Below are positions 1 to 47,893 of a stretch of 47,893 nucleotides of DNA, one piece after another (the stretch's first letter is position 1; the number at the start of each line of letters is the position of its first letter). The notes beneath the pieces were generated by a model. It was given only the letters and a program-made list of their open reading frames with translations, had not been told where the DNA came from and made no database searches. Both the position numbers and the translations under genes were made by a program. This DNA comes from Streptomyces albus subsp. albus (GTDB lineage: Bacteria; Actinomycetota; Actinomycetes; Streptomycetales; Streptomycetaceae). The DNA lies in the NCBI RefSeq assembly GCF_000719865.1, contig NZ_JOID01000037.1:1-47893 (forward strand), read 5' to 3'.

Positions 1-21
1 GATCTGAGCGTGCTTGAACAT
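1..21 (-). CDS. Start of an unidentified gene, cut by the window edge
   Basis: Only the first seven codons are inside the window (MFKHAQI, ATG at 21-19, reading left). The call rests on the ribosome binding site: on the minus strand GGAGGT (30-35) lies exactly 8 nt before the ATG. The upstream leader holds a small hairpin (CCGGG/CCCGG around 59-72) and a 10-nt dyad TACC-AA-GGTA (82-91). Seven residues are too few to name a product. The gene runs in the same direction as cobN. Confidence 0.5.
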
Positions 22-879
22 CAGGAGTTACCTCCGAAGTGGGGGGCTCGCGCATTTCGCCGGGTTTGCCCGGTTGCGCCCTACCTTGGTAACCCGCCCG
101 CACCAGGGGTTCAAGCACCCCCTCTCCTACCGGAGGCCGTAGCCGCCACCCCCGCACGCGGTCGCGTGAACCCCGGCGCGGGCAGCCCGCCCGCGCCCGT
201 CGGACGCTCCCCCCGCGCCGGAGGACCGGCGCCGCTCCCCCGCTCCCCGCTCCGTAAACCCGCCGCTTGGGCCACCCCCCGGTCACGCGGCGCACCCACG
301 GCACCCGGCGGCGGTCCGTCTCCCGGACGGGGCCGGGGCCCCGGGTCTCCTATCCCCCGTAGTACGTGAACCGGGCCACGTGCGGCAGGTCACCGGAAAC
401 CAAGGTCAACGACTTCTCGACGGGCTTCCCGAAGGGCCCGTGCCCGGTCCCCCGAGGGTCGGCACGGCCGCTGACGGCCGACCGGGAGCCACGGGGCCGG
501 CACACCGGGTAAGGGCGGGCAGCCGGATGCGACCGGGCAAGGCGGTTCATCGGTCGGCGGCCCGGCGGGGAGGAAGAGGCGGCCCCGGGGGTAGAGGCGG
601 CCCCGGCGGGGGAAGGGGCGGGCGGAGAGAGATGGGGCCCGGCGGCAGAAGAAGGGGGACAGCGGCCGCGCTCCCGGCATGCGCGGAGCGGCACACACCG
701 AGCCCCGTCTCCCGGACCGGGCGCGGAGCCCGGGCCGGGAGGCCGGGCACGGAGCCGGGCCGGCACGGGACCAGGCCGGCCCCTCCGCCGGGCCGAGCTC
801 GGGGGCCGGGCCGGGCCGAGCCGAGCTCGGGGCCGGGCACGGAAGTCGGCCCCGGGCTCGGGGCGGGGCCCCGGGCAGC
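22..879. other. Intergenic region between the left-edge gene and cobN
   Basis: About 860 bp without a convincing gene. It holds the leader and ribosome binding site of the left-edge gene (22-130), then very GC-rich sequence with runs of GGCCCCGG(C/G)GG (570-640) and repeated GCCGAGCTCGGG (790-835). No clear intrinsic terminator for cobN was found, although the GAGCTCGG repeats could pair with each other. A possible small reading frame inside it is listed separately. Confidence 0.5.
350..550 (-). CDS. Doubtful 66-residue small ORF downstream of cobN
   Basis: ATG at 550, stop TAG at 350-352. The last 28 residues (beginning GPFGKPVEKSLTLVSGD and ending FTYYGG) have a natural-looking composition and very high GC at third positions, unlike the Arg/Pro-rich noise nearby. 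There is no ribosome binding site before the ATG, and the first half looks like non-coding GC-rich translation. It may be the conserved end of a decayed gene or chance. I do not recognise the family. Confidence 0.18.
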   Translation of the reverse strand: MNRLARSHPAARPYPVCRPRGSRSAVSGRADPRGTGHGPFGKPVEKSLTLVSGDLPHVARFTYYGG

Positions 880-3800
880 TCAGTCCTCCCCGCCCTCCAG
901 GTCGCCCTCCGTCTCCAGGAAGGTGCGGCGGAGCCCTTCGAGCACCTCCGGGTCCGGCTCCGCCCACATGCCGCGGCTCTCGGCCTCCAGCAGCCGTTCG
1001 GCCATGCCGTGCAGCGCCCAGGGGTTCGCCTCGCGGAGGAAGTCGCGGTTCTCCGGGTCGAGCACATAGGTGCGCGCCAGGGTGTCGTACATCCAGTCGG
1101 CGACGACCCCGGTCGTGGCGTCGTAGCCGAACAGGTAGTCGACGGTGGCGGCGAGCTCGAAGGCGCCCTTGTAGCCGTGGCGGCGCATCGCCGCGATCCA
1201 CCGCGGATTGACCACCCGCGCGCGGAAGACCCGCGAGGTCTCCTCGGTGAGGGTGCGGGTGCGGACCGTCTCCGGGCGGGTGCTGTCGCCGATGTACGCG
1301 GCGGGGGCGGTACCCCGGAGCGCGCGGACGGCGGCGACCATCCCGCCGTGGTACTGGAAGTAGTCGTCGGAGTCGGCGATGTCGTGCTCGCGGGTGTCGG
1401 TGTTCTTGGCGGCCACGGCGATCCGCCGGTACGCGCTCTCCATCTCCTCGCGCGCCGGGCGGCCGTCGAGGCCGCGGCCGTAGGCGTAGCCGCCCCAGAC
1501 GGTGTAGACCTCGGCGAGGTCGGCGTCGGTGCGCCAGTCGCGGCTGTCGATGAGCTGGAGCAGGCCCGCCCCGTAGGTGCCGGGCCGGGAGCCGAAGATG
1601 CGGGTGGTGGCGCGGCGCTCGTCGCCGTGCTCGGCGAGGTCGGCCCGGGCGTGGGCCCGGACGTGGTTGTCCTCGTCGCTCTCCTCCAGCGAGGCCGCGA
1701 GCCGCACCGCGTCGTCCAGGAGCCCGACGACGTGGGGGAACGCGTCCCGGAAGAAGCCGCTGATCCGCAGGGTGACGTCGACGCGCGGGCGGCCGAGGTC
1801 GGCGAGCGGTACGGGTTCGAGTCCGGTGACGCGCCGCGAGGCGTCGTCCCACACCGGGCGGATGCCGAGCAGCGCGAGCGCCTCGGCGATGTCGTCGCCG
1901 GCGGTGCGCATCGCGCTGGTGCCCCACAGCGACAGTCCGACGGACTCGGGCCAGCGGCCGGTGTCGGCGCGGTAGCGCTCCAGGAGGGAGTCGGCGAGCG
2001 CGGAGCCGGTCTCCCAGGCGAGCCGGCTGGGGACGGCCTTGGGGTCGACGGAGTAGAAGTTGCGGCCGGTCGGCAGCACGTTGACGAGTCCGCGCAGCGG
2101 TGACCCGGACGGCCCGGCGGGGACGAAGCCGCCGCCGAGGGCGCGCACGGCGTTCCGGATCTCGTCACCGGTGGCGGCCAGCCGGGGCACCACCTCGCGG
2201 GCGGCGAAGCGGAGCACGGCGGCTACGGCGGCGGGGTCCTCCCGGGGGCCGTCGAGGGCCGCGGGGACGCCGGCGGGGCGTCCGGTCTCCGGGGCCGCGC
2301 CGGTGCCGGGTTCGGGGGCGGTTTCGGGGGCGGTTTCGGGGGCGGCGCCGGTGCCGGAGGCGGTGCCCGGTTCGGGGCCGGATTCGGTCCCGGGACGGGG
2401 TTCCGTCCCAGAGGCGGCGCCGGTGCCGGAGGCGGAGGCCGTGCCGGAGGCGGAGGCCGTGCCGGAGGCGGAGGCCGTGCCGGAGGCGGAGGCCGTGCCG
2501 GGGACGGAGGCGTTCTCCGGGCCGGCGTCGGCGCCCGTGCCGCACACCGCCCCGACCACGCCCTCCACGGCGGCCGGGTCCCAGCCCGCCTCCTCCATGG
2601 CCTCGACCAGGGCGCGGGCCCGTTCCTCGGCCTCGTCCGCCCCGCCGCGGGTGGCCGCCGACTCGTCCAGGCCCAGGGCCTCGCGCAGTCCGGGCAGGGC
2701 GGTGGTGCCGCCCCAGATCTGCCGGGCGCGCAGGACGGCGAGGACGAGGTTGACCCGCTCCGGCCCGGCCGGAGCCTGCCCGAGCACGTGCAGTCCGTCG
2801 CGGATCTGCGCGTCCTTGACCTCGCACAGCCAGCCGTCGACGTGCAGCAGGAAGTCGTCGAAGCCGTCGTCGTCCGGGCGGTCGTCCAGGCCGAGGTCGT
2901 GGTCGAGCCGGGCGGCCCGGATGAGGGTCCAGATCTGGGCGCGGATGGCGGGGAGCTTGGCGGGGTCCATCGCGGAGATGGACGCGTATTCGTCCAGCAG
3001 CTGTTCGAGGCGGGCGATGTCCCCGTAGGACTCGGCGCGCGCCATGGGCGGGACGAGGTGGTCGACGAGGGTGGCGTGCGCGCGGCGCTTGGCCTGGGTG
3101 CCCTCACCCGGGTCGTTGACGAGGAACGGGTAGACCAGCGGCAGGTCGCCGAGCGCGGCGTCGGGCGCGCAGTCCGCGGAGAGCGCCGCGTTCTTGCCCG
3201 GCAGCCACTCCAGATTGCCGTGCTTGCCGAGGTGGACCATGGCGTCGGCGCCGAAGCCGCCGTCCTCGGGGCGGGCGGCGATCCAGCGGTAGGCGGCCAG
3301 GTAGTGGTGGGAGGGCGGCAGATCGGGGTCGTGGTAGATCGCGACGGGGTTCTCGCCGAAGCCGCGCGGCGGCTGGATCAGCACCAGCAGATTGCCGTGA
3401 CGGAGGGCGGCGAGGACGATCTCGCCGTCCGGGTCCCGGCTCCGGTCGGTGAACAGCTCGCCGGGCGGCGGCCCCCAGTGCTCCTCGACGCGCTCGCGCA
3501 GTACGCGCGGCAACCGCTCGTACCAGCGGCGGTAGTCGGCGGCGGGGATGCGGACGGGGTTGCGGGCGAGCTGTTCCTCGGTGAGCCAGTCCTGGTCGTG
3601 CCCGCCCGCCTCGATCAGGGCGTAGATCAGTTCGTCTCCGTCGCCGGAGGCGAGCCCGGGGAGCGCGCCGGGCCCGTCCTCCGGACCGAGGTCGTAGCCC
3701 TCCGCGCGCAGGGCGCGCAGCAGGGCGACGGCGCTGGCGGGGGTGTCGAGGCCGACGGCGTTGCCGATCCGGGAGTGCTTGGTGGGGTAAGCGGACAGCA

Positions 3801-4911
3801 CCAGCGCGAGGCGTTTGCGCGCGGCCGGGATGTGCCGCAGCCGGGCGTGGCGCACGGCGATCCCGGCGACACGCGCGGCGCGTTCGGGGTCGGCGGCGTA
3901 GACGGGCAGCCCGTCCTCGTCCACCTCCTTGAAGGAGAACGGCACGGTGATGAGCCGCCCGTCGAACTCGGGCACGGCGATCTGCGTCGCGGCGTCCAGC
4001 GGCGACAGCCCTTCGTCGTTCTCCTCCCAGGCGGCCCGCGGCCCGGTGAGGCAGAGAGCCTGCAGGATCGGTACGCCGAGCGCGGCGAGGGCGCCCGCGT
4101 CCCAGGACTCGTCGTCCCCGCCGGCGGAGGCCGCGGCGGGCTTGGTGCCGCCGGCGGCGAGGACGGTGGTGACGACGGCGTCGGCCTCGCCCAGCGCCTC
4201 GATCAGCCCGGGCTCCGGGGCGCGGAGGGAGGCCACGTACAGCGGCAGCGGGCGGCCGCCGACCTCCTCGACGGCCCGGCAGAGGGCCTCCACGAAGGCG
4301 GTGTTGCCGCTCATGTGGTGGGCCCGGTAGTAGAGCACGGCGATGACCGGGCGGCCCGTGGCACCGGGGCCGGCGGAGCCCGGCGCGGCGGTGCCGGGTC
4401 CGGTGGCGGCATCGGTGGTGCCCGGGCCGGCGGTGCCGGCCTCGGCGGCGCCGGGAGCCGCTTCCGGCATGGGGGTGCGTTCCAGCGGGCCCCAGCTCGG
4501 GGCGGGTTCCGGCGGGGCGAAGCCGTGGCCGGTCAGCAGCACCGTGTCGGAGAGGAACCGGGCGAGCTGCCCGAGGTTGGCCGGGCCGCCGTGCGCCAGG
4601 TAGGCGTGGGCCTCGGCGGCGATGCCGACGGGGACCGTGGACGCCGCCATCAGCTGGGCGTCGGGCGCCTGTTCACCGGTGAGGACGACGACCGGACGCT
4701 CCCCGGCGAGCAGCGCGTCGAGCCCGTCCTGCCAGGCGCGGATGCCGCCGAGCAGCCGTACGACGACGAGTTCGGTGCCCTCCAGCAGCGCGGGCAGCTC
4801 GTCGAGCCGGAGCCGGGAGGGGTTGCCCAGCCGGTACGGGACGGGGCCCCCGGCGGCGCGGGCGCTCAGCAGATCGGTGTCGGACGTCGACAGCAGCAGG
4901 ATCACGGGCAC
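880..4911 (-). CDS. cobN: Cobaltochelatase large subunit CobN
   Basis: This is the large subunit of aerobic cobaltochelatase, which inserts Co2+ into hydrogenobyrinate a,c-diamide with ATP; partner subunits (CobS/CobT or ChlI/ChlD-like) are not in the window. The 1343 residues belong to the CobN/magnesium-chelatase H family. Recognisable stretches are YYRAHHMSGNTAFVEAL (about residue 195), PPRGFGENPVAIYHDPD, MVHLGKHGNLEWLPGK, YPFLVNDPGEGTQAKRR and, in the C-terminal half, NFYSVDPKAVPSRLAWETG and SLWGTSAMRTAGDDIAEAL. The start is GTG at 4911 behind a weak purine run. Two low-complexity insertions interrupt the fold: residues about 145-187 (Ala/Gly/Pro/Thr) and about 798-885 (SASGTA repeats). 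A cobalamin riboswitch lies about 620 bp upstream on the same strand, so B12 repression is likely. Confidence 0.96.
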   Translation of the reverse strand: MPVILLLSTSDTDLLSARAAGGPVPYRLGNPSRLRLDELPALLEGTELVVVRLLGGIRAWQDGLDALLAGERPVVVLTGEQAPDAQLMAASTVPVGIAAEAHAYLAHGGPANLGQLARFLSDTVLLTGHGFAPPEPAPSWGPLERTPMPEAAPGAAEAGTAGPGTTDAATGPGTAAPGSAGPGATGRPVIAVLYYRAHHMSGNTAFVEALCRAVEEVGGRPLPLYVASLRAPEPGLIEALGEADAVVTTVLAAGGTKPAAASAGGDDESWDAGALAALGVPILQALCLTGPRAAWEENDEGLSPLDAATQIAVPEFDGRLITVPFSFKEVDEDGLPVYAADPERAARVAGIAVRHARLRHIPAARKRLALVLSAYPTKHSRIGNAVGLDTPASAVALLRALRAEGYDLGPEDGPGALPGLASGDGDELIYALIEAGGHDQDWLTEEQLARNPVRIPAADYRRWYERLPRVLRERVEEHWGPPPGELFTDRSRDPDGEIVLAALRHGNLLVLIQPPRGFGENPVAIYHDPDLPPSHHYLAAYRWIAARPEDGGFGADAMVHLGKHGNLEWLPGKNAALSADCAPDAALGDLPLVYPFLVNDPGEGTQAKRRAHATLVDHLVPPMARAESYGDIARLEQLLDEYASISAMDPAKLPAIRAQIWTLIRAARLDHDLGLDDRPDDDGFDDFLLHVDGWLCEVKDAQIRDGLHVLGQAPAGPERVNLVLAVLRARQIWGGTTALPGLREALGLDESAATRGGADEAEERARALVEAMEEAGWDPAAVEGVVGAVCGTGADAGPENASVPGTASASGTASASGTASASGTASASGTGAASGTEPRPGTESGPEPGTASGTGAAPETAPETAPEPGTGAAPETGRPAGVPAALDGPREDPAAVAAVLRFAAREVVPRLAATGDEIRNAVRALGGGFVPAGPSGSPLRGLVNVLPTGRNFYSVDPKAVPSRLAWETGSALADSLLERYRADTGRWPESVGLSLWGTSAMRTAGDDIAEALALLGIRPVWDDASRRVTGLEPVPLADLGRPRVDVTLRISGFFRDAFPHVVGLLDDAVRLAASLEESDEDNHVRAHARADLAEHGDERRATTRIFGSRPGTYGAGLLQLIDSRDWRTDADLAEVYTVWGGYAYGRGLDGRPAREEMESAYRRIAVAAKNTDTREHDIADSDDYFQYHGGMVAAVRALRGTAPAAYIGDSTRPETVRTRTLTEETSRVFRARVVNPRWIAAMRRHGYKGAFELAATVDYLFGYDATTGVVADWMYDTLARTYVLDPENRDFLREANPWALHGMAERLLEAESRGMWAEPDPEVLEGLRRTFLETEGDLEGGED
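2431..2502. repeat. Four tandem 18-bp units inside cobN
   Basis: The unit GGCGGAGGCCGTGCCGGA is repeated four times with a single final mismatch. It encodes repeated Ser-Ala-Ser-Gly-Thr-Ala in the CobN linker (about residues 803-827). The 18-nt period keeps the frame, so copy-number change would only lengthen the linker. Confidence 0.9.
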
Positions 4912-5531
4912 TCGCTTCGCGGTGTCGTGGCGGACCGGCGGGCCGGCCCGGCCTGCCGGAGGGGAACGGCGACGCCCCGGGCCGGGGTATGGCCGGAGGG
5001 GACGCGGGAGGACGAAGCGGGATCCGGCCGGGCGGGGTTCGTCCGGGCGCGATTCCGGGTCGAGTTGAGCCGGGCGGGGTCCGGCCGGGCGCTATTCGGG
5101 GTCGAGTCGGGCCGGGCGGGGATCCGCCCGGCGGGGATCCGGACCGGATCCGGCTGGGAAGAGTGGGACGGAGCAAAGCTCGGCCGGGCGGGGTTCCGGG
5201 CCGGATTCGGCCGGAAGGGACCGGACCGGGCGGAGCCGGACCGGGCGGAGCGCGGCCCGACCGGCTTCCAGGCGGAGCCCGGCCGGGCGGAGTTCAACCG
5301 CGCAGGAACCCGGGCGGAGTTCAGCCGGGCAGGGTGGTGCGGGGTCGGCGGGCCCGGGGTCAGGGAACGCGGAATCCGGCGGCACGGGGTGCGGGACCGC
5401 GGGGCCGGGGCCGGGGCCGGGGACGGTATCCGGGAATGGCGGGACCGGGGGCGGCGGAGCCGGCCACGGCAGGGCCGAGAGCGCATGCGGCAGCGTGCCT
5501 TCCTCGGGGTCCTCGCCCCGGGTCGGTGGCG
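4912..5531. other. Long degenerate leader between the riboswitch and cobN
   Basis: About 620 bp with no recognisable gene on either strand. It is built of degenerate repeats around GCCGGGCGG(G/A) with GTTC/ATTC spacers (5030-5335), then GGGGCCGG runs (5395-5430). Translations in all frames are Arg/Pro/Ser-rich noise. It would be an exceptionally long 5' leader for cobN if transcription starts at the riboswitch promoter. Confidence 0.6.
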
Positions 5532-5662
5532 GACGGCGGGAGTTCCTGACTCACGCGGCGGTGCTGCTGCCGCGCTCACAGTGGCGGGACCGTGCCGGAT
5601 TCACACCGGCTTCCTCCCCTGGCGCCGTCCATGGCGTCGTCGGACCCGCTCGGGGCCCGACG
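5532..5662 (-). ncRNA. Cobalamin (AdoCbl) riboswitch upstream of cobN
   Basis: Read on the minus strand, the conserved core is present in order: GGAAGCCGGTGTGAATCCGG, then CGGTCCCGCCACTGTGAGC (B12 box; plus-strand complement at about 5573-5600), and the 3' element GAGTCAGGAACTCC (complement at 5539-5552). Aptamers of this class bind adenosylcobalamin or related corrinoids and switch off biosynthesis or transport genes. A plausible -10 (TACTAT, complement 5669-5674) sits just upstream, placing the transcript start near 5662. The next same-strand gene is cobN, 620 bp away. Confidence 0.93.
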
Positions 5663-6007
5663 GTGAGCATAGTAAGGGCAGCGGGGCCGCTCGCGGCACG
5701 GTGCCTCCGCGGCCGGCCCGGCGGTGACCGAGAGAACACCGGCCGCCCGCCGGCCCCCGGAACACCGGCGCGCATCACACCAACCCGGCCGAAACCGGGA
5801 CGGCTTCCGCCCGCTCACGAACCGTCCGGCCGGTGTCGCGCACTTCTCCCGCCGCAGCCGGTTTCCGGCTCAACCTCCGCCCTTGAACAGGGATTTCACC
5901 GGCTTCGGGGCGGCCCCGGAGCGGCCCGTCCCGGCAGTTCCGACCCCCGCCCGCCGCGGTGCGCCCCCGGCCACGAGACCCCACGGGCGCCGCCATCGGG
6001 CATCTGT
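5663..6007. promoter_or_regulatory. Divergent promoter region, riboswitch/cobN versus cobG
   Basis: This 345-bp region separates the minus-strand riboswitch from plus-strand cobG. On the minus side TACTAT at 5674-5669 is a good -10 candidate, but no canonical -35 was seen. On the plus side no obvious promoter or ribosome binding site precedes cobG, and no second riboswitch core occurs on the plus strand. No gene is seen here. Confidence 0.4.
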
Positions 6008-8206
6008 ATGCTCGCCGCCATGCCCTCCCCCGCCACACCCTGCCCCGGCATGCCCGGACCGCCCCGGCGCGGGCGCGACGACGCCTGCCCCGGAGCGTTG
6101 CGTCTGCACAGCGCCGATGACGGTGCCTTGGCACGGGTGCGCCTGCCGGGCGGATTGCTCACGAGCCGTCAGGCGCGCTGTCTTGCCGATGTGGCCGAGG
6201 ATTTGGGGGACGGGGAGCTTGAGCTGACCTCCCGCGGCAATGTGCAGGTACGGGGTCTTCCCGATGATTGCGGTCGCCAACTCGCCGACCGTCTCCACCC
6301 CGTGGGACTCCTCCCCTCCGAGACCCATGAGCGCGTCCGCAATATGGTGGTTTCCCCGTTGAGCGGACTGGACGGCAACGGCCGCGCGGATGTCCGCGAC
6401 TGGGTGCGCGCGCTCGACGCCCTGCTCTGCGCGAACCCGGGCGCGGCGGCGCTTTCCGGACGTTTTCTCTTCGCCGTGGACGACGGCCGCGGCGACGCCG
6501 CCGCCCTCGGCGCGGATGTGACGATCGTCGCAACCGGCGCCGGTGGCGCGGAGCTCCGCATCGGGGCGGGCGGCCCCCGGGTTCGGGTCACGGCCGAGGA
6601 GGCGCCGCGCGCGGCCGTCGCCGCCGCCGAAGCGTTCCTGCACGCCGCGGCGGAGAGCGGCACCCGTGCCTGGCGCGTCCGGGACCTGCCCCGCCGGACC
6701 GCCGAGTCCGGGGGACCCGGCGGCCCGGGCGAGCCCGGCGGACGCACCGGGCCGCCTCCTTCCGCGGCGCCGGATGCTCCGGGGAACCATGCTTTGGACG
6801 CGGATCTGCTGCGGCACCATCTGTCCCGCGCGGGTGTCGCGTGGAGGCCGGCGGAAGAACCGGCACCCGGACCCGCGCACGCGGGCGACCGCCCGGCGAC
6901 CGGCCCTGGGCCGGAACGGGCGACCGGGTCGGCGGCGGGCTCCCCGGCCGGCCGGGTCATCGCACCGGCTCGACGGCCGGTTCCCGCACCGGCCCCCGCG
7001 CCGGCCGCCGGCCCCGCCCCCGGGCTGATCCGCGGCCCGGCCCCCGCCGGCCGGTGCGCCCTGTCGGTGACCGCGCCCCTGGGCCGGTACTCCGCCGCGC
7101 AGTGGCGGCTACTGGCGGAGACAGCCGAGCGCTCGGGTGACACGGAGCTCCGCACCACCCCCTGGCGCGGAGTCGTCGTTCCCGGTCTCCCGCCGGACGC
7201 GGGCCCGGCGGCTCTGCGGCGGCTGGCCGACGCGGGTCTCGTCACCGCCCCGGACTCCCCCTGGTTCGGGGTCGGTTCCTGCGCCGGGCGGCCCGGCTGC
7301 GCCAAGTCCCTGGCGGACGTACGGGCGGACGCCGCGCGGGCTGTACGAAGCGGCCGCGCGGAGCGCGCGACGATCCCCGGCGGCCCGGCCACCGGCCCGG
7401 CCATGGACGGCGCGACCACCGACCCGGCAACGGACGGCCCGGCCACCGACGATATGGCCGCGGACCGGCCCACGCACGCGATCACGAACCGCCCGGCCGG
7501 CGACCCCACCACGGCCGGCCCGGCCGCGGACCGTCCGGCCCGGGCTCAGCGCCCCACGGCTCCCGCGCCGGACGGCCCGTCCGCCCGGACGGACGTCTCC
7601 GGCCCGCCGACCCATGCCTCCGGCGGCCCAAGTGACGTGTCGACCCGCCCGGTTGACCACTCCGGCCTTCCCGCGGGCGCCACCGCGCCCGTCCGCGGTA
7701 CGGCGGCGGTCCTGCCCGTGTACTGGTCCGGCTGCGAGCGCCGCTGTGGTCGTCCGAACGACGGCGGGCCCTGGATCGACGTCCTCGCCACCGGCGACGG
7801 CTACCGGGTGGCCGTCAACGGCACGCCGCCGGCGGCCCGTTCGGCGGCGCCGGTGCGGGTGCCACCCGGCCGGGCCGCCGCCGCGATCGCCGCTGTGGCC
7901 CGCGCGGCGAGTACCGACGGCACCACGCACCCGGCCCACCCGGCGCATACGGCGCCCCCGTCGGACGCCACCGGCACGGCGCTCGGAACGCTCGCCACGC
8001 CGGGCGGAACGGACCCGGCGGGCGGCACGGCGGACGGGACAGGCGGGACAAGCGGCAGCACCCCGGACCGTACAAGCGGCGCCCCGGACGTGACCGGCGC
8101 CGCCGGCCCCGGCGGCCGGAGCGGGTCCCAGCGGCACACACACCCCGGCACTCCGGGCGGCACCGGCGGCCCGGACGGCACCACACGAGCGAGGACGACT
8201 CCGTGA
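6008..8206 (+). CDS. cobG: Precorrin-3B synthase CobG
   Basis: CobG is the O2-dependent monooxygenase that turns precorrin-3A into precorrin-3B before ring contraction, and is related to nitrite/sulfite reductases. The N-terminal ferredoxin-like half ([32 protein letters not shown]) and a second repeat ([18 protein letters not shown]) are clear. The [4Fe-4S] cysteines are C425/C431 (SCAGRPGC) and C576/C580 (GCERRC). At about 732 residues it is much longer than usual (about 400-500) because of disordered inserts: about 230-260, 275-350, 450-560 (between the two cysteine pairs) and a Thr/Gly/Pro tail after about 640. The start is ATG 6008 or ATG 6020; neither has a ribosome binding site, so the message may be leaderless. 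The stop overlaps cobH by GTGA. Confidence 0.92.
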
Positions 8207-8835
8207 CCGGTTACGAGTACGAGAAGGACGGCGCGGCCATCTACCGCCAGTCCTTCGCCACCATCCGCGCCGAGGCGGATCTCGGCGGCCTGCCCGCGGA
8301 CGTGTCCCGGGTCGCCGTCCGGATGATCCACGCCTGCGGCATGACCGACCTGCCCGGCGACCTCGCCCACACCCCGGGGGTCGTGGCCCGCGCCCGGGAG
8401 GCGCTGCTCGCCGGCGCGCCGGTCCTCTGTGACGCGCGGATGGTCGCCAGCGGCGTCACCCGCAAGCGGCTGCCCGCGGACAACGAGGTGCTGTGCACCC
8501 TCTCCGACCCCCGCGTCCCCGCGCTGGCGCGCGAACTCGGCACCACGCGCAGCGCCGCCGCCCTGGAGCTCTGGCGCGACCGCCTGGAGGGCGCCGTGGT
8601 CGCCGTAGGCAACGCGCCGACGGCCCTGTTCCGGCTGCTGGAGATGGTGACGGAGGGCGCGCCCCGCCCGGCGGCGGTCATCGGCGTGCCCGTCGGCTTC
8701 ATCGGCGCGGCGGAGTCCAAGGAGGCCCTGATCGCGCACCCGGCGGGCCTCGAACACCTGGTGGTGCGGGGACGGCGCGGCGGCAGCGCGATGGCCGCCG
8801 CCGCGATCAACGCGATGGCGAGTGAGGCAGAGTGA
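8203..8835 (+). CDS. cobH: Precorrin-8X methylmutase CobH
   Basis: CobH moves the C11 methyl group to C12, converting precorrin-8X to hydrogenobyrinate. The protein has 210 residues, normal for the family. The catalytic histidine is H43 in MIHACGMTD, the position known for Cob[15 protein letters not shown] and [15 protein letters not shown] are further family blocks. The GTG start lies in GTGA with the cobG stop, and its own stop lies in GTGA with cobIJ, so the three genes are probably translationally coupled. It lacks the low-complexity inserts of its neighbours. Confidence 0.96.
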
Positions 8836-10766
8836 GCGAGCAGCAGGAGCGGCACACGGCACCGGAGGCGGCGACGGGCCGGCTCTACGGTGTGGGCCTC
8901 GGCCCGGGCGATCCGTCCCTCATGACCGTGCGGGCCGTGGAGGTCATCGCCGGGGCGGACGTCGTGGCGTACCACAGCGCCCGGCACGGCCGGAGCATCG
9001 CCCGCTCGATCGCCGAGCGCCATCTGCGGCCCGGCCACATCGAGGAGCGCCTGGTCTACCCGGTCACCACGGAGACCACCGACCATCCCGGCGGCTATCG
9101 GGGCGCCCTGGAGGAGTTCTACGAGGAGGCGGCCGCCCGGCTCGCGGCCCATCTGGACGCGGGGCGTTCGGTGGCGGTGCTCGCGGAGGGCGATCCGCTC
9201 TTCTACGGCTCGTACATGCATATGCACAAGCGGCTCGCGGACCGCTATCCGACCGAGGTGATCCCCGGTGTCACCTCGGTGAGCGCCGCCGCCGCGCGGC
9301 TCGGCACACCGCTGGTGGAGGGCGAGGAGGTGCTGACGATCCTCCCCGGCACCCTGCCGGAGGAGGAGCTGACGGCTCGGCTGGCCTCGACCGACGCGGC
9401 CGCCGTCATGAAACTCGGCCGCACGTTCCCCGCCGTGCGGCGCGCGCTGGAGCGGTCCGGCCGGCTGGCCGAGGCGCGGTACGTGGAGCGGGCCACGATG
9501 GCGGCGGAGCGCACGGGGCCGCTGGCGGAGGTGGACCCCGGCTCGGTGCCGTACTTCTCGGTGGCGGTCCTGCCGAGCCGGGTGGGCACCCGGCAGCGGG
9601 ACACCGGGGCCCCGGCCGCGCGGGTGCCGGTCATCGCCGGCACCGCTGCGGCTGGCACCGTTGCGGAATCCGCGGTCCGGACGGCCACCGCCCCGGCCGC
9701 CGCCACCGCGTCCGACGCCGCTGCCGCCCCCGCCGATCCGGAGTCCGCCGCTCCGCCGTCCGCTCCCGGCGCCGCCGCTGCGGCTCCCGCCCCGGCGGAG
9801 CACGCCCCGGCCACCGTCCCCGTCACTCCGGCCACCGCGCAGGTGCCGGCCGTCGCAGCCACCGCTGCGGCCCCCGCCCCGGCCGTGACCCCGGTCACTG
9901 CCGCCCAGGCCGCCACCGCCCCGGACTCCGCTGCCGCGGCGGCCACCACCCCGGCCGCCCTCTCCGTCACCACCACTCCGGCCACCGCCGCCGCGCCCGC
10001 CGCCGCGCCTCCCGGCGCCGGCGAGGTCGTCGTGGTCGGGCTCGGTCCGGCCGGGCCGCTGTGGCTGACGCCGGAGGCGCGCGGCGAACTGGCCGCCGCG
10101 GACGACCTGGTGGGCTACACCACCTACCTCGACCGGGTGCCGGTGCGGCCCGGTCAGCGGCGGCACGCCTCCGACAACAAGGTCGAGTCCGAGCGTGCCG
10201 AGTTCGCCCTCGATCTGGCCCGCAAGGGCCACCGGGTCGCCGTGGTGTCCTCGGGCGATCCGGGGGTGTTCGCGATGGCGACCGCCGTCCTGGAGGTGGC
10301 GTCCGAGGACCCGTACCGCGAGGTGCCGGTGCGGGTGCTGCCCGGGATGACGGCGGCGCACGCGGCCGCCGCCCGCGCGGGCGCGCCCCTCGGGCACGAC
10401 TACGCGGTGGTGTCGCTCTCCGACCGGCTGAAGCCGTGGGAGGTGATCGCCGGGCGGCTGCGGGCCGCGGCGGCGGCCGATCTCGTCCTGGCGCTCTACA
10501 ACCCCGGGTCGCGCAGCCGGATCCACCAGGTGGGCAAGGCCCGCGAACTGCTGCTGGAGCACCGGGCACCGCACACGCCCGTCGTGGTGGCCCGGGACGT
10601 GGGCGGCCCGGAGGAGAGCGTACGCATCGTACGGCTGGCCGAACTCGACCCGGACCAGGTGGACATGCGCACCATTCTGCTGGTCGGCTCGACGCAGACG
10701 CGAGCGGTCACGCGCGGCGACGGCAGGGAGATCGTCTGGACCCCCCGCCGCTACCCGGACCGATGA
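8832..10766 (+). CDS. cobIJ: CobI-CobJ fusion: precorrin-2 C20- and precorrin-3B C17-methyltransferase
   Basis: Two tetrapyrrole methylase domains are fused in 644 residues. Residues about 10-255 are CobI ([55 protein letters not shown]), which adds the C20 methyl from SAM. Residues about 397-640 are CobJ ([51 protein letters not shown]), which adds the C17 methyl and contracts the ring. An Ala/Pro/Thr-rich linker of about 135 residues (about 260-395) joins them. Such fusions are known in actinobacteria. In the ring sequence CobG acts between the two steps. The GTG start overlaps the cobH stop. Confidence 0.95.
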
Positions 10767-11224
10767 CGGCGCCGCGGCCCGCGGCGGTCGGGCCCGCAGC
10801 CGGGAGCGGGCCGACCGCGCCGGACGCGCACCGGTCCCGGACGGGCACGTATCGGACGGGCACGTATCGGACGGGCACGTATCGGTCCGGGCCGGACGAC
10901 GGGCGGCAGCGGCGGGTCTGCTGCCGGCCGGGTGGCAGGCGGCGCGCGTCCACACGGCGCGTGGCGCGCCCCTTCGGCGCGGAAGGGGCTTCGCGCCCCG
11001 GTGCCGTACGGGTCCCCGTTCCGGCCGCCCGGGCCCGCAGCGCCCGGGACAGCGGACGCCGGACCCCAGCCGGTGGGGACGCCACGGGACCGGGACGGCC
11101 CCGGCCCGGCACCGTCACGCCCGGTACGGACACCCGGAACGAGGGGGCCTGGCGCCCGGGCGGTCCCGCCACCGGGCGGGGAACTGGAGGACGGGCCACG
11201 GGTACCCGCGCACGGCGGTTCCCG
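10767..11224. other. Convergent gap between cobIJ and cobK
   Basis: About 460 bp without a convincing gene; every translation is Arg/Pro/Gly-rich. Apart from the perfect triple repeat listed separately, it is featureless GC-rich DNA. No strong terminator hairpin was identified. Confidence 0.5.
10841..10885. repeat. Three perfect tandem copies of a 15-bp unit
   Basis: ACGGGCACGTATCGG occurs three times back to back without mismatch, 75 bp after the cobIJ stop. CACGTATC is unusually AT-containing for this locus. The array lies between convergent genes, so it may be a recent slippage product or a protein-binding array. Confidence 0.95.
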
Positions 11225-11971
11225 TCATCCCGTCCGGTTCCGCAACCATGCGACGGCCCCCGCCACGTCGGCCGCCGCCGGCACCCCCGCGGGCGCCTCC
11301 GGCCGCGTGACGACGACCACCGGCAGGCCGGCCCGCCGGGCCGCCGTCAGCTTGGCGGCGGTGGCCGCGGCACCGCTGTCCTTGGTCACCAGGACGTCGA
11401 TGCCGTACCGGCGCAGCAGTTCGGTCTCCCCCTCCACCGTGAACGGCCCGCGCGCGAGCAGCACTTCGGTGCGGGGCGGGAACGGCGGCTCCGGGGGGTC
11501 CACGGACCGCACGAGGAACCAGAGCCCGGTGAGGCCCGCGAAGGCGGCGAGCCCCATGCGCCCCGTCGTCAGGAACACCCGTTCCCCGAGGTGCGGGAGC
11601 AGCCCCGCGGCGGCCTCCAGGGAGGCGACGGGGTACCAGTCGTCGCCCGGTCCGGCCGTCCAGCCGGGCCGGCGCAGGGCGAGCAGGGGAATATGGGTCC
11701 CGGCGGCGGCGCGGGCCGCGTTGCGGCTGATGGTGCCGGCGAAGGGATGAGTGGCGTCGATGAGCGCGTCCACCCGGTGCTCGCGCAGCCACCGGGCCAG
11801 GCCCTCGGGGCCGCCGAACCCGCCGACGCGGACCTCCCCGGCGGGCAGCCGCGGCCGGGCGACCCGCCCGGCGAGCGAGCTGGTGACCCGCAGCCCCGGA
11901 TCGGCGGCCAGCTCCCCGGCGAGCCGCCGGGCCTCCTCGGTGCCCCCGAGGATCAGCACATGGCGTCGCAT
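11225..11971 (-). CDS. cobK: Precorrin-6A reductase CobK
   Basis: CobK reduces precorrin-6A to precorrin-6B with NADPH. The 248 residues fit the family. The N-terminal nucleotide-binding start is HVLILGGTEEARRLAGEL; DALIDATHPFAGTISRNAA and VTKDSGAAATAAKLTAA are the classic CobK/CbiJ blocks. The ATG at 11971 is chosen over an upstream in-frame start because GGGAGGGG lies a few bases before it and the conserved domain begins two residues later. It is the only gene of its strand here and is convergent with cobIJ and divergent from cbiD. No riboswitch precedes it. Confidence 0.94.
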   Translation of the reverse strand: MRRHVLILGGTEEARRLAGELAADPGLRVTSSLAGRVARPRLPAGEVRVGGFGGPEGLARWLREHRVDALIDATHPFAGTISRNAARAAAGTHIPLLALRRPGWTAGPGDDWYPVASLEAAAGLLPHLGERVFLTTGRMGLAAFAGLTGLWFLVRSVDPPEPPFPPRTEVLLARGPFTVEGETELLRRYGIDVLVTKDSGAAATAAKLTAARRAGLPVVVVTRPEAPAGVPAAADVAGAVAWLRNRTG

Positions 11972-12435
11972 CCGTCCCCTCCCGGCTCTCCGCGCGGCTC
12001 TGCGCACTGCTCACGCTGCCGGGACATCTTCTCCGACCGGCCTTCCCGCGACTCCGCGCGGGTCCGGCCACGGCGAGCCGACGACCGGGCCGAGCCCTGC
12101 CCAGGGCTGGAGCATCGAGGGCTCGGAGCACGGGAACCCGGAGACCGGATGCGCACGGACGGTGGCCGGCGGACCGGAATCCCGCGGACCGGTGGCTCAG
12201 CGGCCAGGTGCTCACGGGCCGAGCACTCACGGCCGGGTGTTCACCGGCCGGGAGTTCGCGGACCGGAAGCCCGGGGGCCGGGGATCCACGGACCGGAGCA
12301 CCGGACAGCCGGGCACGGCCTCCGCGACCGCATGGCCGGACACCCCTTGGCCCCGGAGGTATCGCGCGAGACCCCGGCCCGGCAGCCGTACGGCCACTCG
12401 ACGCCCCTTCCCCCACCGGTCACCCGGAGCGCCAC
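11972..12435. other. Divergent gap between cobK and cbiD
   Basis: About 460 bp with no convincing gene. The right half (12190-12310) is a patchwork of short direct repeats built on GGACCGG and CGGCCGGG. The ribosome binding site for cobK (GGGAGGGG) is at the left edge. No riboswitch core was found, so cbiD may be read from an unrecognised promoter here. Confidence 0.45.
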
Positions 12436-13764
12436 ATGAACACCCCTGATCCCACCCACGCCACAAGCCCCGAAGGATCCGGACAAGGCGCGGACACACC
12501 GCCGACTCCGCGAACCCCCGCCTCCACCGGCACCCCGGGCTCCCCCGACACCCCGGGCGGCGCGAACTTCCCCGGCACCGGGAAGGCCCCGGGCTCCCGG
12601 GGCACCCCGGAGCCGTCGGGGGGCGCCGGCGGCCGCGCCGCGCAGCTCGCGCGCACCGGTCTGCGTCCCGGCTGGACCACGGGCGCCTGTGCGACCGCCG
12701 CCGCCACCGCCGCGTACACGGCGCTGCTCACCGGCCGCTTCCCCGACCCGGTGACCATCACCCTGCCCCGGGGCCAGACCCCGGCCTTCGCCCTCGCCAC
12801 CGAGGAGTTGCGGTCCGCGGAGGGCCGGGCGGCGGCCGGTGTCGTCAAGGACGCGGGCGACGACCCGGACGTCACGCACGGAGCGCTGGTCCGCGCGACG
12901 GTGCGCCTCCTGCCACCGGGAAGCGGGGTCGTCTTCCGCGCCGGCCCGGGCGTCGGTACGGTCACCAAGCCCGGCCTGCCGCTGGCCGTCGGGGAACCGG
13001 CCGTCAATCCCGTCCCCCGGCGGATGATGCGCGAGCACATCGCCGGCGTGGCGGCGCGGCACGGCGGTTCCGGTGATGTGGAGATCGAACTGTCCGTCGA
13101 CCGGGGCGAGGAGATCGCGCGTTCCACCTGGAACCCGCGGCTGGGCATCCTGGGCGGCCTGTCGATCCTGGGCACGACCGGTGTCGTGGTGCCCTACTCG
13201 TGCTCCGCGTGGATCGACAGCATCCGGCGCGGCATCGACGTCGCGCGGGCGGCCGGACGCACCCATGTGGCGGGCTGCACCGGCTCGACCTCCGAGCGGA
13301 CCGCCGTCGCGGAGCACGGCCTGCCGGAGGACGCGCTGCTGGACATGGGCGACTTCGCGGGGGCCGTGCTCAAGTACCTGCGGCGCCACCCGGTGCCGCG
13401 CCTCACGATCGCGGGGGGTTTCGCCAAGCTGTCGAAGCTGGCCGCGGGCCACCTGGATCTGCACTCGGGCCGTTCACAGGTCGACAAGGGCTTCCTCGCG
13501 GACCTCGCCCGCCGGGGCGGGGCGGACGAGGAACTGGCCGCCGCCGTGGCCGGGGCCAACACCGGTCTGGAGGCGCTCCAGCGCTGCGCGGCGCGCGGGG
13601 TGCCGCTGGGCGATCTGGTGGCGGAGGCGGCGCGCGGGACGGCCCTCGGGGTGCTGCGCGGCGAACCGGTCACCGTCGACGTGCTGTGCGTAGACCGGGC
13701 CGGCACCGTCGTCGGACGCGCCGCCCCGGCGGGGCCGTCCCGCACCGGCCGCCCGGAGCGCTGA
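12436..13764 (+). CDS. cbiD: Cobalt-precorrin-5B C1-methyltransferase CbiD
   Basis: CbiD is the SAM-dependent C1-methyltransferase of the cobalt-early (anaerobic) route; here it probably replaces CobF, which is not seen in the window. The conserved body starts at LRPGWTTGACATAAATAAY (about residue 75) and contains VKDAGDDPDVTHGA, GPGVGTVTKPGLPLAVGEPA, LGILGGLSILGTTGVVVPYS, the GCTGSTSE loop and AGGFAKLSKLAAGH. The ATG at 12436 follows CGGAG; the first 70 residues are Pro/Gly/Thr-rich and disordered. The stop codon region is the first unit of a repeat tract of about 100-bp period (next entry). Total 442 residues; the family is usually about 360-380. Confidence 0.94.
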   Translation: MNTPDPTHATSPEGSGQGADTPPTPRTPASTGTPGSPDTPGGANFPGTGKAPGSRGTPEPSGGAGGRAAQLARTGLRPGWTTGACATAAATAAYTALLTGRFPDPVTITLPRGQTPAFALATEELRSAEGRAAAGVVKDAGDDPDVTHGALVRATVRLLPPGSGVVFRAGPGVGTVTKPGLPLAVGEPAVNPVPRRMMREHIAGVAARHGGSGDVEIELSVDRGEEIARSTWNPRLGILGGLSILGTTGVVVPYSCSAWIDSIRRGIDVARAAGRTHVAGCTGSTSERTAVAEHGLPEDALLDMGDFAGAVLKYLRRHPVPRLTIAGGFAKLSKLAAGHLDLHSGRSQVDKGFLADLARRGGADEELAAAVAGANTGLEALQRCAARGVPLGDLVAEAARGTALGVLRGEPVTVDVLCVDRAGTVVGRAAPAGPSRTGRPER

Positions 13765-14092
13765 CCCGGCACCCCCCGGCACCGCGCAGGACCACCCACA
13801 CCCCCAACACAGGCACCATCACCGACCACGCCACCCCGACGGAGCCGCCCCACACCGGCCACCCGAAGCACTGACCCCCGGCACCGCGCAGGGCGGACGC
13901 CCGCCTCCAGCCCAGGCACCATCACCAACCACCCGGCGGAGCCGACCCCCGCCGACCGCCCGGAGCACCGACCCCGGCACCGCGCAGGGCCACCCCCGCC
14001 CCGGGCACAGGCACCGTCACTGACCGCGCCACCCCGGCGGAGCCGACCCGCGTCGCCCCTCCGGAGCACTGACCCGCCGCACCGCCGCGCGT
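13754..14092. repeat. Imperfect tandem repeat of about 100 bp starting at the cbiD stop codon
   Basis: The motif CGGAGC(G/A)C(T/C)GACCC, which includes the cbiD TGA, recurs at 13762, 13872, 13969 and 14070 (positions of the TGA or its CGA equivalent), giving periods of 110, 97 and 101 bp. Each unit also shares GGCACCGCGCAGG, CACAGGCACC(A/G)TCAC and CGGCGGAGCCG blocks in the same order. The units are diverged but clearly homologous. The tract fills most of the cbiD-cobM convergent gap. Confidence 0.85.
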
Positions 14093-14291
14093 CGTACGCA
14101 CCCGCGTCCCGGCCCGCCGCACGGGGCGGGCACCCGTTCCGGCCACCCCCGCGCACGCGTGCACCGCATACTCCGGGAGGACGGTCACCGACCCGCCCGC
14201 ACCCGCCAACCGGCGGCAAGGCCACGTCCGGGGGCAACGGCCCGCACCGGCCACCCCGCACCCGCCCGCCCCGCGCACCCGGGGCGGACCG
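14093..14291. other. Remainder of the cbiD-cobM gap
   Basis: Cytosine-rich sequence with short CGCACC(C/G) and CACCCGC repeats; no gene or clear hairpin seen. It is the 3' flank of cobM. Confidence 0.4.
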
Positions 14292-15092
14292 TCACCGTTC
14301 CGGTGCGCTCCCGCCGGCCGGGGCCGGGCCGCCGTCCGGGGCGGCGGTTTCGCAGCGGTCGCGTTCCGCCGAGTACAGATGGCTGTCCGGGAACTGCTCG
14401 GCGCCAAGGGTGCGGCCGACCATGATGACCGCCGTGCGCGTCACCCCGGCCGCCCTGATCTGGTCGGCGATGCCGCCCAGCGGGCCCCGGAGCACCAGTT
14501 GGTCCGGGCGGCTCGCCATGGCCACCACCGCGGCGGGGCAGCCGGCCCCGTAGTGCGGCAGCAGTTCGGCGACGACCCGGTCCGCGTACCGGGCGGCCAG
14601 GTGCAGGACGAGCAGCGCCCCGCTGCGCCCCAGGGTGGCCAGGTCCTCGCCGTCCGGCATGGGGGTGGCCTGCTGGGCGACGCGGGTGAGGATGACCGTC
14701 TGGCCGACGGCCGGCACGGTCAGCTCCCGCCCGAGCGCCGCGGCCGCCGCCGCGAACGCCGGTACGCCGGGCACCACTTCGTACGGCACCCCGGCCGCGT
14801 CCAGCCGCCGCATCTGCTCCGCGACCGCGCTGAACACCGAGGGGTCCCCGGAGTGCAGCCGGGCCACGTCGTGGCCCGCGCGATGGGCGTCCACCAGCTC
14901 GGCCGTGATCTGGTCAAGGTTCAGCCGTGCCGTGTCCACGAGCCGCGCGTCCGGCGGGCACGCGGCGAGCAGTTCGCGCGGCACCAGGCTGCCCGCGTAC
15001 AGGCAGACGGCGCACGAGGCCAGCAGGCGCTGCCCGCGCACCGTGATCAGGTCGGCGGCGCCGGGCCCGGCGCCGATGAAGTACACCGTCAT
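14292..15092 (-). CDS. cobM: Precorrin-4 C11-methyltransferase CobM
   Basis: CobM adds the C11 methyl group to precorrin-4 with SAM. The 266 residues form one tetrapyrrole methylase domain: VYFIGAGPGAADLITVRG at the N-terminus, RLHSGDPSVFSAVAEQ, VPYEVVPGVPAFAAAAAALG, and QTVILTRVAQQATPMPDGE, a CobM/CbiF signature. The ATG at 15092 follows GAGGAG at good spacing. It lies 202 bp downstream of cobL on the same strand and so probably under the same riboswitch. A short Pro/Gly tail ends the protein. Confidence 0.95.
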   Translation of the reverse strand: MTVYFIGAGPGAADLITVRGQRLLASCAVCLYAGSLVPRELLAACPPDARLVDTARLNLDQITAELVDAHRAGHDVARLHSGDPSVFSAVAEQMRRLDAAGVPYEVVPGVPAFAAAAAALGRELTVPAVGQTVILTRVAQQATPMPDGEDLATLGRSGALLVLHLAARYADRVVAELLPHYGAGCPAAVVAMASRPDQLVLRGPLGGIADQIRAAGVTRTAVIMVGRTLGAEQFPDSHLYSAERDRCETAAPDGGPAPAGGSAPER

Positions 15093-15294
15093 CGTTCTAC
15101 TCCTCGGTCCGGCCTCCCGGCCGGCGTGTGGTGTGCCACAGTGCGCTCTGCCGGCGCGTGGCCCGCGGGCGCGTGTCCCGTCGGCGCGGGCGCTGTTGAC
15201 GTTCGGTCCGTCCGCGCACTGCCGACGGCTCGGACCGTCCGCGCGCCGCCGGTGTTCGTCCCCCGGCGTGGTCTGGGCGTGCCGTCCGCCCGCG

Positions 15295-16704
15295 TCACTC
15301 CGCCGGTGTCCGCTCCACCGGCTCCCGCACGCGCGGCCCCGGCTCTCCCGGACTCCGCTCCCCCGGCTTGGCCACCGCCCACTGCGTGACCGGCATCGCC
15401 GGCCGCCAGCCCGTGAACCCCCCGACGGGGGCGGCGTGGGAGACGGCGATCCGCACCAGCTGGCCACCGTGCCGCCGGTACCACTCCGCCAGCAGTGCCT
15501 CGGACTCCAGCGTCACCGTGTTGGCGACCAGCCGCCCTCCGGCGGGCAGCGCCGCCCAGCACGCCTCCAGCAGTCCGGGGGTGGTGAGCCCGCCGCCGAC
15601 GAACACCGCGTCGGGCGGCCCGGGCCGGGCCCCGCGCCGGTCTTCCGGCCCGTTCCCCCGCCCGTCCGCGAGGCCCCCGTCCGCGGGCCCCTCCGCGCAT
15701 CCCTCCGCGAGTCCCTCCAGGGCTTCCGGGGCCGCCCCGGTGACCACCCGCAGCGCGGGCACCCCCAGCCGCTCCGCGTTCCGCCGGATGCGCGCGGCCC
15801 GTACGGGGTCGCGCTCCACGCTCACGGCCCGGCAGCCGCGGCCGGCACGCATCCACTCCACGGCGACGCTGCCGGAGCCGCCGCCGATGTCCCACAGCAG
15901 TTCGCCGGGCGCCGGGGCGAGCGCGGCCAGCGTGGCCGCCCGCACATGGCGCTTGGTGAGCTGCCCGTCGTGCTCGTACGCCCCGTCCGGGAGCCCGGGC
16001 ACGGCGGACAGCCGGCGGCCGCCCGGCGCGGGACGGCACTCGACGGCGACGACGTTCAGCGGATCGCCGGGCGGGTGCGGCCAGTCGGTGGCCGTTCCCT
16101 CGAACCGGCGTTCCCGCGCGCCGTCCCCCAGCTGTTCGAGCACCGTCATCCGGCTCGGCCCGTAGCCGCGGTCGCACAGCAGAGCCGCCACGTTGGCCGG
16201 GGTGCCGGCGCCCGCGCTCAGGACGAGCAGCCGCCGGCGCGCGTACAGGGCGGCGGCCAGCGCCGCGACCGGCCGGCCCACCAGGCTGACCACCTCGGTG
16301 TCCTCGACGGCCCATCCCAGCCGGGCACAGGCGTACGAGACCGACGAGGCGTGCGGCAGCACCCGCAGCCGCTCCGCGCCGACGGCCCGGGCCAGGGTCC
16401 GCCCGATGCCGTGGAACATCGGGTCCCCGCTGGCCAGGACGGCCACCCGGCGACCGGCGTGCTCGGCGAGCAGCCGGGGCACGGCGGGGCGCAGCGGTGA
16501 CGGCCAGGGCACCTGCCGGGCCGTGCAGCCGGGCGGCAGCAGGGCGAGCTGGCGAGGGCCGCCGATGACGGTCCCGGCGCGGCGCAGGGCCTCCCGGGCG
16601 TCCTCACCGAGCCCGTGCCAGCCATCGGCGCCGATCCCGACCACGGTGACCGTGTCCGGCGCGGGGCCGGCGCCGGGGCGCGGTGCCTCGTCGTCGCTCA
16701 TCAC
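15295..16704 (-). CDS. cobL: Precorrin-6Y C5,15-methyltransferase (decarboxylating) CobL
   Basis: CobL methylates C5 and C15 and decarboxylates the C12 acetate. The N-terminal CbiE-type half (VTVVGIGADGWHGLG; LASGDPMFHGIGRTLA; VLPHASSVSYACARLGW) and the C-terminal CbiT-type half (DGQLTKRHVRAATLAALAP; LLWDIGGGSGSVAVEW; VFVGGGLTTPGLLEACW) are both complete. Total 469 residues; about 40 extra Gly/Asp/Glu/Pro residues interrupt the CbiT half at about 325-360. The start is GTG 16704 or the adjacent ATG 16701, behind GGGAAGAGG. The riboswitch 3' element ends only about 48 nt upstream, so ligand binding could mask the ribosome binding site directly. Confidence 0.95.
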   Translation of the reverse strand: MMSDDEAPRPGAGPAPDTVTVVGIGADGWHGLGEDAREALRRAGTVIGGPRQLALLPPGCTARQVPWPSPLRPAVPRLLAEHAGRRVAVLASGDPMFHGIGRTLARAVGAERLRVLPHASSVSYACARLGWAVEDTEVVSLVGRPVAALAAALYARRRLLVLSAGAGTPANVAALLCDRGYGPSRMTVLEQLGDGARERRFEGTATDWPHPPGDPLNVVAVECRPAPGGRRLSAVPGLPDGAYEHDGQLTKRHVRAATLAALAPAPGELLWDIGGGSGSVAVEWMRAGRGCRAVSVERDPVRAARIRRNAERLGVPALRVVTGAAPEALEGLAEGCAEGPADGGLADGRGNGPEDRRGARPGPPDAVFVGGGLTTPGLLEACWAALPAGGRLVANTVTLESEALLAEWYRRHGGQLVRIAVSHAAPVGGFTGWRPAMPVTQWAVAKPGERSPGEPGPRVREPVERTPAE

Positions 16705-16751
16705 GAACCTCTTCCCGGGGTGTCCTCGCCCCTGGTGCGGCGGATCGGCGA

Positions 16752-16945
16752 CGGGCCAGTCTCCTGGCTGCCGGATCAGCGCTCGCCCCGGCCTTCCGGC
16801 CCGCGGGGGGCCGTGGCTCGGATGGGGTCCGCTCCCCGGTCACAGTGGCGGGACCGCGCCGGATTCGCACCGGCTTCCTGGTTCCCGTCGCCTCGTTGGG
16901 GAGCATCCTCCCGCATCGGTGCGGACGGGTGTGCGACGGCCTCCG
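16752..16945 (-). ncRNA. Cobalamin riboswitch upstream of cobL-cobM
   Basis: On the minus strand: GGAAGCCGGTGCGAATCCGG, CGGTCCCGCCACTGTGACC and the 3' element CAGCCAGGAGACTGGCC (complement 16754-16770). Core spacing is normal. The 5' limit is an estimate. It is close to the cobL start and therefore probably controls translation or early termination of cobL-cobM. Confidence 0.94.
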
Positions 16946-17385
16946 CCCTTGTGTGCGACGCCCGCTCTGAGCTGCGATAATTTAAAATGCATGGCCTATA
17001 CATGGGTCTATGCTCCGTCCCGTGGACCCGAGACTGGAGCCGAGACTCCCGCCGTTCCGGCGCGCCCTCCCCTGCCCGCCTCCCGGCCGCGGGCACTCCC
17101 GCCGGCCCGGCCGGGCCTGTCCGGCGTACCCCTCGAATCGATGTGCCCGGTGCCGGACCGCGCACAACGGGCCCGCGGCGGCGCCACCGGCCGGTAGAAA
17201 GAAGGCCACGGAGCGCCGCCCCGCGGCTCCGGGCCCGGCCGCCCGCGGCACGGCGGCGCCCGGACGGCACGACGGCCCGGCGGCCGGACATCCCGGCCGC
17301 CGCCCGGCGGCAGACCTCATACCGGGGCCCTCGCCCCGCGTACGGGCCTCCGTCATCCGCCGTCCTTCCCTTCCCAAGGTGTGCC
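16946..17385. promoter_or_regulatory. Divergent control region between the cobL riboswitch and the conservon
   Basis: The striking element is an AT-rich island at about 16974-17010 (GATAATTTAAAATGCATGG, then CTATACATGGGTCTATGC), far below the GC of its surroundings. It can hold -10 boxes in both directions (TATACAT or TTTAAAAT rightward, TTTTAAATT leftward); no canonical -35 was found. From 17022 to 17385 the DNA is GC-rich with no gene seen, which would give the conservon a leader of about 370 nt unless a second promoter exists. Confidence 0.5.
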
Positions 17386-19041
17386 ATGGTTCGACCCTCG
17401 ATCGCTTCCTCCACGTTCCGCCGCCGCTTCGTCCGCCCGGCCGCGCTGCTCCTGGCCGCCGCCGCGGTCACGGACCCCTGGGCGCTGGGCGGGGTGGGCG
17501 CCGGCTGGGCCGTGGCCGGCCACGTCCTCACCGCGGCCCTGCTCGTCGCTCTCTTCGAGCGGCTGCAGAACGCGCTGCGCTCCTGCGAGCGGGAGACCCT
17601 GGACGCCCGGGAGGAGGCCGCCCGGCACGACGCCGAATGGCGTGAGTTCTGCGACCGGCAGGATGCGCGGCGGGAGGAAACGGTCCGGCATCTCGCCGAC
17701 ATCCGGCTCCCCGCCGCCCTGGCGGGTGAACCGGTGCCCGCGGCGCACCCGGCCGAGAGCCACCCCGGCACGGCCCGGGAGTACGAGCGGGTCCTGGCGG
17801 CCGCCACCGCCGCCGTGCGGACGGTCCGCGAGCGGGAGGAGTCGCTGCGCCTGGTCGTCGTGGCCCTCGCCCGCCGGGTGCAGGCGTCCTCGCACCGCAT
17901 CCAGGAGGAGATGGCCGCCCTGGAGGCCCGCCACTCCGCCCACCCGGACGTCCTGGAGGCGAGCATGCGCGGCGACCACGCCGCCGCGCAGCAGGCCCGG
18001 ATCGCGCAGAGTCTCGCGGTGCTGTGCGGCGAGTGGCCCGGGCAGCAGTGGCAGAAGCCGCACGCGCTGGTGGACGTGGTCCGCGCGGGGGCGTCCCGGA
18101 TCGTGTCGTACCAGCGCGTCCGGGTCTGCGGCGACCAGGACATCGCGGCGGTGGCGGGTATCGTGGAGCCCCTCGTGCACGTCGTCGCGGAGCTGCTCGC
18201 CAACGCCACCCAGTGCGCGCCGCCGACCACCCACGTCGAGGTGACCGTCCGCACCGTGACCCGGGGCGCCGTCATCGAGATCGACGACGCCGGCCTCGGC
18301 ATGGACGAGTACGCGCTCGAACAGGCCCGCGAGGTCGCCGCCGGACGCCGGCTGCTGGGCTTCGCCGATCTGGGCGAGATCCCGCAGACGGGGCTCGCGG
18401 TCGTCGGCCGGTACGCCGAGCGGCACCGGCTCAAGGTCGACCTGCTGCCCTCGCCGTACGGCGGGGTGCGCGCGGTGGTCCTCGTGCCGGGCACCCTGCT
18501 GCTGACCCTGGAGCCGACGGCCCTGCCCGCCTCCCGGCGCCCCTCGGCGGGCGAGACCGCGCACGGCGGGACCGGTGCCGTGCCGGCCGGCGCGGCGGCC
18601 GTCACCGGCGCCGTGCCCGTACCGCCGTCCGCCGCCACCGGCGGTACGGGACTGCCGCAGCGGCGCTCCAGCCGCCACCGGGCCGCCGTCCCGCCCGTCT
18701 CCGAGCTGACCGGTACCGCGAAGCTGCCCCCTCCCCCGCCGCCGCCCTCCCCCGAGCGGGCCGGGGCCTGGATGGGCGCCCTCTTCGCGGGCAGCCGGGC
18801 GGGGACCGCCCGGGCGCAGGCGGCGGAGACCGGGGACGAGACGGCGGGGACGGCCGGGCCCGGGGGCCCGGAGACCCCGGAGCCGGAGCGGTCCGCCGCC
18901 GCGGCGCCGGGAGGACCGTGGCAGCGCGTCGGCCCCGGCGGCTCCGGCGGCGCGGCCCCGGACCTCCCCGGCCACGACGGCACTCCCGGCCGCGACGGCC
19001 ATCCGCAGCGCGACGACGACGCCGAAGGACAGCAGAAGTGA
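17386..19041 (+). CDS. cvnA: Conservon sensor ATPase (CvnA-like histidine-kinase homologue)
   Basis: 551 residues. The N-terminus has hydrophobic segments at about 15-55 (RPAALLLAAAAVTDPW; GHVLTAALLVALF), followed by a long charged helical region (ERETLDAREEAARHDAEW onward) and a GHKL ATPase domain: N-box HVVAELLANATQC (about residue 267), G1 box EIDDAGLGMDEYALEQA, G2 region GLAVVGRYAERHRLKV. CvnA proteins are membrane-associated and form a receptor-like complex with the products of the next three genes. A disordered Pro/Ala/Gly tail fills about 385-551. The ATG at 17386 is chosen because it precedes the membrane segments and follows AAGG. Confidence 0.88.
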   Translation: MVRPSIASSTFRRRFVRPAALLLAAAAVTDPWALGGVGAGWAVAGHVLTAALLVALFERLQNALRSCERETLDAREEAARHDAEWREFCDRQDARREETVRHLADIRLPAALAGEPVPAAHPAESHPGTAREYERVLAAATAAVRTVREREESLRLVVVALARRVQASSHRIQEEMAALEARHSAHPDVLEASMRGDHAAAQQARIAQSLAVLCGEWPGQQWQKPHALVDVVRAGASRIVSYQRVRVCGDQDIAAVAGIVEPLVHVVAELLANATQCAPPTTHVEVTVRTVTRGAVIEIDDAGLGMDEYALEQAREVAAGRRLLGFADLGEIPQTGLAVVGRYAERHRLKVDLLPSPYGGVRAVVLVPGTLLLTLEPTALPASRRPSAGETAHGGTGAVPAGAAAVTGAVPVPPSAATGGTGLPQRRSSRHRAAVPPVSELTGTAKLPPPPPPPSPERAGAWMGALFAGSRAGTARAQAAETGDETAGTAGPGGPETPEPERSAAAAPGGPWQRVGPGGSGGAAPDLPGHDGTPGRDGHPQRDDDAEGQQK

Positions 19042-19454
19042 CGATGCATCAGATGAAGAGCCCGGTCGGCCGCGACTGGATGGTGGCGGACGTCGCCTCC
19101 GTGTCCGGCGTACGGCATGTGGTGGTGCTCAGCACCGACGGTCTGCTGATGGCCCGTTCGGAGGGGACCGGCAGGGACAGCGCCGACCGGCTCGCGGCAG
19201 CCTGCTCCGGGCTGCAGTCCCTGGCCAAGGGCCTCGGCCGGGAGTTCGGCACCGGCAGCAAGGCCGTGATACAGCAGATGGTCGAGTTCGACGGCGGCTT
19301 CCTCTTCATGGTCGCCGCCGGGCAGGGCTCGTATCTGGCCGTCGTCACCGACGTCGCGGTCGACCCGCAGCTGATCGCCCAGCAGATGCGCATCCAGGTC
19401 AACCGCATCGGCAGCCATCTGTCCAGCCCGCCGCGGCAAGGCGCCGTCTCGTGA
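19038..19454 (+). CDS. cvnB: Roadblock/LC7-domain protein (CvnB)
   Basis: 138 residues, a single roadblock/LC7 domain (GRDWMVADVASVSGVRH; VVVLSTDGLLMARSEG; VIQQMVEFDGGFLFMVAAG; LAVVTDVAVDPQLIAQQM). In conservons this protein regulates the neighbouring GTPase. GTG 19038 is preferred over ATG 19044: it overlaps the cvnA stop (GTGA) and lies 8 nt after AAGGAC. Its stop overlaps the next start by GTGA. Confidence 0.93.
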   Translation: MTMHQMKSPVGRDWMVADVASVSGVRHVVVLSTDGLLMARSEGTGRDSADRLAAACSGLQSLAKGLGREFGTGSKAVIQQMVEFDGGFLFMVAAGQGSYLAVVTDVAVDPQLIAQQMRIQVNRIGSHLSSPPRQGAVS

Positions 19455-19813
19455 CCGCCCCCGGGGAGTATCTGGACACCCCCCTGCGGCCCTATGTGCT
19501 CACCGGCGGACGGGCCCGGCCCAGCCGCAACACCGTCGCCCTCGACACCCTGCTCGTCGCCTCCGCCCGGGAGGAGGACCTGCCCGTCTCCGCCAGCCGC
19601 CAGGAGCGTGCCCTGGTACGGATGTGCGGCCGGCTGCTGTCCCTGGCGGAGGCCGCGGCGCACCTCGGGCTGCCGGTGAGCACGGTCACCGTCCTCGCCT
19701 CGGACCTGGTCGACTCCGGCCACCTCACCGCGCGCACCGGTGTCCCCCCGGCCGCCCGCACCGACCGCGATCTGCTCCAGGAGGTGCTCGATGGTCTCCG
19801 CCGGCTCCGCTGA
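19451..19813 (+). CDS. cvnC: DUF742 protein (CvnC)
   Basis: 120 residues. RPYVLTGGRARPS and a winged-helix-like stretch (LLSLAEAAAHLGLPVSTVTV, then LASDLVDSGHL) are diagnostic of DUF742, the third conservon component. The GTG start overlaps the cvnB stop by four bases; the 3' end overlaps the cvnD start by 23 bp. Confidence 0.94.
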   Translation: MTAPGEYLDTPLRPYVLTGGRARPSRNTVALDTLLVASAREEDLPVSASRQERALVRMCGRLLSLAEAAAHLGLPVSTVTVLASDLVDSGHLTARTGVPPAARTDRDLLQEVLDGLRRLR

Positions 19814-20432
19814 CCCCGGCCTCGCCACGCGCCGCGCCCTCCCGCCCGGCGAGCGGTATCTGCCCGACACCGTGGAACGGGCGGTGAAGCTCCTCGTGGT
19901 CGGCGCCTTCGGCGTCGGCAAGACCACCCTGATCGGCTCGGTCAGCGAGATCGCGCCGCTGCGCACCGAGGAGGTCATGACGGAGGAGAGCGCCGGCGTC
20001 GACGACCTCGCCGGGCTGGCGGGCAAGACCACCACGACCGTGGCGATGGACTTCGGCCGCATCACCCTCAATCCGGGTCTCGTCCTCTACCTCTTCGGCA
20101 CCCCCGGCCAGCGGAGGTTCTGGGATCTGTGGGAAGGGCTGGCCGAGGGGGCGCTGGGGGTCCTGGTGATGGTCGACACCCGCCGCCTGGAGGACAGCTT
20201 CGAGGTGCTGGAGCAACTGGAGGTGCGCGGCCTGCCGTTCGCCGTGGCGGTCAACCACTTCCCCGACACCCCCCGGCACCACACCGTGGAGGATCTGCGC
20301 CGCGCCCTCGATCTGCTGGACGAGACGCCCGTCGTGATGTGCGACGCCCGCCTGCGCCCCGCCTCCCGCGACGCCCTGATCACCCTGGTGGAGTTCGTCT
20401 CCGCCACCGCCGCACAGGAGGTGCCCCGATGA
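19791..20432 (+). CDS. cvnD: Conservon small GTPase (CvnD, Ras-like ATP/GTP-binding)
   Basis: 213 residues. P-loop GAFGVGKTTLIGS; switch region with TTTTVAMDFGRI; G3-like LFGTPGQRRFWDLWEGLAEG; NHFP as the G4-equivalent. It is the nucleotide switch of the conservon complex. ATG 19791 is chosen because GGAGG (19779-19783) is well placed inside the end of cvnC and the domain follows. Its stop lies in ATGA with the P450 start, so the P450 is very likely co-translated. Confidence 0.94.
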   Translation: MVSAGSADPGLATRRALPPGERYLPDTVERAVKLLVVGAFGVGKTTLIGSVSEIAPLRTEEVMTEESAGVDDLAGLAGKTTTTVAMDFGRITLNPGLVLYLFGTPGQRRFWDLWEGLAEGALGVLVMVDTRRLEDSFEVLEQLEVRGLPFAVAVNHFPDTPRHHTVEDLRRALDLLDETPVVMCDARLRPASRDALITLVEFVSATAAQEVPR

Positions 20433-22324
20433 CCGCCCCCGCCCCGCCCCCCGGCTGCCCGGCCCACGGGACCACCACCGGTCTGACGCCGCTGGTGTCC
20501 GCGGCCGGCGCCGACGCCCGCCGCGTCTACGAACGGCTGCGCGCCGAGTGGGGCAGCGTCGCCCGCATCGAGCTGGAGCCCGGCGTGCCCGGCTGGCTCG
20601 TCCTCGGCTACCGCGAAGTGCTCACCGTCACCCGGCAGGAGAAGACCTTCTCCCGCGACGCCCGGCACTGGCGCGACCTCAACGACGGGGTCGTGCGGCC
20701 CGATTCGGCGCTGCTGCCGATGATGGCGCACCGCGACAACGTCATCGGCCACGACGGCACCGAGCACCAGCGGCTGCGCCGCCCCCTCGTGGACGCCGTG
20801 GCCGGTGCCGACCAGCGGCGGATGCGCCGCTCCGTGGAAGCGGTGTGCGCGGGGCTGCTCGAGGCGTTCTCGGGGCGCGGCACCGCCGACCTGGTGTCCG
20901 AGTACGCCAGGGTGGTGCCGCTGCTGGCCATCGGCGGCCTGTTCGGTCTGGAGCAGACGCAGGCGGGCGAACTGCTGCGCGCCCGCGCGGCCCTGCTGGG
21001 AGACGGCGGCCGGCCGCGGCCCGGCGGCCTCCGCTTCGAGGAGATCCTCTCCGCCGTGCTCCGTGACCGCCGCGCGCACCCCGGGAACGATCTCACCTCG
21101 GCCTTCCTCGCGCACCCCGACCTCCGGGACGATGCCGAGGTGCTGCGCTCCGTGATCGTCATGATCTCGGCGGGCAACGAGACGACGACCGCGTGGATCG
21201 CCAATACCCTCCGGCTGATGCTGACCGACGAGCGCTTCCGCGGCCGGCTGCACGGCGGACGGCTCGGCGTCGACGAGGCGCTCGACGAGGTCCTCTGGCA
21301 GGACCCGCCGATGGCCAACTTCCCCGCCCGCTACGCGCTCCACGACACGGAGCTCGGCGGCCGGACGATCCGCTGCGGGGACGTGCTGGTGCTCGGCCTG
21401 GCCGCCGCCAACGCGGATCCGGCCGTGCGCCCGTCCGACCCGTACGACATGCTCGGCAACCGGGCGCACCTCGCCTTCTCCTCCGGCGCGCACGCCTGCC
21501 CGGCGCAGGTGCCCGCCCGGCTGATCGCCAAGACGGCCGTGGAGACGGCGCTGCGGGGACTGCCCGAGGTCAGCCTGTCGGTGCCCGACGAGGAGCTGCC
21601 CTGGCGGGCCTCCCCGTGGACGCACTGCCCGGCCTCCCTCCCGGTGCGCTTCGCCCCGGTGGACACGGGGCGGACGGCGTCCCGGAGCGGGACCGGGGCC
21701 GTTCCGGACCGGCCCGGAGCCTCCTCCGGAGCGGCCGGGCGGGGCTGGGCTTCCCCGGGCGGTGCCTCGCCGCACGGGGCCTCGCCGGGGACGGCTTCTT
21801 CCGTGGCGGCTGCCGGCGAGGCTTCGCCGGCGGACATGCCCCCCGCTTCCCCGGTGGCGGAATCGCTGCCCGGAGCGCCTCCTCCGGGCGCCCGCTCCTC
21901 GGGCGCACCCTCGCCGGGGCTGTCTCCGGCGGGCCTCCCTCCGGCGGGGGCTTTCCCGGCGGACTCCTTCCCCGGCACAGTCCCGTCCGGCAGGGCTCCC
22001 TCGGCGCCGGACCGCCCCGCTGGAGCAGGTGCCTGCGGTGCACCGACCGGTCCCACGGCCCCCGATCCGTACGGGCAGCCGACCGGGGCGGGGGAATCGA
22101 CCGCAGGGGGGTCCGTCCCGCCCGCGGCTCCGGCCCCGCCGGCGGCCCGGCTGCCCGCGGCTCGGCCGGCGGCGGCTCCGGTGCGGTCCGCCGCGCCGGG
22201 AGCGCCCGTCGGCAGGGTCCCCGCTCCCCCGCGCATCGGGGCCGTCCTCGCCCCCCGGCCCGCTCCGGCCGCCCCCGCCCCGGCGGCCCTCCGACCGGAA
22301 CCACCCGGCTTCACCGCTCCGTGA
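20429..22324 (+). CDS. Conservon cytochrome P450, CYP157-like, without ExxR
   Basis: 631 residues; the P450 fold ends near 410. The I-helix motif is SAGNETTT (about 246-253). The heme loop is FSSGAHACPAQVPARL with C357 as thiolate ligand. In the K-helix the usual ExxR reads EVLW (E287...W290), so the otherwise near-invariant Arg is Trp; CYP157 enzymes of streptomycete conservons are known for this loss. The ERR-triad partner region (PANFPARYA type) is partly kept. After residue 410 comes an Ala/Gly/Pro/Ser tail of about 220 residues with GC-rich repeats (SPGGASPHGASPGTAS). Substrate is unknown. ATG overlaps the GTPase stop. Confidence 0.93.
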   Translation: MTAPAPPPGCPAHGTTTGLTPLVSAAGADARRVYERLRAEWGSVARIELEPGVPGWLVLGYREVLTVTRQEKTFSRDARHWRDLNDGVVRPDSALLPMMAHRDNVIGHDGTEHQRLRRPLVDAVAGADQRRMRRSVEAVCAGLLEAFSGRGTADLVSEYARVVPLLAIGGLFGLEQTQAGELLRARAALLGDGGRPRPGGLRFEEILSAVLRDRRAHPGNDLTSAFLAHPDLRDDAEVLRSVIVMISAGNETTTAWIANTLRLMLTDERFRGRLHGGRLGVDEALDEVLWQDPPMANFPARYALHDTELGGRTIRCGDVLVLGLAAANADPAVRPSDPYDMLGNRAHLAFSSGAHACPAQVPARLIAKTAVETALRGLPEVSLSVPDEELPWRASPWTHCPASLPVRFAPVDTGRTASRSGTGAVPDRPGASSGAAGRGWASPGGASPHGASPGTASSVAAAGEASPADMPPASPVAESLPGAPPPGARSSGAPSPGLSPAGLPPAGAFPADSFPGTVPSGRAPSAPDRPAGAGACGAPTGPTAPDPYGQPTGAGESTAGGSVPPAAPAPPAARLPAARPAAAPVRSAAPGAPVGRVPAPPRIGAVLAPRPAPAAPAPAALRPEPPGFTAP

Positions 22325-22407
22325 GGGCCGACGGTCGGGGGCCGGTCCCGTCGCCCCGCTCCCGGCCGTCCGCCACCGGCATGGCGGGTACCGGACACTT
22401 GATCCGC

Positions 22408-22440
22408 AATGGCACCGTATCCGTGCGATACGGTGCCATT
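22408..22440 (+). terminator. Perfect 14-bp hairpin after the conservon
   Basis: AATGGCACCGTATC pairs without mismatch with GATACGGTGCCATT across the 5-nt loop CGTGC. It lies 84 bp after the P450 stop and is followed by GCCGCTTTTCC, so it is a convincing terminator; the symmetry would also suit a protein operator. Confidence 0.75.
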
Positions 22441-22464
22441 GCCGCTTTTCCGCATCACCCCTTT

Positions 22465-22488
22465 ACCCCGTCACCCCGTCACCCCGTC
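22465..22488. repeat. Three tandem copies of ACCCCGTC
   Basis: An 8-bp unit repeated three times, with partial flanking copies on both sides. It lies between the hairpin and the SDR gene; probably a simple slippage tract. Confidence 0.9.
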
Positions 22489-22617
22489 ACCCCGGCTGCC
22501 CGCCGCTCGCCCCCGCTTCCGCTTCCGCTTCGCCGCAGCGCGCTCCGCGCCGCCCGCCCCCGCCACCCGCACCACCTCGCTACTCCGCCAACTCCACCCA
22601 TCGGGAGGGCCCGCCGT

Positions 22618-23535
22618 ATGTCCGAGTGGGAGCACGAGCCCGGAAGGGACACCGGCACACTGCCGGAGCCGGCGCCGCCGCCGGCCGCGCGCGCGGGTCA
22701 TGGTCCGGCGGGGGAATCCGCGCGGGAGGCACGGCCCCGTCCGCACGCCTCGGCCGTCCCGGCGCCGGAGGCTCCCTATCGGCGGGGCACCGCGCCCGTC
22801 GTGCTGGTGACCGGCGCCTCCTCCGGCATCGGGGCGGCGGTGGCCCGGCGGATGTCCGCCGCCGGCGGCCGGCGGCTGCTGCTGAACGGCCGGGACCGGG
22901 CGCGGCTGGCAGAGGTCGCCGCGGCCTCCGGGGGGACGGCCCTCCCCGGCGACCTGGCCACGGCGGGGGGCTGCCGGGCCCTGGCGCGGCAGGCTCTCGA
23001 ACAGGCCGGGCGCGTGGACGTCCTCGTCGCGAGCGCGGGCGTCGGCTGGGCGGGCCGGTTCGACGCGATGCCCCCCTCGGCCCTGGACGAGGTGATCGCC
23101 GTCAACCTCACCTCCACCCTGCGTCTGGTGCACGCCCTGCTGCCCGCGATGGTGCGGCGCGGCAGCGGCCGTGTGGTGCTGGTGGCGTCCGTCGCGGGGG
23201 CTGTGGGAGTCGGCGGGGAGAGCGTGTACTCGGCCGCCAAGGCCGGTCTGTGCGTCTTCGCGGACAGCCTGCGGTACGAGGTGCGGGAGGCGGGGGTGTC
23301 CGTGTCCGTGGTGCTGCCGGGCGTCGTGGACACCCCCTTCTTCGAGCGCAGGGGAGCGCCGTACCGGCGCCGCGTACCGCGGCCGGTTCCCGCTGAGCGG
23401 GTGGCCGACGCCGTCTGCCGGGCCGTCGACCACGGGCACCACGAGGTCTTCGTGCCGCGCTGGCTGCGCGTTCCCGCCCGGTTCCGGGGCGCCGCGCCGG
23501 CGTTCTACCACCGCATGGCCTCCCGGCTCGCCTGA
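22618..23535 (+). CDS. Short-chain dehydrogenase/reductase (SDR)
   Basis: 305 residues. Classical SDR: nucleotide motif TGASSGIG (65-72), NVAG-equivalent VASAGVG, catalytic S191 (LVASVAG), Y204 and K208 (YSAAK), and LPGVVDTPFF after it. The Rossmann domain is preceded by about 58 disordered residues. The ATG at 22618 follows GGGAGGG. The closing segment (AFYHRMASRLA) resembles SDRs acting on lipid-like substrates, but the substrate cannot be read from sequence. It is followed 13 bp later by a transporter and probably forms an operon with it. Confidence 0.9.
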   Translation: MSEWEHEPGRDTGTLPEPAPPPAARAGHGPAGESAREARPRPHASAVPAPEAPYRRGTAPVVLVTGASSGIGAAVARRMSAAGGRRLLLNGRDRARLAEVAAASGGTALPGDLATAGGCRALARQALEQAGRVDVLVASAGVGWAGRFDAMPPSALDEVIAVNLTSTLRLVHALLPAMVRRGSGRVVLVASVAGAVGVGGESVYSAAKAGLCVFADSLRYEVREAGVSVSVVLPGVVDTPFFERRGAPYRRRVPRPVPAERVADAVCRAVDHGHHEVFVPRWLRVPARFRGAAPAFYHRMASRLA

Positions 23536-23548
23536 CCGGCGCGCCGAC

Positions 23549-24436
23549 GTGCTCGTCGCCATCGCCGCCGCCCTGGCCTCGGGACTGTGCTTCGCCCTGG
23601 CGGGGGTGTGCCAGCAGCGGTCCGCGAGCGCCCGGCCCGCCGATGAGTTCCTCTCCTTCCGGCTGCTGCTGGACCTCGCGCGGCAGCCCTTGTGGGTGTC
23701 CGGCATCGCCCTGGCCGTCCTGGCGTACGGCTTCCAGGGCCTGGCGCTGGCGTACGCGCCCCTCGCGCTGGTGCAGCCCCTCATCGTGAGCGAACTGCTG
23801 TTCGCCATTCCGCTCTCCGCGCTGGTACTCCGGATGCGGCTGCGCCGGCGTGAGTGGTGCGGTGTGCTCGCGGTGAGCACGGGTCTCGTCACCGCGCTCG
23901 CCGCGGCGCGGCCCCGGCCGGCGGAGGCCGTGGCCGATCCGGGTTCCTGGCTGGTGATGCTCGCCGGTGCCGGAGCCGCGGCGGCCGCCGCGCTTGCCGC
24001 GGGGCGCCGCGCCAGGGGCACGGCGAAGGCCTCGCTCATCGCGCTCGCGGCCGGGCTGGTCATGGGGACGCAGTCCGTTCTGCTGGCCGCGACCGTCGAA
24101 CGGTTCGGCGAAGGGGCGGCCGCCGTGTTCTCGGCGTGGCAGACGTATCTGCTGGTGGCGGCCAGTATCGGTGGGCTGCTGCTGATCCAGAGCGCATTCC
24201 AGGCCGGTCCGCTGGCCGCCAGCATGCCCGTCATGGACGCCGTGGAGCCGGCCGTCGCCGTCGCGGCGGGCGTCGCTCTGTTCGGCGAGTCGGTGCGCAC
24301 CGGCTGGCCCGCGGGAGCCGTGGCGGTGGCCGGGCTGCTGCTGCTGTTCGCCGGCATCGTTCTGCTGGACACGTCGCCGCTGCTGAAGGCGCTCTACCGC
24401 CGGGAAACGGCCGACCGGCCCCCGGGTCCGGGGTGA
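23549..24436 (+). CDS. DMT-family (EamA-like) membrane transporter
   Basis: 295 residues with about nine hydrophobic segments, starting VAIAAALASGLCFALAGV and ending VAVAGLLLLFAGIVLL. The two-repeat layout (QPLIVSELLFAIPLSAL in the first half; SMPVMDAVEPAVAVAAGV in the second) is typical of DMT proteins. The GTG at 23549 starts right at the first membrane segment, 13 bp after the SDR stop; no strong ribosome binding site is visible, so coupling to the SDR gene is likely. Substrate unknown. Confidence 0.85.
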   Translation: MLVAIAAALASGLCFALAGVCQQRSASARPADEFLSFRLLLDLARQPLWVSGIALAVLAYGFQGLALAYAPLALVQPLIVSELLFAIPLSALVLRMRLRRREWCGVLAVSTGLVTALAAARPRPAEAVADPGSWLVMLAGAGAAAAAALAAGRRARGTAKASLIALAAGLVMGTQSVLLAATVERFGEGAAAVFSAWQTYLLVAASIGGLLLIQSAFQAGPLAASMPVMDAVEPAVAVAAGVALFGESVRTGWPAGAVAVAGLLLLFAGIVLLDTSPLLKALYRRETADRPPGPG

Positions 24437-24792
24437 CGCGTCCCGGTCCCGGTCCGGCTCCGCCGGACGCTCAGCCGCCGCCGGGTGTCCCCGCACCCGG
24501 CCGGTGCCGCTGCGGCAGAGCCGGGGCCGGGCGGAGCCGGGGTCCCGGGCCCGGCACGTCCGGCCGGGCCGGGAGGGGGAGGGACCAGGCGCAGGGGCCG
24601 GGGGCCCGCCCGGAACGGGGTGAGACCGAAGCAGAGGGCACCGGGCCGAGCCGGGCGCGGGATGAACCCGGAACCGGGGGTGCGGGGCTGAGCCGGGCGG
24701 CGGCGGGGCGGAGGCTTGACGGGCTCGCACCGGGGCGGGCGGCGGCTCCGGCGCTCCGGGATCCCGGGGCACCGGGCCCCGCCCCGCGTCCG
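24437..24792. other. Convergent gap between the DMT transporter and the glycosyltransferase
   Basis: 356 bp, GC-rich, with repeated GGGCCGAGCCGGGC-like blocks (24640-24715). A hairpin GTCCGGC-TCC-GCCGGAC (24452-24468) close to the transporter stop is a likely terminator; CGGGGC-ACCGG-GCCCCG (24765-24781) could serve the opposite gene. No gene seen. Confidence 0.5.
24452..24468 (+). terminator. Hairpin terminator of the SDR-DMT operon
   Basis: Seven perfect base pairs (GTCCGGC/GCCGGAC) with a 3-nt loop, 15 bp after the transporter stop. No U-tract, as is common in high-GC actinobacteria. Confidence 0.45.
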
Positions 24793-26343
24793 TCAGACCG
24801 GTGAGCGGTCCGCCGGCCGGTGGCGGGGGGAGACCGCGTACCAGTGCGGCAGCAGGTCCTCGCGCAGCACCCGGTCCCAGGAGCGGTGGCGGAGCCGCGC
24901 GGTGTCGGCCGCCCGGTACCCCATCGCGGCGCGCACCTCCGGCCGGTCGGCGAGGCCGGCCAGGGCGCGGGCCCAGCCGGCCGGGTCGTCGTCGGTCACG
25001 AGGAGGCCGTCCCCGCCCGGTGCCGCCAGCCAGCGGCGGGTGCGGGCTCCGGCCGGGAGGACGACCGGCAGCCCGCAGGCCATCGCCTCGGCGACGACGT
25101 TGCCGGCCGTCTCCGAGCGGGAGGGGAAGGCCAGGACGTCGCAGCCCGCGTACACCTCGGCCAGCCGCTCCTGGGGCACCGTGCCGAGCAGCGTCACACC
25201 GGGCCCCAGCAGGGCTCTCACCCGCGGGGAGTCGGCGCCGGTGCCCGCGACGACCAGGTGCACGGGCCGGCCGGTGTCGCGGAGCCGGCGCACCGCCTCG
25301 GCGAGCACCATGACGCGCTTGGAGGCGTCGACCCGGCCGGCGAACACCACGGCCATGCCGTCCACGGGCACCCCGTGGGCGCGCGCCAGCCGGTCCCGCG
25401 CGCCGGGTCGCGGGCGGAAGCGTTCGTGGTCGATGCCACGCCCGAACAGGGAGACCCGGTCGGGGCCCAGCAGCGCGGCCAGTTCGTTCCGCTCCTCGGG
25501 CGTGGAGACGAGCACCCGGTCGCAGGCGCGCAGCAGCCGGTCCCGCCGGTGCCGCGCGAGCCCGGCGGCGAGCGCCTCCGGCGAGAGCCGCCCGGGCCCG
25601 GCCGGCGGCGGGGAGAGCCCCGCGGGCGGGATGCCGGGGGCCGGCCCGGCCCCGGGCGGTGGGCGGGTGGCGGACGGAGCGGGGCGGGACGCGGCGGGCG
25701 AGGAGACGGACGGCCCGCGCGTGAGCCCGTGCACGGCCGGCCGGATGAGTCCGGCCGCGGGCCGCACGGCGGGCAGGCGGTCGGTGAGCTGACGCAGATA
25801 GGCCGCGGTCAGCGCCGGTACGTCCGTGTGGACGGAGCCGACGAGCCCGTGCGGCTGCGGCCGGCCGGGGCCCGAGTGCCGGTGCGCGGTGCGCCGCTCC
25901 CTGCGGGCCATCCGGACCGCCGTCGCGGCGAAGGCGAAGGAGTGGGTGAGGTGCCAGACGTCGTGCCGGGGCAGCAGCCGGGCCAGCGCCGGGTGGTACG
26001 GGGCGAGGTCGGAGGCGTCCGCCCGGCCGAGGGCCGGGGCCAGCGGCGCGGAGCTGATGACGGGGCGCAGCACGGCGAAACGCACGTTCGGCGACAGTTC
26101 CTCGACCCGCCGCCGGCCGCCCAGGACGTAGACGGTCAGATCGACGCCGGCCCCGCCGGCCCCGCCGCCGGTCCGGCCGTCCGGGCCGCCGGCGCCGGAT
26201 CCCAGCCGGGCGGCGGCTTCCGCGAACCGCTCCCAGCACTTCAGATGGCCGCCCGCCAGCGCGTTCCACTCCAGCTCGACGAGGACCCCGACCGAGGGCC
26301 CGCCGGGACCGGGGTGCGCCATACGTGCCGGAGAAAAACGCAT
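24793..26343 (-). CDS. GT4-type glycosyltransferase
   Basis: 516 residues with two Rossmann-like halves. The N-terminal acceptor half begins VGVLVELEWNALAGGHLKC; the C-terminal half has VVFAGRVDASKRVMVLAEAV, VTLLGTVPQERLAEVYAGCD and the donor-site EX7E region FPSRSETAGNVVAEAMACG, typical of GT-B family 4. A Pro/Ala/Ser insert lies at about 210-255. The start is ATG 26343 or ATG 26322; neither has a strong ribosome binding site, the first has GGGGG about 13 nt away. It stands alone, so donor and acceptor cannot be inferred. Confidence 0.86.
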   Translation of the reverse strand: MRFSPARMAHPGPGGPSVGVLVELEWNALAGGHLKCWERFAEAAARLGSGAGGPDGRTGGGAGGAGVDLTVYVLGGRRRVEELSPNVRFAVLRPVISSAPLAPALGRADASDLAPYHPALARLLPRHDVWHLTHSFAFAATAVRMARRERRTAHRHSGPGRPQPHGLVGSVHTDVPALTAAYLRQLTDRLPAVRPAAGLIRPAVHGLTRGPSVSSPAASRPAPSATRPPPGAGPAPGIPPAGLSPPPAGPGRLSPEALAAGLARHRRDRLLRACDRVLVSTPEERNELAALLGPDRVSLFGRGIDHERFRPRPGARDRLARAHGVPVDGMAVVFAGRVDASKRVMVLAEAVRRLRDTGRPVHLVVAGTGADSPRVRALLGPGVTLLGTVPQERLAEVYAGCDVLAFPSRSETAGNVVAEAMACGLPVVLPAGARTRRWLAAPGGDGLLVTDDDPAGWARALAGLADRPEVRAAMGYRAADTARLRHRSWDRVLREDLLPHWYAVSPRHRPADRSPV

Positions 26344-26720
26344 AGCACCCGAATACCCCCATAACCCCCACCCTCACGGCCCGGCCCGCGACGATCAACG
26401 GGCCAACCGCGACGGGATCCACACCCCGCCCTGCCGGGCCGAGTCCCCGCGGCCGGCGGGGCTCCACCGCCGCGCCCGGGACGGCACGGGGTACCGCCAG
26501 GCTGCGGCGACACCCGGGAGTGGCGGCCGCCGGGACACCACCCCCGTACGGCCGCGCCGCGATAGCGCCGCCCGGCCGCCGCCGCGCCGCCCGAGAGGCC
26601 ACCCACCCGCGGGAACACCAGGCACCCGCGCGCCGCCTCGGCCCCGCCCCGCCCGCGCCCGCCGGAGCGCCCGCACGCGGCGCCCTCCGCCCGGCCCCGG
26701 GAGCGGGCCACCCCCGCCGC
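26344..26720. other. Gap between HIT gene and glycosyltransferase
   Basis: 377 bp on the 3' side of the HIT gene and 5' side of the glycosyltransferase. C-rich on the plus strand; no gene recognised. A GGTGGGGGTTATGGGGGTA-like run on the minus strand immediately precedes the glycosyltransferase. Confidence 0.4.
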
Positions 26721-27155
26721 TCAGTCCGGTTCCGGTTCCGCCTCCGCTTCCAGTTCCGCCCGCAGCCGGGCGGCGATCCGGGCGGGCTCCTCCTCGTCGG
26801 GATAGCGGCCGCGGGGCCAGAAGAAGCCCCGCAGTCCGTCCTTGGGATGGCGCGGGACGACGTGCACGTGCAGATGCGGCACCGACTGGCTGACCCGGTT
26901 GTTCGCGGCCACGAACGACCCCGCCGCGCCGGTGCCGCGCTCCACCGCGCCGGTGATCCGCCGGACCCGGCGGAAGAACGGACCGGTCTCCTCCGGCGTG
27001 AGGTCCGTGAGGGTCCCGGCGTGCCGCCGCGGCACCACCAGCACATGGCCGGGGAACAGCGGCCGGCGGTCGAGGAAGGCCACCGCCACCGCGTCCTCGT
27101 GGACGCGGTGGCTCGGCAGCCGGTCCGCGACGATCAGGCAAAAGGTGCAATCCAT
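26721..27155 (-). CDS. HIT-family nucleotide-binding hydrolase
   Basis: 144 residues. N-terminal CTFC zinc-type pair, FPGHVLVVPRRHAGTLTDLT, and the histidine triad HLHVHVVPR (H94, H96, H98, with H96 the expected nucleophile). HIT proteins hydrolyse nucleoside phosphoramidates or dinucleoside polyphosphates. The ATG at 27155 starts right at MDCTFC. The C-terminus is a short Glu/Ala helix ending EAEAEPEPD. Divergent from gdhA. Confidence 0.92.
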   Translation of the reverse strand: MDCTFCLIVADRLPSHRVHEDAVAVAFLDRRPLFPGHVLVVPRRHAGTLTDLTPEETGPFFRRVRRITGAVERGTGAAGSFVAANNRVSQSVPHLHVHVVPRHPKDGLRGFFWPRGRYPDEEEPARIAARLRAELEAEAEPEPD

Positions 27156-27222
27156 GCCCGCAGTGAACACCGGCGGACGCCGTTCGGCAGCCCCTCCCTG
27201 GGAGCGCGCCGCCGGGACCGGC

Positions 27223-27254
27223 GATAATCGCACCAGCGGCCGCGCGCGGCCGCT
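27223..27254 (+). promoter_or_regulatory. gdhA promoter -10 and 20-bp palindrome
   Basis: GATAAT at 27223-27228 is a plausible -10. About 7 bp later, where transcription would start, lies the perfect palindrome AGCGGCCGCG/CGCGGCCGCT (27235-27254). It could be an operator covering the start site or a hairpin at the mRNA 5' end. No canonical -35 was found. Confidence 0.45.
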
Positions 27255-27358
27255 CATCACGGCGGTCCCGCAACCGCGACGCCTCAACGGCGAGGTACGC
27301 ACCCAGCGGAGACGGCATGACGCACGCGCATCGGCACCCGCACGCCGTACGCCCGTAG

Positions 27359-28756
<1,398 letters not shown>

Positions 28757-28771
28757 GGCGGGCGCCGGGAT

Positions 28772-28799
28772 CCCTCGCCGGTCCGGCCATCGGCGAGGG
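28772..28799 (+). terminator. Terminator of gdhA
   Basis: CCCTCGCCG pairs perfectly with CGGCGAGGG across a 10-nt loop, 15 bp after the gdhA stop. Confidence 0.7.
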
Positions 28800-28983
28800 G
28801 TGCCGGCGGTGCACGTACACGGCTCCCGGCCGGGGCCGCGGCGCCGCCCGGCCCTCGCCGGGAGCCGTCACCGGCCCGCGGCGCGAGGCCCTCGCGGGGG
28901 CCGGGCGGGCACCGGAACTCCCCGCCTCACGGGCTGCCGGACCGGCGCCGAACCGCTGGACAACGGCCCGTACAACCGCATAA

Positions 28984-29036
28984 CGGACGCCCGGCCGCCC
29001 TGCCCGTACCACCGGGACAGGGCGGCCGGGCGTCCG
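28984..29036. terminator. Very strong 19-bp hairpin
   Basis: CGGACGCCCGGCCGCCCTG (28984-29002) pairs without mismatch with its reverse complement at 29018-29036; the loop is 15 nt. The outer flanks (TAAC/GGTT) almost extend it. It lies 230 bp after gdhA, too far to be its first terminator, and about 130 bp before the methyltransferase. Confidence 0.65.
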
Positions 29037-29079
29037 GTTGTGGACCGCGGGGGCAACCCGGACCCCTTGTTCGGCCGTA

Positions 29080-29095
29080 CCGTGCACATGCACGG
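29080..29095. promoter_or_regulatory. Operator-like dyad before the methyltransferase
   Basis: CCGTGCA and TGCACGG flank CA, lying just upstream of a possible -10 (TACGCT, 29107). The position would suit a repressor or activator site. No regulator gene is nearby. Confidence 0.35.
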
Positions 29096-29165
29096 GGGTG
29101 GGCCGCTACGCTCAGCCACCAAGCATTAGGACAACCGTTCAACTACCCATGATGAAGCAGGTGTT

Positions 29166-29975
29166 ATGACGGATCAGAGTGCCGCTCCTGCGGGCATCGA
29201 CACCAGCGTCGCCCACTCCGCCCGGATGTACGACTACTGGCTGGGAGGCAGCAGCAACTTCGAGGCCGACCGGGAACTGGGCAAGGCGGTCGAGGCGGCC
29301 ATCCCGAGCATCCGGACCATGGCCCGGGAGAACCGCAGGTTTCTGGGCCGCGCCATCCGCGTGATGGCCGAGGAAGGGGGCGTCCGCCAGTTCCTCGACA
29401 TCGGGACCGGTGTACCGGCCGCCGGTGACACCCCTTCCGTCACGGAGATCGTCGCGCCCGACAGCCGCGTCGTCTGCGTCGACAACGACCCGATCGTGCA
29501 GGCCCACGCCAAGGCCCTCATGGAGAAGTCGCCCGGGGGGAGGACTCGTTACGTCCAGGCCGACCTGCGGAAGCCGGACGAGCTGCTGGCGCGGCCCGAG
29601 GTGGCCGGGCATCTGGACTTCGAACGGCCGGTCGGGCTGCTGCTGGTGGCGGTGCTGATGCTGCTCAAGGACCAGGACCGCCCCTGGGCCACGGTCGCCG
29701 CCCTGCTCGACGCCATGCCGCCGGGCAGCCATGTCGCCATCACCCACCCCACGCCGGACTTCAACCCGGAGGCGATGTCCGACGTCGTCGAGGCCGCCAC
29801 CCGAGGCCATATGACGCTGGTGCCGCGCACCCGGGCGCAGATCTCGGAGTTCTTCGGCGACTGGGAGCTGCTGGAGCCGGGCCTGGTGCCGGTCATGGGA
29901 TGGCGCCCGGAGGAGGCCCCGGCCGACCCGAGGGCGGCGTACTACTGGAGCGGTGTCGCCCGGAAGAAGGGCTGA
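29166..29975 (+). CDS. DUF574-family SAM-dependent methyltransferase
   Basis: 269 residues. The start (IDTSVAHSARMYDYWLGGSS) and the NF.ADRELG stretch are the hallmark of this actinobacterial family; FLDIGTGVPAAGDTPSV is the SAM-binding loop and VVCVDNDPIVQAHAKAL the acidic strand. The family is greatly expanded in Streptomyces; some members are linked to developmental regulator BldD targets, others are uncharacterised. ATG at 29166, preceded by a weak GAAG purine run. Substrate unknown. Confidence 0.93.
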   Translation: MTDQSAAPAGIDTSVAHSARMYDYWLGGSSNFEADRELGKAVEAAIPSIRTMARENRRFLGRAIRVMAEEGGVRQFLDIGTGVPAAGDTPSVTEIVAPDSRVVCVDNDPIVQAHAKALMEKSPGGRTRYVQADLRKPDELLARPEVAGHLDFERPVGLLLVAVLMLLKDQDRPWATVAALLDAMPPGSHVAITHPTPDFNPEAMSDVVEAATRGHMTLVPRTRAQISEFFGDWELLEPGLVPVMGWRPEEAPADPRAAYYWSGVARKKG

Positions 29976-30235
29976 GGGGCGGAAGAGTCCGGCCAGGTCC
30001 GGGGAGTACGGCAGCGGGGATGCCGGGGAGGCGCGGCGGAGCCCGCCGGGCGCCGGGGGACGGGCGGTGCCGGGGGAACGGGCGGGCGCCGGGGGACGGG
30101 CGGGTGCCGCCGGTCCGGCCGGCGCTCCGCCCGGGTGACGGCCCTCCCTCTCCCCCGCCGGCCTGCCTCCCCGTGCCGCCCTCCCCGGGGGACCGGACCG
30201 CACACCGGCGCCCCGTGCGTGGCAGGCTTGCGGCC

Positions 30236-30961
30236 ATGAGCCCATCGGAGCTGCGCGTACGGTTCGACGCCGGCCTGCGGATGCTGATGACCTCGCGCCG
30301 CAGGGGCGCGGAGGTACGGGTCGCGCACGACGGCACGTCCTCCCTGGGGCATGTGGTGGAGTCGCTCGGGGTCCCGCTGCCCGAGGTCGGCGGACTGACC
30401 GCCGGCGGGCGGCCGGTGGAGCCGTCCCACCGGCCGCTCGCGGGCGAGGTGGTGGAGGTCCACGAGGTGCGGCGCCCCCAGCCGCTGCCGGACGGGGAGC
30501 CTCCCCGTTTCCTCCTGGACGTCCATCTCGGCGCGCTGGCCCGGCGTCTCCGGCTCGTCGGCGCGGACGCCGCCTACCGCAACGATCTCGACGACCCGGC
30601 GCTGGTGGAACGGGCCAACGCCCAGCGGCGGGTGCTGCTCACCCGGGACCGGGGCCTGCTCCGCCGCCGGGCCCTGTGGTGCGGGGCCTTCGTCCGCGGC
30701 TCCCGCCCGGATGAGCAGCTCACCGATGTGCTCGACCGGTTCGCGCCGCCGCTGGCGCCCTGGACCCGCTGCACCGCGTGCAACGGGATGCTCGCGCCGG
30801 TCACCAAAGAGGAGATCGAGCATCTGCTCGACCCGGGCACCCGGCGCACCCAGGAGCGGTTCACCCGCTGCCGCGACTGCGGCCGGGTCTACTGGCCCGG
30901 GGCGCACCACCGGCGGCTCGAAGAGGTGGTGGCGGCCGCGGCCCGTACGGTCGCCCGGTAG
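30236..30961 (+). CDS. Ubiquitin-like / Mut7-C RNase-type protein
   Basis: 241 residues in two domains. Residues about 5-85 resemble a ubiquitin/ThiS-like fold (LRVRFDAGLRML; LGHVVESLGVPLPEVGGLTA; LAGEVVEVHEV). Residues about 90-235 are a Mut7-C domain: FLLDVHLGALARRLRLVGAD with the PIN-like acidic residues, RVLLTRDRGLLRRR, and a zinc ribbon with paired cysteines (RCTACNG ... RCRDCGR). The family is thought to act on RNA, perhaps tRNA-related; direct function is unproven. ATG at 30236, just before conserved sequence; no strong ribosome binding site. Confidence 0.9.
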   Translation: MSPSELRVRFDAGLRMLMTSRRRGAEVRVAHDGTSSLGHVVESLGVPLPEVGGLTAGGRPVEPSHRPLAGEVVEVHEVRRPQPLPDGEPPRFLLDVHLGALARRLRLVGADAAYRNDLDDPALVERANAQRRVLLTRDRGLLRRRALWCGAFVRGSRPDEQLTDVLDRFAPPLAPWTRCTACNGMLAPVTKEEIEHLLDPGTRRTQERFTRCRDCGRVYWPGAHHRRLEEVVAAAARTVAR

Positions 30962-30984
30962 CGGTTCCGGGCGCCCGGAACCGC
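30961..30984. terminator. Perfect 24-bp palindrome between convergent genes
   Basis: GCGGTTCCGGGC/GCCCGGAACCGC is fully self-complementary and uses the last base of the Mut7-C gene's TAG stop. It lies in the 49-bp gap to the convergent DUF2804 gene, so it is a natural bidirectional terminator. Confidence 0.75.
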
Positions 30985-31010
30985 GCGGCCGGTCCCCGGC
31001 GGGCCGCCGT

Positions 31011-32123
31011 TCACCACCGCATCCGGACCTGTTCCGCCCAGCCGAGGAGCCCTTCGACCCGGATCCGGTTCCCGCCGTCGGCCCGGACGGTGCCCGTGTA
31101 GTGGCCGAAGGACTGGTGGGTGTCGTTGAGGATCACCCCGGTGTTCGTCCGGTCCTCCCGGACGTGGAACGGGGTGAAGCTGAGGTCGACGGCGTCCGAA
31201 CCGGGGGTGCGGATGGTCCACGGCTCCCCGAAGTCGTCGTAGTGCCACTCCAGTTCCTCACCGATCTTGGTGAGTCTGCCGTCGACGCAGAGGGCGTTCT
31301 CCGTCATGCCCGTGCCGGCGGTCCACCGGCCGCCGAACTGCAGGCCGACCACCCTGCCGTCGGTGGTGCCCGAGGCCGCGCCCCAGTTCCACCGGGTGTC
31401 GTAGGGCCAGCGGCCCCGGCCGTGGTCGAGTACGCCCCAGCCGCCGTGGAAGTCGTACGCGGTGCCGCCGATCCGCACGGTGCCCTCGGCCGGGCGCGCG
31501 GTGTGCTTGGAGGTGTACTGGAAGCGGCGGTCGCTCCAGGGGATGACGACGCCCAGGGTCTCGTGGCCGGGTGGCATGGCCACGAACAGGTCCCCGTCGA
31601 GCGGCCCTTCGGCGGTCGCGCAGCGGAAGCGCAGCCGGGTGCCGTCCCGCTCCTGGCGCATCCCGATCCGTACCGGCCCGGAGGCGGACACCTCGCCCCG
31701 GCCGGCCCCGCCGTTCCCGCCGTCCAGGCCCGCCGGCAGGCGGATGCCGTGGGCGAGGGGCCGCAGGGCGGTCCGGGAGAGCTCCCGCCGCACGGTACCG
31801 AGGCCGCCGGCGCCCGCCCGGCCGCCGCCGCTCCCGCCGCCTCCCGGTCCGGGACTGTCACCGTCCCTGCCGTTCCCCCTCCCGTATTCCAGGAAGTAGA
31901 CGGAGGCGAGGCCGAGATAGTCGATGTCGGCGACGGTGACGGCGACCAGGTGCGTGGGGGTGGTGACGCACCAGTACTCCCAGCGCTTGGTGCGCCCCCA
32001 GCCCCGCAGGTCGCACCGGTGGAGCGGGGTCCGCGACCAGCCGACCGCGGCCCTGTCGAGCCGGCGGCCGCCGGGGGTGCAGAGGTCGACGGGCCGGGTG
32101 ATCTCTCGTTCGTGGGTCGGCAT
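31011..32123 (-). CDS. DUF2804 domain protein
   Basis: 370 residues. Family blocks: REITRPVDLCTPGGRRLD near the start, RTKRWEYWCVTTPTHLVAV, HGGWGVLDHGRGRWPYDTRW, NWGAASG, and GQFGGRWT-like LQFGGRWTAGTGMTENAL. A Gly/Asp/Ser insert sits at about 83-108. DUF2804 proteins are predicted to have a lipocalin-like beta fold; the function is unknown. ATG at 32123. Confidence 0.9.
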   Translation of the reverse strand: MPTHEREITRPVDLCTPGGRRLDRAAVGWSRTPLHRCDLRGWGRTKRWEYWCVTTPTHLVAVTVADIDYLGLASVYFLEYGRGNGRDGDSPGPGGGGSGGGRAGAGGLGTVRRELSRTALRPLAHGIRLPAGLDGGNGGAGRGEVSASGPVRIGMRQERDGTRLRFRCATAEGPLDGDLFVAMPPGHETLGVVIPWSDRRFQYTSKHTARPAEGTVRIGGTAYDFHGGWGVLDHGRGRWPYDTRWNWGAASGTTDGRVVGLQFGGRWTAGTGMTENALCVDGRLTKIGEELEWHYDDFGEPWTIRTPGSDAVDLSFTPFHVREDRTNTGVILNDTHQSFGHYTGTVRADGGNRIRVEGLLGWAEQVRMRW

Positions 32124-32329
32124 GCGAGGAGCCTACGGACCCGGGACGCCCCGTAGGCATGATCCCCCCTTCCGGGGACACTGGGAGCGCACCCAACTCC
32201 CGTGCACCGTGGTGCCGTTGTGCGGGATAACAGCCCACACCACCACAGAGCGCCGCCCGGCACCGCACAGCACCACGCGTCAGCCCAGTGCTCCCCCGCA
32301 CCGCTCCGGTCACCGTCCGAGGAGGTCCC
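32124..32329. other. Divergent gap upstream of DUF2804 and the SGNH hydrolase
   Basis: About 200 bp, somewhat less GC-rich (GGGATAACAGCCCACACCACC around 32222). It should hold both promoters, but no consensus pair is clear. Confidence 0.35.
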
Positions 32330-32617
32330 GTGCCCGTACGCGTCCGCTCCCTCGGCGCGCACGCGCCGCGGACACCGCCCGCCGACGGCCGCCGCCACCC
32401 CTGCCCCCGGTCCCCCGGCGGGGAGCGGTGGACGGCCGCCGCCCGCGGCCCGCGCCGGGTGCGGCGGCGGGCGGAGCGGATCCGGCGTGCCCGGGCAGGT
32501 GCTCCGGACCGGCCCGCCGGCTCCGGCCGGCGCTCTGTGCGCACCCCGCCCTCCGGCCCCGGCCGGGCGGCGGTTCACCCGCCCATGCACATCAGTACCG
32601 GAAGGCACGCTTCATGA
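32330..32617 (+). CDS. Possible 95-residue Arg-rich leader ORF coupled to the SGNH hydrolase
   Basis: GTG at 32330 lies 5 nt after the textbook Shine-Dalgarno GAGGAGG, and the stop TGA (32615-32617) overlaps the ATG of the secreted hydrolase (ATGA). Third-position GC is high. The product (VPVRVRSLGAHAPRTPP..., ending HISTGRHAS) is Arg/Pro/Ala-rich, with no recognised domain, and could be out-of-frame noise. If translated, it would couple ribosomes into the hydrolase gene. The alternative is a long untranslated leader. Confidence 0.3.
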   Translation: MPVRVRSLGAHAPRTPPADGRRHPCPRSPGGERWTAAARGPRRVRRRAERIRRARAGAPDRPAGSGRRSVRTPPSGPGRAAVHPPMHISTGRHAS

Positions 32618-33999
32618 AGAGATGGACGTCCGTCCTCAATATGGTCGTCGCGGGAGCGCTCGCGGCGACCGCCGCCGTGACCTCGCCCGACGTGACCGGG
32701 ACGACCGGGATACGGCAGGCAGCGACGGCGAACGGCGACGGTTCCGCGCCCGCCGTCGCGCAGGTGTCGGAGGAGACGCGGAACCACCGGCCCGGGAAGC
32801 CGCGGAAGCCGCGGGCCGACACCCGCTGGGTCAACTCCTGGACCTCCATGCCGCAGTTGACCGAGCCGCACAACATGCCGCCCGCGCCGTTCACCCGGGA
32901 CGGTCTCGTCCTGGCCGACAGCACCCTGCGGCAGACCATCCACACCACCATCGGGGGCGAGCGCCTGCGGCTGCGGTTCTCCAACGCCTTCGGCGGCACG
33001 GTCCTCCCCATCACCTCGGTCGAGGTGGCGCTCCCGCAGGGCGGGAAGGCCGGCGCCCCGGCGATCCGCCCGGGCAGCTCGCGGCCGGTCACCTTCCACG
33101 GGAAGCCCTCGGTGAGCATCCCGGTCGGCGCCCAGATGGTGTCGGACCCCCTGGACTTCACGGTGGCGCCCGGCTCCGAACTGACGGTGACGCTGTACCT
33201 GAAGGACGGGCAGGCGTCCAACAACATCACCTCGCACCCCGGTTCGCGGACCACCTCCCATCTGCTCGCCGGTGACCACACCGGGGCCGCGGACCTGCCC
33301 GGGGCGACCCCCACCGACCACTGGTACTTCCTGAGCGGCCTGGAGGTGACGGCCCGTGACACCGCGTCGGCGGTGGCCGTGCTGGGTGACTCGCTGACCG
33401 ACGGCCGCGGCTCCACGACCAACGGGAACGACCGCTGGCCCGACCTGCTGGCCGAACGGCTGCGCGCCGGGAAGGCCACGTCCGATGTCGCCGTCCTGAA
33501 CCAGGCCGCCGGCGGCAACCGCGTGCTGCAGGACGGACTGGGCCCCAACGTCCTGGCCCGGATGGACCGGGACGTGCTGGCGCAGAGCGGCGTCGCCTGG
33601 CTGATCGTGCTGGAGGGCATCAACGACATCGGCACGGCGGAGGCCGCCCCGGCCGCCCAGCGCGCCGTGGTGGACCAGCTCATCGCTGCGTACGACCAGA
33701 TCGTCACCCGCGCCCACGCGCAGGACATCCGGGTGTACGGCGCGACGATGCCGCCCTTCGGCGGCAACGAGATGTACGACGACCCGGCCGGCGAACGGGA
33801 GAAGTCCCGGCAGGCCGTCAACGAGTGGATCCGGAAGAGCGGCGCCTTCGACAGCGTGATCGACTTCGACGCGGCGACCCGCGACCCGGCGCAGCCGGAG
33901 CGGCTGCTGGAGAAGTACGACACCGGGGACCATCTGCACCTGAACCCGGCGGGCTACCGGGCCATGGCGGACGCCGTCCCGGCCCGGCTCTTCCGCTAG
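32614..33999 (+). CDS. Secreted SGNH/GDSL-family lipase/esterase
   Basis: 461 residues. A signal peptide (MKRWTSVLNMVVAGALAATAA) is followed by a linker with KPRKPRADTRW, then a beta-sandwich-like domain (WVNSWTSMPQLTEPH...) and the SGNH domain: block I GDSLTDG with S260, block III GGNR, block III/IV EGINDIG, and block V D439-HL-H442 (DHLHLNPAGY). This two-part layout is common in Streptomyces exported esterases. ATG 32614 follows GGAAGG at 8 nt. Probably acts on ester-linked lipid or acetyl groups outside the cell. Confidence 0.92.
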   Translation: MKRWTSVLNMVVAGALAATAAVTSPDVTGTTGIRQAATANGDGSAPAVAQVSEETRNHRPGKPRKPRADTRWVNSWTSMPQLTEPHNMPPAPFTRDGLVLADSTLRQTIHTTIGGERLRLRFSNAFGGTVLPITSVEVALPQGGKAGAPAIRPGSSRPVTFHGKPSVSIPVGAQMVSDPLDFTVAPGSELTVTLYLKDGQASNNITSHPGSRTTSHLLAGDHTGAADLPGATPTDHWYFLSGLEVTARDTASAVAVLGDSLTDGRGSTTNGNDRWPDLLAERLRAGKATSDVAVLNQAAGGNRVLQDGLGPNVLARMDRDVLAQSGVAWLIVLEGINDIGTAEAAPAAQRAVVDQLIAAYDQIVTRAHAQDIRVYGATMPPFGGNEMYDDPAGEREKSRQAVNEWIRKSGAFDSVIDFDAATRDPAQPERLLEKYDTGDHLHLNPAGYRAMADAVPARLFR

Positions 34000-34430
34000 C
34001 GGCCGCTCAGGCCAGGCCCCGGCGCGATACGCCGCGCCGGGGCGGCACGGAGCCGGACTCCGCGGGCGGGGCGGCGCGCAACGCCGCCGTCCCCCCCGCG
34101 GGGGGGATCAGCCCGTGCCGCCCACGGACGCCTGTCCGCGGCGTCCCCACACCTTCGCGTACCACCAGCGGAGATCGGTAACCGCTCAGCGGTACGTTTC
34201 CGCCGTTACGGACTGGCCTGATCCGGCAGCCGGCCCTCCCGTGTCCAGTGGGGACAGCGCTGTCATCTCCGGCGCGCCACCGGCCCCCGCCACCACTTCC
34301 GGCCAGCACTCCCCCGCACACCCGTGCCGAAAAGTGCCGGGTTGATGTGCATTCGGCCCGGGTTCCCGACAGACTCCGGAAGCGTCGAAACACGACACAA
34401 CACGGCACAACAAGCGGAAGGAAACACATC
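34000..34430. promoter_or_regulatory. Region upstream of the subtilisin inhibitor gene
   Basis: 430 bp. The left part holds the SGNH terminator and the symmetric CCCCCCCG/CGGGGGGG run (34091-34106). Further right is the perfect 12-bp palindrome GACAGCGCTGTC (34253-34264), a possible operator. The gene's ribosome binding site GGAAGGAAA lies near 34416-34424. GC falls slightly towards the gene. No other gene seen. Confidence 0.5.
34016..34043 (+). terminator. Terminator of the SGNH hydrolase
   Basis: GCCCCGGCGCG pairs perfectly with CGCGCCGGGGC across a 6-nt loop, 17 bp after the stop. Confidence 0.7.
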
Positions 34431-34859
34431 ATGAGGAACCGCGTGAAAGCGGCGTTAACCGGAACCCTGGTGCTGGCGGCCGCGGCCCTCGGCCCGCTGG
34501 GCGGCACCGCGCACGCCGGAGAGTCCTCGCTCTACGCTCCCTCGGACCTCGTCCTCACCCTCGCGCACGGAGAGGACGCCTCCTCCGTCGCCCCGGAACG
34601 CGCGGTGACCCTCTCCTGTGAGCCGCAGGCCAGGGGCACGCATCCCTCCCCGCAGGAAGCCTGCGTGCTCCTCGGGGCAGCCGGGGGAGATGTGGACGCG
34701 ATCGCGCCGCCGGCCGAACCCGAACTGTGCACGTACCAGTACGACCCGGTCGTCGTGACCGTGCGGGGCGTCTGGCAGGGCCAGCGCATCGACGAGGAGC
34801 GCACCTTCGGCAACGAGTGCGTGATGCGGGCCGAGACCGGAGCCGTCTTCGACTTCTGA
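34431..34859 (+). CDS. ssi: Streptomyces subtilisin inhibitor (SSI) family protease inhibitor
   Basis: 142 residues with a 29-residue signal peptide ending AHA. The mature part follows SSI closely: SLYAPSDLVLTLAHGE, SVAPERAVTLSCEP, GTHPSPQEAC, GVWQGQRIDEERTFGNEC and the closing AVFDF. The four cysteines (C63, C78, C100, C130) match the two SSI disulfides. In the reactive loop C100-T-Y-Q-Y-D-P, aligned with CPM-VYDP of SSI, P1 is Tyr102, favouring subtilisin/chymotrypsin-like targets over trypsin. SSI is a secreted homodimer. GGAAGGA precedes the ATG at good spacing. A large S8 protease is encoded 9 kb away. Confidence 0.97.
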   Translation: MRNRVKAALTGTLVLAAAALGPLGGTAHAGESSLYAPSDLVLTLAHGEDASSVAPERAVTLSCEPQARGTHPSPQEACVLLGAAGGDVDAIAPPAEPELCTYQYDPVVVTVRGVWQGQRIDEERTFGNECVMRAETGAVFDF

Positions 34860-35192
34860 GCCCGCTCCCCCTGACCGTCCCTTGACCGCCCCCGGACTCC
34901 GACGGCGTCCGGCGGGCAGCACCCGGGGGCACGCCCCCGGCCCACCGCGCGCCGCATGGCTCCGGCCGTGCGGCGCGTCACGGCATGACGGGGCGGCGTG
35001 ACGGGGCGGCGTGGCGGCAGGGCGTGGCGGGAGGACGGTGCCACCCTGCCGCCAACTCCCGTGCGCGGCACGGAAACCGGGGTCCGGACAGGTGTACTTC
35101 CGCGGAAGGGCGGAACGGGCGAGGATGCTCCCCGGCGCACGCACCAGGCACATCCTTCACCCCCACGCCCGCACCGACGAGGAGCCTGTTCC
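34860..35192. other. Gap between SSI and the Cip1-like gene
   Basis: 333 bp with two consecutive hairpins, CCGGGGG/CCCCCGG (34923-34940) and CGCGCCGCA/TGCGGCGCG (34948-34977), the likely SSI terminators. Then come repeats of GTGACGGGGCGGC (34980-35035). The ribosome binding site GAGGAG lies before 35193. Confidence 0.6.
34923..34977 (+). terminator. Tandem terminator hairpins after SSI
   Basis: Two perfect stems (7 bp at 34923-34940; 9 bp with a 12-nt loop at 34948-34977) start 64 bp after the SSI stop. Confidence 0.6.
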
Positions 35193-36104
35193 GTGAAGAG
35201 AAGAAGCCCGCTGACGGCCCTGCTCGCGGCCCTGCTGTCGCTGTCCTTCGCCACCGCCGCCGCGCCGGCCACCGCCGACCCGGGCTCCGGCCACGGGCAC
35301 CGTCACGGCCGCGGCCACGGCCATGGCCATGGCCACGAGCACGAGCACGAGCACGGGAAGGGCCATGGGAAGGGCCACGGCTACGGCCACCACCACTCGG
35401 GGAGCACCTGCGCGGACGACGCGACGCTGCTGTTCTGCGAGGACTTCGAGTCCCTGCCGCCGGGCGAGGCCGAGAGCCCCCACTGGCGGACCGACACCGA
35501 GAACGGCACGCTGACCGTTGAACCGCATCCGACGGGGCACCCGGCCGGGCAGTATCTGCGCGTCCGCACCGAGGGCAACGGCAAGGCGTTCCTCGCGGTC
35601 ACGGACCTGGCGCCGCCCGGCAACAGCTTCTGGGGCCGGGTCCGGCTGCGCGTCGCGGCCTTCCCCACCGCCCCGGACTGGGCGCACTGGACGATGGTCG
35701 AGGCGACCGGCCGCGGCCCCGGCTACATCCGCCCGCTCGGCGGCCAGTACGTGCCCTCCGCCGGAAAGAACCTGTGGGGGGTCGGCTCCGACGGCGGCCC
35801 GACCGGCGACTGGACGGCCTGGCAGGAGTCGGCCCCGGCGCGAGCAGGGGCCTGGAGTTGCGTGGAGTGGCGGATGGACGCCTCGGACAACCGCATCGAG
35901 GTGTGGTTCGACGGCGAGCCGCAGCCCGATCTCACCGTCGACACCCGCGACCACGGGGGCGCCGACGTGGACTTCGTCTTCCCGGAGTTCGACACGGTGA
36001 AGTTCGGCTGGCAGCTCTACCAGGGCAACCCGTCGCCGGCGGACTACGACGTGCGGATGGACGACCTCGCCCTCGGCACGGAACGCGTCGGCTGCGACGG
36101 CTGA
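35193..36104 (+). CDS. Secreted Cip1-like protein with His-rich linker
   Basis: 303 residues. Signal peptide 1-28 (ends APATA), then a linker (about 33-69) with some eighteen histidines in HGH/HEH/HGK repeats, then a domain from about residue 72. That domain resembles Cip1 of Trichoderma reesei, whose core is a jelly roll related to polysaccharide lyases: CEDFESLPPGE at the start, WSCVEWRMDASDNRIEVWFD, VKFGWQLYQGN and a closing LALGTERVGC. Homologues are known in streptomycetes. The GTG at 35193 follows GAGGAG. The role is probably extracellular carbohydrate binding or cleavage; catalytic activity is unproven for Cip1 itself. The His tract may bind metal. Confidence 0.82.
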   Translation: MKRRSPLTALLAALLSLSFATAAAPATADPGSGHGHRHGRGHGHGHGHEHEHEHGKGHGKGHGYGHHHSGSTCADDATLLFCEDFESLPPGEAESPHWRTDTENGTLTVEPHPTGHPAGQYLRVRTEGNGKAFLAVTDLAPPGNSFWGRVRLRVAAFPTAPDWAHWTMVEATGRGPGYIRPLGGQYVPSAGKNLWGVGSDGGPTGDWTAWQESAPARAGAWSCVEWRMDASDNRIEVWFDGEPQPDLTVDTRDHGGADVDFVFPEFDTVKFGWQLYQGNPSPADYDVRMDDLALGTERVGCDG

Positions 36105-36167
36105 CCCGGCCCGGCGACCGGCCGCGACCGGCGTCCACCGGCCTCCGCCACCCGCCTCCCCGGCCCG

Positions 36168-39100
36168 TCACTGGATCTGGCGGCGGACCAGCTCGTGGAA
36201 GAGGCCGGTGGTGTCGGCGAGCAGCTCCGCGGGGCGGCCCTGCTGCACCACGCGGCCCTCCGCCATGACGACGACCCGGTCGGCGTCCATGACGGTGGAG
36301 AGCCGGTGGGCGATGACGACGCGGCTGGCGTTGAGTTCGCGGGTGCTCTCCGTGACGATGCGCTGGGTCTCGTTGTCCAGCGCGCTGGTCGCCTCGTCGA
36401 AGAAGAGAATCCGGGGCCGGCGGATCAGGGCCTGGGAGATCATCAGCCGCTGCCGCTGCCCGCCGGAGACGGTGCCGCCGCCGTCGGAGAGCACGGTGTG
36501 CATGCCCATCGGCATCCGCTGGATGTCCTCGGCGAGCCCGGCGAGCCGGGCGGCCTCCCACGCCTCCTCCAGGGAGAAGTTCTCGGCGCCGCGGATGCAG
36601 TCGAGGATCGAGCCGGAGAACGGCTGCGCGTTCTGCAGGACGACACCGCACTGCCGGCGGACGGCGGCCTGGTCGAGGGCGGCCAGGTCCTGGCCGTCGA
36701 AGAGGACCTCGCCGGAGGCGGGCCGGTCGAAACCGATGAGCAGCCGCAGCAGTGTGGACTTGCCGCAGCCGCTCGCGCCGACGACGGCGACGAACTCGCC
36801 CGGCTCCACCCGAAAGGAGACGTCGTCCAGGACGAGCGGCCCGTCCTCGGTGTAGCGGAAGGAGAGCTGCCGGGCCTCGATGGCGCCGGAGAGCTCCCCG
36901 GGCCGGGTCGAGCCGCCGCGGACCTCGGGCAGCTCCCGGAAGACCGGCCGGACCTGTTCGAACATCGGCAGCACGGCGGCGGCGGAGATCAGCGCGCCGG
37001 TCAGCTGGGTGACCGAGCTGAGCATCATCGTCACGGCCGTGTTGAAGGTGAGGAAACCGCTCGGGGAGAGGGCGCCGCGGGCCGGCCCGGCGAGCAGCAT
37101 GAACATGACGAGGGTGCAGAGCGGCAGGTAGACCGCGTTGAGGACGGTGATGAGGTTCTTGATCCGGCCGACGCGCTGCTGGAGTTCGCGGCTGCGGGCG
37201 AACTCGCGCGCCCAGGCCGCGTAAGCGAAGCTCTCGGCGGCGGCGACGCGCAGCTTGGGGAGCCCGCGCAGGGTCTGGAACGCCTGGTTGTTCAGCTTGT
37301 TGCCGAGCACGACCAGCCGCCGCTGCCAGCGCAGCTGCCACAGCCCCAGGCCGAGGAAGAGCGCGGCGATGACGAGGAGCATGGCGACGGCCACCAGCGC
37401 CAGCTGGACGCTGAACAGCAGCAGGAGCACGAGGTTGACGGCACCGACCGTGCCGGCCTGGACGAGCACCGTGCTGATCCCGGACAGCACCTTGCGGATG
37501 GAGCTGATGCCCATCGCCGCGCTCGCCAGCTCGCCGGTGGAGCGCTGGGCGAAGAAGCGGGTCGGCAGCCGCAGCAGCCGGTCCCAGACGGCGGGTTGCA
37601 GGGTGGCCTCGACGCGGCCCTCCATGCGGAGGATGGCGGTGTTCTGCAGCAGCATGAACGCGGCGGCGACCACCGCGGTGACGATCAGCGCCAGGGAGAC
37701 CTGGACGATCAGGCCGGTCTCGGCGGCCGGGACGTACACGCCGAGGACCTGTCCGGTGGCGATCGGCACCAGCGCGCCCAGGCCCACGGCGACGAGGCCG
37801 CCCAGCGCCAGGTGGCGCAGGTCGGCGCGGGTGCCGCGGAGGCTGAAGAGCAGCAGCCGCCAGGCGGGCAGGGGCTCGTCGGGCAGCGGCCGGTAGAACA
37901 TGACGGCGCGCTCGTCGAACTCGGCGGCGTTGTCCTTGCCGACGCGCCACCGCTCGCCGCTCGCCGGGTCCACGGCCTCGTAGCGGCCGCGCCGCCACAG
38001 CAGCGCCACCGGCTCGCCGTCCTCGGACCAGTAGCCCACGAGGGGGCCGGAGTTGTCGCGCCACCAGCTCCCGGTGAGGCGGACGTCGCGGGTGCGGAAG
38101 CCGGAGCTGAGCGCGACGCGTTCCACGGGATCGAGCCTGCCGCCGGACGCCCCGCCGGTGTCGGGGTCGGTCACGGGGATGCGGGCCGCCGCGGCGACCT
38201 TGCGGCAGACGGCGAGGGCGGCGTCGTCGGTGCCGGCGGCCGTGCCGGACGGGGCTCCGCGGCGGCGCGGCCGGCCGATGGAGTTCAGCAGCGCCTGGTC
38301 CGCGCGTTCCCGTTCGGCCTCGCCGGCCTGGATGCCGGCGGCGGTGCGGTCCTCGTGGGCGCGCTCCAGCCGTTCGATCCAGCGGTCCAGGGCGGACAGC
38401 AGGCGGGTCTGCTGGTTGACCATGTCCTGCCACAGCGCACCGTCGATGAGCAGGTCGGCGGCGGTGTCCGCGCCGTAGGCGGAGCCGTACTGGACGCTGC
38501 CGGGGGCCATGGACATCCACAGGATGTTCTCGTCGCCGGTCCCGGCGGCGTCGTTCGCGGCGCTCGCCCCGAGGCCGTCGTCCGGGGCGTCCTCGTCGGA
38601 GGGGCCTCGGGTCAGGTGCTGGCCGTCGAAGGGGGCTTCGAAGAGGACGCGGAGGCTGCGTCCGTAGCCGCGGGCGAAGGCGTCGTCCAGAGGGGTGAGG
38701 ACCGGTTCGTGGGCCGGGTGCGTCCACGGGGTGCCGTACGGGTCGGGCGCGCCGTACGGGCCGCCGCCCTGCCCGCCGTACGGGTCGGCGTACGGGTCCG
38801 GGTACGCCTCGCCATGTGCGCCGCCGGACAGCGGGTCGTGCCCGCCGTACCGCTCGTACTGGTCGTAGTGCTCGCCGGGGTGTCCGTACTGGCCGTAACC
38901 GCCGTAGGGGCTGTACGGGTCGTGCGCCGCGTACGGTTCCGGCCCGGGGCGGTGCAGCTCGCGGAGCTGGATGCGGCGCAGCGCGCAGTCCTGGAGCGGC
39001 CGGCCGACGAGGGTGTGGCGCGGGCCCTCGACGGGTCCGAGCAGCAGGGTGCCGGTCTCCAGCCGGCCGAGGAAGTGCCAGTGGCCCTGCCGGCCGGCGT

Positions 39101-39485
39101 CGACGGCGAAGAGGTCCATGGCCCCGGCGGTGACCAGCCACAGCACCTGCGGGCCTTCGAGGCCGAGGCTGCGGGCGGCGGTGCGGTCGACGGGGGTGCC
39201 GAGGCCGCCCAGGGCGGCGACGACCACGTCGGCGGAGGAGGCGGCGGCCGCCGGGCCGGCTGCGGGTGTCCCGGGGGCCGCCCCGTAGGCGTCGCCGGTC
39301 CCGTAGTCACCGGTCCCGTAGTCACCGTTCGCGTAGTCACCGGCCGCGTACCCGTCGCCGGTCCCGTACGCGTCGGCGCCGTAGCCGCCGGTTCCGGCGG
39401 TGCCGGGGACGGGGGCCGGGACGGCGCCGGTGGTGGTGAGGGCGGAGCCCTCGGAGGAGGAGTGGGAGGGGTGGGGGGATGACAT
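36168..39485 (-). CDS. NHLP/NHLM-type peptide export ABC transporter, second permease/ATPase
   Basis: 1105 residues. The C-terminal half is an ABC exporter: membrane helices at about 540-830 and an ATPase with Walker A GASGCGKST (about 902), signature VSGGQRQRL (about 1007) and Walker B ILFFDEATSALD (about 1028). The N-terminal half has no peptidase domain. It contains a first Tyr/Gly/Asp-rich tract (about 35-75), a segment LWLVTAGAMDLFAVDAGRQG characteristic of this subfamily, and a second Tyr/Gly/Pro tract (about 190-265). It probably works as a heterodimer with the next gene upstream. The ATG is one base after that gene's TGA. Confidence 0.93.
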   Translation of the reverse strand: MSSPHPSHSSSEGSALTTTGAVPAPVPGTAGTGGYGADAYGTGDGYAAGDYANGDYGTGDYGTGDAYGAAPGTPAAGPAAAASSADVVVAALGGLGTPVDRTAARSLGLEGPQVLWLVTAGAMDLFAVDAGRQGHWHFLGRLETGTLLLGPVEGPRHTLVGRPLQDCALRRIQLRELHRPGPEPYAAHDPYSPYGGYGQYGHPGEHYDQYERYGGHDPLSGGAHGEAYPDPYADPYGGQGGGPYGAPDPYGTPWTHPAHEPVLTPLDDAFARGYGRSLRVLFEAPFDGQHLTRGPSDEDAPDDGLGASAANDAAGTGDENILWMSMAPGSVQYGSAYGADTAADLLIDGALWQDMVNQQTRLLSALDRWIERLERAHEDRTAAGIQAGEAERERADQALLNSIGRPRRRGAPSGTAAGTDDAALAVCRKVAAAARIPVTDPDTGGASGGRLDPVERVALSSGFRTRDVRLTGSWWRDNSGPLVGYWSEDGEPVALLWRRGRYEAVDPASGERWRVGKDNAAEFDERAVMFYRPLPDEPLPAWRLLLFSLRGTRADLRHLALGGLVAVGLGALVPIATGQVLGVYVPAAETGLIVQVSLALIVTAVVAAAFMLLQNTAILRMEGRVEATLQPAVWDRLLRLPTRFFAQRSTGELASAAMGISSIRKVLSGISTVLVQAGTVGAVNLVLLLLFSVQLALVAVAMLLVIAALFLGLGLWQLRWQRRLVVLGNKLNNQAFQTLRGLPKLRVAAAESFAYAAWAREFARSRELQQRVGRIKNLITVLNAVYLPLCTLVMFMLLAGPARGALSPSGFLTFNTAVTMMLSSVTQLTGALISAAAVLPMFEQVRPVFRELPEVRGGSTRPGELSGAIEARQLSFRYTEDGPLVLDDVSFRVEPGEFVAVVGASGCGKSTLLRLLIGFDRPASGEVLFDGQDLAALDQAAVRRQCGVVLQNAQPFSGSILDCIRGAENFSLEEAWEAARLAGLAEDIQRMPMGMHTVLSDGGGTVSGGQRQRLMISQALIRRPRILFFDEATSALDNETQRIVTESTRELNASRVVIAHRLSTVMDADRVVVMAEGRVVQQGRPAELLADTTGLFHELVRRQIQ

Positions 39486-39486
39486 G

Positions 39487-41979
39487 TCAGTGCTCCCTGA
39501 CCAGGGCGGCGTAGGCCCCGCCGGCGGCGGCCAGCTCCTCGTGCCGGCCGCGCTCCACGACGGTGCCGCGGTCGAGGACGACGATCTCGTCGCTGTCCCG
39601 CACGGTGCTCAGCCGGTGCGCGATGACGACGCAGGCGCAGCCGCGCCGCCGCAGATTGTCGATGATGACCTGTTCGGTCTCGGCGTCGAGGGCGCTGGTC
39701 ACCTCGTCGAGGACGAGGACGCTGGGGCGGCGGACGAGCGCGCGGGCGATCTCCAGCCGCTGCCGCTGCCCGCCGGAGAAGTTGCGGCCGTCCTGCTCGA
39801 CGCGGCTGTGGATGCCGCCGGGGCGGCGGGCGACGATGTCGTACACCGCGGCGTCCTTGAGCGCCGCGACGACGGCCTCCTCCGGGATGGAGGGGTCCCA
39901 GAGGGCCACGTTGTCGCGGACGGTCCCCTCGAAGAGGAAGACGTCCTGGTCGACGAAGGAGACGGAGGCGGACAGCGCGCTGCGCGGGATCTCGTCCAGC
40001 CGCCGCCCGTCGATGCGGATGACGCCCTCCCACGGCCGGTAGAGGCCGGAGATCAGCCGGGAGACGGTGGACTTGCCGCTGCCGGAGCCGCCGACGAGGG
40101 CGACCTGGCGGCCCGGTCCGACGTCGAGCGAGAAGCCGCTCAGCAGCGGCTTGTCGAGCGGGCTGTAGCCGAAGGTGACGTTCTCCAGGGTGACGTGGCC
40201 GCGCAGCCGCTTGGTGCTGGCGGGCGGTTCGCGCCGGGTGTAGAGGGTGTCGGCGGGGAAGCTCTCGACGTCCTTGAGGCGGGCCACGTCGGCCGCGAAG
40301 TCCTGGAGCCGGCCGGCGACGCCGTTGAGCCGGGTGAGGGGGGCGGTGAAGTTGGTGACCAGGGCCTGGAAGGCGACGAGCAGGCCGATGGAGACGGCGC
40401 CCTCCACGGCCCGCTGCCCGCCGATGAGGAGGATCAGCGCGCTGTTGAGGGTGGCGAGGGTGGGGGCGACGACGGCCAGGAAGGCGCTGGGCACGCCGAG
40501 CCGCTGCTGGGTGTCGAGGGTGGTGGCGTGCTGCCCGGCCCAGCGACGGAACCAGCCGTTCTCGCCGCCGGTGGCCTTCATGGTCTCGATCAGCTGGAGG
40601 CCGCTGTACGAGGTGTTGGTGAGCCGGGCGCTGTCGGCGCGCAGTTTCTGGGTGCCGACGGAGCGCAGATGCATCACGACGCGCAGGGCGACCACGTTGA
40701 GCAGGGCGATGCCGATGCCGACGACCGTGAGCTGCGGGTCGTAGGCCCACAGCAGGACGGCGTAGAGCACCACGACGACCACGTCGACGCCGGCGGCGGC
40801 GAGGTCCCGGGCCAGGGTTTCGGCGACGGTGTCGTTGGACTGCAGCCGCTGGACGAGGTCGGCCGGGTTGCGCTGGGAGTAGAAGGTGACCGGCAGCCGG
40901 AGGAGGTGGCGCAGGAAGCGGGCGCTGCTGAGGGTGGAGGAGATGATGCGCCCGCGCAGCAGGTTGGCCTGCTGCAGTCCGGTGAGGACGGCGGTGAGGA
41001 CCACCATCGTGCCCATGGCGGCGAAGAGGACCCCGAGCAGCGAGGTCTGCTCCCCGAAAAGGAACATGTCGATATAGGTACGACTGAGGGCGGGGACGGT
41101 GGCACCGACGAGGACGAGCAGGAAGCTCGCGGTGAGCGCGGCCAGCAGGGTGCCGCTGGTGCCGCGGAGCCGGACGGGCATGGCGCCGAGGACGCCCGGC
41201 CTGCGGCCGCCGCGGCGGAACCGCTCGCCGGGTTCGAAGACGAGGACGACGCCGGTGAAGCTGGTGTCGAAGTCCTCCATGGAGACGTAACGGCGGCCGC
41301 GGGCCGGGTCGTTGATGCGGACCATGCGGCGGCCGAAGCGGCGCACCGTCCCCTCGTAGACCACGTAGTGGTTGAACTCCCAGAAGAGGATGGCCGGGGC
41401 CCGCACCTCGGCGAGGGCCGCGGGCTCCATCTGCATGCCCTTGGCGTCGAGGCCGTAACTCCGGGCCGCCTTCAGGAGGTTGCTGGCACGGGAGCCGTCG
41501 CGGGACACGCCGCAGGCGATGCGCAGCTCCTCCAGGGGGACGTGCTTGCCGTGGTGGCCGAGCACCATGGCCAGGGAGGCGGCGCCGCACTCCACGGCCT
41601 CCATCTGGAGGACGACGGGGCTGCGGACGCTCTTGGGCGCGCGCGTCCGCTGCTTCTTCCCGGCGCCCCGGGGCTGCCTGCGGTCCCCGCCGCCGCGTCC
41701 CCGCGGCGGCGCCGCTCGGCGGGCGCGGTCCGCGCGGCGGCGGCCGTCGGCGGCCGGGCGGCGCCGGCCATGGCCGGGGAGCCGGTCCCCGGGGGCGGGG
41801 CCGGTGGCCGTCTCGCCGGAGGACCGGGGGGACGGGGCGGCGGGCGCGGCCTGCGCGGCGGGCGCCGGCTCCTGGCCGGGGGCGGGTGTCCCGGCGGGTG
41901 TCCCGGCGGTCGGTGCGGGAAGGGGCTCGGCGGGGGCCGGCGGTCCGGCCGCCGGTCCGGTCTCGTACGGGGTGTTCAC
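39487..41979 (-). CDS. NHLP/NHLM-type C39 peptidase / ABC transporter
   Basis: 830 residues. Residues about 120-245 are a C39 peptidase (VVLQMEAVECGAASLAMVLG with C131; H204 in EFNHYVVYEG; D224 in INDPARG) that cleaves after double-glycine leaders. Membrane helices span about 280-560. The ATPase has Walker A GGSGSGKST (about 630), signature FSGGQRQRL (about 730) and Walker B VLVLDEVTSALD (about 750). About 115 disordered Pro/Ala/Arg residues precede the peptidase, unusual for the family. The start overlaps the adaptor stop (ATGA); the stop is one base from the second ABC gene. It should process and export the peptide encoded at 43014-43220. Confidence 0.95.
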   Translation of the reverse strand: MNTPYETGPAAGPPAPAEPLPAPTAGTPAGTPAPGQEPAPAAQAAPAAPSPRSSGETATGPAPGDRLPGHGRRRPAADGRRRADRARRAAPPRGRGGGDRRQPRGAGKKQRTRAPKSVRSPVVLQMEAVECGAASLAMVLGHHGKHVPLEELRIACGVSRDGSRASNLLKAARSYGLDAKGMQMEPAALAEVRAPAILFWEFNHYVVYEGTVRRFGRRMVRINDPARGRRYVSMEDFDTSFTGVVLVFEPGERFRRGGRRPGVLGAMPVRLRGTSGTLLAALTASFLLVLVGATVPALSRTYIDMFLFGEQTSLLGVLFAAMGTMVVLTAVLTGLQQANLLRGRIISSTLSSARFLRHLLRLPVTFYSQRNPADLVQRLQSNDTVAETLARDLAAAGVDVVVVVLYAVLLWAYDPQLTVVGIGIALLNVVALRVVMHLRSVGTQKLRADSARLTNTSYSGLQLIETMKATGGENGWFRRWAGQHATTLDTQQRLGVPSAFLAVVAPTLATLNSALILLIGGQRAVEGAVSIGLLVAFQALVTNFTAPLTRLNGVAGRLQDFAADVARLKDVESFPADTLYTRREPPASTKRLRGHVTLENVTFGYSPLDKPLLSGFSLDVGPGRQVALVGGSGSGKSTVSRLISGLYRPWEGVIRIDGRRLDEIPRSALSASVSFVDQDVFLFEGTVRDNVALWDPSIPEEAVVAALKDAAVYDIVARRPGGIHSRVEQDGRNFSGGQRQRLEIARALVRRPSVLVLDEVTSALDAETEQVIIDNLRRRGCACVVIAHRLSTVRDSDEIVVLDRGTVVERGRHEELAAAGGAYAALVREH

Positions 41980-42782
41980 GGCAGCAGCCAGTCGATGGGA
42001 CGCTCGGCGGTGAGATGGATGGCACCGCTCACGGGGGTGGTGGACTCGATCCGGAACGGCGGGCCGTCCTTCCGCGACCAGGCGTAGCCGGACGGGGTTC
42101 CGGCGGACCGCTCCAGCTCGACGAGGACGGCCACGGCCGGCCCGTCGGCGGAGAACCGCTCGGCCAGTTCGGCGCTGCCGAGGAAGCCCGCGATGCGCTG
42201 CGCGGTCTGCGGCACCCGGCCGACGGTCTTGACGCGCCCCTTCAGCACACCGAACTGCTGCGCGGGCGCGGACTGGACGGTGAGGTCGACGCGGGCGCCC
42301 ACCGGCACGGGTGAGCCCTTGCCGCCGGGGACGTAGAGCATGGCCACCAGCGGCTCATCGGGATCCTTGACGCGTTCGACGGTCGCCACCTGCGCGCCTG
42401 GGGTGATGACCGAGCCGGTCTCGGCGACGAGCGAGGTGACCCGGCCCGCCTCCAGGGTGCGGACGGCGCGGGTGCCCTGCTCCGTACTGACGGCCAGCAC
42501 GGGGGCCTTGGCGGGGAGGCTGTCGCCCTCGCGGGCGAGGACCTCGGTCACCTGTCCGGCGAAGGGACTCTGCAGGACGTAGCTGCCCCCGGCGCGGGTG
42601 AGGACTCCGGGCGATTCCAGCCGGGACGACACCGAGCCGGTCACGGCCCAGAAGGCGGCCCCCGCCATCACGAGGAGCGTGATCACGAGCACGAGCAGGC
42701 CCTGGGGCCGTGCGAAGCGCACCGGGATGTCCAGCTCCTCGGGTGACTGCAGCTTGGACAGCGCCTTCTGGCGGAACTGCAC
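41976..42782 (-). CDS. HlyD-like membrane fusion protein of the NHLM peptide export system
   Basis: 268 residues. The start (MQFRQKALSKLQSPEELDIP) is typical of the NHLM secretion adaptor. One membrane helix lies at about 28-50 (LLVLVITLLVMAGAAFW). The biotinyl-lipoyl-like halves (SPFAGQVTEVLAREGDSLPA; GRVTSLVAETGSVITPGAQV) follow, then VGARVDLTVQSAPAQQFGV. There is no long coiled-coil hairpin, as expected without an outer membrane. First gene of the export operon, overlapping the peptidase-ABC gene by 4 bp. Confidence 0.92.
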   Translation of the reverse strand: MQFRQKALSKLQSPEELDIPVRFARPQGLLVLVITLLVMAGAAFWAVTGSVSSRLESPGVLTRAGGSYVLQSPFAGQVTEVLAREGDSLPAKAPVLAVSTEQGTRAVRTLEAGRVTSLVAETGSVITPGAQVATVERVKDPDEPLVAMLYVPGGKGSPVPVGARVDLTVQSAPAQQFGVLKGRVKTVGRVPQTAQRIAGFLGSAELAERFSADGPAVAVLVELERSAGTPSGYAWSRKDGPPFRIESTTPVSGAIHLTAERPIDWLLP

Positions 42783-42899
42783 GGTCTTTCATCCCTCGCC
42801 TGCGACGACGCCGGACGTTCCGACGCGATGGCGCACGACCGTAACATGGCCGCCGAGCTGCGGAGATGGCAGCCGGAGGCCGCCCGGCCGACAGCATGC

Positions 42900-42932
42900 A
42901 TGGGCCCCGGAAAGGGGAATTCCGGGGCCCAT
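42900..42932 (-). terminator. Hairpin between precursor gene and export operon
   Basis: ATGGGCCCCGGA and TCCGGGGCCCAT form a perfect 12-bp stem with a 9-nt loop, in the 231-bp space between the peptide gene and the adaptor gene. It could let the abundant peptide message end here while some transcription reads on into the transporter genes. It is symmetric, so it could act on either strand. Confidence 0.7.
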
Positions 42933-43013
42933 GGTCAACCCTTTCCGGTCTCAGCCAAACCGGGGGGTTGTGAAACGCTCCGGCCGGTCAGGGCCGGACA
43001 GCGGACGTCCGGA

Positions 43014-43220
43014 TCAGAGACCCGCGACGAGGCCGGTGACCTGGCTGGTGGGCAGGCCGGTGACGTCCTGCACGAGACCCAGGCCCTCGGAGAGCGGGGC
43101 GACGGAGTCGACGGCGCCCAGAACCGGGGCGACGTTGACGCCGATGCCGCCGGACACGGCGTCCAGGGCGGCGTCGTCGATCTCGCGGGTCTCGACCTGG
43201 GGGGTGAAGTCGTTGCGCAC
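43014..43220 (-). CDS. Double-glycine leader peptide, Cys-free, probable substrate of the NHLM exporter
   Basis: 68 residues. The leader (about 1-25) ends EIDDAALDAVSGG, matching double-glycine leaders cut by C39 peptidases. The predicted 43-residue core starts IGVNVAPVLGAVDSVAP and ends VTGLPTSQVTGLVAGL. It has no Cys, Lys, Arg or aromatic residue, only three acidic residues, and is rich in Val, Leu, Gly and Ala. Without Cys it cannot be a lanthipeptide, even if homologues carry such labels. GTG at 43220 follows GAAGGGAAG. It lies just upstream of the export operon, separated by a hairpin. No tailoring enzyme is nearby. Function unknown; an unmodified surface-active or signalling peptide is possible. 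Confidence 0.85.
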   Translation of the reverse strand: MRNDFTPQVETREIDDAALDAVSGGIGVNVAPVLGAVDSVAPLSEGLGLVQDVTGLPTSQVTGLVAGL

Positions 43221-43810
43221 TTGGGCTTCCCTTCGATTTCTGCTGGGTATTTCTGCATCGCACCGGCCGGTTCAAGGGGGACGAAAACCGACCGATTTGA
43301 TGGGGCGTCAAGCTGCCCCTCAACCCGGGAACCATTTTTCAACAGCTTCCGCGTACCGCCAGATGAAAGCACGTCACGCGGTCGGCGGGCCAGCCGCGGC
43401 GGCCGTCGCCCCGGGCCCGCCGGCGGGGAAGCGCCGCAGGTCGGGCACGGCATGGTGACGGCTTCTTCACAAGGTCCACTGTCCGGTCACCCGCCCCGGG
43501 CAGTCCGGCGGTACCAAACCGGACTGAACGCCTCCGGTGGGGGCGGGGATTCGGGGAAAACCGTTTCCACACTCCGTCCTGTGCCGCTTCTGCGAAAACG
43601 ATGTGCAGGACCGGCCGAATGCGACATGGCCCGACAAGAGAACCCGCGAAGGAAGCCCGGGAGCGCCGCTTTTCCCTGCCGCGCCGTTTGTATCGGGCAT
43701 GTCCGGTGGGCCCCGCATTACCTGCGGTATGCGGCAAGCGGCCCTTTCCGCCGATTGGTCACGGCCTTCCGGTACGGGAACCCGCCGCGGCCGCGCTCCC
43801 CCGCCCGCCG
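43221..43810. promoter_or_regulatory. Promoter region of the peptide gene and 3' flank of the S8 protease gene
   Basis: 590 bp, GC lower than its surroundings near 43221-43380 and 43500-43700. On the minus strand TTGAAC, 17 bp, GAAATA (about 43272-43244) is a weak promoter candidate before the peptide gene; TTGACG occurs further upstream. An interrupted inverted repeat TTGATGGGGC...GCCCCTCAA lies at about 43297-43323. No second peptide gene was recognised. Confidence 0.4.
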
Positions 43811-46800
43811 CTACCGGGTGCGGTAGGCGTCGAGGATCGTCTGGGTCAGCGCGTGGCCGGCACCGCCGGTGACCTCCGCCCTGAGGGACACGCCCGTTCC
43901 GGGCTCCGCGGGGTTGCGGACCTTCACCACACCGTCACGGACCGGGAGTTCCGTCCAGGTCCGGCCGCCGTCGAAGGAGGCGTGAACGGTGAGCGGGCCG
44001 GCCCCGTCCCCCGCCGCGGAGCCCTGCACCGTCACGGGGATCTCCGTGACCGTACCGGCGGGGGCGGTGGAGTCGGGGGCGAGCCCCGGGGTGAAGCGGA
44101 CCGCCGAGGCCGGCAGCCGTACCCGCTCCCCCTCCCCCGCCGCCTCCGAGGTGAACGTCCAGGAGGAGGTGACCTCGCGGGAGACGGTGGCGGGGCCGCG
44201 GCGGGCGACGGTGGTGACGAGCCGGTAGTCCGCCTTCTCCGGCGGCAGGGTGAACTGGGCGCGGTCGAGGATGTCCTCGGCCGTGGCGTAGGGCTCGCCG
44301 TTCCGGTAGAGCGTCGTGGAGGCGGTGTCGTAGAGGCTCTCGCCGCGGTGCCCCGCGCCGTCGGCCAGGGGGTTGATCCGGCCGGAGAGGGTGTCGCCCC
44401 GCCGGAAGAGACCGTCCTCCGCAGCCCCGTCCCCGCCGCCGGGCCCGTCTCCGTCTCCGCCCAGCAAGGGGCCGAAGACCCCGGTGTTGTACGTGTGCTC
44501 GTAAGCCTCGCCCGCCGTGTACGCGGCCCGCTGCGGGCCGGCGTAGACCGCCTCCCGCTCCTCCCCGCGCATCTGCTCGAACCGGTGCGACCAGCGCACG
44601 CCCTCGGTGTTGAGGTACTGCGTGAAGGTGCCGGGGAGGTCCCGGAGGTGGGCCACGGTCCAGCCGAATCCGATGTCGCCGGTGTCCGGTTCGGTGATCA
44701 CCGCGCCCTGCCGCCCCGCCGCCGACGCTCCTTGATGGATCGTCAGCTGCGCGAGCTCCTCGGACGCGACGTCCTTGCGGAAGCCGGTGAAGAGGCCGCC
44801 CTCCCGCCCGTACGCGACCCGGTACTCGGTGTCGGGGCCGCTGCGGAAGCTGCCGACCGTCTTGGCGTGCATCCGCCCGTCCGGCAGCTCGGGGCCGACG
44901 TGCCGGGTGCGGAAGCCGAGTGGCAGCGGCGGGCGCACCAGCCAGACGCTGCCGATGGTGCGGCCGTCCACGGTGGCGTCGAACGACATGGCGGCGTCGG
45001 CGAGTTCGGCCTCCGGGTCCGGCACGGTGATCTCGACCGGCTCGGCCTTCCGCGCGTCGAAGGTGAGGGTGGTGTCCGCGGTGAGGTCCAGCCTCGGCTG
45101 GAGCTGCCAGTCGAGTCCGGCCGCGTCGCCGTCACCGCCGTCACCGCCGGCGAGGACGATCTGGTGGCTCACGAGATAGGTGCCCTCCGGCAGCCGGACG
45201 GTGGCGGTGCCGCCGGTGCCCGAGGTGCCGGTGAAGCCGCCGCGCTCGTAGTCGTAGACGATGGCGGCCCAGTCGGCGGGGGCGGCGCCGTCCCGGCCCA
45301 CGGTGTTCACCGTGAGGTCGTACGACTCCTCCTCGCGGGTCACGGCGCCCGCCGTGCGGACGGACTGGCCGCCTCCGCTCGCCGTGACCACCACCTCGAA
45401 GTCCCCGTAGCGGTCGCCGCCCGGCCGGGTGTCGGCGGTCAGCCCGGTGGAGACGGTGCCGCCCGCGGGGACGGTGATCCGCTCGGCGTCCGGGACGAAC
45501 ATGCCCTCGGGGGCCGGCTCGCCGTCCGGGCCGGTGGCCTCCACGGACAGCGTGAGCGTGAGGTCCTCCTCCCCCAGGTTCCGGTGGACGAGGTCCCGGG
45601 TGACGGGTTCGTCGTCGGTGTGCGGCCAGCGCGGTGCGCCGAAGTCCAGGGAGGAGGCCCCCGCGACGAGGGTCTGCCCGGTGGCCCGGCCCGCGTCCAT
45701 CCGGCCGCTCCCCTTCTCGAAGACGCTCCGGCTCTCCCCCGCCGCGGCCGAGCCGGTCAGGGCCGCCTTGATCCGCTCACCGTTCCAGTCCGGGTGCCGC
45801 TCCGCCAGCAGGGCGGCCGCGCCCGCGGCGTGCGGGGTGGCCATCGACGTCCCCGACAGCGAGCCGTAGCCGTCGGCGACCGGGCCGGCCTCCCCCGCCA
45901 GCACGCTGCCCTCGGCGAGCGCGGCCCCGATCCCGGTGCCCGGGGCCGTCAGGTCGGGCTTCAGCCCGCCGTCCCCGGTGCGCGGGCCGACGGAGGAGAA
46001 GCCGGCGAGCCGGTCCTCGCGGTCGACGGCGCCGACGGTGAGCGCCGCCTCCGCGCTGCCCGGGGAACTGATGGAGCCCGGGCGGGGGCCCGCGTTGCCC
46101 GCGGCGGCCACGAACAGGGGGCCGCTCCCGGCCGAGAGCCGGTTCACGGCCTCCTCCATCGGCCCCACCCCGGGGGCGTCACCCGCGCCGACGCTGAGGT
46201 TGACGACATCGGCGCCCCGGTCGACGGCCCACTCCATACCCGCGATCACGTCCGACTCGCGGCCGCTGTTGTCGTCCCCGATCACCTTGGCGTTCAGCAG
46301 CCGCGCGGCGGGCGCCACACCCCGGTACGCGCCGCCGGACGCGGCGCCCGTCCCCGCCGCGATGGACGCCACGTGGGTGCCGTGGCCGTACCGGTCGGTG
46401 GTATCGGGGGACGCGGAGAAGTTCTTCGCCGCGGCGACCTTGGGGCCGGCCAGATCGGGGTGCGTGGTGTCGATGCCGGAGTCCAGGACGGCGATCGTGA
46501 CGCCCTCGCCCTCCAGTCCGGCCTCCCAGGCGGCGGGGGCGCCGATCTGCCGGACGCTGCGGTCGAGTTCGGCCCGGACCAGGCCGTCGAGCCAGAGGGA
46601 GGCCACCCCGGGCGCGGTGGTGCGCCGACCGCCCTCGCCGGAGGCGCGGGTGAGCGCGGCCCAGGCCGCGGCGGTGTCCCCGGGCCCGGCGGCCACGGCG
46701 TCGGCGCCGATGCTGCGCAGCGGGCGGACGCCGGCGTCCCCGGCGGCGGCGCGCAGCCGGCGCCCGGCGGCCGGGACGTCCTCCTCCGGGCCGTCCCGCT

Positions 46801-47257
46801 CCGGGCCGCTCTCCTCGTAGCGGACGATGAAGGGGAGGGTGTCGCCGTGCAGGGCGCGGAAGGCGGGCCGGCTCAGCTCGGTGACGTCGAACAGCCTGCG
46901 GTCCACGGTGCCGTCGAGGACGAGGGCGGTCGCGTCCTGGGGGATGACGTGCGTGTGGCCGTCGCCGTCGCGCAGCGCCTGGACGGGTATGTGCTCGCGG
47001 CCCTCGGCGGGGAGCACAGCGGTGACGCGTCCGGCGCCGTCCAGGCGGACCCGGTCGCCGGTGACGAGCGTGACGAGCCCCGCCCCCCCGGCCGCGGCGA
47101 AGGGGGCGGGTGCCGCGGCGGTCGGTGAGGTGACGGCGGGTGCCGCGATGGCCGGCGACGCGGTGGCCGGTGGGGCCGCGGCCGGGAGCAGCGCGGCGGT
47201 GACGGCCGCGGCCAGCGCGGCGAGTGCTCTCCGGGTGCGGATGGCGCGGATGGGCAC
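43811..47257 (-). CDS. Secreted subtilisin-like serine protease (S8 family)
   Basis: 1148 residues. Signal peptide about 1-34, a propeptide-like segment to about 230, and an S8 catalytic domain with D259 (VLDSGID), H292 (YGHGTHVAS), oxyanion N388 (AAAGNAG) and S471 (GTSMATPHAAG). The C-terminal 650 residues are beta-rich domains of the kind found in large Streptomyces S8 proteases, with GTYLVSHQIVLAGG and a final VHASFDGGRTWTELPV. The GTG at 47257 follows AGGGGGA. No sorting or anchor signal is seen at the C-terminus (DAYRTR). It is upstream of the peptide export module on the same strand, but with a 590-bp gap. Confidence 0.95.
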   Translation of the reverse strand: MPIRAIRTRRALAALAAAVTAALLPAAAPPATASPAIAAPAVTSPTAAAPAPFAAAGGAGLVTLVTGDRVRLDGAGRVTAVLPAEGREHIPVQALRDGDGHTHVIPQDATALVLDGTVDRRLFDVTELSRPAFRALHGDTLPFIVRYEESGPERDGPEEDVPAAGRRLRAAAGDAGVRPLRSIGADAVAAGPGDTAAAWAALTRASGEGGRRTTAPGVASLWLDGLVRAELDRSVRQIGAPAAWEAGLEGEGVTIAVLDSGIDTTHPDLAGPKVAAAKNFSASPDTTDRYGHGTHVASIAAGTGAASGGAYRGVAPAARLLNAKVIGDDNSGRESDVIAGMEWAVDRGADVVNLSVGAGDAPGVGPMEEAVNRLSAGSGPLFVAAAGNAGPRPGSISSPGSAEAALTVGAVDREDRLAGFSSVGPRTGDGGLKPDLTAPGTGIGAALAEGSVLAGEAGPVADGYGSLSGTSMATPHAAGAAALLAERHPDWNGERIKAALTGSAAAGESRSVFEKGSGRMDAGRATGQTLVAGASSLDFGAPRWPHTDDEPVTRDLVHRNLGEEDLTLTLSVEATGPDGEPAPEGMFVPDAERITVPAGGTVSTGLTADTRPGGDRYGDFEVVVTASGGGQSVRTAGAVTREEESYDLTVNTVGRDGAAPADWAAIVYDYERGGFTGTSGTGGTATVRLPEGTYLVSHQIVLAGGDGGDGDAAGLDWQLQPRLDLTADTTLTFDARKAEPVEITVPDPEAELADAAMSFDATVDGRTIGSVWLVRPPLPLGFRTRHVGPELPDGRMHAKTVGSFRSGPDTEYRVAYGREGGLFTGFRKDVASEELAQLTIHQGASAAGRQGAVITEPDTGDIGFGWTVAHLRDLPGTFTQYLNTEGVRWSHRFEQMRGEEREAVYAGPQRAAYTAGEAYEHTYNTGVFGPLLGGDGDGPGGGDGAAEDGLFRRGDTLSGRINPLADGAGHRGESLYDTASTTLYRNGEPYATAEDILDRAQFTLPPEKADYRLVTTVARRGPATVSREVTSSWTFTSEAAGEGERVRLPASAVRFTPGLAPDSTAPAGTVTEIPVTVQGSAAGDGAGPLTVHASFDGGRTWTELPVRDGVVKVRNPAEPGTGVSLRAEVTGGAGHALTQTILDAYRTR

Positions 47258-47400
47258 GGGGATCCCCCTGCTCGCCTCGGAAGGGCCCCGGGCGGGGGGC
47301 CTCGGAAGAGAGGGCCCGGCCGGAGCCGGCCGGACGCGGCACCTTCGCGTCTCAGGGGGACAGCTCGGTCACAGACGTGTCCCCGGGCCCTGCGCGCCTC

Positions 47401-47430
47401 AGTATCAACGGCGCGGCCGGGGGCGGACAA
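47401..47430 (-). promoter_or_regulatory. Candidate promoter of the S8 protease gene
   Basis: On the minus strand TTGTCC (47430-47425), an 18-bp spacer and GATACT (47406-47401) fit a housekeeping sigma promoter. The leader to the GTG would be about 135 nt. Confidence 0.45.
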
Positions 47431-47529
47431 CGGACGGAAACCGGCCATCCGCGGGCCCCGCGAAAGGGGACCGCAGAACGCCGGGAGGAGACGGGAGGAG
47501 CCGGAGAGGGCCGGGGGCGGGCATGGAGA

Positions 47530-47560
47530 AACCGCAACGCCCTTGTGGGGCGGTGCGGTT
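47530..47560. terminator. Hairpin upstream of the S8 protease gene
   Basis: AACCGCAACGCCC pairs with GGGCGGTGCGGTT with one mismatch; the loop is TTGTG. It is probably a terminator for a neighbouring transcript beyond the right side, insulating the protease promoter. Confidence 0.5.
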
Positions 47561-47861
47561 GACATGGAACGACGACTTCTCGGGCGGACCGGCGGCTCTC
47601 ACGACCCGGACCGGGCGGTGACGGCCGTCCGGCGGCGCCGTGGCGCCCGGGCGGCCGTACTGCCCCGCGTACTCGGGCTCGGTGTCGCCCTGTTCCGGCT
47701 TCTCCTGCCGCGGTCCTCTGTTCCCTGCTCCTGTTGTTCTCTCTCCGGCGCCCCGGACCCGCGCCGTGGCCCGTCGTCCCGCCGGTGCCCTCGTGGGGGG
47801 GTGCCTCTATGTCTTCCGTCAAGACACCCTGTCGGGTTTGGGATGGTTCGGGGTGCTGAGG

Positions 47862-47893
47862 TTATGCGGCGAGCTCGACATCTTTCGGTGTCC
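47862..47893 (-). CDS. Possible C-terminal end of a gene cut by the window edge
   Basis: On the minus strand the last codons read TPKDVELAA followed by TAA (47864-47862). The flanking DNA has lower GC than the rest of the window, which would suit an insertion-sequence transposase or other acquired gene. Nine codons cannot prove a gene. Confidence 0.25.
   Translation of the reverse strand, partial: TPKDVELAA

Follow-up and report, generated by a model that had tools for sequence, protein, structure and literature searches.

The closest described relative of the locus studied here is SCO0753-SCO0756 of Streptomyces coelicolor, reported in 2019 as a conserved, Cys-free hydrophobic peptide encoded with an exporter, whose induction goes with dispersed growth and for which a role at the hyphal surface was suggested (PMC6629963). 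It shares with our locus the four-gene arrangement and a Cys-free hydrophobic peptide of the double-glycine type and is in effect the same cassette, but neither unlinked leader-sharing peptides nor a common promoter motif is reported in the accessible part of that account. The central inference of the original prediction had already been published there, where export pairing was proposed, the lack of Cys was pointed out and a place at the hyphal surface was considered (PMC6629963). The cassette itself is known, and what is new here relative to that work are the genome-wide counts of pairing and gene order, the scattered partner peptides and the candidate common promoter. NHLM exporters have been described with modified-peptide precursors (PMC2887384); the NHLP and N11P systems of that description, with their TIGR03794/03796/03797 cassette, resemble the present one in exporter type, conserved leader, variable core and paralogous expansion, whereas the leader found here is short, matches no NHLP or Nif11 model and has no recognised tailoring enzyme linked to it. 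In pneumococci, the C39 exporters ComAB, BlpAB and RtgAB similarly serve several double-glycine peptides, some of them from other loci; that network differs in comprising bacteriocins with immunity genes, in that some of its peptides are signals, and in having exporters that are not of the NHLM three-gene type (PMC7595303). Cyanobacterial bacteriocin clusters also combine a C39-ABC, HlyD and sometimes a second ABC gene with highly diverse double-glycine precursors, and encode lanthionine machinery in only a few cases (PMC3140520). They differ from the Streptomyces cassette in phylum and in cluster make-up, and the accessible part of that report gives no promoter evidence.

The window, the whole stretch of 47,893 nucleotides from Streptomyces albus subsp. 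albus that was analysed, carries the cassette on its minus strand (ORFs were called with an in-house codon-score caller, minimum 30 aa). A double-glycine peptide precursor of the SCO0753 type is encoded at 43014..43220 (minus strand, 68 aa, GTG start), with a leader running to AVSGG and a 43-aa Cys-free core; upstream alignments place a conserved ribosome-binding region, CGAAGGGAA, at 43227..43235 on the same strand. Downstream, and also on the minus strand, follow genes for an HlyD-like adaptor of 268 aa (41976..42782), a C39 peptidase-ABC exporter (ABC1, 39487..41979) and a second ABC exporter subunit with a long N-terminal region (ABC2, 36168..39485). ORF calls and model matches bear out the set first proposed, a 68-aa AVSGG-leader peptide with HlyD, C39-ABC and ABC genes on one strand. 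The proposed NHLM type holds for both ABC proteins, which exceed the model cut-offs (ABC1, TIGR03796, 1004.5 bits against 853.3; ABC2, TIGR03797, 885.8 bits against 709.4), but not for HlyD, which at 153.3 bits lies 2.9 bits below the TIGR03794 cut-off of 156.2 and is clearly related but short. Candidate catalytic residues of the C39 domain are Q125, C131, H204 and D224, and 4ry2 ('ABC-type bacteriocin transporter') and ComA (8hf4) are among the solved relatives that align across almost the full chain. The ABC2 protein of the window, 1105 aa long, has a low-complexity stretch rich in Tyr and Gly in its N-terminal part; open frames are ~980-1000 aa in many relatives. The peptide itself matched no NCBIfam and no Pfam family at E<=0.1, so neither the nitrile-hydratase-like nor the Nif11-like leader model applies. 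Our reading, to which we assign a probability of roughly 0.7, is that a one-exporter, many-precursor regulon is centred on this locus, and that the core peptide of the window is most likely unmodified and would act at membranes or hyphal surfaces.

Double-glycine leaders usually carry Ile/Leu at -12, Ser at -11, Glu/Asp at -8, Leu at -7 and Val at -4, and, judged by its residues, the leader of the window peptide fits this pattern, with Asp at -11 and Ala at -8 where the family consensus has Ser and Asp/Glu. A similar pattern is described in PMC2887384. C, K, R, F, W and Y are all missing from the window core, which has a mass of 4085, a pI of 4.05 and a GRAVY value of 1.0. Across 41 cassette cores, Cys was lacking and net charge was 0 or negative in every one, Lys/Arg were lacking in 34 and aromatics in 37, and the Cys-free, non-cationic character noted for the window core extends to the cassette cores. 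Hydrophobic periodicity in the 41 cores was strongest at 100-110 degrees, where z reached 12 to 15 relative to shuffled cores (the cores are homologues and hence not independent), and showed no beta peak at 160-180 degrees. No core position was conserved at 90% across A6. An AlphaFold model, of low confidence (pLDDT 64, pTM 0.25), contained helices and no strands. An amyloid or beta-rich core is unsupported because the periodicity is alpha-helical and carries no beta signal, and the idea that the peptide is self-assembling, taken in the amyloid sense, is likewise not supported.

From 314 relatives, the best 80 were taken as named loci, which include records of Kitasatospora, Streptacidiphilus and Actinacidiphila. 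All 80 kept the order peptide-HlyD-ABC1-ABC2, gave a tblastn match to HlyD and retained the four candidate catalytic residues (Q, C, H, D) of the C39 domain. We then compared peptide and pump across 199 Streptomyces genomes. The peptide was matched in 144 (144 again with two broader profiles) and ABC2 exceeded its cut-off in 143; 141 genomes had both, three (G001, G119 and G145) had the peptide and a partial ABC2 that scored under its cut-off, two had a full-scoring ABC2 without the peptide (G120 and G188) and 53 had neither, among them the single-contig, 100% complete genomes G005, G012 and G031. The expectation that the peptide ORF is conserved in Streptomyces was borne out, as was its constant company with these three transporter genes, given that 141/144 carriers had ABC2 above the cut-off and the other three a partial match below it. 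Among 394 genomes sampled across the class, the profile matched 32, 31 in Streptomyces and a weak one outside the genus (G508, E 3.8e-5). Raw pN/pS, calculated as simple proportions from small, related sets, was below 1 in both leader and core of all five cassette-peptide groups (core 0.38 to 0.99), with the leader below the core in each. With 49 homologues at E<=1, matches in 144/199 genomes and raw pN/pS below 1 (0.99 in one core group), the peptide ORF is, by the measure of its sequence record, not a chance ORF. One homologue (NZ_CP108841.1:891569-891778) sits on a replicon of Streptomyces chartreusis, 1.16 Mb in size, that is recorded as a plasmid; as a single match, it was not taken as plasmid-borne spread. 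At the G145 cassette, two leader-sharing peptides occur in tandem (L062:4645-5491).

SapB (RamS), an exported peptide of Streptomyces that is small and amphiphilic, belongs to the lanthipeptides, and its formation by a synthetase draws on Cys. SapB is cited in PMC6629963, and the proposal made there in 2019, that the cassette peptide is a SapB-like factor of the hyphal surface or of aggregation, is the alternative that survives best, though we hold it only tentatively. The core is hydrophobic and amphipathic, the cassette peptides are small and amphiphilic like SapB, with export predicted here, and induction accompanies dispersed growth in S. coelicolor (PMC6629963). However, the peptides have no Cys, unlike SapB, and the 53/199 Streptomyces genomes without the cassette, the complete G005, G012 and G031 included, count against such a factor. 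The same 53 genomes leave little weight to the earlier suggestion that the peptide is developmental, and a core developmental role is not favoured because presence is patchy and the unlinked cores described below evolve fast. A broader action at membranes or hyphal surfaces, as part of a one-exporter, many-precursor regulon, remains our preferred reading.

Peptides sharing the leader also occur away from the cassette. Two to five peptide matches were present in 64 of the 144 carriers (224 matches in all), and the genome of the window has one further peptide of 69 aa on a separate contig (G000:C8; E<=0.001), besides the weak further matches L003-L006 (E 0.38 or worse), L201 and L202 (E 0.42 and 0.96). 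We drew 20 unlinked loci (L015-L034) from the non-cassette matches among those listed, and named the peptide subtypes B1, B2, C and D by eye. No HlyD match was found in these 20 fetched loci, only two had a weak ABC match (<=82 bits), and no neighbour family was common to more than three of the 20; nor, among the first 25 of 90 families, did the nearest neighbours of 32 unlinked loci include a recurring tailoring family. Leader-sharing peptides were absent from every genome that lacks the pump (0/53), and this co-occurrence suggests that one pump may export the unlinked peptides. Within L015-L034, the B1 and B2 genes had raw pN/pS above 1 in the core and below 1 in the leader; the core values of 1.62 (10 B1 genes) and 1.12 (6 B2 genes), against 0.38-0.99 in the five cassette groups, hint at diversifying selection on the unlinked cores. 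These cores were also less uniform, with 18/20 lacking Cys, 6/20 lacking aromatics and 14/20 containing them, and no helical peak dominated in them (z was 4.2 at 110, 4.1 at 130 and 3.7 at 155 degrees). Since they lack such a peak and 14/20 carry aromatics, the unlinked peptides may act differently from the cassette ones. D-type unlinked peptides and L195 have a single Cys in the core (L029, L195-L198), unlike the cassette peptides.

Alignment of upstream regions revealed two shared boxes, TGTGAAG near -250 and GTGCTTTGATC near -140. Combined with a pattern search, the alignments place box 1 (TGTGAAG) of the window at 43465..43471 and box 2, GTGCTTTCATC, at 43362..43372, both on the minus strand. 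Between the boxes, TTGG-like and GTG-N10-CAC elements were seen by eye in many sequences, the latter degenerate in the window. The strict pattern TGTGAAG-N88..116-GTGCTTTSATC occurs exactly twice in the genome of the window, before this peptide (43362-43471) and before the unlinked peptide. Over the 199 genomes it gave 95 sites in 81 genomes, with 0 for the reversed control; all 81 are peptide carriers, and the 53 genomes without peptide and pump had 0 sites. Listed peptide matches lay downstream of 83/95 sites. As the pattern was derived from cassette and B loci, finding it there is no independent evidence, but the 12 left-over sites form an independent test, and all 12, when fetched, preceded additional peptides with the same leader, new core types among them. 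Spacing between the boxes was 101 bp in 75/95 sites and 98-102 bp in 93/95; the two outliers, the window at 92 and one other at 110, are each 9 bp off, close to one DNA turn. When one mismatch was tolerated at a constant spacing of 101, sites were found in 101 genomes, all of them carriers (control 0). The strict pattern is absent from 63/144 carriers and marks 14/80 extra peptides, and box 2 was found within one mismatch in 27/41 cassette and 11/20 unlinked upstream regions (L027, scored from a wrong start, is counted as a miss). The B2 subtype (L016-L019, L024 and L033) does not fit the pattern. The common upstream sequence may in part be a relic of gene duplication. Neither scattered double-glycine peptides in Streptomyces nor the common promoter was found in the main texts of the open-access literature searched.

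These observations suggest how the regulon might operate. The candidate bipartite promoter, whose pattern genome comparison places before the cassette and before some of the unlinked peptide genes, would turn on the four cassette genes together with, in many genomes, peptide genes elsewhere that encode the same leader. Its activator would be a regulator that we infer to be the SCO5282/5283 two-component system in S. coelicolor, and cassette and partner precursors would be made together. The C39 domain of ABC1, with its candidate residues intact in all named loci, would recognise the conserved leader and cut after Gly-Gly, and the ABC1/ABC2/HlyD complex, whose pairing with the peptide is conserved and without which the scattered peptides are absent, would export the cores. 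The 43-residue window core would most likely leave the cell without modification, consistent with the lack of a fixed linked tailoring enzyme, as an acidic, amphipathic alpha-helix that would act at membranes or hyphal surfaces. The system most likely works like the pneumococcal double-glycine peptide network, with one pump for several loci, by analogy and not as a member of that family (PMC7595303). More speculatively, it could represent an undescribed Streptomyces peptide secretome, in which a single pump of the NHLM type and a single dedicated promoter would serve both a conserved peptide forming an amphipathic helix and scattered peptides that share its leader and diverge fast; all would be unmodified and would make up a repertoire for the hyphal surface or for kin recognition. 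Should the unlinked peptides be co-exported, this very common genus of soil bacteria would possess a secretion system for several peptides. Cluster-based mining would miss the scattered peptides because their genes sit alone in the genome; the common leader, together with the promoter where present, can serve as a simple search rule for more exported peptides.

The fast divergence of the unlinked cores (raw pN/pS 1.62 and 1.12) and the patchy presence in 144/199 genomes would also be expected of bacteriocin-like or kin-discriminating peptides acting against or between related Streptomyces, the scattered genes being variable versions. We regard this as unlikely, although it is the next strongest alternative. 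A double-glycine leader with a C39 exporter recalls class II (unmodified) bacteriocins, and SCO0753 and SCO0756 are listed under bacteriocin in papers; against this, the cationic core of class II is lacking, the cores being acidic, no conserved neighbour that might confer immunity was seen among the called ORFs of 41 loci, and no activity was found in the accessible portion of the literature covered. Neighbouring genes were compared as called ORFs of at least 30 aa at these 41 loci, comprising the window and 40 fetched loci (L035-L074) hand-picked across the score range, 39 of which had the peptide and one of which, L074 (G188), was chosen as pump-only. The peptide was present in 40 of the 41 loci, called HlyD in 40 and the ABC genes in 41; L062 had no called HlyD in the clustering, but tblastn nevertheless matched HlyD in all 40 fetched loci. 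Beyond the four genes, no family occurred in more than 13/41 loci, and no neighbour was constant enough to be a linked immunity gene, the commonest extra being a SpoIIE/GAF/PAS phosphatase-like family (13/41, e.g. L035:3381-5540).

Homologues carry the database label 'type A2 lantipeptide', and on that view the peptide would be a RiPP precursor that an unlinked enzyme modifies before export. NHLM exporters were described with precursors of modified peptides (PMC2887384), and the single Cys of the D-type unlinked cores and L195 is compatible with it. We nevertheless consider a modified product improbable. As no Cys occurs in 41/41 cassette cores, these peptides cannot form lanthionine, and a lanthipeptide identity was rejected for them. 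No fixed neighbour gene was found, and the 90% conservation screen across A6 picked out no core position. Among 76 near neighbours of the cassettes, the commonest Pfam families were MFS, trypsin-like and GAF/SpoIIE, and NCBIfam returned mainly MFS efflux models; neither the first 25 of 98 Pfam families nor the first 25 of 364 NCBIfam families included LanM or a RiPP-modifying family, and the same held for the first 25 of 90 families beside unlinked loci. In the window, Pfam searches of the 25 other called genes recognised no enzyme of a known RiPP-modifying family and no LanM; a SAM methyltransferase family protein (29226-29975) is encoded 13 kb away and a P450 (20429-22324) 21 kb away. The earlier claim that no modification enzyme lies nearby is supported in the window as far as known RiPP-modifying families go, and in related loci no extra gene is fixed; a modifying enzyme may be rare or encoded at another locus. 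Neither 'type A2 lantipeptide' nor 'bacteriocin' fits the chemistry possible for this widespread Streptomyces family. The cores here, with 42-62 residues, are long for peptides that act as signals. That the peptides are pheromones sensed by a receptor is likewise improbable, for although pneumococcal double-glycine peptides include signals exported by shared pumps (PMC7595303), the cores here are hydrophobic and no sensor is linked to them, since no gene beyond the four is constant.

An S8 family protease of 1148 aa (43811..47257, minus strand), which the original prediction did not mention, lies upstream of the cassette on the same strand. It was rejected as a cassette member, since it adjoins the cassette in the window and in 2/80 named loci but in 0/40 further loci; the two named loci are those of Streptomyces sp. 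F63 (L105) and S. lycii (L107). Downstream lies a subtilisin inhibitor-like gene (SSI, 34431-34859, plus strand), whose family was present in 8/41 cassette loci. By Pfam, the other window genes comprise cobalamin enzymes, a row of histidine-kinase-like, roadblock, DUF742, ATPase and P450 genes, the subtilisin inhibitor, the S8 protease and others. The cobalamin region (880-16704) includes genes for a CobN-like chelatase, CbiC, CbiD, CbiJ and tetrapyrrole methylases. The row at 17386-22324, consisting of HATPase, roadblock/LC7, DUF742, ATP-binding and P450 genes, resembles a Streptomyces conservon.
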